64,000 nucleotides of DNA from Symbiodinium sp. CCMP2592 (taxonomy: Eukaryota; Sar; Dinophyceae; Suessiales; Symbiodiniaceae). The stretch lies in contig CAJNDT010004713.1 of the NCBI GenBank assembly GCA_905221615.1, positions 21,001 to 85,000 of the forward strand. Direction: 5' to 3'. The notes below the pieces were generated by a model. It ran no database searches. It saw nothing but the letters and a program-made list of their open reading frames with translations, and was not told the DNA's origin. Positions 1 to 64,000 of the stretch are shown here, piece after piece. Every line of letters starts with the position of its first letter. Position 1 is the stretch's first letter. The position numbers were made by a program, and so were the translations under genes.

Positions 1-13
1 GCCTGTGCTCCAG

Positions 14-655
14 GTTGAATTCTGTGCGGGCGATGGGAAATTCACGGAAGGCATGGTTCAACGTGGCTTTGCTGGAAAACGTTTCGACGAGCCTATGCTG
101 CATGGTGGGTAGCTGCTGGGTAGCTATACAACAATTGTTCAATTATCCTGTCATCATCTCGAGATCTGCATGGGTGCCTTAGGTGAAATACTCCAGAAAT
201 CATGACTTCTTTCGAAACGTGGGGTTCCTGGCCCTGCTCTGTGCCGTGGCTTGTCTGCCGTATGCTTCCGAAAACTCCCCTAAACCCTCAACCCTAAACT
301 TTAAACCCTACACCCTTAAACACTAAACCGTAGCAATGCACGGCTTACTTCCTTTCAGATGGCTGTCTTGCAGGTGCGGAATATATGTTACAATGGATTG
401 CTGATGGGTGCCCCGCCTTGCTCTTCCTTCGTGTTTATGCTCCTTAAATGCATTGGCTGCTGTGCTCCGAGCACATGTCTTGCCCAAGCCCAGGAGCAAA
501 GGCACGACGAAGCGATCCTGGAGAAATCCCCAGGGAGAAACCCGTTACGAAAAAGTGAGGAAGGCAAACTTGCTTGCCAAAAGGTTGGCCTACATCTTGT
601 GCCTGTGTACGAAGCTTGGGATCTTTTGGATTCTAGAGCAGCCCTCCAGCTCCGT
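14..655 (+). CDS. Methyltransferase-like dinoflagellate gene, 5'-truncated, three exons
   Basis: Three exon-like blocks in different frames read as one protein. Block 1 (about 14-105) encodes EFCAGDGKFTEGMVQRGF, like the glycine-rich SAM-binding motif I of DNA cytosine methyltransferases. Block 2 (about 358-440) encodes LLMGAPPCSSFVF, like the PPCQ motif IV with Ser in place of Gln. Block 3 (about 494-655) encodes a basic helix then a conserved LEQPSSS motif, and starts just after CCCAG. This order (FAG.G, PCSSF, RS..P.G, LEQP.SS) matches a family I recall as expanded in dinoflagellates; activity is unproven. The start lies outside the window and the exon ends are estimates. A further exon may lie near 916-1010. 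It could be a decayed copy, since AT tracts follow directly. Confidence 0.55.
280..330. repeat. Degenerate telomere-type repeat tract
   Basis: Imperfect CCCTAAA units (the complement of TTTAGGG) lie in the presumed intron between the first two methyltransferase-like exons. Similar tracts recur across the window, so these are interstitial remnants, not a chromosome end. Confidence 0.7.
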
Positions 656-1026
656 GCCTGGGTTGTCATGGGTAGTTGGCATGTGCATGTATTGTATACA
701 TGGGCTCTGCTAAAATTGTTGCCTCGTGACTGTAGGTGCTGTGGGCACTGCCGTGCATGCGAAGAACTTTGCGCAAATGCCGTGCTCAACGAGTGGCTTT
801 CTATATGTACTCATATGGTGCATCCACCCCGAAGCCGACGGTGTGCCTTTGATGCGCTCTTAAGGTCTAGACATATATCCTTGTAAATTATAGTCAGGAG
901 CCACTGCACACAGGTGTTGGGGTACTTTGCCGAAGCTCTATACCCTGAAGAAGCCCTACAGCTTCAAGAACGCAAAAGCCGCTCTATTCCAGAGGTGCCC
1001 GGTTTAAGTTGCTCGACCAGACAATA

Positions 1027-1285
1027 TATCTGTATATTATAGTATATATATATATATATATAGAACCAGGAACTAAGATTGTAGAAGTATATATATATAT
1101 ATATATATATACATCTATATATATATATATATATATAGCTTGCCCTGAAGGAAGAGATCCATGTCCAATGCCAATCTTCAAACTGTCTTTCGAAACAAGG
1201 CTAAAGGGACAGTCGCTGCTTGTATGCATTCATCCTCTCTCTCTCTATCTATCTATCTCTCTATATATATATAGATAGATAGACT
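1027..1285. repeat. AT and CT/TA microsatellite cluster
   Basis: Three AT dinucleotide blocks (about 1041-1062, 1088-1110, 1117-1137) and a CT-to-AT block at about 1233-1285. Open frames here are strings of Tyr and Ile codons and are not genes. From 1286 to 1600 there are loose AACCC-rich, telomere-like stretches and no convincing gene. Confidence 0.8.
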
Positions 1286-1607
1286 ATACAAGCATACTCG
1301 TGATACATCAACCAAGACCGGTGGCCCCGGGCTACAAAAGACAGCTCGATATCCGATGGGATTTGGCTTGGCGGTCGCCGATCTGCTGCTCGTATATATT
1401 TTTGCTTTATGGATTTCCTAAACCCGAGTCCCAAGGCCTAAACCCTGTTCCTCCTCGATCGACTAGACCCCCGCATATTAGAACCCCAAACCCAAGACCT
1501 GTTGCCCATCCTCACACCCCCGAAACCCTCGACCCTACACCCAGAACCCTCCAGGTTGCGAGATGCGATGCCTTCTCCACGACAGCAGCCAGTGCCACTT
1601 TCAGCAG

Positions 1608-2268
1608 TAGAGATGGATGACGATGCTTCCGATTCCTCGGATTACAAGGGCGAGCTTGATGATATGATTGGCTAGAAGCCTCGACCTGTGCTCCTGGGAC
1701 CCATCAGTCGACTTGAAGAAATGTTGCTTGGTGCGTGTGCCTTGCAATAGCATGCTTGCATCATACCTTACTCACCTTGTCATGTGCTCTTACAGCTTCA
1801 GTTTTTTAGTGCTCGATTGCTGGTAGATAGTGTGTGCTGACCATGGTCAAGTCGTCGTCTATGCAGAGCCCCAACAAGAAGTCGGTGATCAAATCATACC
1901 TCAAGATGATCGAGGATGAGCCTGACAAGGGACCTCAGCCTCAGTCGGTCGACGACATATTGGAGCTCGTTAAATTGCGCAGATACAACCTCAGACGTCT
2001 GGTTCGCATCAGGAACTACTTGAAGCAATCAGAATCTTGGCTATGCTTCCATGCAAATATTATAAATGAATATAATCCCTGCATGTTGTACACACATCGA
2101 CCCCAGCAGTGTGTGTATCATATATATATATATATATGCACAATATTCTAGGACCTCGGAACATGTCAGCCCAGGAGCACGGAGCAGCTCACACTTTGGC
2201 TGAGACCATCGAAGAGTCCGTTTATCAGTACATGGAAAGCAACTCTGTCAACCAGAGGAATGGTGCGT
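1608..2268 (+). CDS. Putative exons of an unknown host gene
   Basis: Three short blocks look protein-like but match no family I recognise. About 1608-1677 encodes an acidic Ser/Asp-rich peptide (EMDDDASDSSDYKGEL). About 1843-2040 encodes a charged helical stretch (KKSVIKSYLKMIEDEP, then VDDILELVKLRRYN). About 2163-2268 encodes a Glu-rich peptide (NMSAQEHGAAHTLAETI) ending at TGA. They lie on one strand in different frames, separated by AT-rich DNA, as expected for exons. No splice site is proven. It may equally be a gene remnant. Confidence 0.3.
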
Positions 2269-2534
2269 GAAGGCGATGGGCCCTGTGACTCCGGATTCTA
2301 GTGTGGGTCTGCAAGAAATTAAATCTATGCAGGCTGTTGATTATAGTTTTTTGCTGCATGTTAATATAGCTTGCATGGGCTACAATGCTCGGTCAATGCG
2401 TGCTCGAGAAGACTCAGGAGTGAAAACTGTTCGAGGGCTTCCTCTGGGCCTTTTGTGTTCCCGGAACCAACCCAAAGCGCAAGCCCCAAAATGCGCAGGT
2501 TTGGAATTAAAGGGAAACGACCTGACACGAGTAT

Positions 2535-2890
2535 GCGTGTCACCCCGTTGTCATACACTTAGGACTAGAGGTATGGGGTGCACCAAAGCTAAGTGTATGA
2601 GAGCGGGTGCGTGTCACTGCGTGTCACCCTTAGAGCTAACTGTATGGGAGCGGAGCGTGTCACCGCGTGTCACCCTATGAGCTAACTGTATGACAGTGGG
2701 ACGGGTTTGGCGTGTCACCCCCAAAGAGCTAACTGTATGACAGTGGGACGGCTACCGTGTCACCCCGTGTCACCCCGTTGTCATACACTTAGGACTAGAG
2801 GTGTGGGGTTCAACAAAGCTAAGTGTATGAGAGCGGGTGCGCGTCACCCTTAGAGCTAAGTGTATGACAGCGGTGCGTGTCACCCCGTGT
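2535..2890. repeat. Hairpin repeats with GTGTCACC tandem motif
   Basis: Two near-identical hairpins (about 2550-2601 and 2780-2831) have arms TCATACACTT and AAGTGTATGA around a GGACTAGAGG loop. Between and around them are repeated CGTGTCACC words and AGCTAACTGTATGACAG units. Open frames here are repeat artefacts. Confidence 0.75.
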
Positions 2891-3081
2891 CACCCCGATC
2901 CTCTATCCGTAACACCTCTAGTACGCCAAGGATCCACCGGGTCCACCGCGTGTCCAATCTCTTTTCCTCGGCTGTATCGGTCTGTCATATCCATTCTGCG
3001 GGTTGGGTTTCGGGTCTGATTCAGGTTAATTCACGATATTATATATATATGACCTTAAGCCACTGCAAACGCTCAGCCCGT

Positions 3082-3162
3082 AAAGTTTGAACGGTTTAGG
3101 GTTTTAAGGCTTAGGGTTTTAGGGTTTAGGGTTTTAGGGTTTAGGATTTAGGGCTTAGGGTC
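3082..3162. repeat. Interstitial telomere-type repeat (TTTAGGG)
   Basis: Repeated GGTTTAGGGTTTTAGGG units with mismatches. The orientation is TTTAGGG on the plus strand, opposite to the tract at 280-330. Confidence 0.8.
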
Positions 3163-3278
3163 TAGTTTTTTTAGTTCGGAGGCAGACAATATCGATGGTG
3201 TTAGGGGCAAGTCCCGGCTTGTACGGTCGTAGGTTTGCAGTAGAGGGCTTTGCGCCTATATCCCATGTCCAAAAAGCG

Positions 3279-3352
<74 letters not shown>
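3279..3352. repeat. AT microsatellite
   Basis: AT dinucleotide run broken by single AAAT steps. It is followed by a short poly-C run at 3359-3366. From 3367 to 3735 nothing gene-like was recognised. Confidence 0.85.
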
Positions 3353-3735
3353 GGTCACCCCCCCCCAAGATCCACACCCTCTCTGTTCCTCTCTCTCACG
3401 CATAACCAAGCGTTTCGAACCTACCTTCTCCATGTGCAGAACGTGCTGTAAATACCAGCGGAACGGCTTCTCTGTAGAACAGCTACTTTGCTCATAGCAT
3501 GTCTACAAACTCTTGACATCGAACATTTTGCACACCAGGATCTGGTTCCGAAATCAATGGCTTAGTGGGAGGCAGAGTGCCAACACCAAAATACCGCCAA
3601 GGAACCAAAGGCATGACATAACTTGTATTTTTGGAAAAGATTGTTGATATACCACTACGCACAATAGTATGCTGTCACTATCAATCTGATTTTACAAGCA
3701 TTAGTGTTGAAAATTGCTGTGCAGTCCTTTTCATT

Positions 3736-4278
3736 TGGGCTTGGGAAAGCCAAATTTTAGGGCCAGCACAGCACTTTTGAAGCCCAGGTGCCCTAAAGTG
3801 CTGTACTGTCCCTAAAAGTTGGATTTGGCAGAGGCCAAATTTAGGGACAGTACAGCACTTTTGAAGCTCCAGTGCCCCAAAGTGCTGTACTGTCCCTAAA
3901 ATTTGGCTTTCCCAAGCCAAAAGTGCTGCACTGTCCCTAAAAAACCTAAAATCCCTATCCCCCAACAACCTGCAGGCGTTCCCAGCCGATAGTCTCTGGA
4001 GGATAGGATTTTTAGGTTTTTTAGGGACAGTACAGCAATTTTGGCTTGGGAAAGCCAAATTTTAGGGACAGCACAGCACTTTTGAAGCTGAGGTGCCCTA
4101 AAGTGCTGTACTGTCCCTAAAAGTTGGGTTTGGCAGAGGCCAAGTTTAGGGACAGCACAGCACTTTTGAAGCTCCAGTGCCCTAAAGTGCTGTACTGTCC
4201 CTAAAATTGGCTTTCCCAAGCCAAAAGTGCTGCACTGTCCCTAAAAAACCTAAAAAACCTATCCCCCAGCAACCTTCA
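3736..4278. repeat. Tandem foldback repeat array, left part
   Basis: Units of about 300 bp are built from inverted repeats. TTTAGGGACAGTACAGCACT and its complement are separated by short GAAGCTCCAGTGCCC loops. A second inverted pair (CCTAAAAAACCTA and TAGGTTTTTTAGG) surrounds the core GGCGTTCCCAGCC. The array resumes at 25091, so one array was split by the YR retroelement. Frames across it (repeats of Cys-Cys-Thr-Val-Pro-Lys) are not genes. Confidence 0.85.
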
Positions 4279-4418
4279 GTTCTCCTAACTGTTCTCAACG
4301 CTAAGTGCAGTGCGAACTGCAGACGCTCTATTTTTCCGCAGAGGTTGCTCGAGAGTGCAGTGCAGCGCGAGGCATTGCTCGCAAGGGAAAGCGGCAAGCG
4401 ATGCCGAGCAGACCCCCA
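4279..4418 (-). repeat. Split direct repeat B2 (3' terminus of YR element)
   Basis: Matches 4576-4715 over 140 bp by eye. The outer edge meets the foldback array at CCTTCA|GTTCTCC. A 17-bp spacer (4419-4435) separates it from A2. Confidence 0.9.
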
Positions 4419-4435
4419 AGCGCGTGGAGGGTGGG

Positions 4436-4575
4436 TGAAAAATTTCTTACGCATGCGATGCGAGAAAAGCGAACACTAGTTGTGAGTGCTTGTGCCGAAA
4501 CAGTGCGGAGCGTTTAAGGGTTTCGACACAGAACAGAAAACACAGTTGAATCAAAAACACAAACTCACAACTAGC
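4436..4575 (-). repeat. Split direct repeat A2 of YR element
   Basis: 140 bp matching 24951-25090. It abuts B1 directly at 4575|4576, with no spacer. Confidence 0.9.
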
Positions 4576-4715
4576 GTTCTCCTAACTGTTCTCAACGCTA
4601 AGTGCAGTGCGAACTGCAGACGCTCTATTTTTCCGCAGAGGTTGCTCGAGAGTGCAGTGCAGCGCGAGGCATTGCTCGCAAGGGAAAGCGGCAAGCGATG
4701 CCGAGCAGACCCCCA
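4576..4715 (-). repeat. Split direct repeat B1 of YR element
   Basis: 140 bp matching 4279-4418. It lies just downstream of the RT-RNase H stop on the coding strand. A short GA microsatellite (about 4840-4857) lies between it and the ORF. Confidence 0.9.
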
Positions 4716-4882
4716 CTTTAGGTGCACTTCGACAACCTCTGCTACAAAAGCCCCTCACCGCGCGAGTTGGTGAATGTACCTGGCGAGGCAGGGCGTAAGA
4801 CATGCAGAGCGTGGAAAGCAAGGCTGTGCTCACCGGAAGAGAGAGAGAGAGAGAGAGGCGTCACTCCACTCTTTTTTAAACA

Positions 4883-7800
4883 TCATTTAAGCATTGCGTG
4901 CTGTGCGTCAAGTAGCCGTTGCGGCCACGCGAGTGAGTGATCATGTAATGTGACGCAATGCGATGCGGATGCTAGTTGCGCTAGCGTGACTTCAACTTTG
5001 TCAGCAGTGCGATGCTGAAGAAAGGCAGTGGAGCCCCTGCTGAGCTTGTCGGCCCAAACGTTCTTTTCGCCGGCGAGGTGCTCCACCTCAAACTGCACGC
5101 GGTGCAGATGCGCCCAGGTGGCCGCCAGGCGAAGAAAAGTCCCTAGAGGCTCTGCCGTGCTGAAGAGCTTATTAAGGCCAGACTCTGCGCTGGTATTGTC
5201 GGATGCTGTGGGCAGAACAAAGCGGATCTGTTTGCTGCGTAGCAGTTGCCAAGAGCACTGTGCCAGTGCGAGCTGTGCGAGAGATTCAAAACAGCCAATG
5301 TAAGGCTGCAGGCTGCCTTGCAGTTGCGGCCATTGCTTGCGCACTTCCTCTGCAGAAAAGATGGCGCTGAACCACAGGAAGGCGTCGGCAGTGCTGATCC
5401 AGCCTCCAATGCCCATGCGGTGCGTATCTGCGAATGCATCCGCCGCACTGTAGCAGTGCATGCGTGGTGCTGTGCGCAGCGAGCGAGGCTGCTCATGTGC
5501 AAAACAATGCTGCAGCCATGCCAGGACGAATTTGCTTTCGTGCCGAAGGTGAACTTCAGAGCGATGCGGGTCTGCAAGCCTGAGCCACTGGTGTTTGTGC
5601 GAGGGCGGCACAAGAGGCACATCTGCTTTGCTTGCTATTTTGAGGCTGCCGACCTCAAGTAGTTGGGCATTGCGTGGCAGCCAAGAGCCTGCTGGCGTGC
5701 GGGTGAGTTTTGCGTTGTTGTCAAGGCAATCTAGGAAGGTGCCCCACATGTTCGGTGAAATGCTGTGCAGCGTGCCTTTGCAGCTGTGTAGGTCTTTGTA
5801 GAGCGGTGCCATGAAGGGGCGCATATGTTTACTTAGGGAGGTGGCCCAATTAAGTAGGCCTAGTACACCTTCCAGCTCCTTGCGTTGCACTTTGCTTTTG
5901 CGTTGCAGTGCAATTAGCTGCTCGCGGAGCTTGTGCAATTTTAGTTCGCGGAGCTCAATGGTCTCTGCGTCCGTGCGAATGGTCCACCCGCACCAGGTGA
6001 CTTCCTGTGCAAACTGAGCCTTCTTCCAGCTGATGGGTGCGTTCAGGGCTGAAAGCAGTGCAACTATCAGTGCGGTGGCCATGTCTTTGTCGGCTGTGCG
6101 GAGCAGGGCCAGGAGGTCGTCGACATAAAGCCAGGCTCTATGCGGATAGTCACACAGCAGCGCATGTATGCAGCGCAGTAGAAGGCTACCTGTGCGTTGC
6201 CACCAATATGCCGAGAAGCGTGCCCCGAAGTGGCAAACCTTGTAGTAGTACAGGGAATTGCCAACTCGGAACAGCAAGGTGCCTTGGTCTGCGGGGCTGA
6301 CTTTGCAACATTTATGCGCTGCCTTAAAGTCTAGCGACAGTGCGTGAAGCTGTGCATAGCAGTCATCTGACAAAAATGTGCGCTGCACGTCCGAGGCGTT
6401 GGGCAGTGACACCCGTTCTGGAAGATGCACGGCCGGATTAAGTCCGCACACGGTGCTGTCAAGGACCAGGCGTGGGTCGCGTCCTTCGGCCATGACAATG
6501 TTTAATTTGCCGATTGCAGTGCCCTGCGGCCAGTGGCGCTTTGCGTCGTCTTCGGTGCCTTCAAACTTTGCGACAAAGCCTTTGCGCACCTCCTCCTCCA
6601 CTAGCTCTTGCAGCAGTGCGGGGTTGCTTTCCGCTAGGAACCAATTTCCCCTGCAGTGCTCGAGGGATGCAGGGCTAAAATCGTCTGCAAAGTCTAAGGA
6701 GCTTTGCGTTGTGGGCCACTGCCCGCTGCTTGGCAGGGCTCCAAAAGCACCTGTCGGTACTCCCTCATCAAGGATGATGGGTAGCTGTGCATCTTTATCG
6801 TGAATGGCTTGTGCAAGGTATTGCAGTGCTGTGAGCCGGAAGGGCTGTCCGTCCGAGATTCGGAGAAACTGATTTTTGTCTATGTTAGGTGCCATGGTCT
6901 GATGCGCAATGTCTGCCAAGGCGTTGCGATGATCTTCGCTAAGCGGGTGCGAGTCTTGCCCGGACTGTAGATGCTTAGCAATATGCGAAACGAGGCCGTG
7001 TTTGGTAAGGTATTGCTTAAAGGCAGAGGCTAGCTTTGCTAGGGGCTTGGGCTTACTGCTTACATTATTGGCAGAGTGATCTGCCGTGCTGAACATGCCT
7101 GCTCCATCGCAAACCGCGGGCCTGCGTGGCAGAAAGCAGCGCGGCAGATGCTTTTGCAGCGTTGATGGCTGGATAGGGGCATTGAGGTGCGATGTGCACT
7201 CCTGCGCTGCAAGAGAGAGCATGTGCTGGTATGGATCAGCTTGCTGTGTTGCGCCTGCCAGTGCTGTATGAGTGGAACAAATGATATGCGAGGCGTCGCT
7301 CTGGGGCAGCTTCATTTGTATGCAGTGCACTGCTAACTCTTGGCACAGCTGTGTGTACAGATCTGCAATCTTGTCATCGCAGTGCCTGGGGTACTCGAAA
7401 AAGACCTGACTGCCTTGAAGGTGCGCTGCCCGAAGAAGCGCACATAGTCGGGTGTGCGATGCCAAGTCAAACGATTGTGCAGGAAAAAGGAGCAGTGTGG
7501 CTCCAACCGCTCCGGACCAGACTAGGCTATGCCAGGCAGAGTAAAGTTCATCTTCTATAGTGTTATGCTGTGCCATGGCCTGGTAGCAGAAGCGGTCACA
7601 GCTGAAAGGGTCCTCCGCTATGCTGTGCAGCAAAAATCTGTGCTTGGATGTTTTAGGCTCGGCATCTTCTGCTTCTGATGAGCTGGATGCGGAGCTGTGC
7701 GTAAGGCTGTCTTCTTGCATTTGTGCTGGACTATGCTTACAAGGAGTTGCTTCGGGTTGCTGTGTTTTTGGGCAATGCTGTCCTGACGGTGCCGCGGGCA

Positions 7801-7906
7801 CGTGTGCCGGTGCTGTGGGTGTGCCAGGCGTGGCGGCTGAAGTCTGTGCAGCCGGGAGAGTAGGCAAGGGCAACTGGGCCTGCCCGGCCAGTTCCAGCTG
7901 CGGTTT
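4883..7906 (-). CDS. Reverse transcriptase-RNase H of the YR element, downstream of in-frame TGA
   Basis: The frame stays open from just after the Gag TGA (7909-7907) to a stop at 4883, about 1,000 codons. No ATG lies near the beginning (the first candidate start is TTG), so it is probably made by stop readthrough or another recoding event. A Pro/Ser-rich leader comes first. The RT follows, with motif A LSLDFKAAH and motif C YVDDLLAL (about residue 590). RNase H has Asp in CYSAADAFADTH, Glu in CFESLAQL, Asp in TASDNTSAES and Asp in VWADKLSRG. This RT-RH arrangement is typical of DIRS-type elements and would copy the element RNA. All catalytic acids I looked for are present. Confidence 0.88.
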   Translation of the reverse strand, partial: KPQLELAGQAQLPLPTLPAAQTSAATPGTPTAPAHVPAAPSGQHCPKTQQPEATPCKHSPAQMQEDSLTHSSASSSSEAEDAEPKTSKHRFLLHSIAEDPFSCDRFCYQAMAQHNTIEDELYSAWHSLVWSGAVGATLLLFPAQSFDLASHTRLCALLRAAHLQGSQVFFEYPRHCDDKIADLYTQLCQELAVHCIQMKLPQSDASHIICSTHTALAGATQQADPYQHMLSLAAQECTSHLNAPIQPSTLQKHLPRCFLPRRPAVCDGAGMFSTADHSANNVSSKPKPLAKLASAFKQYLTKHGLVSHIAKHLQSGQDSHPLSEDHRNALADIAHQTMAPNIDKNQFLRISDGQPFRLTALQYLAQAIHDKDAQLPIILDEGVPTGAFGALPSSGQWPTTQSSLDFADDFSPASLEHCRGNWFLAESNPALLQELVEEEVRKGFVAKFEGTEDDAKRHWPQGTAIGKLNIVMAEGRDPRLVLDSTVCGLNPAVHLPERVSLPNASDVQRTFLSDDCYAQLHALSLDFKAAHKCCKVSPADQGTLLFRVGNSLYYYKVCHFGARFSAYWWQRTGSLLLRCIHALLCDYPHRAWLYVDDLLALLRTADKDMATALIVALLSALNAPISWKKAQFAQEVTWCGWTIRTDAETIELRELKLHKLREQLIALQRKSKVQRKELEGVLGLLNWATSLSKHMRPFMAPLYKDLHSCKGTLHSISPNMWGTFLDCLDNNAKLTRTPAGSWLPRNAQLLEVGSLKIASKADVPLVPPSHKHQWLRLADPHRSEVHLRHESKFVLAWLQHCFAHEQPRSLRTAPRMHCYSAADAFADTHRMGIGGWISTADAFLWFSAIFSAEEVRKQWPQLQGSLQPYIGCFESLAQLALAQCSWQLLRSKQIRFVLPTASDNTSAESGLNKLFSTAEPLGTFLRLAATWAHLHRVQFEVEHLAGEKNVWADKLSRGSTAFLQHRTADKVEVTLAQLASASHCVTLHDHSLAWPQRLLDAQHAMLK

Positions 7907-9172
7907 TCAGGAGCTGGGCGGCTCCTGGGGGTTGCGGTGCTGACAGGCGGGATGACTTTTGCCGCAAGGCTCACCGTTGGGCATTTTGTATGCGCATGCG
8001 TGAAGATATTTGCACTGCGCGTTCTTGCAGTGCCCTTTATTGTACCGAATACAGAAGGTCTTGTTGCCGTGCTGTTGCACGAGGTCCGCTGTTTTGACCT
8101 CCTGTGCTGTGCCTTCGCCGGGAGTGCGCCTCTTGCCTGGCTGTGTGCCTTGCTTGCCTTTGCCCCCTTTCTCCTTGCCTTTGCCTTTGCCGTTGCCTTT
8201 GTTCGGTAGGCGAGGCGGTGGCTTTTGCGGTGGGGGAGGCGGCCGGGCGCGTAGCTGGAGGAGGTTGCCAATATCAGAGCGGATGCTTGTCATTTCATGC
8301 AAGGCGTCATCCAATGTCCAACCGGCGCTGTGCAAAAGCGAGATTTCGCGCCACAGTTTGCGGTCAGCCGCGACAAGCTCTTGCGTGGTGACTGTGCGGA
8401 GCGATGCGTCGCTTGGCGATTGCGTCGCCAGATCAAGAATCTTTTTGTCATATGCCTTCAGGCGCTGCAGGTGCGCTCCTTTGCACAGTGCTATGGCGTT
8501 GCGGAATACTGTTTGAACTCTGCCAAGCCATGCGGCGCTCAGCCTGAGATGATCAACCGGCATTTCCGGTGTGTCATCAAACAGTGCAGTGCTGAGGAAG
8601 GCTGCTTCGGTGCGGATAGTGCGCGATGCTTTGCTCTCTATGAGCTCTTGATATTGCTTCTCCGAAAGTCGGAGTTGCCAGGGCACCCAGCTAATGGTGT
8701 TCCCTGGGGAAAACCAGCGATGGATTATGCTAAGCAAGCGCACGCTGGGCATAGCGTCGCTGTCAAGGTGTTCGCCAGGGTAGTTAGTGCGAAAATCCTT
8801 GACGAGCTGTGCAATGCTGGATGCGTCCAGTCTGGGCGGGGCGTGTTCAGCCCATACGTTGAGCGACGCTTGGGCGGTGCTGGCAATGCTGTGAGAGGCA
8901 GGAGTGTCTGCCACTTCTGTCATGGACTGTGCACGGCGGAGTGCTCGGCGAAGGCGCGCCATTGCTGGGCAGTGCACTGGGTCTGAGACGCCCAATTCAT
9001 CCCAGAGCTCATCGTATTTGTCAGAGCAGAACACATCAAGGTCTGCAGTGCTGTTATATGCAAATGCGAAATCTGGCACCGACTCAATGCCGGTTCTGTG
9101 CAGTGCGTTGCAGAGGGCTTCGGGCACCTGCATCTGTGAGAGGAGATCCGAAAGTGCGTCCGGGGACTCCAT
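7907..9172 (-). CDS. Gag-like protein of the YR element with CCCH zinc finger
   Basis: 421 residues starting at a real ATG (9172). The N-terminal 80 residues form a helical region (LLSQMQVPEALCNALHRTGI) that resembles a SAM-type or helix-hairpin fold. The middle is helical and charged. A Pro/Gly/Lys-rich linker (about residues 320-370) precedes the C-terminal finger CIRYNKGHCKNAQCKYLHAC plus CGKSHPACQH, so RNA binding is expected. The TGA at 7909-7907 is in the same frame as the RT-RNase H frame, with 11 sense codons and then its first possible start. The position is right for a structural protein expressed in excess over polymerase. Confidence 0.8.
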   Translation of the reverse strand: MESPDALSDLLSQMQVPEALCNALHRTGIESVPDFAFAYNSTADLDVFCSDKYDELWDELGVSDPVHCPAMARLRRALRRAQSMTEVADTPASHSIASTAQASLNVWAEHAPPRLDASSIAQLVKDFRTNYPGEHLDSDAMPSVRLLSIIHRWFSPGNTISWVPWQLRLSEKQYQELIESKASRTIRTEAAFLSTALFDDTPEMPVDHLRLSAAWLGRVQTVFRNAIALCKGAHLQRLKAYDKKILDLATQSPSDASLRTVTTQELVAADRKLWREISLLHSAGWTLDDALHEMTSIRSDIGNLLQLRARPPPPPQKPPPRLPNKGNGKGKGKEKGGKGKQGTQPGKRRTPGEGTAQEVKTADLVQQHGNKTFCIRYNKGHCKNAQCKYLHACAYKMPNGEPCGKSHPACQHRNPQEPPSS

Positions 9173-9364
9173 TCTGCAGGCTAGAAGCGAAAGAGAGGTC
9201 TAAGTTCGAGCAAGAAAACGGCTGCGGATGTAAGGATGGCGGTGACAATGCGTCTGGTGCAGGGCAGATGCAGGGCGGCGCACCCGAAGAGCGACCTGAG
9301 TAAGCAAAAGCTGAAGGATATGCGGCGAGTGAAACCAACAGCAAGAGAGCGGATCCTTTTTTAT

Positions 9365-11662
9365 TCAAGCGCCATTGCGGAGTGCGACGCAAGCCGAGCG
9401 ACGGCAGTGAGGCTGTGGCGGTGCGTTGGAAGTGAAGGCAGCTGTGCCTAGCTTGATCCCACATGCTGTGCGCAGCACGCCGGATTCGTCAGGTGGGCAG
9501 AGCGAGTGCCAACAGCCCCAAGGGCCTGTGCATGCAAAAAGCGGTGTTGGACCTTCCAAGTCGATTTGCAAGGGTTCTTTAGAGGATACTGACGATGCTT
9601 CGCTGGAGGATTCGGAGCTTTGGCGTTGCAACGCCGCGTTTTCCACCATCCAGGCTTCTTCATCTGAGAAGGGTGCGATGGGGTCCGGCGATTCTGGCGA
9701 GAATTGCTCAATGATGTCTGGCGAGCTCTGCGTAGCCTGTTGCGATGCCGGGTCCAGCTGTGTGGGTGCCGGATGATGTTGCGATGCGGCGTGCATTTCT
9801 TCGTGCCTGGATGCAAAAGCCTTCCAAGGACCTGCCAGGACTTCCTGGGCGGTGATGCTTTGCAGTGGCTCCCCCGCTGGGAGGTGAAAAGGGGGCTCTG
9901 GAATGGGTGCTTGGCCTCCTCTGGCAACACTGCGGTTTGGCCGCCAGCCTGTGCTGAATGCTTGTGCGAGGCGGTGCTGGAGGTCAAGGCTGTCGAAAGT
10001 GTCATTCCGGCTATAAAGCCTTGCGCTGTCCCTGTGGTGTCCTTGAGCCAGGCGTAGCTCTTTGTAGACGCGGAGCTGTGCGGCCGCTGCCAACAGGGTG
10101 CTTTTCATGCTGTGCAGTGTGAGTTGTCGCGCTTCGCTGGGCAAGAGACCACTGCCGCTGGCCTTCCATGGCAGTGTGGCCAGGTATCTAAGGCTGAGCA
10201 GGGCAGTGCAGTATGATGCTGGGGCAAGCTCTTCGACCAAGCTTTGGTCTAGTGCCGTGCTGAACCACAAAAAATCCGGCGGATCTCCCGATGAGGAGTC
10301 CACGATGCGGTGCAATGCTGAGAGCCAGTGCAGTGTCCAGCAGGTGGCCTTGCACCGGCCAGTGATACCCGCGAGGGTAACTGCGAATGGCTGGCCTTGC
10401 GTTGTAGTTTTCGTCGCCCAGCAGGTGCCGTGCAATGCAGAAGTGGAGAGCGATAGGCTGGAGAAGTCAATGCGTTGCAGGTCGCCAAAACGCAGACTAG
10501 CGTGGATGGCGAGCAGTGCAGCCCCCAGGACGGCGACAGTTGTGACGGGGGCGTTTGGGTCACAAACTCGCTGCTCCCAGGCAGCGATCAGTGCCCAGGG
10601 GATGGGCAGTGCTTCGCGACGGTCTTGAGCAGTGCCTTTGAGGGAATAGGCCCTTATAATCGGGCTGTCTAGTGCGTTGCTAAGGCATGACCACTGCGTT
10701 TGCCTTACGAACCAGCGAAGGGCTTTGATGGAAGAGGCGGCGCTGATGCGATGAATTTCCAGGTCTTGGCTGTGCGATGCCCTGGCCAGGGCGAGGAAAT
10801 CGAGTAGGCAGTGCAGGCTGACGTCGAAGAAGCTGACTGCGGAGCTGCAAAGAAAGTCCATGAATAGCGATGCAATGCGGAGATATCGCTCCAGTGTGCC
10901 TGGTGTGTTGTTGCGGATTACCGCCATAATATGGTCCGATGCTTGTTTGGCTGCTTCCACCGATTGCAAAAGATGCGAGGCTTTGCCGAGCTTGTACACT
11001 AGCTGCAGCCAAAGCGTACCGCATATGTTCATACGCGATGCTAGGGAGCTGCGCATGGTCCTGAATTTGACTATGCGAGGCTTGGGAGGTGCAAGGGGAA
11101 TCTGAGATGCCGGCGGCGGTCGTGGCGTTGCCGGAGAGCTTTGAAGAGAGCTGTGCGGGATGATTTGCGTGGCCGTGGATCCTGCAAGGCTGCGCGGCAG
11201 CGATGGAGGGGGCGGTGGTGGCAGGCCGCCAAACTGCAGTGCCGGCTCGGGCCTATATCTTTTCGGCGGCGGTGCTATGTGCAGTGCTCTATCCGCCTGC
11301 GGGACAGGCAGGTAAAATGTGTTCCGCCGGGGCGTTGCCCGGGCTGTGGCAGGGCCCACTATCAAGTCAGCGACTGTTGGAAGGTCGCCGTGGCTGTGCT
11401 TGGCGTGGGGCGGATTTTTTGGGTGTGCCTGCAACAGGCGCTGCCGTTGGAAGACCTGTGCAATAGAAGGCTGTATAGGTGCAGGGTCTTCGATGAAGTC
11501 GGAGCAAGGCAGTGCGGGTTCTGCAGCAAGCGCGGCCAGGTGTGCCTCAAAATCTTCGGCTATGCTTCTGGGAGGCGATGCTGGTTGAGACTCCACTTCG
11601 ATTGGAGTGGAAGGTGCGGTGGTGGTGCGATCTTGGCTTTGCAGGGCCCAACGACGTCTCAT
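9365..11662 (-). CDS. Tyrosine recombinase of the YR element
   Basis: The frame is open back to 12082 but only from a TTG, so I place the start at the ATG at 11662 (MRRRWALQ). A Pro-rich N-terminal third is followed by a helical core-binding region and the catalytic domain. Arg I lies in HASLRFGDLQRI, a beta-hairpin Lys in CWATKTTTQG, the HxxK pair in LHSMKST, then QGHH and the nucleophile Tyr in ARLYSRND. These match the R-K-H-x-x-R/K-H-Y pattern of DIRS/Crypton recombinases, which integrate circular DNA without target duplication, as seen here. The C-terminal tail (about 150 residues) is acidic and Ser-rich. The gene lies upstream of gag and RT, the reverse of most DIRS elements. Confidence 0.88.
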   Translation of the reverse strand: MRRRWALQSQDRTTTAPSTPIEVESQPASPPRSIAEDFEAHLAALAAEPALPCSDFIEDPAPIQPSIAQVFQRQRLLQAHPKNPPHAKHSHGDLPTVADLIVGPATARATPRRNTFYLPVPQADRALHIAPPPKRYRPEPALQFGGLPPPPPPSLPRSLAGSTATQIIPHSSLQSSPATPRPPPASQIPLAPPKPRIVKFRTMRSSLASRMNICGTLWLQLVYKLGKASHLLQSVEAAKQASDHIMAVIRNNTPGTLERYLRIASLFMDFLCSSAVSFFDVSLHCLLDFLALARASHSQDLEIHRISAASSIKALRWFVRQTQWSCLSNALDSPIIRAYSLKGTAQDRREALPIPWALIAAWEQRVCDPNAPVTTVAVLGAALLAIHASLRFGDLQRIDFSSLSLSTSALHGTCWATKTTTQGQPFAVTLAGITGRCKATCWTLHWLSALHRIVDSSSGDPPDFLWFSTALDQSLVEELAPASYCTALLSLRYLATLPWKASGSGLLPSEARQLTLHSMKSTLLAAAAQLRVYKELRLAQGHHRDSARLYSRNDTFDSLDLQHRLAQAFSTGWRPNRSVARGGQAPIPEPPFHLPAGEPLQSITAQEVLAGPWKAFASRHEEMHAASQHHPAPTQLDPASQQATQSSPDIIEQFSPESPDPIAPFSDEEAWMVENAALQRQSSESSSEASSVSSKEPLQIDLEGPTPLFACTGPWGCWHSLCPPDESGVLRTACGIKLGTAAFTSNAPPQPHCRRSACVALRNGA

Positions 11663-12194
11663 GGTTTGAACCGTTTGAGCAGAAAAAGGCTGCGGGAAAT
11701 GCTGTGCGTTGCTTGCGGGTTGTGTGAGACAAGCAGTGCTGTGCAGTGCAGAAATGTCAACCAAGCTCAAGCGACAGAGCTGACCTGTGCATTCAGGGCC
11801 GGGCCAACCTGAGAGTCCAGGCATTGCCTGGCCTGGAACGACGGGATGTGCTCGTACCGGTGGTCCTGACAGGTTCGCTGCATGGCGAGTGGCACACCGG
11901 TGAGTGCAACCATGGGGCCTTGCCAGGCAGTGCAGGGCTTCTGTCCTGACAGAATAGGCATAGCTGCGTAGCGACGGCTTGCTATGTATGAAGTGCAGTG
12001 CCGTGGCGGTGCTTTTTGCAGGCTGCCAGGCGCGGCAGTCGGGGCAGTTCGATGCTGCCGTGCATTTCAAAAACCACTGCAAGTGCGATGCGATGCTATG
12101 CTAAAGTATAATGGTGCTCGCCATTATCCTTAAGGCTAGGCTAGGCTAAGGTCGGATATGATGCATTGCGGGGCGGTGCAGGGATGGCAGGATC

Positions 12195-13142
12195 TCAATC
12201 AGAGTCCTGCTCATCCCTTTCTTTGCACTTGCTGCAGCGGTGCGGTGCATGGCCATCGCTTGGGGGGGGGTACCGCAACTTTTTGTTGCAGGCCGCCCCC
12301 CCAAACTTGCAATTCGTCTCGCACATTGCTGCGCAGAGCCAGTCGCCTTTGGCGCTCTTGTAGGCAGGGCGCTCATCCCCTAAGGGTGAGGTATACCACC
12401 TCACGTCGCAGTGGATGTGCGGGGACACTGCCACGCGGCGCGTGGCTGGGCGTTGCGTTGCGTGTGGCGGTGGCGGGGGAGGGTATCCCCAGTCAGCGGG
12501 GCAGGGCTGGGCAGGAGGCCATTGCTGCGGTGCGGGTTGCTGTGTCCAGGGCGGTGGTGCTGCTGTGAGAGGGGCGTATGCCATATGCTGTGCAAAAGGC
12601 GGTGCATGTTGGGGGGGGCCCCATTCTTGCTTCCCCCAGCCTTTGCCAAACTCCGGGGCCCCCCCCATTTGCCCGAAGTGCGGTGACGAGGGCATTGCAG
12701 TGCTGGGGACAGAAGACCCCCAGTCGTCTTCCACATCGCTCCACCTGGGGCGAGGCGGTGTGCGGTTGCGGCGCGGCGTGTGCTCCCGCTCTCTGCGAGG
12801 CGTAGTGCGGGGCGATGCCGGCGGTGTGGGCTGAGGTGGCGGTGCGGGTTGAGCTTGCTGTGCTGGGGGGGGTGGCTGTGCTTGTTGCTTTGCTGGTGGC
12901 CCTGTCCCGGGAGGTGCCTTGGCTGGGATGGTGGCCGTGGGGGGCGATGCGGATGCTGCTGCTGCTGCTGCGCTTTGCGGTGCGGTGCTTTGCTCTGCTG
13001 GACCAAAAATGGTCAGGCGAGCTTCGCTGAGCTCGCTTTGCAGTGCGTCGATTCTGCTGTAGCCGAGCTGCCGAAAAGCGCCGATGCGTTGCTCGCGGGA
13101 CGCCTGCAAAAGTGCTTGCAGTGCTGTGCTCGTTCCGGCCAT
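12195..13142 (-). CDS. Proline-rich protein with Cys-rich tail, YR element accessory ORF
   Basis: 315 residues from an ATG at 13142. The N-terminus is a short helical region (TALQALLQASREQRIGAFRQ), then about 200 residues rich in Pro, Ala and Gln with a basic patch (RREREHTPRRNRT). The tail carries Cys/His residues in GDWLCAAMCETNCKFGGAAC and HRCSKCKERDE, probably a zinc-binding fold; the GDW.C start recalls RanBP2-type fingers but the spacing differs. The function is unknown. Its position before the recombinase and its basic, disordered body fit a nucleic-acid-binding or Gag-like partner. The frame differs from that of the recombinase. Confidence 0.6.
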   Translation of the reverse strand: MAGTSTALQALLQASREQRIGAFRQLGYSRIDALQSELSEARLTIFGPAEQSTAPQSAAAAAASASPPTATIPAKAPPGTGPPAKQQAQPPPPAQQAQPAPPPQPTPPASPRTTPRREREHTPRRNRTPPRPRWSDVEDDWGSSVPSTAMPSSPHFGQMGGAPEFGKGWGKQEWGPPQHAPPFAQHMAYAPLTAAPPPWTQQPAPQQWPPAQPCPADWGYPPPPPPHATQRPATRRVAVSPHIHCDVRWYTSPLGDERPAYKSAKGDWLCAAMCETNCKFGGAACNKKLRYPPPSDGHAPHRCSKCKERDEQDSD

Positions 13143-13816
13143 GCCTTGCGATGCGATGCGAGGCGAAGCGAATGCGAAGGCGATGCAGTGCAGTGCAAAA
13201 GCGAGGATGCTTGATCAGAAGGCTGTGCAACATCATGTGCAGTTAAGACAGTGCGAGGCAACACACAGGCAATGAAAGCAGTGCAACACGATGCAGATGC
13301 AGGGCTTGAGCAGTCCTCGCAGGTCGATGTAGTAGAAGTCCAGGACCTGGGCAGAGAGTGTTAGGGCAAGGCGGGGGTTTAGGGGTTGCAAACAGAGAAG
13401 GCTTGGCGCAGGCGACTGAGAGGTTCGAGTCGATGTTGTGGTCGTGACCTTGGCGAGGCAGCGACTATATTAAAGTAGCAAGTGAGGCCTTGCTAAAGCG
13501 TTGCTGAGCTGGGCACTGCGTGGCCAGGCAAAGAAAAGGGCCTTCAGTGCAAAAGGCCGCGCAATGAAAACAGAGAAGAGGCTTCTCTGGGGCCCATGCT
13601 GGGCTGATGCTGTCATGCGGCCTGCCAGGCGCGGCAAGTGCCGAAGAAAAGACCAGCTGGACTGGCCTGAGGGTGCAGCGCGGCTGACCTGACAAAGCTG
13701 TGCGAGGCTATGCGAGCCCAGCACGAAACAGCAAGTTGAGGGCAAGCTTGCAAAGAAATATAAGAAAGCAAGGCGTTCTTTCCCATGCGTGGCTATGCAA
13801 TGCGTTGCAAAAATCA
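13143..13816. other. Non-coding spacer of the YR element
   Basis: No convincing ORF. The stretch is saturated with TGCRNTGC-type words (for example GCGATGCGATGCGAGGCG near 13147), as in the rest of this element. Confidence 0.5.
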
Positions 13817-14362
13817 TCAATCAATGAACTCAACTACGCAGAGCGTGCTGCGTTGCGGGTTGAAAGAGAATGGTGGCAAAACCTGTGCAAAAACGTCGTG
13901 ATCATGGTGTCGGAGCCAAACCATTGCAGTGCGTCCATCCAAAACCATGGTGCCTGTGCGTTGCATGACGCTCTGGATTGTGCGGTGCAATGTCGATGCC
14001 GTTGCTCGCAATGCTCGAGTTTCTGCGTATGCGAAGTGCCTGAGTAAATAAAATACAATATGGCTATCCAGCAATGTCCATGTCTTGCGCCATGAGCTGT
14101 GCTCTGCAGTGCTAGGGCTTGGTGTTGCGGTGCCTTGCGGGGCACTGCGGTGCATAGCATCCAATGCAAAAGCGCCGAAATGCATTGCATTCCACTGCAG
14201 TGCGGTGAAGGAAAAGCGCAAAAGCCGATACCTGAAAACGTCAAAACGCCGCTGTGCACTGCGTGCGGTGCGTTGCAACCTGCGTTGCAATTGCTGGCGC
14301 CATGCGACGAAGATGGATGCAATGGTAAGCCAGGCCCAGGCTGAGCGGGGCGTCGCAAGCAT
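13817..14362 (-). CDS. Small ORF with F-box-like helix pair (YR element, third of three)
   Basis: 181 residues from an ATG at 14362. The first half is Arg/Gln-rich and low in complexity. The second half contains LLDSHIVFYLLRHFAYAETR followed by ALRATASTLHRTI, a helix-turn-helix spacing like an F-box (L...I...L....L.......). The two ORFs upstream on the coding strand carry the same pattern. No function is established. An F-box-like role, recruiting a protein to a ubiquitin ligase, is only an inference from the residue pattern. Confidence 0.4.
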   Translation of the reverse strand: MLATPRSAWAWLTIASIFVAWRQQLQRRLQRTARSAQRRFDVFRYRLLRFSFTALQWNAMHFGAFALDAMHRSAPQGTATPSPSTAEHSSWRKTWTLLDSHIVFYLLRHFAYAETRALRATASTLHRTIQSVMQRTGTMVLDGRTAMVWLRHHDHDVFAQVLPPFSFNPQRSTLCVVEFID

Positions 14363-14387
14363 TGCGGTGCAGGGCTATGAGCTGTGT

Positions 14388-14660
14388 CTAGTGCAGAGCT
14401 GCGCTGGCAATGTGTCGATCATGATTCGATAAAAACCACAAGTTGATGGCGGTGCAGTGCACTGCATTGCAAAGATGGCTTATGATTTTGCGTTCGTGCG
14501 ATGCAAGGCTGCTCAGAATAAAACATGCAATGCGTTGGGAAAACAGAATCTCCTTGAGCTCAGCGATAGAGAGCGTTGAAGGGACAGATCTGCTTGGCTG
14601 TGCGATGTAGATGCTCATCAGGGCCTCCACCTGCTGGGCGTGGCTGTGAAGGCTTGGCAT
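14388..14660 (-). CDS. Small ORF with F-box-like helix pair (YR element, second of three)
   Basis: 90 residues from an ATG at 14660. The core LKEILFSQRIACFILSSLAS then HERKIISHLCNAVH aligns in spacing with the neighbouring ORFs at 13817 and 14699. Repetition of the same motif in three consecutive small ORFs suggests duplication within the element. The protein is short, so coding status is uncertain. Confidence 0.4.
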   Translation of the reverse strand: MPSLHSHAQQVEALMSIYIAQPSRSVPSTLSIAELKEILFSQRIACFILSSLASHERKIISHLCNAVHCTAINLWFLSNHDRHIASAALH

Positions 14661-14698
14661 CGGTAAAGAGACCCAAAGCTCCTCAAGGCTGAGCGATG

Positions 14699-14992
14699 TC
14701 AGTTTAGGTTCCAGAGTAGTGCAGCTCGGCGGTTTGCTGATAGATTACAAATGCTAAATGCGTTGCGATCATTCCAATCAAGGCTGCTGAAGACAAAGCT
14801 GGCTGTGCGAGGCGATATAAATAATTCCACAAGGTTGGGGAACACAGGTGGGGTGCTAACCTCACTGGCCGGCATTGCCATGCACTCTGCGAGCCATTCT
14901 TCGACTCTTGCTCTATGGCTGTGCGAGGGCTCTGGCGATCGTTCTATCGCCTTGGCGGTGCGTTGCTTCTTGTTCCCCACACGCTGTGACAT
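14699..14992 (-). CDS. Small ORF with F-box-like helix pair (YR element, first of three)
   Basis: 97 residues from an ATG at 14992. A basic start (MSQRVGNKKQRTAK) leads to the core LVELFISPRTASFVFSSLDW then NDRNAFSICNLSANRR. The frame appears longer, running into the Copia LTR at 15030, but that extension is an artefact of the insertion. The Copia element interrupts the element just upstream of this ORF. Confidence 0.4.
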   Translation of the reverse strand: MSQRVGNKKQRTAKAIERSPEPSHSHRARVEEWLAECMAMPASEVSTPPVFPNLVELFISPRTASFVFSSLDWNDRNAFSICNLSANRRAALLWNLN

Positions 14993-15024
14993 GGCAGGGA
15001 CAGGAAATGCAAGCGAAAGACTGT

Positions 15025-15029
15025 AATGC
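15025..15029. repeat. Target-site duplication of the Copia element, left copy
   Basis: AATGC directly precedes the TG of the left LTR and recurs directly after the CA of the right LTR at 24617-24621. Five base pairs is the usual size for Copia integration. Confidence 0.85.
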
Positions 15030-15327
15030 TGCTGATGTACACCGACATCGATCGAATTTGGGGATGCCATGATAAAGCGCACTGGTGTTTTTCTTCGCAC
15101 TACACAAGTAACAACGGTTGGAAGTCTGAGCACTGCTTGAATGTACAAATGTGCTGTGCTACTGTATCCTTCCACACAGCGCTTACTGGCTGCAACTGCA
15201 AAAGACTCTTCGTGGCCCAAGGGGATTTACGTAGCCTTCCCTGTGGACCAAAACATAACGTGTATTCGCGGATCAGAATGCTGCTCCCTTAGCACGCCAC
15301 AACAATCTGGATCTGGCTGCAACAACA
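15030..15327 (-). repeat. Copia 3' LTR (298 bp)
   Basis: Starts TGCTGATGTAC and ends GCAACAACA on the plus strand, so it has TG...CA ends in both orientations. Compared base by base by eye, it is identical to 24319-24616. Confidence 0.92.
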
Positions 15328-15337
15328 CTCCTCCTCT
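15328..15337 (-). promoter_or_regulatory. Polypurine tract of the Copia element
   Basis: On the coding strand AGAGGAGGAG lies immediately 5' of the 3' LTR start TGTTGTTGC, the expected primer site for plus-strand DNA synthesis. It lies between the polyprotein stop (15372) and the LTR. Confidence 0.7.
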
Positions 15338-15371
15338 GGGCTGCCGAAAGGAATGTCCAGCACCTTTTTTC

Positions 15372-18300
15372 TCATAGTCGATCCCAGTTGTTGATGGTTC
15401 TGGATGCTGCCTGGCGATCCGCTATGTTGCTCCACGAAAGCAAAGTCCGACCTTGTAGGTTTCGATGGCGCCAAAGCCACAACAGGTATTTGTATTGCCT
15501 GACCGTAGGAAGATTTGCCTGGCCATACGTAGATGCCATTGCTCCTCCAAGTCGTGCTGCAAGGTCTCCCTTCAGCCCTGAAGTCTGAAGTCCGTTAACA
15601 CGCAAAGCTTCCCGGAGCTCCTCGCATCTCATCAGTCCAGCTACGTCAACGCTGACCCTCAGGACCTCGGTAGGATCGTCACCTCCTTGGCTTGGTGTAG
15701 GGGAAAGCAGCATCGGCCGGTGATTCTCGCCGGACTGCTCTCTTCCCCTTGAGGGCTGTGTTCTTGGGGGTGTTGTAACCCTCATGGTGGACGGTTGCGA
15801 TATAGGCGACCTCCTCGGACTCGTAGGCGTACTCGGTGTCGTGATGGGGTTGTTCCCCACCGTAGGTTCGACAGCAGCCTCGGCGCGTATGCGCTCTAGC
15901 TCTCGTTCGATCGCCTGCGTCGTAGCATCCCTCAATTTGCGAAGCTTCCTCAACTTCCGCTTGGAAGCTCCTGGGAGCCACTCTTGCGAGAGCTCTGCCA
16001 CAATCCACTTCAGTCCCTCCCATATAACCAGTCCACCCAACACCATTAGGAGAACCATGAATATTCCCGCCATGTCCCAGTCGATGGAGATGCGTCGCTC
16101 TCGGTCAGGTTCCCCCGATGCCATTGTCACCATCAAACAGCATATAGTGGCAACCAACATTTTTTCCGAAACTGCGGCTGTGCTTTTGACTCCATGACCA
16201 TGAACCGGAACTCCATCGCCAATCATGTTCCATCGTTGTAGTAGATCTCGTATTCGTTGTCCCGCCAATGCCTTGGTTAACAGGTCAGCTGGCTGGACCA
16301 GCCCCGGAACGTGGAACCCCTCGATCGCGCCTGCGGTGATCATCTCCTGCAGCCATGCTGACTTTAGTCTGAGGTGACGTGTCCTCCATGAGCCGTTCCC
16401 TGCGCTGGTGGTCAGCGCAGAGATACTGTCGGATCCAACCCTCTTCGTCTCAATCTCCTCCGAGAGGTCCACCAAAAGAGTTTCTATCCCCAGCAAAGCT
16501 ACGGCCCCTTCCAATATAGCTGTCAGCTCCGCCTCCGCCGTTGACAGCGCTATAGTTGACTGGCGCGACGATCGCCATGCAATGGGGTTCTTTCCCCATA
16601 CCACCAACCATCCTGTATGGCTTCTTTCACTCTCCGGCGCGAAGGCGGCGTCGGGAAACATGGTGAGGCTGTTGTCTCCCCCGCGGAAGGACATACGCCA
16701 CGCTTTGGTTCCATATAGGTACCTGATCATCTTTGTTCCCACCTCCATCGCTCGGTACGGGGCCTTAAGGGTAAGCGAAGACAGTAACGAGCATCCATAC
16801 GACAGGTCTGGCCGGGTCTTCTGGGATATCCACAACAACTCTCCTGTGACCCGCTGAGCCTGAGCAACGCCACCCTCATCTGCTTCCATATCCCCGTCTA
16901 TCACGCTGAAGCTGGCGGTCTCCTTGCTTACAGGGATCTTGTCGGACCTCTGGATACCGTAGTTGCGACACAACTCCTCGATGTAGGCCTGCTGTCCCAC
17001 CAGAATCATTGACTCATCATCGGTCATAGACAGCTCCATACCAAGGAACCTGAGTGGATTATCTCGCCGCAAAAAGGTCAACGGACTTGTGGCCCATACA
17101 CTCTGCACCAAGCTGGCCACTTCCTTCACAGCGTGCTCCAACCCAATGATTAACATGTCATCAACATATATGATGATCAACGCCTTCATCTCCCCCGACT
17201 CGTCTGTAACCACCCACCAACATGTTACAGTTCTGCCCTGCTTGAAGCGCCACCCAGACGGCGTAACCATGCTAGCCATCGTCCTGTCGCGGTAGGCCGA
17301 CCAGAGCATTGGTGCCTCCCTTAAGCCGTATAGGGCCCTAATCAAACCCCACAGCTCTTGAGGCAAAGTCAATGATAGCCTCTCCAACACCTTTGGCGGG
17401 CAAACCACAATAATTGGATCTCGCACTGACTCGCCGATCGGGGTGAGGATAAAGGCAGCGACCACATCAATTAGTGCCACCTGCCAACATCGGGAGCGTG
17501 ACATAGCCAATCCTGCCCGCACAGCCTCCGTAGGAGCCGTTTCACAGTAGTAGTCGGACATTGAGCTCGTCGCCATGTTTCCACAAACCACTAGTCGAGC
17601 CTTCCTTCGGAACCATGTTTTCTTGTCGGCTGGGTCAGCTGCATCGTTCGGCTTGATGGTATAGACCAGCTTGGTTGGTAGACGTTGAACACCCTTCTTC
17701 TGAAGCCACAGCGCCCTCTCTGGTGTCCCGGGCATTAGTCTCCGGATTGCTACTTCAATCCCCTTGACCTCCTTGGCGATGGCTTCCTTCCACTCATCCA
17801 GGTGCAATAGTGCCTCACGTGGATCCACTGTGTAGGTCACCTGGAGGGGCTCCGTGAGGTTGGTCAGGATCTGCTCCACGTCCTTCGTGTAGGTCACCTC
17901 CGTTTTGTTCACTCTGGGAAAATCCTGACGCAGGCTCCCCTTTGACGAGCTCCCCACTTTGACGCGTCCCTTTTCTGCTTCGACAAACATTTCCCAATCA
18001 TCGTCGCTCAAGCCGCCGTCCTCATCGGTGTTTGTGACCTGCTCCTCCTGGACCTCTACCCTGTCCAACCGGGGGCCTGACTCTTGAATCTTCACAAAGT
18101 ACTCTGGCAACTGTGACAACGGTGTTGGGTAGCCGTAGGAGTCCAGGGCCTTCACATCTTCATAGGAGAGTTTCCCCAGGCTGTCCGGGGTATAGGCTAT
18201 GAGATTGATGCGAGTTCCCTCCCATGGCAGAACTTCGTGTGCTCGCCTTGGATCTAGCTCCACGGTCCTTCCCTCTTTCATCTCGTGGACCTGTCCATAG

Positions 18301-21300
18301 TGAACTCGCCCTTGCGGGTCGGCCCGCTGTAGAATATCGCCCACCAGAAGATCACCAGGCCGTAGCTCTACCCACAACGCTCCACCTCGCTCCGGGGTCC
18401 TGATTGGGACTATATAGTTCTTGGTGTTGCTGTCGTTGTTCGTGTCCTTGTGGTAGCCCCGATCACAGTTCTTCGAAACCATAATAGAGGTAAAGGTCGC
18501 TTCCGGGGAGAACTCCAATATGATCCTGGACAACAGCGTTCCCAGTTCAGGATGGTCGGGTAGGCCCTTCATCCATCCCACACTCCCACCATGCCTATAG
18601 ACTCCGAACTTCTTGTCCTCAAAGAAGCCAGCTTCACCAAGTTCTCCAACGAGTTCCGTTGCCTTGGTCACGTCCCAGTCCTCGAGGATAAGCTTTGCCT
18701 TGGTTTTAGCATATGCTCCCAGCTCACTTTCATTGAGGGCCAGAACCTTCATCTCGACGTTGCTAGTTGGAGTTTTGGCCACAACTCTCCTCCTGGGTTT
18801 AGGTGGGTCTACCACTTCCAACTCTTCTTCGGGAGGTCCTGGGTCATATAGTCTAGGTCTCACATGGAAAGTATGTAGGAAATGGCCCTTCTTTGCTTCC
18901 GACTCCGGAACATGTACAACATGGCCTCCTTCAAGTAGATTGCTGAGTCCAACATAACGTCCTCGGATCCACTTGGTCTCGAACGCCTTGTCACGTCGAC
19001 GGGGTCCTTGAGCATCAAAGGCCTTCTCCTTCACTAGGACCGCCGCTCCATAGGGGGCAATAAGTTTGGACTTCCATCCCAATACTCGTGCCCTCTGCTG
19101 TGCCACCGCTGTTTCCGCCGCCGTGGGCCACAAAGTCGTAGGCAATGAACTCCCCAACAACAGCGTCCTCGTCCGGTCCTTGACCCATCGCACTGCCGCC
19201 TCTGCGCGCCCATTTCCTTGAGGCACGCCTGCCTCCGACCACGAAGCCCTTATGTGTCGATCTCGTAGCCATCCACGGATGCTGTGACTGAAGCATTCTC
19301 CACGATCGGCATGAAACCGATAAGTAGGAAGCCCGTGAGCATCGAGGTAAAGAACAATGTCCTGAATCGCACTTTTCACTTCTGCACCTGCGTTGGTCTT
19401 CAGGGCCTTGGCGAACATGAGTACCGTACTCTCAGGAGGTTCGCAGTCTGGACGCAATCCTCCTTCACGATCGTGCCCGCCATGGTCTGGTTGGTCCTCC
19501 TCATGTGGAACGTCTTCATCATCGCCTGGAAGTGATGGCTCGTATTCCGAGCACTCGTAGTCTTTCAGGATCTCCTTCTGCTTCTCGGTAGCTCCGATAA
19601 GGCTAGGTTGTTCCACGACTTGATCACCGTCACCTTCACGACCTTGCTCACCTGGCACATCTTCTTTGCTATCACGACCTTGCTCACCTGGCACATCTTC
19701 ATCAAAAAACGGATCCCACTCTTCACGTGGTAGTAGTCGAGAAGGTGCTTCTGTCCCTCTGCTTTGCTCTGGTCCTTCGTCCAGCTTGTGGCTATTGTCC
19801 CTCTCTTCACGCAGTGGTAGTGGAGAAGGTGCTTCTGACCCTTTGCTTTGCTCTGGTCCTTCGTCTGGCTTGTGGCTATTGTCCCTCTCTTCACGTGGTA
19901 GTAGTTGAGAAGGTGCTTCTGGCCCTTTGCTTGTGTCTTCAACATCCAAGGGATCTTGAAGACCATCATCCTCAGGTGGTTTCCGGCCACTATAGGACTT
20001 CACGAACTCCTTCGGCAGAGTGTACTTGCCCACCATCAAGTAGCGGAGCCCCTTACCCTGAGTGCCCTTCGAAGTACAGTCCAAGCCCGGCTTCACTGGC
20101 CCAGCGATGTCAATCGTGAGGGTGAACATATCCGGATGACGAACTCGAGCGTGCCGACGCCCTGTTCCTCGGGCCAAAACACAGGTTAGGCATTCCCGAT
20201 TGTAGTCGAGGTGGTTGCTATCGACATGCCTTTTCCACTGCGCTGCCGTCATAGGACATAATCGCGGGGTAGTAGCGGGATGTCTTCTCCAAAACGTCAT
20301 CGCCATCACCACGGCCTTTGTAAGACCCTCCGACCAAGTCCCGCTCGTATCGCTTCCTCCTTCTTCCACCGGACACTCCAAGCCTTCACCCTGGAGCCCC
20401 TGTAGGTAGTAGACGTTGGTCCCCAATGTTGTAGGCAACGACCCATCTGATCCCATCGCCCGTTGGTCAAAGGTGACCTTTGTCATCTCGTACTCCTCCT
20501 GGAATGACTTCCACATCGAGGTATCCCACAACGCTCTTCTCCGCGGCGCTGTTCCCAACGAAACATCACCTGGGACTCCAGGCGGATGTTCCAACATGAA
20601 GGCGACAGGTCTTCCTCGATCCGCCCCTCGGGCGTTGAGGGCCCGTCCCTCTTCTGCCACTGCATACAACCACAACATCCGAGTGATCGCTGCCAGGGAC
20701 TTGTTGTCCCACACCACTTCGTCATTGACTTGGCGTCCCAGGCTCGACCGCCCCGGGGGCCCTCCTATCAAGGCCTCTATTCTCCCATGCATTGCGCCCC
20801 ACAACAACAACTTCCACGTAGAAGCTCTCATCACATCATGGGCGCGGTTCCTTTGGACATCCAGTTCTACCACAACGGTGTCGCCCTCATCGAGTTGATA
20901 CACCTGAAAGTGCCCCGGGCAGCCGGCGTAAAGGTGGATTATCCACCGTCTTGAGGTCCACAATCTCCTCCTCTGGGGTCTGCTGAGGTACTCGATGTCC
21001 TTGAAGACCTTCCACTCGTCGTTCATCAGGTTCTCCTGCACCAGGCCTCCCACACACTCCCCGGGTAACTCTGACAACATCGGCGAGTCCCTTATCGCCC
21101 GTAGTCCTGCCTCCATAGACCCATTGCTCACATACGACCTCAAATGGCTCCTCCACGAATCTTCCATCATGAGCTCAGACGCGTCCACCACATCCTGCGT
21201 GACCGCCGTGGCGTTCTCCAGCATCTCTCTTTTTCGGTCCTCCAACCTTGAAATCATTGCCAAGGCTTCTGCCTCCTGTATCAGAGGACACCCTCCACAA

Positions 21301-24300
21301 ACACCAAGTGACCGCGACACTCCATCAGGATCGATAAGGAAACATCCCCTTTGAGACCAGTCCAAAGAGTAGCCAAGGGTCTTCACCAGTTCTCCTAAGG
21401 GGACTATCGTTTGTCCTTGAGTCACCGTCGTGGTAGTGGATGAAGTTCTGCTCCTGGGTGGCATTAACAAAGAACCTCCGGATCCCAGCTTCATTGTCAG
21501 AGAGTTGTTGCCGGCGAGCTGAACTATGACCTCCTCCGATTGCAACCACTCCTCCTCGTCGTGCGCATTCCGAAGGCAGTGGGTAGCACCCGAGTCGAGA
21601 AGAGCCGTAGTCGACTTGTCCATTGCAGACACCCGAACATCACAAAGGCTCAGGACCCGAACTTCCGCCTTGGTCTTCTCAGGGGAGCTTTCGCCATCAG
21701 CCGGGGCCTGCGAGTGGATCACCTGCTGCGCCGCCTGAATCAGTGTCTCAAGGGTCCATGGAGTTCCTTGCACCGTGCCCTGGCTTCCTGAGGATAGCGA
21801 TGGTGCCGTAGACATAGTCGCCAAGCTGGGGGTAGTAGAGGAAGAAGTGGTAGCGGAGCCCTTTTCCCCGGTGGGATTTTGTCGTGATGATGGTTTACCA
21901 ACACCACAATCTCGAGCTCGATGACTTTCACTCCCACACTTCAGGCATTTTCTCGCTCGCACCTCCTTTTCCATACCACTCATTGAGTGGCTGTAGGCAC
22001 ACTTGTCCCCTCTTTTACATCCATTCGGCTTTGCGAAGTACCTGCACAACTCCTGGCTCTTCTCCCGGCCCTTTGGTCCCTTGGGCGATGCCGTAGGCGA
22101 AGACGCGTCCATTGCTTTCAAAGCCACCCCCGTACTCTGGGATGGTGTAGCTCGCTGGGACCCAGCGATCGCCTCCAACTCCGCCTGTAGGTGTCTTTGG
22201 TAACCCTGAACTTGTTCCAGTGTTGGTTGTCCATCCAACCTGTAGGTCGACCTCAGCATGCTTGTTCGGAACGATGCATCGGCCGAAGAGTTGATCGACT
22301 TCGCGGTTAGGGCCTGTAGCCCCCTGCTCATGACCAATGGGTCCGGTGGACTCATTCCCATTGTCCGGCACCGACTCAACCACCTCGGCCAACTCCTGAC
22401 CTCTGCTAGAACCGCCTCCACGCTGTCGCCTGCAAGATACTCCTGCGGAGACTGCAGCCTCTTCAGCACTTCTTGTCTCTCCGCTGATCCGCCCGGCTGG
22501 AACCAAATGAACAGCCGAAACAACATCGCGGGAGCCCTCTGAGTCAACTGCTGCGCCACCATGTCACCCTTGATCTCCTGTGGCATTGATCCCAGAAGCA
22601 TTGTACAGGCTCTCGCATTCATCCGGCTCCACGGGTCCTGACACAGCTCGTCCATGCCTTCCAGGGTGATTGCTAACCTCTCCAAATGAGAGGCCGCAAG
22701 CCATCGGCTGTAAGCGGCTCGGACCACCATCAAGGCTGCTCCCCACCACTGGCCCGACTTCTCGCTGACATCCGTCATCGCAGTGGTAGTGATTTCCAAC
22801 CAGTCGCTGAATCTAAGAGATGCCTCGGCGCCTCCCTTGTGATCTGGTAATTGTGCCAAACTCGTGGTCCCGGCCTTCAGGGATTCTGCTGGCCCAGATG
22901 CCGAGGTTTTTGTAAGGGCCTGCGCCTGTAGTTGCTGAAGTTGCTGCATTCCTCGAGCTATGGCTTCCAGCATAGGAGTCTCTGCCCTTTGCCCCTGACT
23001 CTGGGGCGGTGGCGACGGCGTGCGTTGTCGAGGACCTCCCAGTAATGATCGCAACAAACCTCGGGGCTCAGGAGGATGCTCAGGACTTGGAGGCATAGCG
23101 CTGCTTGAGGCTGGTTCCATTGGTGTAGGGACTCCGGTATAACCCCCTTGTTGGTTCCCGAAACTTGAAGAAGCTATTCGTGGATCACCCAATAGCCCGC
23201 CATGACCTGATCGTCCGCAAGGGCCTGATGCAACGGTAGGGGGATCACTCAATAGACCGCTGTGACCTGATTGTCCGCAAGGGCCTGATGGAACTGTAAC
23301 TAGATTGCCCAACAGACCGCCGTGACCTGAGCGCTCACAAGGGCCTAATGCAGCTGTAGGAGGATCACTCAATAGACCGCTGTGACCTGATTGTCCGCAA
23401 GGGCCTAATGCAGCTGTAGCGGGATCGCTCAATAGACCACCGTGACCTGATTGTCCACAAGGGCCTAATGCAGCTGTAGCGGGATCACTCAATAGACCGC
23501 CGTGACCTGATCGTCCACAAGGGCCTAATGCAGTTGTAACTGGATCACCCAATAGACCGCCGTGACCTGATCGTCCGCAGGGGCCTACCGGAGCTGTAGT
23601 TGCAGACTGCAGCGCATCCCGACTTCTTCTCACTTCATCCAACTCCCGCTGTAGCTGCTGATTTCGAGACTCTGAGTCTTCCAGAAGCAACCTTATCCCA
23701 GACAGCTGTCTCTGAACCTCCTGTTGTATAGCCTCTGCAGGTACTGAGCTCGATGGCGGAGTGCTTGGTCGTGGAAGTGGTAACCGCCGCGACCTCTGCG
23801 GGGACCTCAGAACGAAAGGTCGTCCTCCCGGCGGTGTCTCGCCGGTCAGCGGGCTGGGAGCCAGCTGATCATGTCCCACTGCCAGGTACGAACCCAACCG
23901 GCTCACCCATCGTGGTAGTCCTTCCATGACGCCCATCCAATTATTTTGACCCACATTCCCCACTCCTCTTGACCGCGGGGTAAAAAACTCATATGTAGCC
24001 GCCGTCTCCTCGCCTGCCGCCGCTATTCCAGCTCCAGGTCTGCCACCCAGGTCAGGGATCGTTGGTGGCATCGTTGCCTCCACCTGGCCCTGCATGGCTG
24101 TGGCCTCCAGCGAGGCTGGTGGTCGACTGGTAGAAGACGCCGGAGCATCCAGGAGCCGCGATGCCTCCATGGAACTCAAAGGTTCCTGCGCGGCTTGCAT
24201 TCCCTCCGCTCTCGGGGCTACGGAACCAGTGGCCCCATTGCCACCATTGAGACCGCTTGATTGCGGTCCGTCTGTGCCGTTCAGTTGCGCAGTCGGCTGA

Positions 24301-24359
24301 GCTTGGGCGCTCATAACCTGCTGATGTACACCGACATCGATCGAATTTGGGGATGCCAT
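15372..24359 (-). CDS. Copia Gag-Pol polyprotein with 2OG-Fe(II) oxygenase-like, membrane and SAP modules
   Basis: The frame is open from 24509, but that start is TTG. The first ATG is 24359, inside the LTR (MASPNSID), and the next, at 24314, lies just past the LTR. Residue numbers here count from 24509. Gag has seven 20-residue repeats (about 306-449), a CCCH finger CRYFAKPNGCKRGDKCAYSH (about 820) and a CCHC knuckle CLKCGSESHRARDC. Protease is LLDSGATHCL (about 975). Integrase has HHCC (about 1423-1443), Asp in TIDIAGP, Asp in HADRGECF and Glu in GNGRAEAAV; acidic repeats (about 1500-1670) sit between the two Asp. An oxygenase-like domain (about 1960-2115) has YHKDTNND and RRAHEVLPWEGTRINL. 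RT has DVVAAFI and YVDDM. RNase H has LSTAEAEL. The C-terminus has hydrophobic segments (about 2780 and 2812-2830), a basic helix and a SAP motif (about 2950-2975). Confidence 0.9.
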   Translation of the reverse strand: MASPNSIDVGVHQQVMSAQAQPTAQLNGTDGPQSSGLNGGNGATGSVAPRAEGMQAAQEPLSSMEASRLLDAPASSTSRPPASLEATAMQGQVEATMPPTIPDLGGRPGAGIAAAGEETAATYEFFTPRSRGVGNVGQNNWMGVMEGLPRWVSRLGSYLAVGHDQLAPSPLTGETPPGGRPFVLRSPQRSRRLPLPRPSTPPSSSVPAEAIQQEVQRQLSGIRLLLEDSESRNQQLQRELDEVRRSRDALQSATTAPVGPCGRSGHGGLLGDPVTTALGPCGRSGHGGLLSDPATAALGPCGQSGHGGLLSDPATAALGPCGQSGHSGLLSDPPTAALGPCERSGHGGLLGNLVTVPSGPCGQSGHSGLLSDPPTVASGPCGRSGHGGLLGDPRIASSSFGNQQGGYTGVPTPMEPASSSAMPPSPEHPPEPRGLLRSLLGGPRQRTPSPPPQSQGQRAETPMLEAIARGMQQLQQLQAQALTKTSASGPAESLKAGTTSLAQLPDHKGGAEASLRFSDWLEITTTAMTDVSEKSGQWWGAALMVVRAAYSRWLAASHLERLAITLEGMDELCQDPWSRMNARACTMLLGSMPQEIKGDMVAQQLTQRAPAMLFRLFIWFQPGGSAERQEVLKRLQSPQEYLAGDSVEAVLAEVRSWPRWLSRCRTMGMSPPDPLVMSRGLQALTAKSINSSADASFRTSMLRSTYRLDGQPTLEQVQGYQRHLQAELEAIAGSQRATPSQSTGVALKAMDASSPTASPKGPKGREKSQELCRYFAKPNGCKRGDKCAYSHSMSGMEKEVRARKCLKCGSESHRARDCGVGKPSSRQNPTGEKGSATTSSSTTPSLATMSTAPSLSSGSQGTVQGTPWTLETLIQAAQQVIHSQAPADGESSPEKTKAEVRVLSLCDVRVSAMDKSTTALLDSGATHCLRNAHDEEEWLQSEEVIVQLAGNNSLTMKLGSGGSLLMPPRSRTSSTTTTVTQGQTIVPLGELVKTLGYSLDWSQRGCFLIDPDGVSRSLGVCGGCPLIQEAEALAMISRLEDRKREMLENATAVTQDVVDASELMMEDSWRSHLRSYVSNGSMEAGLRAIRDSPMLSELPGECVGGLVQENLMNDEWKVFKDIEYLSRPQRRRLWTSRRWIIHLYAGCPGHFQVYQLDEGDTVVVELDVQRNRAHDVMRASTWKLLLWGAMHGRIEALIGGPPGRSSLGRQVNDEVVWDNKSLAAITRMLWLYAVAEEGRALNARGADRGRPVAFMLEHPPGVPGDVSLGTAPRRRALWDTSMWKSFQEEYEMTKVTFDQRAMGSDGSLPTTLGTNVYYLQGLQGEGLECPVEEGGSDTSGTWSEGLTKAVVMAMTFWRRHPATTPRLCPMTAAQWKRHVDSNHLDYNRECLTCVLARGTGRRHARVRHPDMFTLTIDIAGPVKPGLDCTSKGTQGKGLRYLMVGKYTLPKEFVKSYSGRKPPEDDGLQDPLDVEDTSKGPEAPSQLLPREERDNSHKPDEGPEQSKGSEAPSPLPLREERDNSHKLDEGPEQSRGTEAPSRLLPREEWDPFFDEDVPGEQGRDSKEDVPGEQGREGDGDQVVEQPSLIGATEKQKEILKDYECSEYEPSLPGDDEDVPHEEDQPDHGGHDREGGLRPDCEPPESTVLMFAKALKTNAGAEVKSAIQDIVLYLDAHGLPTYRFHADRGECFSHSIRGWLRDRHIRASWSEAGVPQGNGRAEAAVRWVKDRTRTLLLGSSLPTTLWPTAAETAVAQQRARVLGWKSKLIAPYGAAVLVKEKAFDAQGPRRRDKAFETKWIRGRYVGLSNLLEGGHVVHVPESEAKKGHFLHTFHVRPRLYDPGPPEEELEVVDPPKPRRRVVAKTPTSNVEMKVLALNESELGAYAKTKAKLILEDWDVTKATELVGELGEAGFFEDKKFGVYRHGGSVGWMKGLPDHPELGTLLSRIILEFSPEATFTSIMVSKNCDRGYHKDTNNDSNTKNYIVPIRTPERGGALWVELRPGDLLVGDILQRADPQGRVHYGQVHEMKEGRTVELDPRRAHEVLPWEGTRINLIAYTPDSLGKLSYEDVKALDSYGYPTPLSQLPEYFVKIQESGPRLDRVEVQEEQVTNTDEDGGLSDDDWEMFVEAEKGRVKVGSSSKGSLRQDFPRVNKTEVTYTKDVEQILTNLTEPLQVTYTVDPREALLHLDEWKEAIAKEVKGIEVAIRRLMPGTPERALWLQKKGVQRLPTKLVYTIKPNDAADPADKKTWFRRKARLVVCGNMATSSMSDYYCETAPTEAVRAGLAMSRSRCWQVALIDVVAAFILTPIGESVRDPIIVVCPPKVLERLSLTLPQELWGLIRALYGLREAPMLWSAYRDRTMASMVTPSGWRFKQGRTVTCWWVVTDESGEMKALIIIYVDDMLIIGLEHAVKEVASLVQSVWATSPLTFLRRDNPLRFLGMELSMTDDESMILVGQQAYIEELCRNYGIQRSDKIPVSKETASFSVIDGDMEADEGGVAQAQRVTGELLWISQKTRPDLSYGCSLLSSLTLKAPYRAMEVGTKMIRYLYGTKAWRMSFRGGDNSLTMFPDAAFAPESERSHTGWLVVWGKNPIAWRSSRQSTIALSTAEAELTAILEGAVALLGIETLLVDLSEEIETKRVGSDSISALTTSAGNGSWRTRHLRLKSAWLQEMITAGAIEGFHVPGLVQPADLLTKALAGQRIRDLLQRWNMIGDGVPVHGHGVKSTAAVSEKMLVATICCLMVTMASGEPDRERRISIDWDMAGIFMVLLMVLGGLVIWEGLKWIVAELSQEWLPGASKRKLRKLRKLRDATTQAIERELERIRAEAAVEPTVGNNPITTPSTPTSPRRSPISQPSTMRVTTPPRTQPSRGREQSGENHRPMLLSPTPSQGGDDPTEVLRVSVDVAGLMRCEELREALRVNGLQTSGLKGDLAARLGGAMASTYGQANLPTVRQYKYLLWLWRHRNLQGRTLLSWSNIADRQAASRTINNWDRL

Positions 24360-24616
24360 GATAAAGCGCACTGGTGTTTTTCTTCGCACTACACAAGTAA
24401 CAACGGTTGGAAGTCTGAGCACTGCTTGAATGTACAAATGTGCTGTGCTACTGTATCCTTCCACACAGCGCTTACTGGCTGCAACTGCAAAAGACTCTTC
24501 GTGGCCCAAGGGGATTTACGTAGCCTTCCCTGTGGACCAAAACATAACGTGTATTCGCGGATCAGAATGCTGCTCCCTTAGCACGCCACAACAATCTGGA
24601 TCTGGCTGCAACAACA
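24319..24616 (-). repeat. Copia 5' LTR (298 bp)
   Basis: Matches 15030-15327 at every position I compared. It should carry the promoter. It also carries the first ATG of the polyprotein frame (24359), so translation may begin in LTR-derived RNA. The coding-strand sequence just after it, GGTTATGAGCGCCC, did not let me name a primer tRNA. Confidence 0.92.
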
Positions 24617-24621
24617 AATGC
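24617..24621. repeat. Target-site duplication of the Copia element, right copy
   Basis: AATGC directly after the CA end of the LTR. It pairs with 15025-15029. Confidence 0.85.
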
Positions 24622-24648
24622 TGAAAGGCTGCGAGTATGCAGTGCGTG

Positions 24649-24969
24649 CTAGTCCATCTCTTCTAGCGGAGAATCAACAGTGTCTGTGCATTGCGGTGCG
24701 CCTTCAAGGATTGCAATGCGGCGTTCCAGGCTGCCGAGCTTTGCAATGACCGCCTGAATGCGGTCAGAGAGTGCGTCTATGCGCTCATGAATCGTTGCGC
24801 CCATGTCAATGCAATCTTCTGCAAGGCTTTGCAGTGCGCGGACCAATTGGTCCGGGGTGGCTGCCTCGGGCGGATCCATGGCGTCGATATGGCGGAAGAC
24901 TGCCATGCAATGCGTAGCCAAAATGAAAGCGTGAATGTGTTGCAACATGTTGAAAAATTTCTTACGCAT
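24649..24969 (-). CDS. Short coiled-coil ORF at the 5' end of the YR element
   Basis: Open from an ATG inside the A1 repeat (24969, 106 residues). An alternative ATG at 24879 gives 76 residues starting MDPPEAATPDQL. The body is a heptad-like helix (IHERIDALSDRIQAVIAKLG, then SLERRIAILEG), so a coiled coil is likely. It is the first ORF of the element and could be a small structural or Gag-like protein. No known domain was recognised. The Copia target site lies 28 bp after its stop. Confidence 0.5.
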   Translation of the reverse strand: MRKKFFNMLQHIHAFILATHCMAVFRHIDAMDPPEAATPDQLVRALQSLAEDCIDMGATIHERIDALSDRIQAVIAKLGSLERRIAILEGAPQCTDTVDSPLEEMD

Positions 24970-25090
24970 GCGATGCGAGAAAAGCGAACACTAGTTGTGA
25001 GTGCTTGTGCCGAAACAGTGCGGAGCGTTTAAGGGTTTCGACACAGAACAGAAAACACAGTTGAATCAAAAACACAAACTCACAACTAGC
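24951..25090 (-). repeat. Split direct repeat A1 (5' terminus of YR element)
   Basis: 140 bp matching 4436-4575. The outer edge meets the foldback array at CTAGC|GGCGTTCCC. Confidence 0.9.
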
Positions 25091-25660
25091 GGCGTTCCCA
25101 GCCGATAGTCTCGGGAGGATAGGTTTTTTAGGGACAGTACAGCGCTTTCGGCTGAGAGAGGGTCTTATGTCCGACAAGCTTTCGGCTTGGGAAAGCCAAG
25201 TTTTAGGGACGGCACAGCACTTTTGAAGCTCAGGTGCCCTAAAGTGCTGTACTGTCCCTAAAAGTTGGGTTTGGCAGAGTCGAAATTTAGGGACAGTACA
25301 GCACTTTTGAAGCTCCAGTGCCCTAAAGTGCTGTACTGTCCCTAAAATTTGGCTTTCCCAAGCCATAAGTGCTGTACTGTCCCTAAAAAACCTAAAAAAC
25401 CTATCCCCCAGCAACCTTCAGGCGTTCCCAGCCGATAGTCTCTGGAGGATAGGTTTTTTAGGTTTTTTAGGGACAGTACAGCGCTTTCGGCTTGGGAAAG
25501 CCAAATCTTAGGGACAGTACAGCACTTTTGAAACCCAGGTGCCTTAAAGTGCTGTACTGTCCCTAAAAGTTGGGTTTGGCAGAGGCCAAATTTAGGGACA
25601 GTGCAGCACTTTTGAAGCTCCAGTGCCCTAAAGTGCTGTACGGTCCCTAAAATTTGGGTT
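25091..25660. repeat. Tandem foldback repeat array, right part
   Basis: Continues the array of 3736-4278. The core GGCGTTCCCAGCCGATAGTC occurs at 25091 and at 25421, and also at 3975, giving unit spacing of about 305 to 330 bp once the YR element is removed. The unit at 25421 is an uninterrupted version of the insertion site. Confidence 0.85.
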
Positions 25661-25739
25661 TGGAGAAGCAGAATTCAGGGACCATTCTACTCTAAGTTTC
25701 TTGCTAGAACCGTGAATGCTGCGGCAAAGATTGTTGGAT

Positions 25740-26480
25740 GTGGACGATCTAATTATTTTCAGTACGAACATGAGTCCGACGTCTCGGCAAACCATGTGGA
25801 GCAGGACTGATGCAAGATTGCTTCGGGCCGATGTTTTGTGCGCGAGGAGTGTGTCCTATAGGGTATGTGTAATATAATGCGTGCGGTGTTATATGTGTTC
25901 AAGGTATATATGCTGTATACATCGACTGTCATACATAGGGCCATAGGGGCATTCTGTGAGGTCTTCTTTGGAGTATTCCAGACGGTCTTCCATGAGGAGT
26001 ACGATATATAGAGGGTACTATGTGTTCCATAAGGTATTCTGTAGGGTATTCTATGCCGTATTCTGTAAGGTACTTTGGATATTCAAAAGATATACGGGCT
26101 ATGACTGAAAGTATATGATAAGGTATTCCAGAAGCTCTAGGGTATTCAATAAGGCATGAGGGTATTCTATATCAGTGCATCCATATGAAAGGTTTCAAGA
26201 TACATAGAGAAAGTATTCTACAGGACATCCTATAAGATATTCTATATAGTGTCTTGTATAGAGTGTCCTATAGGGTATGTGTAATATAATGCGTGCGGGG
26301 TTATATAGGTGGTCTTGTATACGGTGTGCGACAGGATATTCAAATGGATTTGTACAAGGTATAAAAGTTATGAGAGTGGAATTTTGCAAAGTATTCTAAA
26401 ATGTAATCTAAAGGGTACTATGTTGGTGAAATACAAGGTGTTGAGCCCTGAAAGTATCGATAGATTTCGTGTTCACGGAC
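25740..26480. repeat. Degenerate GGTATTC minisatellite
   Basis: Many imperfect GGTATTCT / GTCTTC / GTACTAT units. A 36-bp block starting GTGTCCTATAGGGTATGTGT occurs at 25851-25886 and again at 26263-26298. No gene was recognised. From 26481 to 26845 nothing convincing was seen. Confidence 0.65.
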
Positions 26481-26843
26481 ATGATCTATAATCTCGATGC
26501 GTCTTATATATGGGAGGTGTAGAAATAGGGCCGTCTTTTCATATCGATACTTGTCGTGATACTATGTGATATGGGATGATATATCTTTGCTTTCCTGTTG
26601 CGTGTTACCTTCAGAGCCCATACTGCTGCATGCAAAAACCTATACACACACAGAACATGCATGCAAGCTTGCGTTCTTTTGCAACACGAGAAGAAGCCGT
26701 ACGCGAATGTATGTCGCTTGGAAAACTCAAGGTGTATATGAAGGAAATGCAGAATGTAGGATCTGCGAAATCTTTGGTGCAGTCGCAGCGTATTTAGGCC
26801 AGTACCTGGGCAGGGCAGGCGTGGATCTTGGGGGGGGGGTGAG

Positions 26844-26845
<2 letters not shown>

Positions 26846-26905
<60 letters not shown>
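26846..26905. repeat. AT microsatellite
   Basis: Uninterrupted TA dinucleotides for about 60 bp, preceded by a run of nine G (26831-26839). Confidence 0.9.
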
Positions 26906-26906
<1 letters not shown>

Positions 26907-27130
26907 CCGCATCAGTTGTTTCTGGATCGTAGATCGACCCTATTTGAGATGTTGGGTGCCTGAATATCCAGGATGTTCTCCATGGAGCAGGAGAATTATA
27001 ACCTTAAGTGCATGAAATCTTATTATGGGGTTCGGCACAGATCATCCCATTACTCCTGAATACATATATATAAGATATATAAAATATATGGGTACCCCCC
27101 TATATGGGGTCCCCTGGGTTTTTGCACACC

Positions 27131-27632
27131 TAAACCATTAAACCATTAAACCAATCCTTTCCCCCAATGGACCCAAACCAATAAACCATTAAACCAATCC
27201 TTTCCCCCAGTGGACCCAAACCAATAAACCATTAAACCATTAAACCAATCCCTTCCCCCAATGGACCCAAACCAATAAACCATTAAACCATTAAACCAAT
27301 CCTTTTGCCCCATACCACTAAACCATTAAACCATTAAACCAATCATTTCCCTATAGAGAGAGACACATCCCTGTATGGGCCGAAAGCATTGGTTTAATGG
27401 TTTAATGGTTTAATGGTTTAGTGGTTTAGGGGCATTGGGGGGAAAGGATTGGTTTAATGGTTTAATGGTTTAGTGGTTTAGTGGTATGGGGTAAAGGATT
27501 GGTTTAATGGTTTAATGGTATGGGGCAAAAGGATTAATGGTTTAATGGTTTATTGGTATGGGTCCATTGGGGGAAAGGATTGGTTTAACGGTGTACTAAT
27601 TTGATGGTTTGTTGATGGTTTAATGGTTTAGT
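27131..27632. repeat. Large inverted repeat of TTTAATGG / CCATTAAA units
   Basis: The left arm (about 27131-27350) is tandem AAACCATTAAACC with CCAATCCTTTCCCCCAATGG spacers. The right arm (about 27388-27632) is the complement, GGTTTAATGG with CCATTGGGGGGAAAGG-type spacers. The centre is about 40 bp. The two arms could form a long hairpin. Confidence 0.85.
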
Positions 27633-29961
27633 GATGGGTCTAGGGCTGTCTACTACGCAGGTGTCCTGGTTTTCTCCGGGGACAGAGGTTATAACCAGGC
27701 CTGTGCCACCGCTACTTCATCAACACCTAAATCCAAACGTTCGAAAGTTTCGGTGTTTCAGTGAATGTAACCGCAATGACATTAAACAAGGACTAGAAGA
27801 ATAGAGGGTCCGAGGTAATTGGCATGTATTCGGTTGCTGAGGCATGATGCAGTGCTCTGTAACAAACATAATTCCGGGGACCATGTGCGCATTCCCCAAC
27901 TTTAGCGGAAAGGCTATATGGCGGACTTTACATAATGGTCTGTCCGTTCCAGTACATCGGGTTTATGAGATCAGTGTACACATTGAGAGAATAGCCGTTA
28001 ACATGTCACTCACCCAGGAATCAAAATGCGGAATATGAAGGGGCTCTATCGGGATTACAGTAGGTCAGTAAGTGTTGTCAACATTGGAATATCACGGTAC
28101 ACAGAAAGTTGAGATACGACTGATACGACGTCATTGTAGGGGAGAGACAGTATTTCAAAGTTTACAGCGTGGTCAGGTTTCATCATTTCGCACATAGGCA
28201 AACTGGTTGCAGCGTTATGTTCAAACATCGTTCCAAGGAAGCCGGATTTCAACGAGACAAAACTGATAAGAAGATGTGTGGTGAGCGAAACAAAATTTGC
28301 AACTTGCAAATTGTTAGGTTTCCTCGCTCGGTACGTAGAAAATTCCTAGCGCTGCTATTTCCAACTACATGGATGAACCTCTTTCGAGGAGTGATTCGGT
28401 GTGTGGTTACCACTCTTTCTAACACGAGGATCACGTTCGGACTGGGAATAATGGCTTCTATTCGACCTTCAGTGAATATTCACAAGAACACAAACAGAAA
28501 TTCGGACAAGCTAGATGTAGCCTTATGGTTTTCAGTCGGCTTTACGTGATGGTTAAAGTATGCTGATACAAAAAACACAGGCTTCATCACTCAGCATATA
28601 GAGACAGTGCGCGTCCTAAGAAGCGACGCTTCATGTCGTCCCCCAGGAAAAACACTATACAACGTTTGCTAAGCTTGTAGTATGCAAGTTTTGAATTTTG
28701 GCTTGGGGCAGCCGTCATACAGAATTAAGGAATGCACAATTAAAATACACCTACCGGATATACCAGTGTTTAAAAGCAATCACATAGGGGCACAGGGATA
28801 TGTCATTGAAAGCTATCAGTTTGCCAAAACGTCAGAGCAATGCGTCCAACAACAGAGACTTTGGTGGGATTGCGGCATTACAGTACAAAGATGGAGAACT
28901 TTTCGTTCCAAAATCTAGTTCGCGATAAGGAATGACTGAAGCAGACTCATGACTACAGCGCGCTTGTTGGAAAAAACTGAAATACAGCGGTTTAGATACA
29001 GTCACACAAAGATGAACTACGAAGATATATCGACGGCTTCAAGGCAAGGATTTTAGCACATTGTAACAGGGTTTCGACGAGGGTGTCATAGAATTCTTAG
29101 CGTTGTGCGGGTTTCAGCATTCTGAAAGCATGGGTTGTTGCAACTTCCCGGGTTAGTTTTCAAACCGGATATAATACTGTAGTCGATGACGTACACCTGA
29201 TTATAACCTATTCGGCTGGTTATAACCTAGTCTGGTGGTTATAACCGAGTCAGTTGGTATAGCGAAAAACGTAGGGGACCCCAAATAGGGGTGCGCCCAA
29301 ATATATATATATATATGTAGATATGATAGAACTACGGTTGCAAGGGATCGATCGCTAGTCTGTTGGAATTGAAGCCAATTAAAAAGCTCTAACCCAGTAA
29401 ACCCTAAACCCTTCCGAGTGGCCAAAGCCCCCAACATGAGGACAAGCCCCCAGTAGCGCTGCCACATCATACTCCCACGAATCAAGCTGCGGATGCCTGC
29501 TTCGACCTCGGCCGGAGCTTTGTTTTGTGCCGTTTACTGTAGTGCGACCGAACGAAGTTCGGAGCTTCGAGGCGGGGTGGGGATGGTTCCTGTGGGCTCC
29601 AGCTTTGTGGTTGGGTTCGTGAAAGGTCCAATGGGTTCCTAAGCTTTCCCGAATAAGACATGCATCAGAATTATTGAACCCTCGAGCTTTGGACGATCTA
29701 GGTCCTCATCTATCAGATTTTATCATAAATGTCAGGATCGAGATGGTTGCTCCTTCAAAGCCGGCTGTGGAAAGAGTGAAGACGATGTCATCTATCAGGA
29801 GCCTTGCCTGCGTGAATCTCACATGATTTAGGATAACTTGCCAAAACCCCTCCTGGGATGTTTCCCTGCCCAACAGACCGCTTTCTGGTACTCAGTATAC
29901 ACGTTTTGTCTCCTATAATACATATATATATATATATATAACGAGCTCTGCTGAGTTAATA

Positions 29962-30001
<40 letters not shown>

Positions 30002-30109
30002 CTGCATATATCGATAGACCTGTGTCTGGAATCCCGTCCTTTCTACCCTGAAACCCTGGACCCTAAGTTTTTAAGGCTTCTATAGACCACATCGTGTCAG
30101 AGTAAAGAC
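27633..30109. other. AT-richer stretch without recognisable genes
   Basis: No protein-like frame of note; the longest ORFs (about 126 codons near 28169) look random. Contents include three copies of a GGTTATAACC-type unit at about 29195-29250, telomere-like AAACCCTAAACCC at about 29398-29411, and AT tracts at about 29300-29318, 29921-29940 and 29968-29998. Confidence 0.5.
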
Positions 30110-30339
30110 ATGGCGCTCCCAGATTCACGCCAGCAGCGTTTGCCAAAGCCCCGGAGCCGGAGGTGTTTCCGATCCACTCTGACGGTGAAGAGGACGAGGC
30201 CCAAACCGTTTAGGGATGACGAGCCACGCCAGGCGGAGCGGAACCCGCTTCGGGATCCGCCCAGCCAGGAGGCGAAGAGGCACAGCGTGCAAAGCCACTT
30301 CGAGCACCGCCTGTGCTTTCTGGCTGTTGGTGTTTTTCA

Positions 30340-30480
30340 GCTTGCACAGGCAGCTCAAGCAGGCCAGCTCAGCGCAGCCCAGCTCAGCTAGTCCAGCCCC
30401 ACCCGGTCCAAGCTCAGTCCAGCCCAGCCCAGCCAGCCCAGCCCAGCAGGCCAGGCCAAGTCCATCCCAGCCCAGCCTTG
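30340..30480. repeat. CAGCCC-rich low-complexity tract
   Basis: Short AGCCC/AGCTC units just upstream of the decayed Copia coding region. In frame they give Gln/Pro/Ala or Ser/Pro strings and may be the eroded Gag linker. Confidence 0.6.
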
Positions 30481-30490
30481 CCCAGCTTGC

Positions 30491-33143
30491 TTGGAGGGGT
30501 CGGAGCCTCAAATGGTTGCAGAGCACAAGGTGACACATATCCCTTACAGGTCGTGGTGCCCAGTATGTGTGGCTGGAAGAGGGCGAGCCTACTCGCAACA
30601 CCACGAGGGCCGTGCCTCAAAGGCCATCTTCTACAAGCGCTTGATCTTGAAGACTGACCAAGAAAAACGCGATCAAGGCATTGGGGGCAGCTGTGAAGGC
30701 TGGTTTTCCAGAGGAGCTGACTCTGGAAGAGTCACCCAAGGGAGACTCTCACGGGCAGAGTAACGGCACAGCTGGGAATGCGGTGCAGCGCGTGCAGGGA
30801 CAGGTGCGCACGATGAAGTATGCCCGGGAGCAGAGTGCTGGAGGAGAACTGTCCAAGGATTCGGTCATCTTCCCTTGGATGATCGAGTACGCAGGGGTGC
30901 TCCACAACCTGTTCTCAGGAAGACAGCGAGGGCATGACACCGTTTCAGAAGCTGAAGGGCTTGGCAAGTGGCTCTTCCAAGCTTTGGAGAAATCGTGGAC
31001 TACCGCCGAAGAGCGAAAAGCAAGCTTGATGCCAGATGGCAGGAAGGAGTCCACCTGGGACTGCGGCTTACAAGTTCGGAGAAGATTATCGGGACACCCT
31101 CGGGTATCCTGGTGGTTCAGTCTATCCGGAGAAAGCCTGCAGACAAGCAGCACAATCTTGAGATGCTGAAGGCTGTGAAAGGGACCCCTTGGCAGCCCAA
31201 ATCCCGAGAAAAGTACGAACGCTGACGCAGACAGACTCCCGGAGCCTATCGCGATAGATCCCGTGGTCGAGCAAGCAGAGCTTCCGCCGAAACCTGGAGA
31301 AGCAGTTACCGCTTCGGAAACTGCTTCGGCGAGCAAAAGGAAGAGCGAAAACCCTGGAGAGGTTCGAGGGGACCGAGCGGAAGCTCTAAGAGGAAGGCTG
31401 AAAACGTCGAGAGAGTGACTGAAACGCTTATCGCTGAAGAGCGGAAGGTTGGATTGAAACCCTGGAGGGAGTCGAACAGCCTACCTGCGACCTGGTTGAT
31501 GGTCTAGTGGAAGAGGTTCTTGCGGAGACCTTCTACGTCGACCTCACTGGGAAAGAGCTTCCAGCTGAAGGTGTCAAGGCAGTCCGGGCAGAGGAAGTGA
31601 GCGTCATCAGGCAGATGGGAGTGTGGGAAAGTCATACCCCGTCCTGCGAATGAGAAAGTGATTGGTTTAAAGGGGGTGGACGTCAACAAGGGGACGCCTG
31701 TCGCTCAGGAACTCAAAAGAGCCCGCGGGCCGCAGCAACCAGACGACCAGTCCACTTGGAGTTTTTTCTGCAATGCCGCGACTCAGTTCTCTTCGGGCGC
31801 TGTTCACCTTGGCGACGACACAGCGTATACTCAACACTCGGGGAAAGCTGTCACCCGTAGGGTCTGGTGGAGAAGTTTGCCTCATGTTTCTGGATGTGAA
31901 GAAAGCTCATTTTTGGAGCTCCGTGCCACCGTGCGCCGAAGATTGCTTGTTGAACTTCCGCCAGAAGCTGGAGAGGGGCGAGACAAGGTCAGACTTCTGA
32001 AGCGTTCCTTGTATGGGACCAGAGATGCACCTTCCAATTGGGAGCAAAGCCATCAAAGATGCTCTGGAAGCCTTTGGGCTTCAAGCAAGGGAGAAGCAAC
32101 CCATGCCTGTACTTCCACGAGGAGAAGTCTTTGCGACTCAACGTCCATGGCGACTTCACAGTGGTTGGAAGTTACAACGAGCTCAAATGGCTGGCAACTG
32201 AGTCAGCAAAGTTTGGACTGTAGAGACAAGAGGCATCCTGGCAAGACCCGGCTCGGAGCTGCCAGGCCTGATTTATCAGATCTCTGTCTTAAATCGCCTA
32301 GTAACGTGGACCCATGAGGGCATCGAGATGGAGGCCCAAGGCATGTGGACTTAGTTTTGGAGCAGCTGGGTCTGGAGAGAGGAGTTTCTGTGACCACTCC
32401 ACTGGTCAAGGTGAAAGAAGAGGACATGGACAAGACTCCACTTGGTACTGCTGAAGCAGCTTTGTACCGTTCTATCGCTATGCGGATAGGTTATCTGTCC
32501 ATGGACAGGCCAGACTTGCTAAGAGCCGTCCGCGAGTTGGCGAAAGGACTGAAGGAGCCTCAACAACACCATTGGGGTCTCCTGAAGAGAGCTGCAAGAT
32601 ATCTCCGAGGAGCTCCTAGGCTGGTGCAATTGATTCCGTATCAAGAGCACTTCACGAGCATCAATGCTTGGTCCGACCATGCTGGGTGCATTATAAGACT
32701 AGGAAAAGCACGACTGGAACTGTGATCCAGCTCGGAGAAGCAACAGTGAAGACAGCAGCCAAGGGGCAAGCTGTGATTGCCCTGTCCACTGGTGAAGCAG
32801 AGTACTATGGCTTGATTTCAACAGCATCGACCGCTTTGGGCGAGCAAGCAATGATGGCAGATTGGGGTGTAAAGCTGTCTGTCAACATAGCTATGGATGC
32901 CAGCGCAGGCATATCCATTGGTGGCGAGGGCTAGGAAAGGTCAAGCACATTGATACCTGCTATCTATGGGTGCAAGAGATAGTGGACCAAGGAAGGATAC
33001 GCCTGAAGAAGGTCAACACGCAAGACATGCTGGCGGACCTCATGACGAAGCCTCCGGACGGCCAAACTGCTACGAAGTTGCTGGGTCGAATGGGCTACAC
33101 CGTCAGGTCTGGAAAGCATGAGCTGGCCTTAGGGAAGGCGTGA
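30491..33143 (+). pseudogene. Decayed Copia pol (second family)
   Basis: Pol fragments run in the right order but jump frames. They are a pre-integrase block YRSWCPVCVAGRGR (about 30540), an integrase end with ESPKGDSHGQSNGTAGNAVQ (about 30730-30800), PWMIEYAGVL, RT pieces MFLDVKKAHF (about 31880) and RSLYGTRDAP (about 32005), and RNase H KTAAKGQAVIALSTGEAEYY (about 32755) continuing to VNTQDMLADLMTKP (about 33020). Compared with the usual SNG.AE.AV, the integrase Glu is Gly. There are at least five frame changes. No LTRs were found. The family differs from the intact Copia element at 15030. Confidence 0.8.
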
Positions 33144-33234
33144 AGGAATACCCCAAAGGACTCGCAGGAACAGCAAAGCGTGATCCCTACTCGGGAGTTG
33201 GGTATGGGTCTCATGTACAGTTGTTTCACACTGA

Positions 33235-33253
33235 CGTTATCTTTTGGCTCAAG
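33235..33253 (+). other. Spliced-leader-like 3' end (possible relict)
   Basis: TTTTGGCTCAAG at 33242-33253 equals the last 12 bases of the dinoflagellate trans-spliced leader as I recall it, with CGT at nearly the right spacing upstream. No clear plus-strand gene follows, so chance is possible. Confidence 0.25.
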
Positions 33254-33309
33254 TGCGCGGTTGCTAAAATAGCGTTTCATGTAAAATACAATGTCATATC
33301 AAAGCCCAG

Positions 33310-33954
33310 CTACCGCAGTGCAAAGGTGTACAAGGCGGGGAAGGTTTCCGAGCAAGGCGGCTTTGAGCTTAAAGCCAACTTTTTCACACCCTGAAAATCA
33401 GGGGGGTTCTCCCGGCTGCATAAGCTGAAGGCCCGCCTCAGCAATTGAAGCTCGCTTTCGGATTTCTGCAAGGTGGCGTTCTGGCTTGCTTGTACGAGGT
33501 GCAGGATCTGTGGATGGGCAACTGCCACTTCTTTGGCGATCACGTTCCACGTCAGACCATGCTCGACGTGCTGTGCAAGCACTGGATCACGAAGGCGAAC
33601 TTGCTCCAGGCTCAAGACGCCGTTCACTGCGAGGGTGTCTGACTCGTGTGGAGCTCCAGAGGCCACGAGTCTTAAAGCAAAGTTGGTGTGCGATGCACCG
33701 AGACTCAGGATCTTCAGTGCGGCACCATCCATGCTTCCCAGTTTCCCGGCTGCAGCTGTGCAAAGCTGGACGTTGTACTCCCTCTCAGCTTCGCTGCACA
33801 ACTCCATTCCGATGGCTTCCACTCGCGAGGGTATGAGACCAGCACGACGAAGCACCCCGAAGAGCTGCTGCACGGACTGAACGAGGAAGTCGCCGCCTTT
33901 GCTGCGATCCAAGATCGCCCGGATCTCGTCCGTGACTTCGGGTGTCAGCGGCAT
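33310..33954 (-). CDS. Conserved-looking hypothetical protein
   Basis: 214 codons from an ATG at 33954 (MPLTPEVTDEIRAILDRS). The frame stays open upstream to 33978, but only via TTG. The sequence looks like a real protein, mixed helical with good periodicity (LFGVLRRAGLIPSRVEAIGM, LCTAAAGKLGSMDGAALKIL). No motif, signal or membrane segment was recognised. It may be an exon of a longer gene or an intronless retroposed copy, as is common in dinoflagellates. Confidence 0.45.
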   Translation of the reverse strand: MPLTPEVTDEIRAILDRSKGGDFLVQSVQQLFGVLRRAGLIPSRVEAIGMELCSEAEREYNVQLCTAAAGKLGSMDGAALKILSLGASHTNFALRLVASGAPHESDTLAVNGVLSLEQVRLRDPVLAQHVEHGLTWNVIAKEVAVAHPQILHLVQASQNATLQKSESELQLLRRAFSLCSRENPPDFQGVKKLALSSKPPCSETFPALYTFALR

Positions 33955-35930
33955 CGGGAAGTGTCGGTTCCAAAACAAACAAAGTCTTCAGCCAGAAGCT
34001 GCAAAAAACAGTCCATGGGTTTCTATACAAAAATAAGCCCTGCCAGTCTAAAAATGCCGGCGAGCTGCTACAATCATGAAGAAATGTTTGATGCAATCAT
34101 CAAAAAAATGATTCTGAAGTCTGCAAACACAGCAATGTCCGTGGCATTCAAAAAATATTGTGTTGTCTGGACATGATAAGATGCTGTTCTTATACATGCA
34201 TATATTCCACACATAAATGCACTTAGCACAAGTACACATGTGACATAGAATGTTTATCCTATCTCCACTATCTGTGCTGGTTTGGACTTAGCTAACTCAC
34301 GGAAGTCCTAGCATAACCATGCTATCCAGATAGCCTACATTGTATTCAAATAGTATCTGCTTCAACACAAGTACTAACTACTATAATGCAACTACTATAG
34401 ATGTAGGTCTTATTAACTCCACTAAATATGACTTAGCGAACTTGCTAACCATGACTATCGCATTTGCATAATTCCCTCAACCCTGCTACTCAAGTACTAA
34501 ACAACCGATCGTCGAAGTAGGACACACCGTATACATGCAGCTTCGGACCCAAGGGCCCCGCCTTTTTCTTCGAAAAAGTCGTAACCGGCAAGCAGAGCAC
34601 TCATTGCTTCGAGGCCTGCCTGCAGCCAGGCAGAACAGCGTCGCTCCGCCGGAGATGGAAATCTGCAGCAAGACAAACCCCTGTGTGTGGCTTATGACTT
34701 ATGAGTCTGATACGAATGCCCAAAACCCTGAAGTTCCAGGCACTAAACCCCCTGACATCATCCACTTCTGTGATTGGGATGCCTAAACCCCAGCATTATG
34801 CATTGAGAAGCATCACGCTCACAGGTGATTGGTGGCCCAGGATGTTACAGAGTTTCTGGCAAGGGAAGTACGGTAGCGGCTGACAAAGATCGCTTGAGCC
34901 TTGATTGGCTCTGCATTGTAATCTGCTGCGCTGAGCACAGCGCGGCTTGACCAAGTACGAGTCCTTGGCAGCAGCAGGGCCGTACCCGCCATGCAAGACT
35001 GGCTTTCGGAGCTGTTGCTGGAAACGAAGACGGCTCAAAGCCAGATGCATGGAAAGTTTCTCCTCTTAGGCAAAAATGGATGTGAATGACGCCAGCCCAG
35101 CAGGTGCCAATCTCTATGCAGCTGTTCCAACAGGTACCTTGCGAGTTCTGCGCAGCCGTCTTTAGCAAACCCTCATGTCGTGCAAGCCGAAAGTTTCGAA
35201 ACGTGTTTGACTTAAACGAGTCAGCCAGTAACCAGTGAGGTGACAGCGACACCCTGCCCTTACATTAGATGATCAGATACATTTGATGTGCTTGCCTGGT
35301 CCGGTGCAATGGATTCAGTTTCGCGGATATGAAAGGTGCAGAAAGTCTTTGTGTTCTGTGCCATGTCACGACAAGAGCTTTCCCTCGTGTGGCTGCCAGG
35401 CATTGATGAGAGCGTGACGGAGTTGCAGCGCTTGCAGGGGGAGTTTGCATCATGCTTGCAGGCCACCAGCAAAGCATAGCTCTGACTTGTATCTCGAGTC
35501 TCAGCTCCTCGATGCTCGAGGCCTTGAACGGCACCTATGAGGGCATGCAGGCTGCTCTCCGAAGCATGAACCAGGAGCACTTGGCGCAGGTGCATTTGCT
35601 CCCACATGTTTTGTTTTTGTGATTCCACCGAGCACTGCACGTTTAGCTGGTTAGCTTGAGGACCAGCTGAAAGTGCAGGGGCATCCGGAAGCACAGGCTT
35701 CTTCGGATTGTGCTGTGATGTTGTGCGCCTCAATTTTGCTGCTTTGAACACGCCTGCGCGAGGTCTCGCCGAAGCGAGAGCATGCAGCTTGATGTGCAAG
35801 CTTTCCATGGAGGGATTAGCTTGTGAGGGCTACTTTTGCTCCACTCTGTACAAACATAGAATTTACGCAGTAGGTGATATATAGTTAGATCAGAGATTAT
35901 AAAGCATGACATACAGTACATGATCTGAGG
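33955..35930. other. Region without recognised genes
   Basis: Contains several overlapping frames on both strands (for example minus 35260-35808) with no domain or convincing protein character. About 34250-34500 is rich in CTA/TAG-type words. Confidence 0.4.
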
Positions 35931-36311
35931 CCAAGGAGAAGTTCGAGCTCTTGGATGGGGTGCCCACCATGACAACAAAGGCTCCGAAGAGCCAGAACAC
36001 GGCACTCTCGAAGAAGAACTCTCAAGGGAACCTGGCCCTCGCAGCGCAGAAGAGTAGGGGCCCCGGGGGTCGCTATTTTGGGGAAAAGGAAAGCATAAAG
36101 ACCGTGGTTTTAAGGCTGTAGGGTTTAGGGTTGCAAGGGTTTAAGATTTCAAGGGTTCGGGTGATCGGGTTTAGCATTTCGTTTCAGTTCATCTGTCGCC
36201 GAGGCGGCCTACGGCTGCTGGACGCCCGGCCTGTCGGAACCCGGAGCTGTCGCAAGCAGCCCATATACTCTATCTACAAAAACAACACACACATACATAT
36301 ATATATATATA

Positions 36312-36349
<38 letters not shown>

Positions 36350-39230
36350 GTACAAAAAGTGGGATATGCCATGAAATATGTAACATGTGCCCATTACAAG
36401 TCCGGGGCCCTCGAATCGCCCGTCTTCCTCCCCGCAACCAACAGCGACTTGCGCTCATTCTGGAAGTCACTTCGAATCGCAGCAAAGGACGACTGGAGCG
36501 AGAGCTTCGTCGTATCTGAGGAGGATGCTATTGCCATGTACAACCACCTGTACAGCACTGGCCTAAGATCATCCCGATAGGGGCTGTCTTGAGATCAGCA
36601 AGCCGACATGTCTATCGCGCCCGGGCAAGGCAGCAAGGACAGCAAGAGGTTCAGCAGCGTACGCTACGAAGGGCTTGAACTCTCGCACAGCTGCCAGAAT
36701 CTTACGGAGGGGAACCTCGCGTCCAGAAATACCATATCTAACTTGATCGTGAGGACTTGCCCTGCATACACGGTGTGGGCCTTCAGTTTGAGTCGCGAGG
36801 TTCGGCGTGGGTCAACAGCCTGCACTACTTCTGGCAGATCTGCACATTGGTCTTGGTCAGCCTCGACACAGTGCTGATTCCGCTGACGCTGGCGTGGCCT
36901 CACGTTTCAGAGGGGTCAAGCCCGGCTGGCCTCTACTTCCAGGAGCCACCAAGAAAATCCACAGAATCTCAAGGGTCTTTTTGCAGCTAGAGTGGGAGCT
37001 CCGATCGGTTTCCAGGTGGGCCCCTACCTCTGGAGTTTTGACATTTGCATGGCTTTCGTCCCGAGCATCATGTGGCTCGTCCATGAAGAGCCACGTTTTA
37101 CCCTGCAAGCCGGACGTCTGTCTTTCTGGTTGCCCCGGCTAAGGCAGCACTCCGTGTGGAGCGCGGTCATCTACTTATGCCCGATGCTTACCTCGCTCAT
37201 ACCGGCGGCAAGCCCCGTCGTGGAGTGAACCCCTGGCCTGCAGCGTGTGTTGCCGAGGCACGAGATTTCCTCTGGATGCCCAGATCCCAGCGCAGCACGA
37301 AAGCGGCAGCGGTGCTAGGGCCGCGAGAAGCTTTTTTTGAGGTCGGGCTGGTGACCTTGGACATGGTCCTCCTCCTGGAGCTCATCGAGAAGAGGTTCCG
37401 CGTCTTCTCTTTGGTGCGCCTGATGCGGATCCTGAAGTTCCGGGGAGTCTGCGCCTCGTGTGCCCCCGTCCTCCCCGCTCGGGGCATCAAGCCGATGGCA
37501 ATATGTCTCGGATGCCTAGGTGATGGTGTCCTTGGAGAATCGCCTTGCTGCAAAGGCAGGTTTCAAGCTGTCATTGTGAAGCCATGCCATGCCTCAGTTA
37601 TTTTTGGCTTCGTTCTCCTGCTTCTCCTGCTAAGGGGAACATGAAGTTCGTCTTGTACCTGACGATTTTCCAATGCATCGCGCAAGTGCTCGCTGTAAAC
37701 CACGTCCTTGCGTGCCTCCTCTTCTACGTGGGGGTCTTCTCCCGGGATGATCGGAAGCTGACAAACTGGATCGAGACCTACGGAGTTGACAACCACGACT
37801 TCAGCCTCCAGTACATGCCATCCCCTCAGAGGTCGTAAGCTCCCGCTCTTCTGTGCTGTGCCCCCGTCAAGGCAGTGCTTCAACTGGGCCATTGCCCAGC
37901 AACCCGGACCGCCATGTCGCCATGAATAGTCGATTTGTACATGATCTCTCTGCGCTGGGGCGCATGTGCATGTGGGCCGGGGGGTGTGAGTGTGTTTACA
38001 CATGCGTGACGCGGCGTCACATGAGGTACACTCCAGCTCCTTACCCATACCAACCTCAGAACGAGTTTGAGCAAGCCGTCATCATTGTCTCATGGCATGC
38101 ACTAGTAAGTCCCGCTTCAGGACTTAGGCTGTTGCACTTCAGACTGGAGCTGCTCTGCCGAAAGCCCAGGTGATCATTCTCACCTGCCTACCTCTGCTGG
38201 GCGCGCAGATAGGAAAGATTGGTGGTACCCTGAACTTGCTGAAAGAAAAAGCCAAGGCGGGGAGGGGAGTAGCGGAGGGGCAGCAGCAGCGGACAGTTTG
38301 TGTTCGACTCGTTCCAGGAGAGGGATACTGTGCGAAGAGCCGTGGCCCCAGACGAGCGTCGCCCATATTATCCTCACGCTCTTCTAACTGCATTCAGGAC
38401 CTCCAGCGCTGGCTCTTCAAGACCAACGCCCCGGAGAAGCTCACCCGGCCGCTCTTCAGAACGTTAAAGCGAACGCAGGGAAGGGAAGTGGATAAAGGGA
38501 AGTTTCAGAATTTTTTGCAAAGAAGGGAAGTTTCAGGGGGCCTGTTTGCCTCCCCCCCGAGCCCTTGCGCTTGTCAGACGAGGAAGCTGCTGGACTCCTT
38601 GACGGATGTGCTGGAATCCAAAGATTCTCCGATGGATCTCAAGGAGCCCATCGCCCTGAAGTTCCTTCCGAGCACTCTTCTGGAAGAGCTCCACATCGTG
38701 AAGATCGGCCAGAAGCTGGAGAAGCACCAGTTCTTCCATCTGCTCATGGATGCATCTTGGCTGACCTTTTCTTTTGGCCTTATGAATCTGCTTAGGCTTA
38801 GGAGGCGTCGTGACTTTTTAAGGAGCGCGTGGGCATCTCGGGGCGGCTGAGCGCAGCCTTCCGGACGGTGAATTGCGTGCAGGGCGAAGACATCTTCCAT
38901 CAGGGAAAGCGGGCCGCAGGCGGTCGCCGGGTGGCCCCCGTCGCGTCAACTTGAAAACTCTGCGATCTTCCGCGAGCGCGAGGCCTCTTCATCACCTTGG
39001 GGGGGCAGTTCCTCATGCATCTGCAGAAATCGGCCCCTTGCTTGCAGCTTAGCCGACATAGCCTTTCCCAACCACCTCTCCTCGTGCCGCAGGATGTCTC
39101 CATGGGGCACCGCCAAAGCTACAACAGCCTGGATGGAGGCAGAGCGGGGGGCCCGCTGGGCTTTCAAACTTCTTGAAGTCCAAACACCTTTCCTCCCTGC
39201 AGGGCTCGGCATCTTCCCGGACGAGTGGAT
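35931..39230 (+). CDS. Voltage-gated K+ channel-like gene with cyclic-nucleotide-binding domain, multi-exon
   Basis: Blocks in several frames follow the order of a six-helix EAG/CNG-type channel. A Ser-rich N-terminal exon lies at about 35931-36060 (EKFELLDGVPTMTTKAPKSQ). S1 is HYFWQICTLVLVSLDTVLIP (about 36815). S2 is YLWSFDICMAFVPSIMWLV (about 37027). S3-S4 are FEVGLVTLDMVLL and RVFSLVRLMRILKFR (about 37340-37445), with regularly spaced Arg/Lys. S5 and pore approach are VLAVNHVLACLLFYVG (about 37690) then IIVSWHAL (about 38080). S6 is VIILTCLPLLGAQIGKIGGT (about 38170). The C-linker is FLPSTLLEELHIVKIGQKLE (about 38660). The CNBD start is CVQGEDIFHQG (about 38876). No GYG filter was located. 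Exon borders are approximate. It may be functional or eroded. Confidence 0.6.
36297..36350. repeat. AT microsatellite, probably intronic
   Basis: TA runs between the presumed N-terminal exon of the channel gene and the blocks at 36400 onward. Confidence 0.8.
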
Positions 39231-40830
39231 CGCCGCAACCGGGGCTCAAAAATTCCCCCGCGTGAACTAAAACAGATATACGCGCATATTCGCATACGCA
39301 TAAGGGTCCATTTTTTGCGTAATCGGCACACCGTTGCCGGCCCAGGAGCTTTGCCTCTATTCCAACATGAGCCTTAGCTCTGCAGCTTCTTATTTTACAG
39401 TTTTTAAAGTGCTTTTTTTTCTTTTTTCAAATCCTCCCCAAAAAATTGCTCTCTGCGTTTGCGACTCCGCTACTCTCCGGCTCTCAGGACCCATTCGGTT
39501 TTCTTGACGGCGAAAACCTATTCCAAGGCCGGGACCACGGAGCTGTGAGGCCGTAAAGGCAACTGTGGCAAGTGCGGCTGCTGTGAGCAGTTTGGAGGTG
39601 CTCTTGGCGCCGGCTGCTGAGTTTGTTAAGGCCCTCCTGCTCCGCCATGAGCTCCGTGTAGGGCTGCTTGTTCTTTTTCTCCGTCTGCAGGCCATCCAAG
39701 AGTCGCCTGGATCTGTGGTCGCGGTGCATGAGTGCCCCCCGTGAGAGCAGACTTCTTCAGGGTTTCTCGCCGATAGACACCCTTTCCGAGAGCGGAGCGG
39801 CGGCACTGGCGCCAGGTATGCGCTGAAAATGCTTAGCTCCTATTCGCCTCGAGTCTGCAAAAGTGGAGCTTAGTGGCTTAGTGCAATGCCGCTGCAGTGT
39901 GTGAAGGGAAGTGAGCGGGGATATGATGGCAGATGGGAGATGATGGGATATGCCCCCTCTCAGGCAGAATCGAGAAGCTGTCTCGACGTGGGAGATGCTG
40001 CGACCAGAGCTCACCGAAGACAGCGTCCAACACACACAGCTGGCAGAGACTTGACTAACCTAGCGCCCTGATATTGGAATCGATCTGGATCGACACTGTT
40101 AAACACATGGTTGTTTCGTGTTGGCAGCGACTTGTGCCAGAGGATTTATGTGAATGGCTTTGACTACCCTTGAATCCTACAGGTCCATGTGCGGAAATTC
40201 CGAGGCCAAAAAAAGCATCTGAAAGAGGCGGATCCCCAAATGCTTAGGATCATTGCGCCAAGCGCACTTGTCAAGATCCATCTAGAAGTTCCTAAGTAGC
40301 ATTGCTTGCTACAAGCTGCTGCTGCTGCTGCTGCTTACCCCTCGATGTTTGCAACTCCTTCTGTCACTGTCCACCAACACCACGGCTTGCTGGGAGCCTC
40401 AGCAGGATGCTATCCCAAGCTGGCCGGCATGCGCATCACAAGCAATATTGAACAGGATCAAAACCTGAATCAGGGTCATAAATAGACAGGTTCCTGCCGT
40501 AACTGTCGCTACCTTTAGGACTGCTAACTAATATTCGCATTACGCTTACTGCTGCTACTATTCTTGTCTTTTATGTGAGCCTTACTGTTCTTCATCCTGT
40601 GTTAAAAAATGACACGAGGACCTAATATGCAGAATCTGCTGCAAATACTAGGACGTGCGTAGCTTCTTTTTGATTCCCGAAGTGGGACGTGATGTCTCGT
40701 TGATCCTGTTTAATGGTTCTTCTTCGTTCCTGTGGCATAATTTATCTTGATCCCTGGTTAAGTTTTTTTGATGTCCGTCATCCGAGCTGGACAGTGCTGA
40801 ATGTTAGGCGTTGCAGGCGTCTATGTTAAG
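39231..40830. other. Region without recognised genes
   Basis: A minus-strand frame at 39390-39806 has an Ala-rich helix but no family match and I do not call it. A GCT trinucleotide run lies at about 40314-40335. Otherwise nothing was seen. Confidence 0.4.
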
Positions 40831-40949
40831 TTAAATGGCGATGAGATGCACCGGTGGTGTCGTGGAGTGGTGGAATCGCATGTCATGTTATGCCCGGAAA
40901 GGATCTGCTGAATCCGGGAATGGGCCGCATGAACGGCTTCAAGTCTTCA

Positions 40950-41812
40950 GAGGCCCGGTCTGTTTCTTTGCCTTCTGCGAATGCGAAACACGCGCAACAT
41001 GGCAGAAAGCTGGACAGCCATTCTTTGCTTGGGAGGTGACAAGCTTCGCAAACTTGGTGGAGGACTTTCTCCAGCCGGGTCTGGACAACACCGCGCCGCT
41101 CCTACTCTTCCAAGCTCTGGGCCCCTTCTCACAGGGCTGCTTTGAGCTCAGGAGCTGGTCCAGCTCATCAAAACAAAGTTCCCAGAGCTGCGCGATGAGA
41201 GCGGCATTTATGCTCTTCTGCACTTGGAGGAGTGTTGATTGCGAGGGACCCGGGTTGTGGCTCTGCTTGGCTCTGCAGCAGAGCCACCCAATGCAGGATG
41301 AGATCGAGAGGGCCGTGCTGTCCATGCTCAGCGTCATCTGGCTTCTGAAGGACCACCCCTGAGCGTCCTAGAGCCGCTTGGTGCATGGGCGGGCTTGTTG
41401 GAGTGTCCAAGCTGCCCTGATTGAGGACGATTACAAGAGCATGGTCGACTGTCAGAAGCCACAGGCTCGCCTCACCGAGAAGACCTTCGGATCCATCCAG
41501 GACCTCCGAGGAATTCGCAGCAACGGTCACAGCGACGGTTTGCCAGCCAAGTCTCTTAGATTATGATCAGCGCCAAACAACAAAAAAGCAGGTAAAATCC
41601 TCTGCATCTTGAGGGGCTTTTAATGGAAACCGTCTATGAACCCTTAAGAATCATTCTTTTTCCCTTGGAGGAGTTTCTGGGGGCCAAGCGCATGACCAGC
41701 CATCAGCTCACGGCGGCCTTCATCATCCTCGCCCTCCGCCGCTTGGGCCTAGTAGGGAGAGGGCTCTCCTGCCTGGGGAATGTTGATAGGGAGCTTATCC
41801 TATAATAGTACA
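40950..41812 (+). CDS. Putative exons of an unknown host gene
   Basis: Protein-like blocks on one strand include WEVTSFANLVEDFLQPGLDN (about 41030), ELVQLIKTKFPELRDESGIY (about 41152, directly after CTCAG) followed by ALLHLEEC, AALIEDDYKSMVDCQKPQAR (about 41411), and a hydrophobic-helical block TSHQLTAAFIILALRRLGLV (about 41697). They change frame between blocks, as exons would. I recognise no family. From 41813 to 42040 is AT-rich sequence. Confidence 0.3.
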
Positions 41813-42040
41813 AAAAGGAATATAGTTTCATATGATATTCCAATATTATGGTATAATATAGTATCATGACATAGCAGCAGACCCAACCATCACACGATAT
41901 AGCAGGGTTTGTGTCTTTTGGGTTTAGATGAGTTTGGGTCTCGCCGAGGCGGCCTCAGCAAGAGCGAGGACTTCGCCAAGCTTTGCCCGCCCTCGGAGCG
42001 TCGCACCCTGGAGCAGGCGGGCCCCAGAAGAAGCGGTTTC

Positions 42041-42124
42041 GGGTTTTTGGGGTTTAGGGTTCTAGGGTTTTAGGGTTTGTTTAGGGTTTCCAGAGCTTAC
42101 GGTTTAGAATTTAGGGTTTAGGGG
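42041..42124. repeat. Interstitial telomere-type repeat (TTTAGGG)
   Basis: GGGTTTTAGGGTTTGTTTAG-type units. Others lie near 36118-36135 (GGGTTTAGGG) and inside the direct repeats near 43180 and 53675 (CCTAAACCCTAAACC). Confidence 0.8.
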
Positions 42125-42419
42125 AAAGGCTTTCTTATCACCAGATTTTGCAAGCTTTTGTGCAGGCTGGTGAGGACAGAGTGAATGGCTCCCAAAACGG
42201 GGCGGAACAACATCAAAGAGACAGCAGCAAGCGAGGAGGTGCAAGAAACACCAACCAGGAACCCTTTTGCAAAACGATTTTTTGTTGTGACCAAGTCTTT
42301 GGTACCGTTTCTTCCTAACGTTTGCTGTCCCTTCGGGCCCTTGGCAGGGTTGGCCTAGGCCCCCGGTCTTCTTTCTGGTCCTCTGGTCCTTTTGGTCCCC
42401 TCCTCCCGTGGTCCTTGGT

Positions 42420-42535
42420 CCTTGCCCAAATAGCTTGCGGCAAAACGTCACCCTGCACATCGCAATTCCCCAACAGCTTGCGGCAAAACGCCACCCTGCA
42501 AATTACAATTCCCCAATACCTTGCAGTCCCCTGGT
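42420..42535. repeat. About 40-bp minisatellite, left block
   Basis: Two to three units of AATTCCCCAATAGCTTGCGG followed by CAAAACGCCACCCTGCAAATT, with variants. The same unit recurs at 43735-43900, 54240-54420 and 54580-54860. From 42536 to 43155 no gene was recognised. Confidence 0.7.
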
Positions 42536-43155
42536 CCCCTGGTCCTTGCATCCCTTGGTACGTGATGCACTGAAGACTATCGACACGTGGACCTTATCAG
42601 GCCCATATGTTACTGTTACGTGTTTGAGGTGTAGACTCCATGGTGACAGGCTTTGTGGCATGAGGCGCTTCCAGTTGCCGTAATCTTAGGGTTAAGGATT
42701 CTTGAATCTTTAATTTTATAAGTGACCTACATTTTGGACTAGAGCAGAGTTTGTTGGGAGCTTCATGATTTTTGGCCTTTAGTGTTTTTCTATCTACCCT
42801 AAACTTTGGGGTAGGAAAAAATTGGGGCTAGGGTTCCAGAGAGCCCAATACCCCTGAATTACGGAATTTACCTTAAATTATAGCGGGCGTAGTGTTACCT
42901 TTTTTCAATCACTCCTTATTCGAGGACTCATGAGCCTGCAGTGCGGAACAAGTTTAACCCCAAGGCGTAAACTTTAAGCCGGAAGCCGCGAAAAAAAAGC
43001 CGGAACCTTAAACCCTCTAAGAACTTTTGGGACTCACGCGATATTCCATGTGGGCCGTCGGAATGAGTGCATAGGATTTCAAGAGCGTGTGGGTTTACGT
43101 AAGGACTTGGTGTCGAGAAAGCCCAATCAATGTATCAAGGTCGGTGTTGACAGTT

Positions 43156-43902
43156 TCCTACCAGGACTCAAATTGGTCCTAAACCCTAAACCTTGAGCCG
43201 TTTTACCACACTAGGAGTTGGAGATTCCCGAATTTGGCTTTCCCCTGTATCATTTGGGAATGTTTTCGAGACCTTGTCACTTAACAAAGCCACTGGAAAC
43301 TTTGCTCCTACACCTTCAAGTCTCAGACCCTGAAACACCAGCTTGACATGTGTGAATTCTTGACAGCCCCCAACTTTGGTTTTTTTGGCTCAAACTGTTG
43401 CGTTGCGGACTTCATGCTCGTGAAGCGGTGGTCTGACACTGCCGATTTCTGCAGTGTCGCCCTGATTACACATGTTCCCTTCTTTGTGATGCTTGCGTTT
43501 GTGATGCTATGGCCCATGAACTTCCCTGCACTGTGTCACTGCGGCGCCACATGTTGCCGATACTTTGCATGCTGTCGCCCGTGGGTGTGCTCCTCTGCTT
43601 TGTGCCCCTCTGGTTGTTGAGCCTGTGTGTGCTGCTCCAGTGAAGCACAACTTTTAGCGGCTTGCACTTTTGATGCAGGTTGCCGCCGATATTGTCGGAA
43701 ACTGTGGCGCATGGGTGCACCCTTCTGATTTTGTTTGTATTCCCCAATAGCTTGGCGCAAAGCAGGACCCGGAAAGTTGGAATTCCCCAATAGGTTGACG
43801 CAGCATAAAACATTGTTCGACACGAAACAAGAGCCTCCAAATCGCAATCCCTCAATAGCTGGCTGGAAACAAAGCAGAACCTTGACAAGTGTAGTTTCCA
43901 AA
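43156..43902 (+). repeat. Direct repeat R1 flanking the LINE-like unit
   Basis: About 747 bp, nearly identical to 53651-54405. It begins TCCTACCAGGACTCAAATTG, includes CCTAAACCCTAAACC and ends GTAGTTTCCAAA. Its last part is the minisatellite unit. The similarity stops abruptly at 43902, where the ORF1 remnant region begins. Confidence 0.88.
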
Positions 43903-43958
43903 CAACGAGCGCCACACGCGGAGACGCCTCCGTGGGATGGAGGAGCGTTTGAGGGAGC

Positions 43959-46080
43959 ATGTTTTCACGACTACCACTGAAGACTTGGGGAGCAGAGGGA
44001 GGAAGGAGGTCCAACCCTGCCGGATGGGCCACGGCGGTCAACATTGCCAAAAAGTGCACCACGGTCATGTTCATTCGCTACCTTCGCATCTATGCGACCA
44101 AGAACTGGGTCGACTTCAAGAAGGCGCCCAATCGAGGAGCTATGGCTTGGGCGGCGAAGTATGGATTGAGCTTCGTGGACACTTTCGGGTGGAAGGAGCA
44201 GCGGTCCTGTGCTGCGGCAAAGCGGCACGGAGGGCCTCTTCTTGGAGCCGCACAGAAAGCAGCTGGCCACTCGGGTGGCTTGGCTTTCCACTGAGAAAGG
44301 GGAGTCCCACGACGCCTACCTCGCCAGGGCTTTCAAAGGCAAGGGCGACTTGGGGCTTGCCACCTGTGAGGCTTCTCTTGGGCACCGGTTTGAAGTGCAT
44401 GCCGGTGACAGGGTCAAAAAGGGCCTGTGTGCTTCGGGACGCCCCCCTTCAGTGGGGATTTGCTGAGGCGGAAGTCCTTCTTCTTCAAGGCCACGGCGGA
44501 CGTCGATGCGGACAGAGATGCGGTCCCGGTGCCTATCATCTACGATGCTCCGAGGCTACTTCGTGGGCTGTCTGGGCCACTCCTCGCCAAAACAGCTCAA
44601 GCAGCGCACGGTGCGGCCCAACTCGGTCCCGGCTTTGGACGGTCCCGGCATTCAGGTCGCCGCTACCATTTCGGAGCCCCAGACGGTCATCGAGGACGGC
44701 AAGGAGAACCCGGTGCCAAAGAAGCCGAAAGTTCCCGAGGGCCGCCGCACCTACCCTAAAGAGATGATCTTGCGCACGCAGCCCAAGGACGGGAGCTGCG
44801 TCTTTCACACCATGGCGTCGGGCCTGTCCTGGCTGACCTGCAAGAGCAAGAGCCCGATGGGGAGATGGGCCCGGATCGTGGAGCACATGCGCCGCCAGAC
44901 GGAGGTCTACGAGAAAGACTACGACGGCAAGGGCCCGTGGGTGCCTACGGGTCCCAGTTGGAGCTCAACTTCTGCCGGATGTTCGACACTCGGTGCATCG
45001 TCCTGCCAGAGTTTGATTGCCTGCCGTGCGAGTCGTTCCACTCGAAGGCTCCGAATCGAGTCCTGACCTTGTGGCTCACAGGCTCGCCCTGTAGTCACAT
45101 GGACTTGCTTCTCCCACCTGGTGCGGATGAGCAGGACGCCGGGCCGAAAAGTTGCCCCTACCCGAAGGAGATCTTGGCGATCCAGTCCATGCCGTCGATT
45201 CCCTACCGCGTGAGTGGCAAAACTGGGTAGTCCTCTTGTGGTCGGTTGCTGGCACGGTGTGGTCCAAGCGCACTGGCAAGTGACTACGGTGGGCACGGCT
45301 TGGACCCCTCGGACTTCGCACGCAAACGGCACGGCTTTCAGCGAGCGATCTGGCATCAGGGGCGCCGTGGCACCATTGCTTCCCAGGCGTTGCCCATCCC
45401 CGAGCTGGAGGAGCTGTCCTCTTTGGGGCCGACGACGCGAAAGGTTTGCCCGGGCTCAACGACGGCGTGGCCAAGTGCCGGCTCTGCAGCTACAGCGTCA
45501 AGTACTCGGTGAGGCGGCAGGCTGTGTGGACCCTGAACAGCCACTTTCGGCGACGGCGGGTGTGCGGCTCCCGACGCTCGTGGTGCCGGCCGTGACGGGC
45601 CAGATCCATTGGAAGTGCCCTCTGTGTCCTGCTGGCATCCCGGAGCTCTTTTCCGCACAGGGGTCCCGACATATCGTGGAGCACAAGCGATATTGGTGCA
45701 CCCTAGGATCTGGTGGAAGACCTGGAAGTACAAGAAACCGGTGGCGCGGGGCCTCAAAACCACTGTCACCAAGACCAATGCGACGATTATGCGGCACCTC
45801 CAGCAACACCGGGACCTGTCAACAGGGCGGCCCAAGTTTGCTTGTGCGTGGGTGTGCCGACACTGCCACACGCCCTTCACGGCACTGGCTTGTGCGAGAA
45901 AGCATTGCACTCCCCAGGGGCGTTGTCCGATACCTGCAGATACCTGACATGCTCACACCAGGCTTAAAGAGGTTGGCTGCGCATCGAAGTACGAGGCTCA
46001 GCAGCCGGCCGGGACGCGCCGGGACCGTGAATTGGCTCTCTTTGACGCTGCCAAGGAGATCTTGACACGATCGGCGCCGT
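43959..46080 (+). pseudogene. Decayed LINE ORF1 with OTU cysteine protease and Cys/His fingers
   Basis: Protein-like text passes through several frames. There is a helical start (VMFIRYLRIYATKNWVDFKK, about 44066). An OTU-type N-terminal half at about 44752-44935 carries LRTQPKDGSCVFHTMASGL, which holds the Asp and catalytic Cys of the family. After a frame change near 44937, YGSQLELNFCRMFDTRCIVL leads to TLWLTGSPCSHMDLLLPP (about 45070-45120) with the catalytic His. Three finger-like blocks follow: CRLC...H...C (about 45476-45562), CPLC...H...C (about 45615-45698) and CRHCHTPF (about 45855). OTU enzymes cleave ubiquitin or viral polyproteins. Frameshifts mean this copy is probably dead. It may also be several exons. 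Confidence 0.6.
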
Positions 46081-46649
46081 GTTTCTAGTGGAGCTTTTGG
46101 TTGGCAATGCCAACCACACTGCAATTAGTAAGGGGCTTGCTCATCGTCTTCTTGCTGAAAGCCTCGGGCAGGTGATTTGGAGCATTCCGGGAGGCGGACG
46201 TCTCCTCCTTCTCGGCGTCGGCCTACCTCCGTGAGTGGAAGTTGGCTGGTTGGCAGGCGGCGCTTAGAAAGTCGGTGTTTAAAGTATCCTACCAGAAGCA
46301 CCTCGGCTCGAGTTTTGTTTGTAGTGTTTGGGGGGGGGTAGCTTGCAGTTCCTTGCGCTGGTGACTGGGCGCACCCGGCTAGCGCAAGACGGTGCTCAGG
46401 CTGACCTGCAGCACGCATAGTGGTGGGAGCGCCATAGGATACCTCAGCCATTGCTTTGCCTCTGAGGATCCTTTTTCCATATTGCAGATTTGGTGTAGCC
46501 GTGCACTTGAGAAACACAACAATTTCCGGCTCTGCATCTTCTCTGCGAGTGGTTTTTCTTTTGCTGCTGATTTGTGGTCTTCTTGGTGTTTTTTCTGCGA
46601 CCAATCAGACAGCATTGCTCCTGGACGCTGCTGCTGAACCTGAGCAAGA

Positions 46650-47159
46650 ATGGACGAAGCATACAATTTTCTGCGGGAGCCCTGGCCAGTGCTGGCAAAC
46701 GGAAGAGCTGAAGAGCGGCGTTGCCGCACGCCCATTCTGGAGCGACGGCCCTCCGAGGCGCTGGATCATGGACAGCTTGCGTTTTACCTGCGTTTTCGAT
46801 GCATTCCAAAGTGGGCAGTGACAGATGCTGGCATTATGGCTTATTTCAGACAGTATCCTAATCCTGACCCCAAAGCCAGAAGTGAAATCTTTACACAGCT
46901 GGAGCGTGAGACTGTTGAGCGCGACATGGTCCAGACCCTGGCCTTGTTTCATTTTCTTCTGGAGGGGGATCACAGAGAGCAATTTTATGAAGACGTCTAC
47001 GAGCTTTTGGCGCGGCAGATTCGAAGCATGCAGAGACCAGTTCCGCTTGCTGACTTGTTGCGTGAGCTACCACGGGACGCAGAAACAGAAGACAGTACAT
47101 CACCCACGATCCTGGATACAGATGACTCGGGCACTGATGCCGAATTTTCGTGCAGCTGA
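46650..47159 (+). CDS. Helical acidic ORF upstream of and overlapping the LINE main frame
   Basis: 169 residues from an ATG at 46650 (MDEAYNFLREPWPVLANGRA). It is rich in Glu, Leu and Arg with strong helix character (TLALFHFLLEGDHREQFYED) and an acidic C-terminus. It looks more natural than the first 110 codons of the 2,154-codon frame, which it overlaps in another register. It may be a separate small LINE ORF whose product leads into the main ORF by frameshift. No family was recognised. Confidence 0.4.
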   Translation: MDEAYNFLREPWPVLANGRAEERRCRTPILERRPSEALDHGQLAFYLRFRCIPKWAVTDAGIMAYFRQYPNPDPKARSEIFTQLERETVERDMVQTLALFHFLLEGDHREQFYEDVYELLARQIRSMQRPVPLADLLRELPRDAETEDSTSPTILDTDDSGTDAEFSCS

Positions 47160-50100
47160 CAAGCGCCGCGGCCTCACTGCCATCATGCGAACCTGTCTTG
47201 GCAAATTTTGCTTTCGTTGGATTGCTGGAATAGGTGTACTGGGTCTGCTGCCTAGGTCTCCTGCTGGCTTTGGTTGTAGGCGTAACCCTCAGTCAACGTG
47301 CTGTCCATTCACTTGTAGAACTGCAAGCGTCCCCACGGTGGAGACGCAGCAAAGGCGCTGCGCTGGACCCAAATCTAGGATGCACAGGTGCGAGCGTGAA
47401 TCACACAAGCACGCACATGCAAAGAGCTGCCCTGGTCTCAAGTCCAGGGGTGGCGGAAGTACTTCGCCGAGTTATTTCAGGCGACTCCTCATGATGATGC
47501 TATTGCAGAGCAACTATCTTCCCGTCACAGGTGCGCGAGTTGACAGCGTTCCCATGGCGCTGTCTGGAGTACAGTCAGGACCTCAACACAGTAATGTACT
47601 CGAACAAAGTGCGGTTCCTGGTTGTGCGAAGCGTAGTGGGGTTTTTGATACTTCTGGCCCTTACCTTGGAGCTGTTCGTAAACGCGCATACAAGCGTGCG
47701 TGTGGCAGGGCATTGCTTCGAGGTGGAACGTACTACAGAGGCCAATGGCACACTGCTAGCTCCTTGCAGGCACAGCGCGTGCAAGCAACAGCGGAAGTCC
47801 CAGAATGTGATAGGCGACATCGTGGAGTGGTGGGCGGGCGATCTCGCCTGTCGCCACGGCTCTTCGTCCTCACATGGAATGCTGGAGGCTTGAGTCTTGC
47901 CATGTTCGATGAGTTAGTCCTGCTGCTAGACACGCCTGCCTATGAGCATGTTTCAGCTGATTCTGGCTGCGAGTCTGAGTCCTACACGGGCATCCTGGTC
48001 ATGGTCAGGGGTAAGCTAGCGTCGCATGAACTTATCAGGTACGATGTGGTGGCACCGGGGAGAGTCCTACATGTGCGAGTCCCGTTCGGACCTCATGAAC
48101 ATGATCGCTCGCTCGACCTGATTGGCATTTACCAGTACCCGTGGGACACTCGAAAACCCAGAGCGCAACTGCTTGAGGCGCGCGCGGGCATCTGGAAGAA
48201 GCTGGATGTTGTGCTGCGGCGCTTGCCTCGCCGAAACCTCCTGTTTGTCTGTGGCGACTGCAATGTGCAACTGCCGGCTCAGGACAGGCATGTGGGCACA
48301 GGAGTCGTATTGCGAGATTCTGAACGACAGCAGGCCACTGACTCTTCAGCACTACTTAAGGTCGTCATGACTCATGATCTTTGTGCATTAAACACATGGC
48401 GGGGACCCAAGAAACAGGCTCACACCTACAGCATGGGGGATGCTCGGACCTTGATTGACTTTGTCTTTGTGCGTGTGTCGGATGCTGATAAGATTGCTAA
48501 AGGCTGCCTTCCATTACAGGAATTTCCTATTGCAGACTGGCGCTTAGATGGCAAGCATCGGGCTATCATTGGCAGCCTCTCCACCCGCTGGCAGGTCAGG
48601 GCCTGTCGAAGACGTGGGCCAAGCTACAATCAGGAGGCCCTCCTGTCGGCCTATCAGCAGGATCCCACTCTGTCGGAGGTGTTCAGTCGATTCGAGACAT
48701 TGATGACGGGGACGCCGGGGGATGCTGAATCGCTTTCAAACTGTCTGCTGCAGGCGTGTCAACAGGTGTATCCGATGAAGTCCCAGGCCGAGGCAGGGCA
48801 ACCAGAGGACCGCATGCAGCTTGTAAGGGGGCCCATTGCTACTATGTGGCAAACCTGGCGAGAAATGCGTGCTGTTCGAGCTGTCACGCTACGCTCCATT
48901 GTGAATGCCTGGAGACTCAGAGTCCAATTTCGGGCACAAAAGAAGGTAGTGGAGAAAGCCAGCCGGGCGCAGCGCAATCAGCGTGTGCACGGCCTGCTTG
49001 CACAGGCTGAGGAGGATGATCGGAATCACAACGCACGGGGCCTTTACTCAATTGTTCGAAAGCTTGCTCCGAAGCAGAGATACCGACCACTGCAGGTCAA
49101 AACTGAGAAAGGCATCTGCTTGTCCGGACGTGAGGAGGTTGCAGAGCTCAAGAATTTCTTTGATGGGGTTTTCTGTGGCACTCCGGAGGTCTCTGTTAAC
49201 CCATGGAACAAGCCCTACTGCCCTGACGTGGAGGCCATTGCTACAGCACTCCGAAAACTGCCTGCACACAAAGCTGTGCCACAATGCTGTGCGCCGTCCC
49301 TTGTATGGAAGGCATGTGCTACTGCCCTGGCGCCATACATCCACGCTACGTTTGAGGACATGAGTGAAATGCACACACCCATGGTGCCCAACCGGTGGAA
49401 GGACGGATGGATGGTGCTGGCTCCGAAGGCTGGCAAGCCGCTTTGCCGAGCATGTGATGTCAGGCCCTTAGCACTGCAGGATCCGGGTGGCAAAGCAGCT
49501 ATCCGTACTGTAAAGGATGCCATTCAGCCCTACGTCGATGAGTACATGAAGTTCATACCCCAGTATGCATATTTGCGGAATCGGGATGGACAACTTGCCA
49601 TACTTCGTGCATGCGCGCATCTACGTCAGGTTCGTGACATGGTTGCGGGGCAGAAGTACACGGTACACAACTATCGTGATGGGCATCGACGGCTGGCCCT
49701 TTGTGGTGGTTTGGCCCTAAGCCTGGATCTGCGCATGGCGTTTGATGTGTTACCGCGTAGGTTGGTGGAGCGATCATTGAGAGACGCGAAAATTCCGGAA
49801 GGCCTCATTTCACTGATCATGGCTTGGCTGGTTGGTTCATCGTATCATATCACACATGCAGGGGATGCCTTCACACTCACCCCAACGAGGGGTATCAGGC
49901 AGGGGTGTGTCCTTTCACCGTTAATCTGGACATGTGTCACGGGAACCATGGTGAGGGACCTACTCTCGCGGGGTATTTCCATTGCAGACTTGGACCTTTA
50001 CGCGGACGATTTCCTGCACCTGGAAACCCTTCATGACTACGAGGCCTTTGAGCATGCGCTTAGGCGGATGGGTGTTATCATCCAATACTTGCAGGACCAG

Positions 50101-53100
50101 GGCTTACAAGTCAGTATGGACAAAACCGTGGTACTCATGAGGATTGCGGGCACTCGATCCTCCATGGCTATGGCGAAGAATACCTACAAGCGCAAGGATC
50201 GTGAGGGCAATGAACAATTGTACATCAAAATCCCGACTGAGCATGCCACCCTCCATTTGCCGGTTGTTAAGGAGCACAAATACATGGGTATCATGGCGAC
50301 TTACTACGGATTCGAGGACTGCACACTCTCGCATCGTATTTCTGCTGCTAAGAATGCGTACACGCGCCTCAAGCCGTTTCTACGCAGTCGGAAACGATTG
50401 TCGCTACCAGGGAGACTTCGGATGTGGTGGACATGTGTGTGGTCGGCGCTGCCCTATGCGCTTCCCAGTATCGGGGTCACGGCCTCGGGCGCCACTACGC
50501 TGCGGGGGCTCATTGCTACACACATGCGTGCGCTCGCGGTGTCACCCAGGCACATCACTGGAGAGAATACGGAAACTCTGTTTGCCAGGCTAGGAGTTGA
50601 TGATCCAGTTCACATGCTTACAGCTCTTGCGCGCACGCAATGTGCCAGACTTCAGAAGCTTTATGGGCAGGTGGACCAAGGTGCAGTTAGCAAGGACATG
50701 GTCGCGCAGGCGGAGTGGTCTCTTGAGCAGTGGGTGCAACATGCGAACAGCGACACCAGGTCGCACATGCGATTGCAGAGATTGAGTGATGTTGGTGAGG
50801 GCGTGCCGTGCCCTCATTGTGGCCTCTACTTCATCTCAGAGCTTGCTGTCACCACTCATATTGGACACCAGCATGCGGATCTGCATCGACAGGTTCGGGA
50901 GGAAGTGAGTGAGATGCAGGCTTCGGACATGGGCGTTGATGGCATGCCTACATGTCGATTTTGTCTGAAAAAGTTCCATGGATGGCAGAATCTTAAAAGA
51001 CATGTCAAACTTGGGCGGTGTCCAGTGATGCATGGTCGGACTGCAGCGGGTGCCTCAGCTGTAGCAGTGGTGGACACAGTGGAGGATGCCAAGCCGTTGC
51101 TCAAACAGCATACGCTGCTGCAGCGCCTTGTGGATCAGCAGCTGCAACACGAACTGGTAACAACAGAAGTGCGACCGCAGATATTGCAAAACTGTGGGCT
51201 GTGCGGCCAGTGGATTGCTGATACTAGACAGGTCAAGCAACACATCAGACAGAGTCACCGGGACATATGGAATCAGTTTCATGCGGAGATTGATGCACTT
51301 TGTGCTGCATTTGGTCGTTCCATCACTGTGCCGTGTGGTTACTGTGGTACGGACAAGATCAATTCCTCTAACCGGCCTAGACATGCTAAGCTTTGTGGTG
51401 TGCTCTTTCAAACCTTGCTAGTGCTTCGCGTTGCGCAGAACGAGGGCCATGTCAGCACAGGAGATGGATTTCTTTCGCCACCTCCTCCCCAACGGGGGCG
51501 GCGGGGGCACTCTACAAACGGAAGCCAGCGAGCCAGTGGGAACGGACGGAGTCCCCAAAAGGACAACACCGTTGGCGCGTCCGCAGAGACAAGCGAAGTG
51601 GCAGAAACAGGGAGCGGGCAAAGGTCAGGGGTTGGGTCGAGGCAACGGGCGTCAGCAGGGGCGAAGAGCACAACAAGCACAACGGTCGGCTCCTTCTTCC
51701 GAGCAGTCCACCGAGGACCAGGAGGACTACCCCCCCCATGTAATGGAGTTGCTACGGGCTACAGCCAGGTTGGCCCTCAGATTGGAGGATCAACAAAGCT
51801 TGGATCGTCTGGACAAAGCCTTTCTGATCCACATGCGCACGCAGGTGCCGGAGTGCATGCTGGCCGACATGTTCAAGATCAGCGAAACATGGAAGGAGGC
51901 CAGGGCTGCGGTGCCGCCCAAGGTGGAATCATCCTTGCGGGTGATCCTGTTCAAGAGCGTCATGGAGGAGTTCATGTCACGACTACAGAAAATCGAACAT
52001 GCGGAGGTGATGAAAGGACTGATTGCACAGGGATGGTTCATCCAGGAGGGGTCGGAGTACAAATGGAAATACCTGAGGTGGGACACAACGCAACAGAAAG
52101 ATGTGCCTCATCCCACGCTGGAGCCCATGCCACATACTCAGGTCGTGCAGGCGGTGCAGACGCTACTCGATCATGCGTCGGATCTGACGTTGCACCGCTA
52201 CCATGCGACAAGGCCGCTCGTGGAAACCTTCAAGGGGCCATCGGTGTGCTTCATGTTGGAGATCAGTCTGCGAGGAGCGCACGCACAAAAGATGTACCAG
52301 GCGCTGTCGAGCATGGCGCAGTGCGCGGCGATGAAGCTCATGGGAGCCAACCTGGTGCGGGAGCGCATCAAGCGGAGCCCATTGGCGGTCTTGATTCAGA
52401 AACTGCTTCAGCAGTGATTGCAGGCCTTCAGCTGGTGAACAACGACAACTATTGCTATCAGCATGCTTTGTTGTTATCCTACATGTGGGCTTCCCATTGT
52501 GTTGCAGGCCGTACTGTATCACTTCTGGATGTCCCAATGGGTTTCCATGGCAGGCTACAGCCGGTGATTGAGTTTCTGATGAGTGGTGTGCGGCGTGTCA
52601 TAATGAACAGGTGTTTGATGTGGACCTCATTGATACAGCAGTGGCGACAGCCTCAGCGACAGCATGACATTGGAGAGTTCATGACACATGTTATGCAGCA
52701 GGCTCGACCGGATTCCATGCAGGGCGCTTGGCATATGATTACGGCGGCTGGGGAGGTACGCGATGTTGGTGATTTCCATGGGCCGATGTTGGTGCACTTG
52801 GACAATACAAACAGTATGCATCCGACTACCTTGCAGGCGCTGATAGATCGCTGGTCAAATGCTGGGGAAGGCATGCGGCGACTTATTTTTGAGGCTCCGT
52901 CCCTGCTGTGCGTACAGATATTGAGATTTCATGGACATCGCCGGATTCGCAAACTCATGCATCAGGTTAAGCTGGGGAATGGCAGGGTCCACGTACCATC
53001 TCGGGAGCGACCAGGCGCAGCAAATCATACACACCATTGTTATCGTGTCGTTGCTATTTCAGTGCACTTGGGAAACACACCGTCAACAGGTCATTATCGT

Positions 53101-53289
53101 GCGGTACTGATGGCTCAGAGCTCATCTGAGGACGCACTAGGAACTGGCGAGCATGCGGAAGATATGACATCCATATACAACGGTGCCTTGTACACTGATG
53201 ATGGTTGCGAAGCTGCTCCAGTTCTTGCGGGGGACGTGCATGCCATTTCGTGCAACATGTATCTTTTATGGTGCATCCGAATGGCGTGA
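46825..53289 (+). CDS. LINE ORF2: AP endonuclease, RT, zinc fingers, USP-like C-terminus
   Basis: 2,154 codons from an ATG at 46825. The first 350 residues are low in recognisable structure and may not be translated. The endonuclease starts at LTWNAGG (about 350), with GDCNVQ (about 477), DFVFVR (about 546) and GKHRAI (about 576). RT has SLDLRMAFD (about 966), GIRQGCVLSP and YADDF (about 1059). Four C2H2/C2HC fingers follow: CPHC...H (about 1328), CRFCLKKFHG (about 1378), CGLC...H (about 1457) and CGYC...H (about 1504). Residues about 1545-1865 are Gly/Ser/Ala-rich and overlap another ORF. The C-terminus matches USP cysteine proteases: NDNYCYQHALL (Cys box, about 1873), QRQHDIGEFM, STGHYRAVL (His box, about 2090) and YTDDG. 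It would nick DNA, prime RT, and possibly cleave ubiquitin. Confidence 0.82.
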   Translation: MLALWLISDSILILTPKPEVKSLHSWSVRLLSATWSRPWPCFIFFWRGITESNFMKTSTSFWRGRFEACRDQFRLLTCCVSYHGTQKQKTVHHPRSWIQMTRALMPNFRAADKRRGLTAIMRTCLGKFCFRWIAGIGVLGLLPRSPAGFGCRRNPQSTCCPFTCRTASVPTVETQQRRCAGPKSRMHRCERESHKHAHAKSCPGLKSRGGGSTSPSYFRRLLMMMLLQSNYLPVTGARVDSVPMALSGVQSGPQHSNVLEQSAVPGCAKRSGVFDTSGPYLGAVRKRAYKRACGRALLRGGTYYRGQWHTASSLQAQRVQATAEVPECDRRHRGVVGGRSRLSPRLFVLTWNAGGLSLAMFDELVLLLDTPAYEHVSADSGCESESYTGILVMVRGKLASHELIRYDVVAPGRVLHVRVPFGPHEHDRSLDLIGIYQYPWDTRKPRAQLLEARAGIWKKLDVVLRRLPRRNLLFVCGDCNVQLPAQDRHVGTGVVLRDSERQQATDSSALLKVVMTHDLCALNTWRGPKKQAHTYSMGDARTLIDFVFVRVSDADKIAKGCLPLQEFPIADWRLDGKHRAIIGSLSTRWQVRACRRRGPSYNQEALLSAYQQDPTLSEVFSRFETLMTGTPGDAESLSNCLLQACQQVYPMKSQAEAGQPEDRMQLVRGPIATMWQTWREMRAVRAVTLRSIVNAWRLRVQFRAQKKVVEKASRAQRNQRVHGLLAQAEEDDRNHNARGLYSIVRKLAPKQRYRPLQVKTEKGICLSGREEVAELKNFFDGVFCGTPEVSVNPWNKPYCPDVEAIATALRKLPAHKAVPQCCAPSLVWKACATALAPYIHATFEDMSEMHTPMVPNRWKDGWMVLAPKAGKPLCRACDVRPLALQDPGGKAAIRTVKDAIQPYVDEYMKFIPQYAYLRNRDGQLAILRACAHLRQVRDMVAGQKYTVHNYRDGHRRLALCGGLALSLDLRMAFDVLPRRLVERSLRDAKIPEGLISLIMAWLVGSSYHITHAGDAFTLTPTRGIRQGCVLSPLIWTCVTGTMVRDLLSRGISIADLDLYADDFLHLETLHDYEAFEHALRRMGVIIQYLQDQGLQVSMDKTVVLMRIAGTRSSMAMAKNTYKRKDREGNEQLYIKIPTEHATLHLPVVKEHKYMGIMATYYGFEDCTLSHRISAAKNAYTRLKPFLRSRKRLSLPGRLRMWWTCVWSALPYALPSIGVTASGATTLRGLIATHMRALAVSPRHITGENTETLFARLGVDDPVHMLTALARTQCARLQKLYGQVDQGAVSKDMVAQAEWSLEQWVQHANSDTRSHMRLQRLSDVGEGVPCPHCGLYFISELAVTTHIGHQHADLHRQVREEVSEMQASDMGVDGMPTCRFCLKKFHGWQNLKRHVKLGRCPVMHGRTAAGASAVAVVDTVEDAKPLLKQHTLLQRLVDQQLQHELVTTEVRPQILQNCGLCGQWIADTRQVKQHIRQSHRDIWNQFHAEIDALCAAFGRSITVPCGYCGTDKINSSNRPRHAKLCGVLFQTLLVLRVAQNEGHVSTGDGFLSPPPPQRGRRGHSTNGSQRASGNGRSPQKDNTVGASAETSEVAETGSGQRSGVGSRQRASAGAKSTTSTTVGSFFRAVHRGPGGLPPPCNGVATGYSQVGPQIGGSTKLGSSGQSLSDPHAHAGAGVHAGRHVQDQRNMEGGQGCGAAQGGIILAGDPVQERHGGVHVTTTENRTCGGDERTDCTGMVHPGGVGVQMEIPEVGHNATERCASSHAGAHATYSGRAGGADATRSCVGSDVAPLPCDKAARGNLQGAIGVLHVGDQSARSARTKDVPGAVEHGAVRGDEAHGSQPGAGAHQAEPIGGLDSETASAVIAGLQLVNNDNYCYQHALLLSYMWASHCVAGRTVSLLDVPMGFHGRLQPVIEFLMSGVRRVIMNRCLMWTSLIQQWRQPQRQHDIGEFMTHVMQQARPDSMQGAWHMITAAGEVRDVGDFHGPMLVHLDNTNSMHPTTLQALIDRWSNAGEGMRRLIFEAPSLLCVQILRFHGHRRIRKLMHQVKLGNGRVHVPSRERPGAANHTHHCYRVVAISVHLGNTPSTGHYRAVLMAQSSSEDALGTGEHAEDMTSIYNGALYTDDGCEAAPVLAGDVHAISCNMYLLWCIRMA
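51449..52417 (+). CDS. Protein-like ORF overlapping LINE ORF2 in another frame
   Basis: 322 codons from an ATG at 51449 (MSAQEMDFFRHLL); the frame is open from 51431. A basic Gln/Arg-rich leader (QAKWQKQGAGKGQGLGRGNG) is followed by a helical, evenly composed body (ELLRATARLALRLEDQQSLD, FKSVMEEFMSRLQKIEHAEV, ALSSMAQCAAMKLMGANLVR). This looks more like an evolved protein than the Gly/Ser-rich reading of the same DNA in the main frame. It ends at TGA just before the USP Cys box. It may be a nucleic-acid-binding (Gag or ORF1-like) protein. No family was recognised. Confidence 0.55.
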   Translation: MSAQEMDFFRHLLPNGGGGGTLQTEASEPVGTDGVPKRTTPLARPQRQAKWQKQGAGKGQGLGRGNGRQQGRRAQQAQRSAPSSEQSTEDQEDYPPHVMELLRATARLALRLEDQQSLDRLDKAFLIHMRTQVPECMLADMFKISETWKEARAAVPPKVESSLRVILFKSVMEEFMSRLQKIEHAEVMKGLIAQGWFIQEGSEYKWKYLRWDTTQQKDVPHPTLEPMPHTQVVQAVQTLLDHASDLTLHRYHATRPLVETFKGPSVCFMLEISLRGAHAQKMYQALSSMAQCAAMKLMGANLVRERIKRSPLAVLIQKLLQQ

Positions 53290-53650
53290 TACCGCATACA
53301 ACTTTCTGCGAGCTTTTTACTGTGCAGTGGGAGCTATGGCAGTGCAATGCAAATTTCTTTCATGCCATTTCAACTTCTGAGTGAGTGCTGTCCTGACTGA
53401 CGTGATGCATCATGTAGTGCTGCATGTGCTTACGGTGGCATGTCAGTTTTTGGATTAGCTACTTTTCACACCTCTGTAGTACGTTCCAGCCTGCTTGGCA
53501 TTCGTGCCGAGGCTTGGAATCTGCTTGTGGTTCGCCACGGGATTTCTGCTAGAACCGCAACCTTGAGTTGCCGGTATGGCCACTGCGCTATACTGTAAAT
53601 TATTTCGCTAGCTGTGCTCACTCACAGTGCGTCCGAAAGAAAGAAAAGTA

Positions 53651-54405
53651 TCCTACCAGGACTCAAATTGGTCCTAAACCCTAAACCTTAAGCCGTTTTA
53701 CCACACTAGGACTTGGAGATTCCCGAATTTGGCTTTCCCTATTGTATCATTTGGGAATGTCTGCGAGACCTTATTGTCACTTAACAAAGCCACTGGAAAC
53801 TTTGCTCCTACACCTTCAAGTCTCAGACCCTGAAACACCAGCATGAAATTTGTTAAGTCTTGACAGCCCTCAACTTTTGGTTTTTTGTTCAAACCGTTGC
53901 GTCGCGGACTTCATGCTCGTGACGTGGTGGTCTGACACTGCCGCATTTCTGCAGTGCCGCCCTGATTACACATGTTCCCTTCTTTGTGATGCCTGCGTTT
54001 GTGATGCTATGTCCCATGAACTTCCCCGCACTGTGTCACTGCTGCGCCGCATGTTGCCGATACTTTGCATGCTGTCGCCCGTGGGTGTGCTCCTCTGCTT
54101 TGTGCTCCTCTGGTTTTTGAGCCTGTGTGTGCTGCTCCAGTGGAGCACAACTCTTCGCGGCTTGCACTTTTGATGCAGGTTTGCCGCCGATATTGTCGGA
54201 AACTGTGGCGCATGGGTGTACCCTTCTGATTTTGGTCTGTATTCCCCAATAGCTTGGCGCAAAGCAGGGCCCGGAAAGTTGGAATTCCCCAATAGGTTGA
54301 CGCAGCATAAAACACTATTCGACACGAAACAAGAGCCTCCAAATCGCAATCCCTCAACAGCTTGCTTGAAAACAAAACAGAACCCTGACAAGTGTAGTTT
54401 CCAAA
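53651..54405 (+). repeat. Direct repeat R2 flanking the LINE-like unit
   Basis: Pairs with 43156-43902 with few mismatches and small indels. It begins right after the A-rich end of the LINE unit. Unlike R1, the sequence continues smoothly into the minisatellite on its right. Confidence 0.88.
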
Positions 54406-54860
54406 TAGCTTGATGCAAATCCAGACCCTGCAAAATGTAATTGTTCAATACGTTGAAACAAGACAGGAGCCTCAAAATTCCAATTCCACACTAGCTTGAT
54501 GCCAAACAGCAAAAAATGCTGCCATGTACAGTATTTGACAGAAGAAACAGGCCTCGAAATTACAAACCGCAAATAGCTTGCGGCAAAGCGCCACCTTGCA
54601 AATTGCAGCTCCCCAATAGCTTGCGGCGAAACGCCACCCTGCTAATTGCAATTCCCCAACCCAATAGCATGCAACAAAATGTTACCCTCCAAATGGCAAT
54701 TCCCCAATGGCTGGCAACAAGACCAAATTGCAATTCCCCATTAGCTTGCGGCGGGACGCCACCACGCAAATTGCAATGCCCGAATAGCTTGCGGCAAAAT
54801 GCCACCCTGTTAATTGCAATTCCGTAATGGTTTGATGCAAAGCAGTAGCAAATGCTGCAA
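54406..54860. repeat. About 40-bp minisatellite, right block
   Basis: Six or more units of the GCAATTCCCCAATAGCTTGC type with CGGCAAAACGCCACCCTG. Open frames across it are repeat artefacts. Confidence 0.75.
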
Positions 54861-54959
54861 TGTACATACAGTATTTGCAATCAAAATCCAAGAGCCAACG
54901 TTAGCAAACGAGATCGATGACCGCCAGCATTAAGAAAAACGAATCTTCCGCCTAAGTTT

Positions 54960-56136
54960 TTTTGTGGACCTGTTTGACGAGCGGCGTACTGGGTACTCCG
55001 ATGGCCCTTTCAGGTGCTTAGCTATGCGATCAGCAACTTGGATGCGTACCTTCCCTCTATGGCCTGCCTCCGCGGAGAAGCGTACGACTTCGTGGTCAGC
55101 ACGGCTGCTCAACTCATGCCAGAGATCAAACTTAGAGGGAAGGGGCGGCTGAACATGCAGCAAAGGTTCGGATGCTCGACCAGTTCAACTTTGCGCAGTT
55201 GCTTCAGGTGTGCCGTAGCCTTTCAAAGCTTGCATCCTTCTGTTTTGTCGAACTTTCCAGGGCGAAAACAATCCACATTCGGTGTGGCAGCTTCAATGCA
55301 GCCTTCAAGAAGAGGGAGTCGAAGTGTTCCAGCATCTTGGCCGCAACACAGAGCGATATTTACAGACAGATATGGTCGCCTGGAGGATCTATTTGTTCAT
55401 CCAAGTCAGCATCTTGTGTGGAGCCGCTTGGCCTTTTAGAGGGTACGTCTGAGAATCATGGCATCAACGGATCTGGTGTCCTCGGAATTCACCCATTGTC
55501 ATGCCGGCAGGTTACCGGTGCCATCACTCTTCGTGGTTCCATGTTCCTCAGCGAGCTGAACGGGCGCTCCGTTCTCAAAGGCTTGGCTTGCTTGCAGCAT
55601 GTTTCAGCTGCTTGGCTAAAACTAGCAGCAAAGCATGTCTGTTCGGGGACAGCTTTTGGCATTCTGAGTGGTGTGTGTGCGCAACCCGCGCCCCTTCAGC
55701 AGAATTTCGCCCGCAGTCGTACGTCTTGCCAGTCCCAACACGACACGAAGCACACCTCGTGTCCGTAGGGCCACGCATGGATATGCATTGTGAGTTTCTT
55801 TTCGGGCCTGAGACCTTCTTTGAACCTTCAACCGAGCAGATCCCAGCTGAGAAAGTTTTGTTCGGGGGCCCAGGAAGAGCAGCCGCAAGCCATCTACTGG
55901 CGGCCCCTTTGCCTGAAGCAGAAAGGGAGCAGCCTAGGAGCATCCGAGACGGGGGGCTCCTTCCGTTCCTTTCGTTGTGGAGGTACATCGCGAGCCGTGC
56001 GGAGGCGCTGCAGCTGGTTGTGCAAAACCCGAGCCATCTCGTGCTCGCCCGCCTCGCCTGTCTCACGCGCCCCTCGTCCTTCAACGGCGCTCTTTTGGGG
56101 TCCGGGAGGGTTTGGGTGTTTCGTTGAAAAGCGGGC

Positions 56137-56178
<42 letters not shown>

Positions 56179-56880
56179 AAAGGAACGGTGGAGCCGAAAG
56201 CCCTGCAGTCCCTGGCGGCGGACTGGGATGGCTTGACGGAGCTGGAGCAGGAGCGTAAAGCACATGGCGCGGCGCTGCCTCGCGGGGGGCTCCGTTCCCT
56301 TCTCGTCTCGATCAGGACGCGCTCTACCAGGTCTTCTTGACGGACGGCCTCTACCAGAAGGCGTGGCTCTCGAGGCAGAGGGGAAAAATCCCATTTGGGG
56401 ACATGCGCAGGCCTTCATCTTCCTCTACCTGCCTTTGTTCCTGACCAATGCCGTGGCCAATCAAGACCTGGGCCTTCGACCCCTGGCTGCAACTGCCGCA
56501 CGGCCGTAGCTTCTCTCACTCCGTGCAATCAATGCAATGTGTCCCCACCCAGGACGAGGATTGCAATTCCTTGTCGAGCTCTACACCAAGCTGGTGAATC
56601 ATCGCTGCCTCAACCAAGAGGCCTTTACCGTCAAGGTGGACATATCTTCACTCGCATCCCTTGCGAAAGAGATAGATGATGTGCGGTTGTTGAGCGGCCT
56701 TGCTGCATGGCGCGGGGTTCCTTTGTGCAGCTGCTCTTCTCGTCCTTCTGGTTTCAAAGCGCTTTCGCTGAGGGAAATGCCTGGATTACGCGCGCATCGT
56801 GAAGCACGCCCACGGCGTGACCGTTCTCCTTACTGCTGAGAGCTACCAGATCCTCTCAGGCACGAGCAAAACGAATAGAA
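54960..56880 (+). CDS. Putative multi-exon host gene, family unknown
   Basis: Protein-like blocks include VLSYAISNLDAYLPSMACLR (about 55014, after TTTCAG), AAEHAAKVRMLDQFNFAQLL then CRSLSKLASFCFVEL (about 55145-55250), FLFGPETFFEPSTEQIPAEK (about 55796), PRSIRDGGLLPFLSLWRYIA (about 55932), VEPKALQSLAADWDGLTELE (about 56188), DQDALYQVFLTDGLYQKAWL (about 56311), LQFLVELYTKLVNHRCLNQE (about 56569) and YARIVKHAHGVTVLLTAESY (about 56786). They change frame, as exons do. The helical repeats loosely recall RAP/FASTK-like organelle RNA-binding proteins, but that is weak. They could be two genes. Confidence 0.35.
56135..56176. repeat. CT microsatellite
   Basis: Uninterrupted CT dinucleotides, probably the polypyrimidine part of an intron before the exon starting near 56182. 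Confidence 0.85.
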
Positions 56881-57702
56881 ACAGGTCCGCTGAGCTCCGT
56901 GTTCCGTCTCCCCCGGAGGCCAGCTCGTAGCAGAAGACCGCAGCGCGGAACTTTTGGAGCGTCTCTCCGCCCAACAGCTTCCTAGCATCAAACATAAGAG
57001 GATCCTCTGCTACTGTTTTGGGTTCTGCGACGCTTTGAGGTGCTTTTTCAGTTCTGCTGAGGCGCATGCTGGCAGAGGCCCTCATGCCCGTTGCAAAGGA
57101 GCCTGCCCTGACCTTGCGAAAGAAGACCCTCGTCGCCGCGCCCTTGGCTTTCTTGGCTTTGGCTTCTTCAAAGGCTGTCTTTGTAAGTTCTGATCGCGAT
57201 GTCAGGAAGAGGTGGTGACGGACTCGTTTTAGACGAATTACCTTGTCAAAGCCACCCGCTAAGAGCTTGAGCTGTTATCTCTGATGGAACCTCCCGAAGG
57301 GAGCGGCTCCGGTCAGAGTCTTCCAAGGGGACGGGAACGACTGGTCGGCATGTGCTGGCTGTCGAGGTTCCCCTTCCCTGTAGCTTCGGAGAACCCCGAC
57401 TCCAGGTCAATCGGTCAGCCCTTGGAGAGAGAAAAAGCGAGAAGGGCAAATCCATGCGGGCAGGCGCCAGCCGCCAGCCTGCACTGCAGCCTGCGCTGCG
57501 GGCACACGGCACGCCTTTTCAGCCGTTCGTGGCTCTTGGAGAGAGAGATCAGAGCCGTTTCTCGGGCCTTGCCGTGCTCCGCCGTGGCCGCGAGGAGGCG
57601 ACGAGTGCCGTCTGTGCTCTTTGCTCTCTGTCTCCGCGCCGCTCTGTGCCTCAGGTGTGCGGGGCCGGGCCGGGGGCCGGGGGCCGGGGGCCGGGCTCGC
57701 CA

Positions 57703-58303
57703 TGGCGATGGCCTCGCGGCTCCGGAGGTTTGGTTTGGTCGAGTCTTCCCCCGCCTCGCGCTGCGCTTCCCCGCTCCTCGCCTCGCGCCTCGCTCCCCCC
57801 CCGCGGCCCTTGGAGGCTCTTTGGGAAGGGCGCTGCCCCCGTGGTGGTGGAGCAGGCGGAGAAGCTCATCCAGAGCAACCCGCCGCGTCTTTGGCACCCC
57901 CACCGTCACCTTTCTCTGCAGTGCATTGGTCTGCTGCCAGCGAGGTGCGTGGTCTTCTCGAAGAGCACCTGCCCTTTCTGCGACATGGCCAAGAGCGTCG
58001 GCGGCCAAGTTGGCCAAGTTGGAGGGCGTTAAAGCAGGATTGGGGCCGAAGGGCTGCGGTGTGCAGACTTTGGGTTGCAAGTTGCGCCTCGAAGGGTGCG
58101 TTGGTGTCTCGCGGTAGGGAGCCTCGCAGCTCCTTTGCCAGGTTCTGCTCAGCGACTTGAAGGCAAAGTGCCACGTGATGGAGTCAGGTTTCTCAGAGTT
58201 CTGGCTCATCAAGGAGTCAAAAAGGGGGATACTTTCCATGCCCAGGTTGGACAAGGAACTGAAGCCAGATGAGATGTCTGCACTGCAGGAGATCGGGAAA
58301 CGG
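57703..58303 (+). CDS. Glutaredoxin, split over several exons (3' end not found)
   Basis: Exon-like blocks spell a CPxC glutaredoxin: VVVEQAEKLIQSNP (57841-57882), CVVFSKSTCPFCDMAKSV with the active site Cys-Pro-Phe-Cys at 57970-57981, VLLSDLKAKCHVME (58142-58183, just after GCCAG) and LDKELKPDEMSALQEIGKRI (about 58247-58303, just after CCCAG). Together they match the family order helix 1, CPFC, L..L.A..HVVELD, then the LQ..L helix. Glutaredoxins reduce mixed disulphides using glutathione. The TVP and GG..D motifs should follow but I did not find them. The ATG at 57703 (MAMASRLRRFGLV) is a candidate start and could encode a targeting peptide if spliced. Confidence 0.65.
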
Positions 58304-59960
58304 ATTCACCACTTTCCGCTTGGGCGTTTGGTCGTGTGACGTCATCCGCGAACCTTTGGTTGGCGACATGGTTTCTCACCCGTCATGAGGTTGAGATGAA
58401 CCTGCAAACAACCATATTAAGCCGATCTTTAACTGCAACTCTATAACCTCCAAACCTGTACTCGATCCTCCGGACTGCGAAAGCTTTCTATCGAGGATTG
58501 CACAAAAACCCGGTTACAAGCACGAGTAGAGACAGTACAGTGCTAGAGTGAGCCTAAAGCTCTTGGCCATCCTTGTTAGGCCCGGACCAAGAGCCTCAGA
58601 ACCGAAACGGGTTCGACCACCCCTCACGTGGTATGTGGTGGCTGCGCCTCTGGCAACTTACTGCTGTTGCAGGAATACCACGAGCTGCACAATCAAGCAA
58701 TGATGAGTGCGCACTGGGACAGCGTCTCAACATCTAGGTGATGCATCTGCGACAGCCGTCAACACCTGCTTTCCAAAAGCGCGCACACTGTGCAAGAAGC
58801 GCTGCCTGTTTCAAGTTCCCAGTCGCACATCGGACTGCTCCACGTCGGACCGTCGGACTGTGCTTCAGCGGCCGCGTGGCTAAAGGCTCTGGCACCTGCC
58901 ACGCAAGCCAGCGCAAGCCCATTGCCTCAAGAACCGCTTGCCGGCTTCTGCTCTCTCCGACCGGAAGTTTAAGCAAAGTGGGCATCTGTCCAGGTTCGTT
59001 TTGAGATGTAAGGGGCTGTGCCGGCTTGCATGCCTTTTTCAGCGGCAGCCGAGACAGACATTGAACTGTTGCCTTCCGTGATAAACTCAGCGGCGATGCC
59101 ATTGCGCTTGCCCACTCCAATATTCCCTTCCCATGGGGTCAGAAGACAGAAGTCTTTGTTGCAGGATATTTGGTTGTATGCATCAGCATGGAGCTGTTAA
59201 CTGGAAGCATTGCCTGGAGACCCATCCGTGCTTTCAGGGCACAGGCGCCCGCGCATCGAAGCAAAAGCTCATTACTTCTTGCTGACCAAAGCCAGTCGTG
59301 CATCTCGTCGTCCATGGTGTCTTTTTGGACGTTGGTCTCCGAGAACTTGACCTACAAACGTTTCTCGACGTCTGTTGTCAGTTTGTCATTTTCCAGCACG
59401 AGAAACACCGAATTTGGCAATGCAACGCTCGAATTGAAGATGATGCGGGATCATGTCTTGTGATGCACAATCAGGGAAGAGGCAGTGAAAGTCCTCATTG
59501 CCGAAGTGGCACATGCACTCCACGATGGATGTGAAATCATTTTCACTTTACCCCGGCAGCGCTGATGATGTGGTGCCAGTGGGCCATGCATCGTTCTGTT
59601 TTCTTGATCGTTGCGAGGTTGTTGCGTGCAAATTGATATTTGCTATACAGTGGCTTAGCGGCCAAGAAGCTTTGGAAGCAGACTTTCTCCCAGTGCAAGA
59701 TACGTAATACGTGCTGGCGGGTGCACCGAGAAGAGCAAGCATGGAACGTCGGATCAAGACCTTCTTGGTGACGAAATTTTGCTCAAGCACGGACAGGACC
59801 ACTTCTTGCAGACGACCGGGGCGCGCTCCGTGAGAGTCCCAGCCAAGGATCCTTCGTTTCAAGCACCTTGGCCCCGGCCCAACGGGCGTGTTTTGGCGGC
59901 CGCTGCAGCGCTGGACTGCAAAAACTCTTATAGGAGGGCCTGGGGCCTCCCCTTTTCTGC
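58304..59960. other. Region without recognised genes
   Basis: Probably includes the missing 3' exons of the glutaredoxin gene, but none was identified. Frames on both strands near 59550-59970 have no recognisable domain. Confidence 0.35.
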
Positions 59961-59989
59961 GTTGTCTCAAGCTGCTTCAAGGTGCCGCG

Positions 59990-62670
59990 GGTCTTCATCA
60001 GCGCCGAGTGTGTAGGCCGGGCGGCTCCGAGGGATCCAAGCGACAACTTCCCTAAGAGCTTCAAGTTGAAGGCCTAGGCTGCGCTTCTGCACGGGCTCCT
60101 GCAGCGCCCGCGACAGGTGGCGGCTCGGAAGTGGCGGCCCTGCACGGCAAGCCTTGGCCTCGGCGTCTCTGCTGTGGCGGGCTCCTTCTGACAGTATGCC
60201 GGTTGTGCTCTCTCCCTCTCTGTGACGACGCTCTCTCTCTCGCTCTCTCTCTTCCTCTTTTCTGCGAGGGGGGAGCTGAAGCCCATGCTGGAGAAGGCTG
60301 GCTGTCCTCGCTCGCGTCGGTTGTGCAAAAGTGAGATGTGCTGACATTGCTTTGGACGTACCAGGCTGGAGCTATCGAATGAGATGCCGATCTGTACAGC
60401 GAGGTTCGGTGCAAGCCGATCTTACGACAAGAGCAAGGGTCGCAAGGTCGCAAGAGCCCTTCAGCTTGCGCGGAGCTGTTTTCCGAAGGGCACTGCGAGG
60501 AGCCCGCTGGCCCGAAAGCCTGGCGCAAGCCGTCCCAGCGAAGACGCAAACGGGGCGGTTCAAGCGATTGTGAGAGCGACTTTGAGAGCATGATATTCGG
60601 GCACGTGTCGGCGGACGCTGCTGTGGTGTCGTGCCTGGCAGCTGTTTGGCTCAGAACCTTCGCGGCCATGTGGGTGCTGCGTGCCGAGGCCACGCAAGGG
60701 GGGTCAGGATGTCAATGCTTTGTGCTTCTGCCGCTTCGAAATCGCACGTCGCAGGCTTGGCAGTCTGAAATGGAAGATGCCACGGGCCAACCGACGCAAG
60801 GAGCGGCTGAGCGGCTCTGCTGCGTGAGCTGAGCGTCGGCTCCTGCAGGCCAAGGAGGCCCAGCAGAGCGAGGAGAGGCCGAAGTGCGAAGAGACCGGAG
60901 CCTCCGCTGCGACTGCGAGCAGAGGCAGGGGCCGGCCGTGGGCAGCGGGGGCAGCGCGGTAGAAACGCTGTCGCACACGCCCAGGCCGTGAGCTCCCGGA
61001 GGTTCCCGCTGGCTGGAGCCGCTACTTCGACCCCCAGTCCGGAAGCTTCTATTTCCAGCGGAGGAAAGCTCCTGTCATCTCTGTGTTTGAGGCATGGGAC
61101 CTATCTCTACCACGAGGCGAGGGTGACAAGTTTTTGGGGGACGGGGCCCCCGCCCGTTAAGCTCTGCGAGGCGACGGGGGACTGGCACCTGGAGGAAGCC
61201 GAGGAGACGGGCCACGGGTTTTTATGGAGAGCCCGTATGGCCCTGGCCCCGGCAGGTGTTGGTGGGGTCACGAAGTGAGGGAGGGGCAGTGGAGGAGGTC
61301 GCACAGTCCTGGCTTCGGACTGAGCTGCGGGGCTGCTGCTGCCTTGAGTGCCTCCCAAAAAAGAAGCTGCTTTGAGGCCAGAACTGGGACAGCTGGGAGC
61401 TTCGGAAGTCAAAGAACTTCACGGACGCCTGGGCCTGCCGGGGTCACCCGCATTAGCACTGCTTTTTCTCTGGGCAGGAGGGGCCAAAAAAGGGCCCACC
61501 GCCATTAAGGACCGTCTAGTGTCTCTAGCTCAGAAGCTCTCGAGTGCAGTTCTACAGCGTTGCAGGAATCGGCGAAACAAGCCGCAAGGTTCGGGAGATG
61601 TGGGGGTGGAGATGTGTGGAGGTGACCTGGCCTTGCAGGCCTCCAGCTCCGAAACGGCCTCCGGTGCCTCCAATTCCCTCGCAGGGGAGAGGATCTTCAC
61701 AGCCTTCGGTGCCCAGCGGCGGCGAGCCGAGTGCCTCGGGAAACTTGCCGGCCAGAGAGGCGCCGCGTGCGTGCGCACCTCCCACCTCCCCAGTGGTTTC
61801 GCCCTAGCTGCCGCTCTCTGCTCACTTGCCGGCTGCCCATGTCCCATGGCTGCAGAAAAGCGGAGAAGCTGACGAGGAATGCAAGGGGAATATTCATTGA
61901 GCTGGAACTTGGGAGTACTGGTAACAATAAACTTTGCAAACAGCCCTGTTGACGGAAGCAGGAAGCAGCAGCACCTCACGAACATTGCAGCATGTTGCAT
62001 ATGTGCGACCACAACCCGGCCATCCGAGCTGATGGGCGCCGCCTGCTCCACAGAGTGGGGCGAGGAAAAGGCACTCGCAGAGGAGCAGCCGGGCATGCCG
62101 GGCTACCGGGGCACAGGGCCCAGAAGCGCTCGAAGCGGAGCGCTGCGCCCGCTGCTGAAGCGCTGTGCGATTCTCTGTGAGGTTCCAAGGCCTTGGCGGC
62201 ACGGAAGGCTAAGGCCCACTTGACCGTGAGGCCGGCGGAGCCGGAGCCGGCAAAAAGGGTCGTCCGGCGATGCCGATGTGCGGAGCTGAGGCACTGGCAC
62301 GACAAGATGATGATGTCGGCTGCATCCCAGGCGACCCAGAGAAAAGGCTTTTTCTGACCTTAGTCGGCTCGTGACTTTGCTTCAGGCGGTCTTTGAGGGG
62401 GCCCAGCGCGGGGATGCCAAGAAGGTCACGGAGGCGCCCGCTGCGCGGCGACGAGCGGCTAGCGCTGCTGTCCGTGCTGTCCGCTGTCCTTGAGGCACTG
62501 AACGCGCACGGCGATCCCAACTGCATCAACTTCGGTGGGTTCAATGCTCCTCGGACTGAAGGCTATGAAGGCTTCAGAGGCTTCGAGATTGGAAACTGCC
62601 AGAGCGCTGAGGCCCTGATGCTCGCAGTGGGCGGTGGCTACACGGAGGCTCGCAGACGCCCACACACACA
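59990..62670 (+). CDS. Putative multi-exon host gene(s) including a WW-like motif
   Basis: Blocks include ECVGRAAPRDPSDNFPKSFK (about 60006), a basic-acidic stretch PSQRRRKRGGSSDCESDFES (about 60533), and ELPEVPAGWSRYFDPQSGSF then YFQRRKAPV (about 60990-61066). The last resembles a WW domain (GW, Y/F pair) but lacks the second Trp. LGQLGASEVKELHGRLGLPG (about 61388) has a SAP-like spacing. SKALAARKAKAHLTVRPAEP (about 62187) and VTLLQAVFEGAQRGDAKKVT (about 62374) are further exon candidates. Charged residues and the WW-like motif would suit a nuclear RNA-processing protein, which is only an inference. Gene number and borders are unknown. Confidence 0.3.
60225..60262. repeat. CT-rich microsatellite
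   Basis: CTCTCTCTCGCTCTCTCTCT tract, probably intronic between the blocks near 60006 and 60270. Confidence 0.8.
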
Positions 62671-62677
62671 CACACCT

Positions 62678-63063
62678 GCATGGACCTCGTGATCCAGATG
62701 GCAGTCGGACTCTGTGACTCTTTGCCTTCTTTCTCATTGTCTTACTATCAGCTCTACGTGACGGGACTCCAGGCTCATCCCTACACCTCAAGGCCGATAC
62801 AATCACTCACATGCTACACATCTTTTTCAAGCAGATGCAGGTACGTTTTCACGAGAGGACAGGTAGATGAGTGCGCGGTCTTCGTTGGCCAGCGCACGCA
62901 CTAATCTTATCTGCCTCTCCGCTGGCCCCCCCGCTGTAACCATAGTACATGCAGTAGAAAGGGATGACACACACACACACACACACACCCTTTCCAAGGA
63001 AAGGGGGAAGTCCTGCAGTCACTCAAGCACATGACAGTGCACCGTAGCACTGTAAAATGCTTT
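62678..63063. repeat. Tandem duplication, first copy
   Basis: About 385 bp starting GCATGGACCTCGTGATC that repeats from 63617 with few differences (for example GATCCAG against GATCGAG). It includes a CA microsatellite (about 62967-62990). The copies are offset by about 939 bp. The segment between (63064-63616) occurs once here and holds no recognised gene. Confidence 0.85.
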
Positions 63064-63616
63064 ATGCACAGCTTTGCAGACATCTTCACTCCCAAGGCAA
63101 GCACGCGACGAACCAACACTGTAGACCAAGGTGCAAAGTTGAGCTTCCATGCTGACCAAGGTGCAAGCTAAGCTCCAAACTGCACGTTCAACCAAAAAAG
63201 CACTGCATACTAACATTACTGAATTTGAAAGTCACAATTTCTGCAGAATTTCTGGTCAGACCATCTTCTGTGAAGTCACTGATGGATGTTTTAAGGCCTA
63301 TTCTTCACAGGTCTTTTCAGAATTGTGTAGCCATCTTTCATGACCTGTATTTCATCCAAGGAAAATCAGACAGAGAAGAAGCCTAGTTACCAGGGACTGT
63401 GGGTCACTGTTGCACTCATCGAACGAGACAACAAAAACAAACCACAACAGAACGAAGGGAACGCGTCAGCGGAACAGAACAAGCACGAGTCTTTCATGAA
63501 AGTTTATCGTCGCTCAATTTCAAGAAAGTCACGCTCCGAGAAAGTCTTGAAAAGTCAGGATCGTGGAGGCTACCCTCCACTCCGCTCGCGCCCAAAGGCG
63601 ATACTGAATCACACTA

Positions 63617-64000
63617 GCATGGACCTCGTGATCGAGATGGCAGTCGGACTCTGTGACTCTTTGCCTTCTTTCTCATTGTCTTACTATCAGCTCTACGTGA
63701 CGGGACTCCAGGCTCATCCCTACACCTCAAGGCCGATACAATCACTCACATGCTACACATCTTTTTCAAGCAGATGCAGGTGCGTTTTCACGAGAGGACA
63801 GGTAGATGAGTGCGCGGTCTTCGTTGGCCAGCGCACGCACTAATCTTATCTGCCTCTCCGCTGGCCCCCCCGCTGTAACCATAGTACATGCAGTAGAAAG
63901 GGATGACACACACACGCACACACACCCTTTCCAAGGAAAGGGGGAAGTCCTGCAGTCACTCAAGCACATGACAGTGCACCGTAGCACTGTAAAATGCTTT
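63617..64000. repeat. Tandem duplication, second copy (cut by window end)
   Basis: Near-identical to 62678-63063. The CA run is interrupted by one CG. The copy is still matching at the last base of the window, so the true repeat is longer. Confidence 0.85.

Follow-up and report, generated by a model that had tools for sequence, protein, structure and literature searches.

A Copia retrotransposon within the window (the whole 64,000-nucleotide stretch analysed here) carries, in the open frame of its polyprotein, a domain predicted to adopt the fold of the 2-oxoglutarate (2OG)/Fe(II) oxygenases. As an earlier note on this DNA had claimed, the domain lies between the integrase and the reverse transcriptase (RVT_2, E 1.3e-15), and its interpretation as an oxygenase is supported by structure prediction and by comparison with relatives. 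The iron site appears to be under strong constraint. Because a predicted methyltransferase fold lacking its catalytic Cys stands alongside it, one polyprotein apparently pairs a dead writer-like domain with an apparently intact eraser-like one (Table 1).

Table 1. Features of the Copia element, in window coordinates; residues are numbered along the 3045-residue frame.
Feature	Position	Strand	Basis
Copia gag-pol ORF, 3045 aa	15372..24509	-	open frame; RVT_2 match E 1.3e-15
5' LTR, 299-nt repeat	24318..24616	-	identity to 3' LTR
CCCH zinc finger PF00642, residues 819-843	21981..22055	-	Pfam
Aspartic protease motif LLDSGAT (presumed), residue 970	21582..21602	-	motif place
C5-cytosine DNA-methyltransferase-fold domain (predicted), residues 1186-1410, GGPPGR	20280..20954	-	model, PDB matches, alignments
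Gly replacing methyltransferase catalytic Cys (PPC -> PPG)	20751..20753	-	Cys census
Integrase region (presumed), HHCC-like start at residue 1428	19110..20228	-	motif places and order common to relatives; approximate boundaries
2OG-Fe(II) oxygenase-fold domain (predicted), residues 1945-2114	18168..18677	-	AlphaFold2 model and PDB fold alignment
HxD iron site H2020-K-D2022	18444..18452	-	H and D invariant, 64/64 representatives
Asn 2025 of HxDxxN	18435..18437	-	N in 64/64 representatives
Distal iron-ligand His 2091 (predicted)	18237..18239	-	H in 63/63 representatives
2OG-binding Arg 2100 (predicted)	18210..18212	-	R in most RT-found polyproteins
Reverse transcriptase, RVT_2 PF07727, residues 2272-2520	16950..17696	-	Pfam E 1.3e-15
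SAP-like DNA-binding motif near C terminus, residues 2959-2987	15549..15635	-	PF02037 E 5.7e-5
3' LTR, 299 nt, identical to 5' LTR	15029..15327	-	identity to 5' LTR

The element belongs to Copia (Ty1) by the presence of RVT_2 with the integrase upstream of it, and by an LTR pair flanked by a target-site duplication (GCATT, read at 15025-15029 and 24617-24621); the 5' LTR has TG..CA ends if its final base is taken as part of the duplication. The TTG start of the frame is mechanical, and an ATG (MASPNSI) lies at 24359. We assign the integrase from its motifs and from an order shared with relatives, Pfam having given no integrase call, and take LLDSGAT to be the aspartic protease motif. A CCHC knuckle, recognised by eye at residue 855, follows the CCCH zinc finger, and the SAP match scores 23.1 bits, slightly below its cut-off of 23.9. 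A search of the window's own genome listed 14 matches of 65-100% DNA identity, the window's own included. The description of the element as young fits the insertion, whose LTRs are identical over 299 nt, and fails for the oxygenase domain, which is old, since elements whose reverse transcriptases are only 31-34% identical to that of the window (P0131, P0142, P0143 and P0147) also carry it.

The relatives comprise 103 polyproteins: 92 found via the reverse transcriptase, 10 via an oxygenase search alone, and the window. Alignment A1 holds the window and 20 of 33 relatives, A2 the window and 17 of 33, and A3 the window and 15 chosen members, three of them also in A1; a tree took 90 of 101 reverse transcriptase rows. 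Conservation was scored on 64 representatives of 99 rows, a row being dropped if it had fewer than 150 letters or was at least 80% identical to one already kept.

Three motifs named in the earlier note are found on the minus strand where it had placed them and in the frame claimed: YHKDTNND (residues 2019-2026, window 18455-18432), GGALWVEL (residues 2042-2049, 18386-18363) and RRAHEVLPWEGTRINLIAYT (residues 2088-2107, 18248-18189). Its span for the domain, 17990..18700, holds for a matched core of about 18677-18168, with 17990-18167 and 18678-18700 lying outside. The residue order of the 2OG-Fe(II) superfamily is also present (H2020, D2022, H2091 and R2100) but does not by itself rise above chance: a loose HxD..H..R pattern occurs in 69.6% of 1000 shuffles of the window polyprotein and has 14 starting points across the window's six frames, and we therefore discarded the bare order as evidence. 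What sets the domain above chance is a confident fold combined with ligand residues that are invariant among relatives.

The AlphaFold2 model (pLDDT 89.6, pTM 0.85) shows the double-stranded beta-helix, or jelly-roll, of the superfamily, and its fold matches in the PDB include NgTET1, FTO, AlkB and PHD2. In VIA-align, where the aligned rows span residues 31-200 of the model, nucleic-acid oxygenases rank first, with FTO, AlkB and ABH2 adjoining NgTET1 in Z (10.5-10.0); protein hydroxylases also score, in both fold searches. The likeness to NgTET1 (PDB 5cg9), FTO and AlkB is one of predicted fold and iron-ligand order, at a sequence identity of 9-15%. Among the representatives with a letter at each position, the first His (64/64), the Asp (64/64) and the distal His (63/63) are invariant, and the ligands rank among the nine most conserved of 207 alignment columns. 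At the Arg expected to bind 2OG, of 88 polyproteins found via the reverse transcriptase, six have a gap and 82 align, with R in 74, K in six, D in one and N in one. Both the fold and the conservation of these four residues thus bear out what the earlier note had predicted. A few copies have a damaged site, with Asp changed to G in P0109 and gaps in others.

Assignment to a family is less clear-cut. The window's own domain matches no Pfam oxygenase family; among 16 members scanned, Tet_JBP is matched by four and PF13640 by one, all in one clade, and the PF12851 (TET/JBP) cut-off is not reached, there being no match on the window and a best relative at 20.1 against 34.9 bits. Pfam returned only weak matches for the 21 members of A1, including WelO5 (2/21, E 0.1) and Cupin_2 (1/21, E 0.03), and scans of 16 members with PHROGs and NCBIfam gave nothing convincing. 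Matches to PDB sequences, obtained with the domain and two profiles, were to Rab11 and a histidine kinase at E of at least 0.1 and were set aside as not meaningful. The Asn at HxDxx(N/D) is invariant (64/64), and its position would be that of a polar base-contacting residue in TET enzymes such as TET2 and NgTET1.

The methyltransferase-fold domain, between the protease and the integrase, was modelled at a pLDDT of 78.8, and all 50 of the PDB matches listed are C5 methyltransferases or DNMT3L. The catalytic Cys (PPC) is lost in this clade, the window reading GGPPG, and is kept in seven of 94 rows scored; the PPx motif was read from 94 of the 103 rows, one of which (P0094) is clearly false. PF00145 (DNA_methylase) found no match in 18 members, nor in four of the seven Cys-bearing relatives. 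The Cys-less domain is probably a scaffold that binds DNA or a partner, as DNMT3L is.

The function suggested in the earlier note, nucleic-acid demethylation, hydroxylation or repair, stays a suggestion, protein hydroxylases also scoring in both fold searches. The open frame, the fold prediction, the invariant ligands, the position common to relatives and the absent Cys are observed; we infer catalysis, a base as the substrate, the timing and a benefit to the element in proposing, at roughly even odds, that the domain is an active TET/JBP-like pyrimidine oxidase. In this Copia lineage of Symbiodinium-type dinoflagellates, algae of a coral-symbiont kind, the dioxygenase placed between integrase and reverse transcriptase would act on nucleic acid as a pyrimidine oxidase, converting 5mC to 5hmC or T to 5hmU, either on the cDNA of the element itself or at the site of integrase action, and a host silencing mark on the element would thereby be weakened or rewritten, with the methyltransferase-fold domain serving as a DNA- or partner-binding scaffold. 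The elements may thus tamper with the marks used for their own silencing.

Perhaps one chance in five falls to a prolyl/aspartyl-type protein hydroxylase with Gag, capsid or a host chromatin protein as its target, a reading with which the scores of protein hydroxylases in the fold searches are consistent; against it stand the nucleic-acid oxygenases at the top of VIA-align, the Tet_JBP and PF13640 matches, even if confined to one clade, and the placement of the domain in a polyprotein that processes nucleic acid. Slightly less probable still is an AlkB/FTO/ALKBH5-like N-demethylase that would strip m6A, m1A or m3C from element RNA or cDNA and so counter epitranscriptomic silencing or alkylation damage. 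The closeness of FTO, AlkB and ABH2 to NgTET1 in Z favours it, as does the m6A demethylase activity reported in vitro for the AlkB of an orchid Gypsy element (PMC9289625). Pfam scans of 21 and of 16 members (four common to both), however, matched no AlkB family, and the second Arg of the AlkB motif RxxxxxR, which maps to column 192, is replaced by Tyr in most rows (Y 57, H 4, C 1; 62 rows).

In dinoflagellate nuclear DNA, 5-hydroxymethyluracil makes up 12-70% of T, with enrichment in repeats. The oxygenase of this Copia lineage might be a hydroxylase of thymine (or 5mC), and host DNA might be marked in part by enzymes that retroelements encode, the element writing its cDNA into the host mark while the methyltransferase-fold domain guides the oxygenase or binds the host methyltransferase; we consider this doubtful, at rather longer odds than the N-demethylase. 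Section 3.3 of one review gives the reason for dinoflagellate 5hmU as unknown and supposes TET-family enzymes to be 5hmU makers in general (PMC6723414), and the oxygenase domain is a candidate for the question of which enzymes make it in dinoflagellates.

We think it improbable that the fold has been kept without catalysis, to serve for spacing or binding in the manner of the methyltransferase-fold domain upstream. The polyprotein already has one enzyme fold whose catalytic residue is missing, and a few copies have damaged oxygenase sites, but the invariance of the iron ligands speaks against a pure scaffold, which would not need them. Finally, a chance motif order within an ordinary Copia linker, which the shuffles and the missing Pfam match in the window might suggest, is in our view refuted by the confident fold, the structural matches and the deep conservation.

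Among known systems, fungal DNA transposons and Helitrons carry TET/JBP dioxygenases proposed to counter methylation-based silencing, and no TET/JBP-bearing retrotransposon was found among fungi (Kojima 2025, PMC12730594). They share with our element a transposon-borne 2OG-Fe(II) enzyme with HxD (or HxE) and a downstream His; here, in contrast, the domain is fused within the pol of a dinoflagellate LTR retrotransposon, and it resembles Tet_JBP only marginally in sequence. In orchids, Ty3/Gypsy elements that have an ALKBH5-like AlkB ORF likewise join an LTR retrotransposon to a 2OG dioxygenase with conserved cofactor residues, and that study reports no domain gain in plant Copia (PMC9289625). 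The orchid AlkB is a separate ORF in Gypsy, recent and near plant RNA demethylases, whereas the domain here is in a Copia frame between integrase and reverse transcriptase, is old, and lacks the second Arg of the AlkB motif. A third case is that of SymbioLINE-Dnmt and SymbioDIRS-Dnmt3, Symbiodinium retrotransposons with a C5-DNA-methyltransferase domain (de Mendoza 2018, PMC5890265); that paper describes Copia as the most abundant Symbiodinium retrotransposons and as being without any DNMT domain. Those elements are LINE and DIRS, and a Pfam model had detected their DNMTs; the predicted DNMT fold of our element is in Copia, was missed by Pfam in the members scanned, is mostly Cys-less and is joined by a dioxygenase, and its finding in this Copia is new here.

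Among the open-licence papers listed, no title or abstract beginning reports a dinoflagellate retrotransposon with a 2OG oxygenase. Transposons with mark enzymes have so far had one each (methyltransferases in LINE and DIRS, TET/JBP in fungi, AlkB in orchids), and here the predicted folds of both kinds occur in one Copia lineage, in which the methyltransferase has decayed and the site of the oxygenase is preserved. The lineage offers a concrete, expressible candidate for how these elements persist in a heavily CG-methylated genome.

No relatives were confirmed in IMG/VR or in a prokaryote genome collection, and tblastn of a divergent member against phages yielded just four records, all at E 2-8. 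When relatives were sought with a length of 116-369 aa, as stand-alone host proteins might have, 45 were found; the 11 inspected resemble pieces of the polyprotein by eye, several with integrase-end or reverse transcriptase-start sequence.

The Copia insertion that carries the putative oxygenase is young and intact-looking, and the claim of a young element with open reading frames is borne out by its identical LTRs and uninterrupted 3045-residue frame (listed below). It is flanked by a 5-bp duplication, GCATT, if the terminal G is not taken as part of the LTR, and its nearest relatives are from Symbiodinium (all 18 matches with an organism name among 33 search matches). Tandem repeats with a step of 60 nt (20 aa) occupy part of gag, 23112-23651 (-), and three copies of an 84-nt repeat lie in the integrase region, 19714-19965. 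C-terminal to RNase H, 15372-16202 (-) encodes a hydrophobic stretch, perhaps a membrane segment, together with a SAP-like motif; of 103 polyproteins, 66 have a match to the hydrophobic-stretch region and 38 to the SAP region.

Features of the Copia element and of a further retroelement in the window
Feature	Position	Strand	Basis or remark
gag-pol ORF, 3045 aa, open	24509 to 15372	minus	frame translation; first codon a mechanical TTG; ATG at 24359
LTRs	24318-24616 and 15029-15327	minus-strand element	299 nt, no differences between copies
CCCH zinc finger	residues 819-843	minus	Pfam
C5-methyltransferase-fold block, between protease and integrase	20280-20954	minus	predicted fold
RVT_2 (Copia-type reverse transcriptase)	residues 2272-2520	minus	Pfam E 1.3e-15
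SAP motif	residues 2959-2987	minus	Pfam, slightly below cut-off
2154-aa ORF, LINE-like	46825-53289	plus	RVT_1 E 2.5e-12, then weak C2H2-like fingers E 0.0072

The motifs from which the earlier note had proposed an oxygenase are all present where it placed them: HxD at 2020-2022, GGALWVEL at 2042, His at 2091 and Arg at 2100. By itself, an HxD..H..R motif proves nothing about an oxygenase. A loose form of the pattern is present in 69.6% of shuffles of the same protein, and Pfam gave no oxygenase family match for the window's own domain, so that fold and conservation are needed as tests.

The predicted fold of the domain is that of a 2OG-Fe(II) oxygenase. To avoid circularity, relatives were gathered with the RT region alone, giving 92 long polyproteins; the oxygenase profile matches 88 of these, a few only partially and weakly (e.g. 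the relatives P0093, P0136, P0138 and P0139), and has no match in P0111, P0137, P0145 and P0146. Among the 88, the first His is conserved in 86 (two gaps), the Asp of HxD in 85 (one G, two gaps), the Asn of HxDxxN in 85 (three gaps) and the distal His in 82 (six gaps). Across 64 representatives less than 80% identical to each other, nine of 207 oxygenase columns never vary: G55, G60, G64, H106, D108, N111, N117, W132 and H177 (domain numbering; adding 1914 gives the ORF residue). All three predicted iron ligands are within these nine, with a chance of ~6e-5 by a simple calculation, and the nine positions are kept in members as low as 20% identity to the window in an alignment of 15 chosen members and the window. 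The expected conservation of His, Asp and distal His holds throughout the representatives; the position of the putative 2OG-binding Arg is R in 74 of the 88 and K in six (one D, one N, six gaps), and ranks 33rd in column conservation.

The placement of the oxygenase between integrase and RT was likewise confirmed, with that order in 95 of 103 polyproteins; the order methyltransferase-fold, integrase, oxygenase, RT is found in 92 of 103 (82 + 10, RNase H detected or not). In P0138 and P0139 (2/103) the oxygenase precedes the integrase; it lies between methyltransferase fold and integrase, at residues 1225-1300 and 1638-1713, respectively, and the RT is identical in the pair. The methyltransferase-fold block was not detected by Pfam; seven relatives have its catalytic Cys, which the window's clade lacks.

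Our preferred reading of the putative oxygenase is TET/JBP-like base oxidation. Tet_JBP is matched by 4 of 16 members (best E 4e-4, Pfam) and 2OG-FeII_Oxy_3 by one (E 0.0018). The four, P0132, P0135, P0142 and P0147, belong to a single RT-tree clade, that with Lys replacing Arg, and P0142 is also the 2OG-FeII_Oxy_3 match, scoring better there. Because the Tet_JBP matches are short (40-64 residues) and under the curated cut-off (20.1 vs 34.9 bits), the domain is not assigned to TET/JBP. Three residues past the Asp, the Asn that never varies falls at a position of base contact in TET enzymes. AlkB-like demethylation and protein hydroxylation rank below base oxidation and about level with each other; AlkB proper, whose signature is an RxxxxxR motif, is disfavoured by a Tyr where the second Arg is expected (Y 57, H 4, C 1; n=62). 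A dead scaffold comes last, below all enzymatic readings.

Under TET/JBP-like base oxidation, the domain would bind Fe(II) and 2OG and, processed or not, might be carried, along with integrase and RT, to the cDNA of the element and to its place of insertion, where it would oxidise a pyrimidine (converting 5mC into 5hmC or T into 5hmU); such oxidation could undo or mask silencing of the element. Published work describes CG sites of Symbiodiniaceae as hypermethylated by default and 12-70% of T in dinoflagellates as replaced by 5hmU (PMC6723414), and 5hmU as enriched in most repeats of Breviolum (PMC11071213). Transposons equipped with a DNA-mark enzyme are already known as a kind. An orchid Gypsy carries AlkB, with m6A demethylase activity demonstrated in vitro, and for plant Copia the authors observed no gain of domains (PMC9289625); De Mendoza 2018 describes methyltransferases in Symbiodinium LINE and DIRS, and Copia without any (PMC5890265). 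Searches of open-licence papers listed none that describes a dinoflagellate retrotransposon with an oxygenase; within the reach of those searches, both this combination and the host element are new.

A second retroelement, 4883-13142 (-), lies next to the Copia. By Pfam, one of its ORFs has RVT_1 slightly below cut-off (E 1.6e-5) and another has weak CCCH-finger matches (E 0.0085-0.22); a 905-aa ORF with no Pfam call is tyrosine recombinase-like by eye, as in DIRS elements. A weak RVT_2 match at 31658-32317 (+) (E 0.017) is perhaps a decayed Copia remnant, and a 179-nt repeat is present twice in direct orientation at 25178-25661, ~560 nt outside the 5' LTR, its copies being 93% alike.
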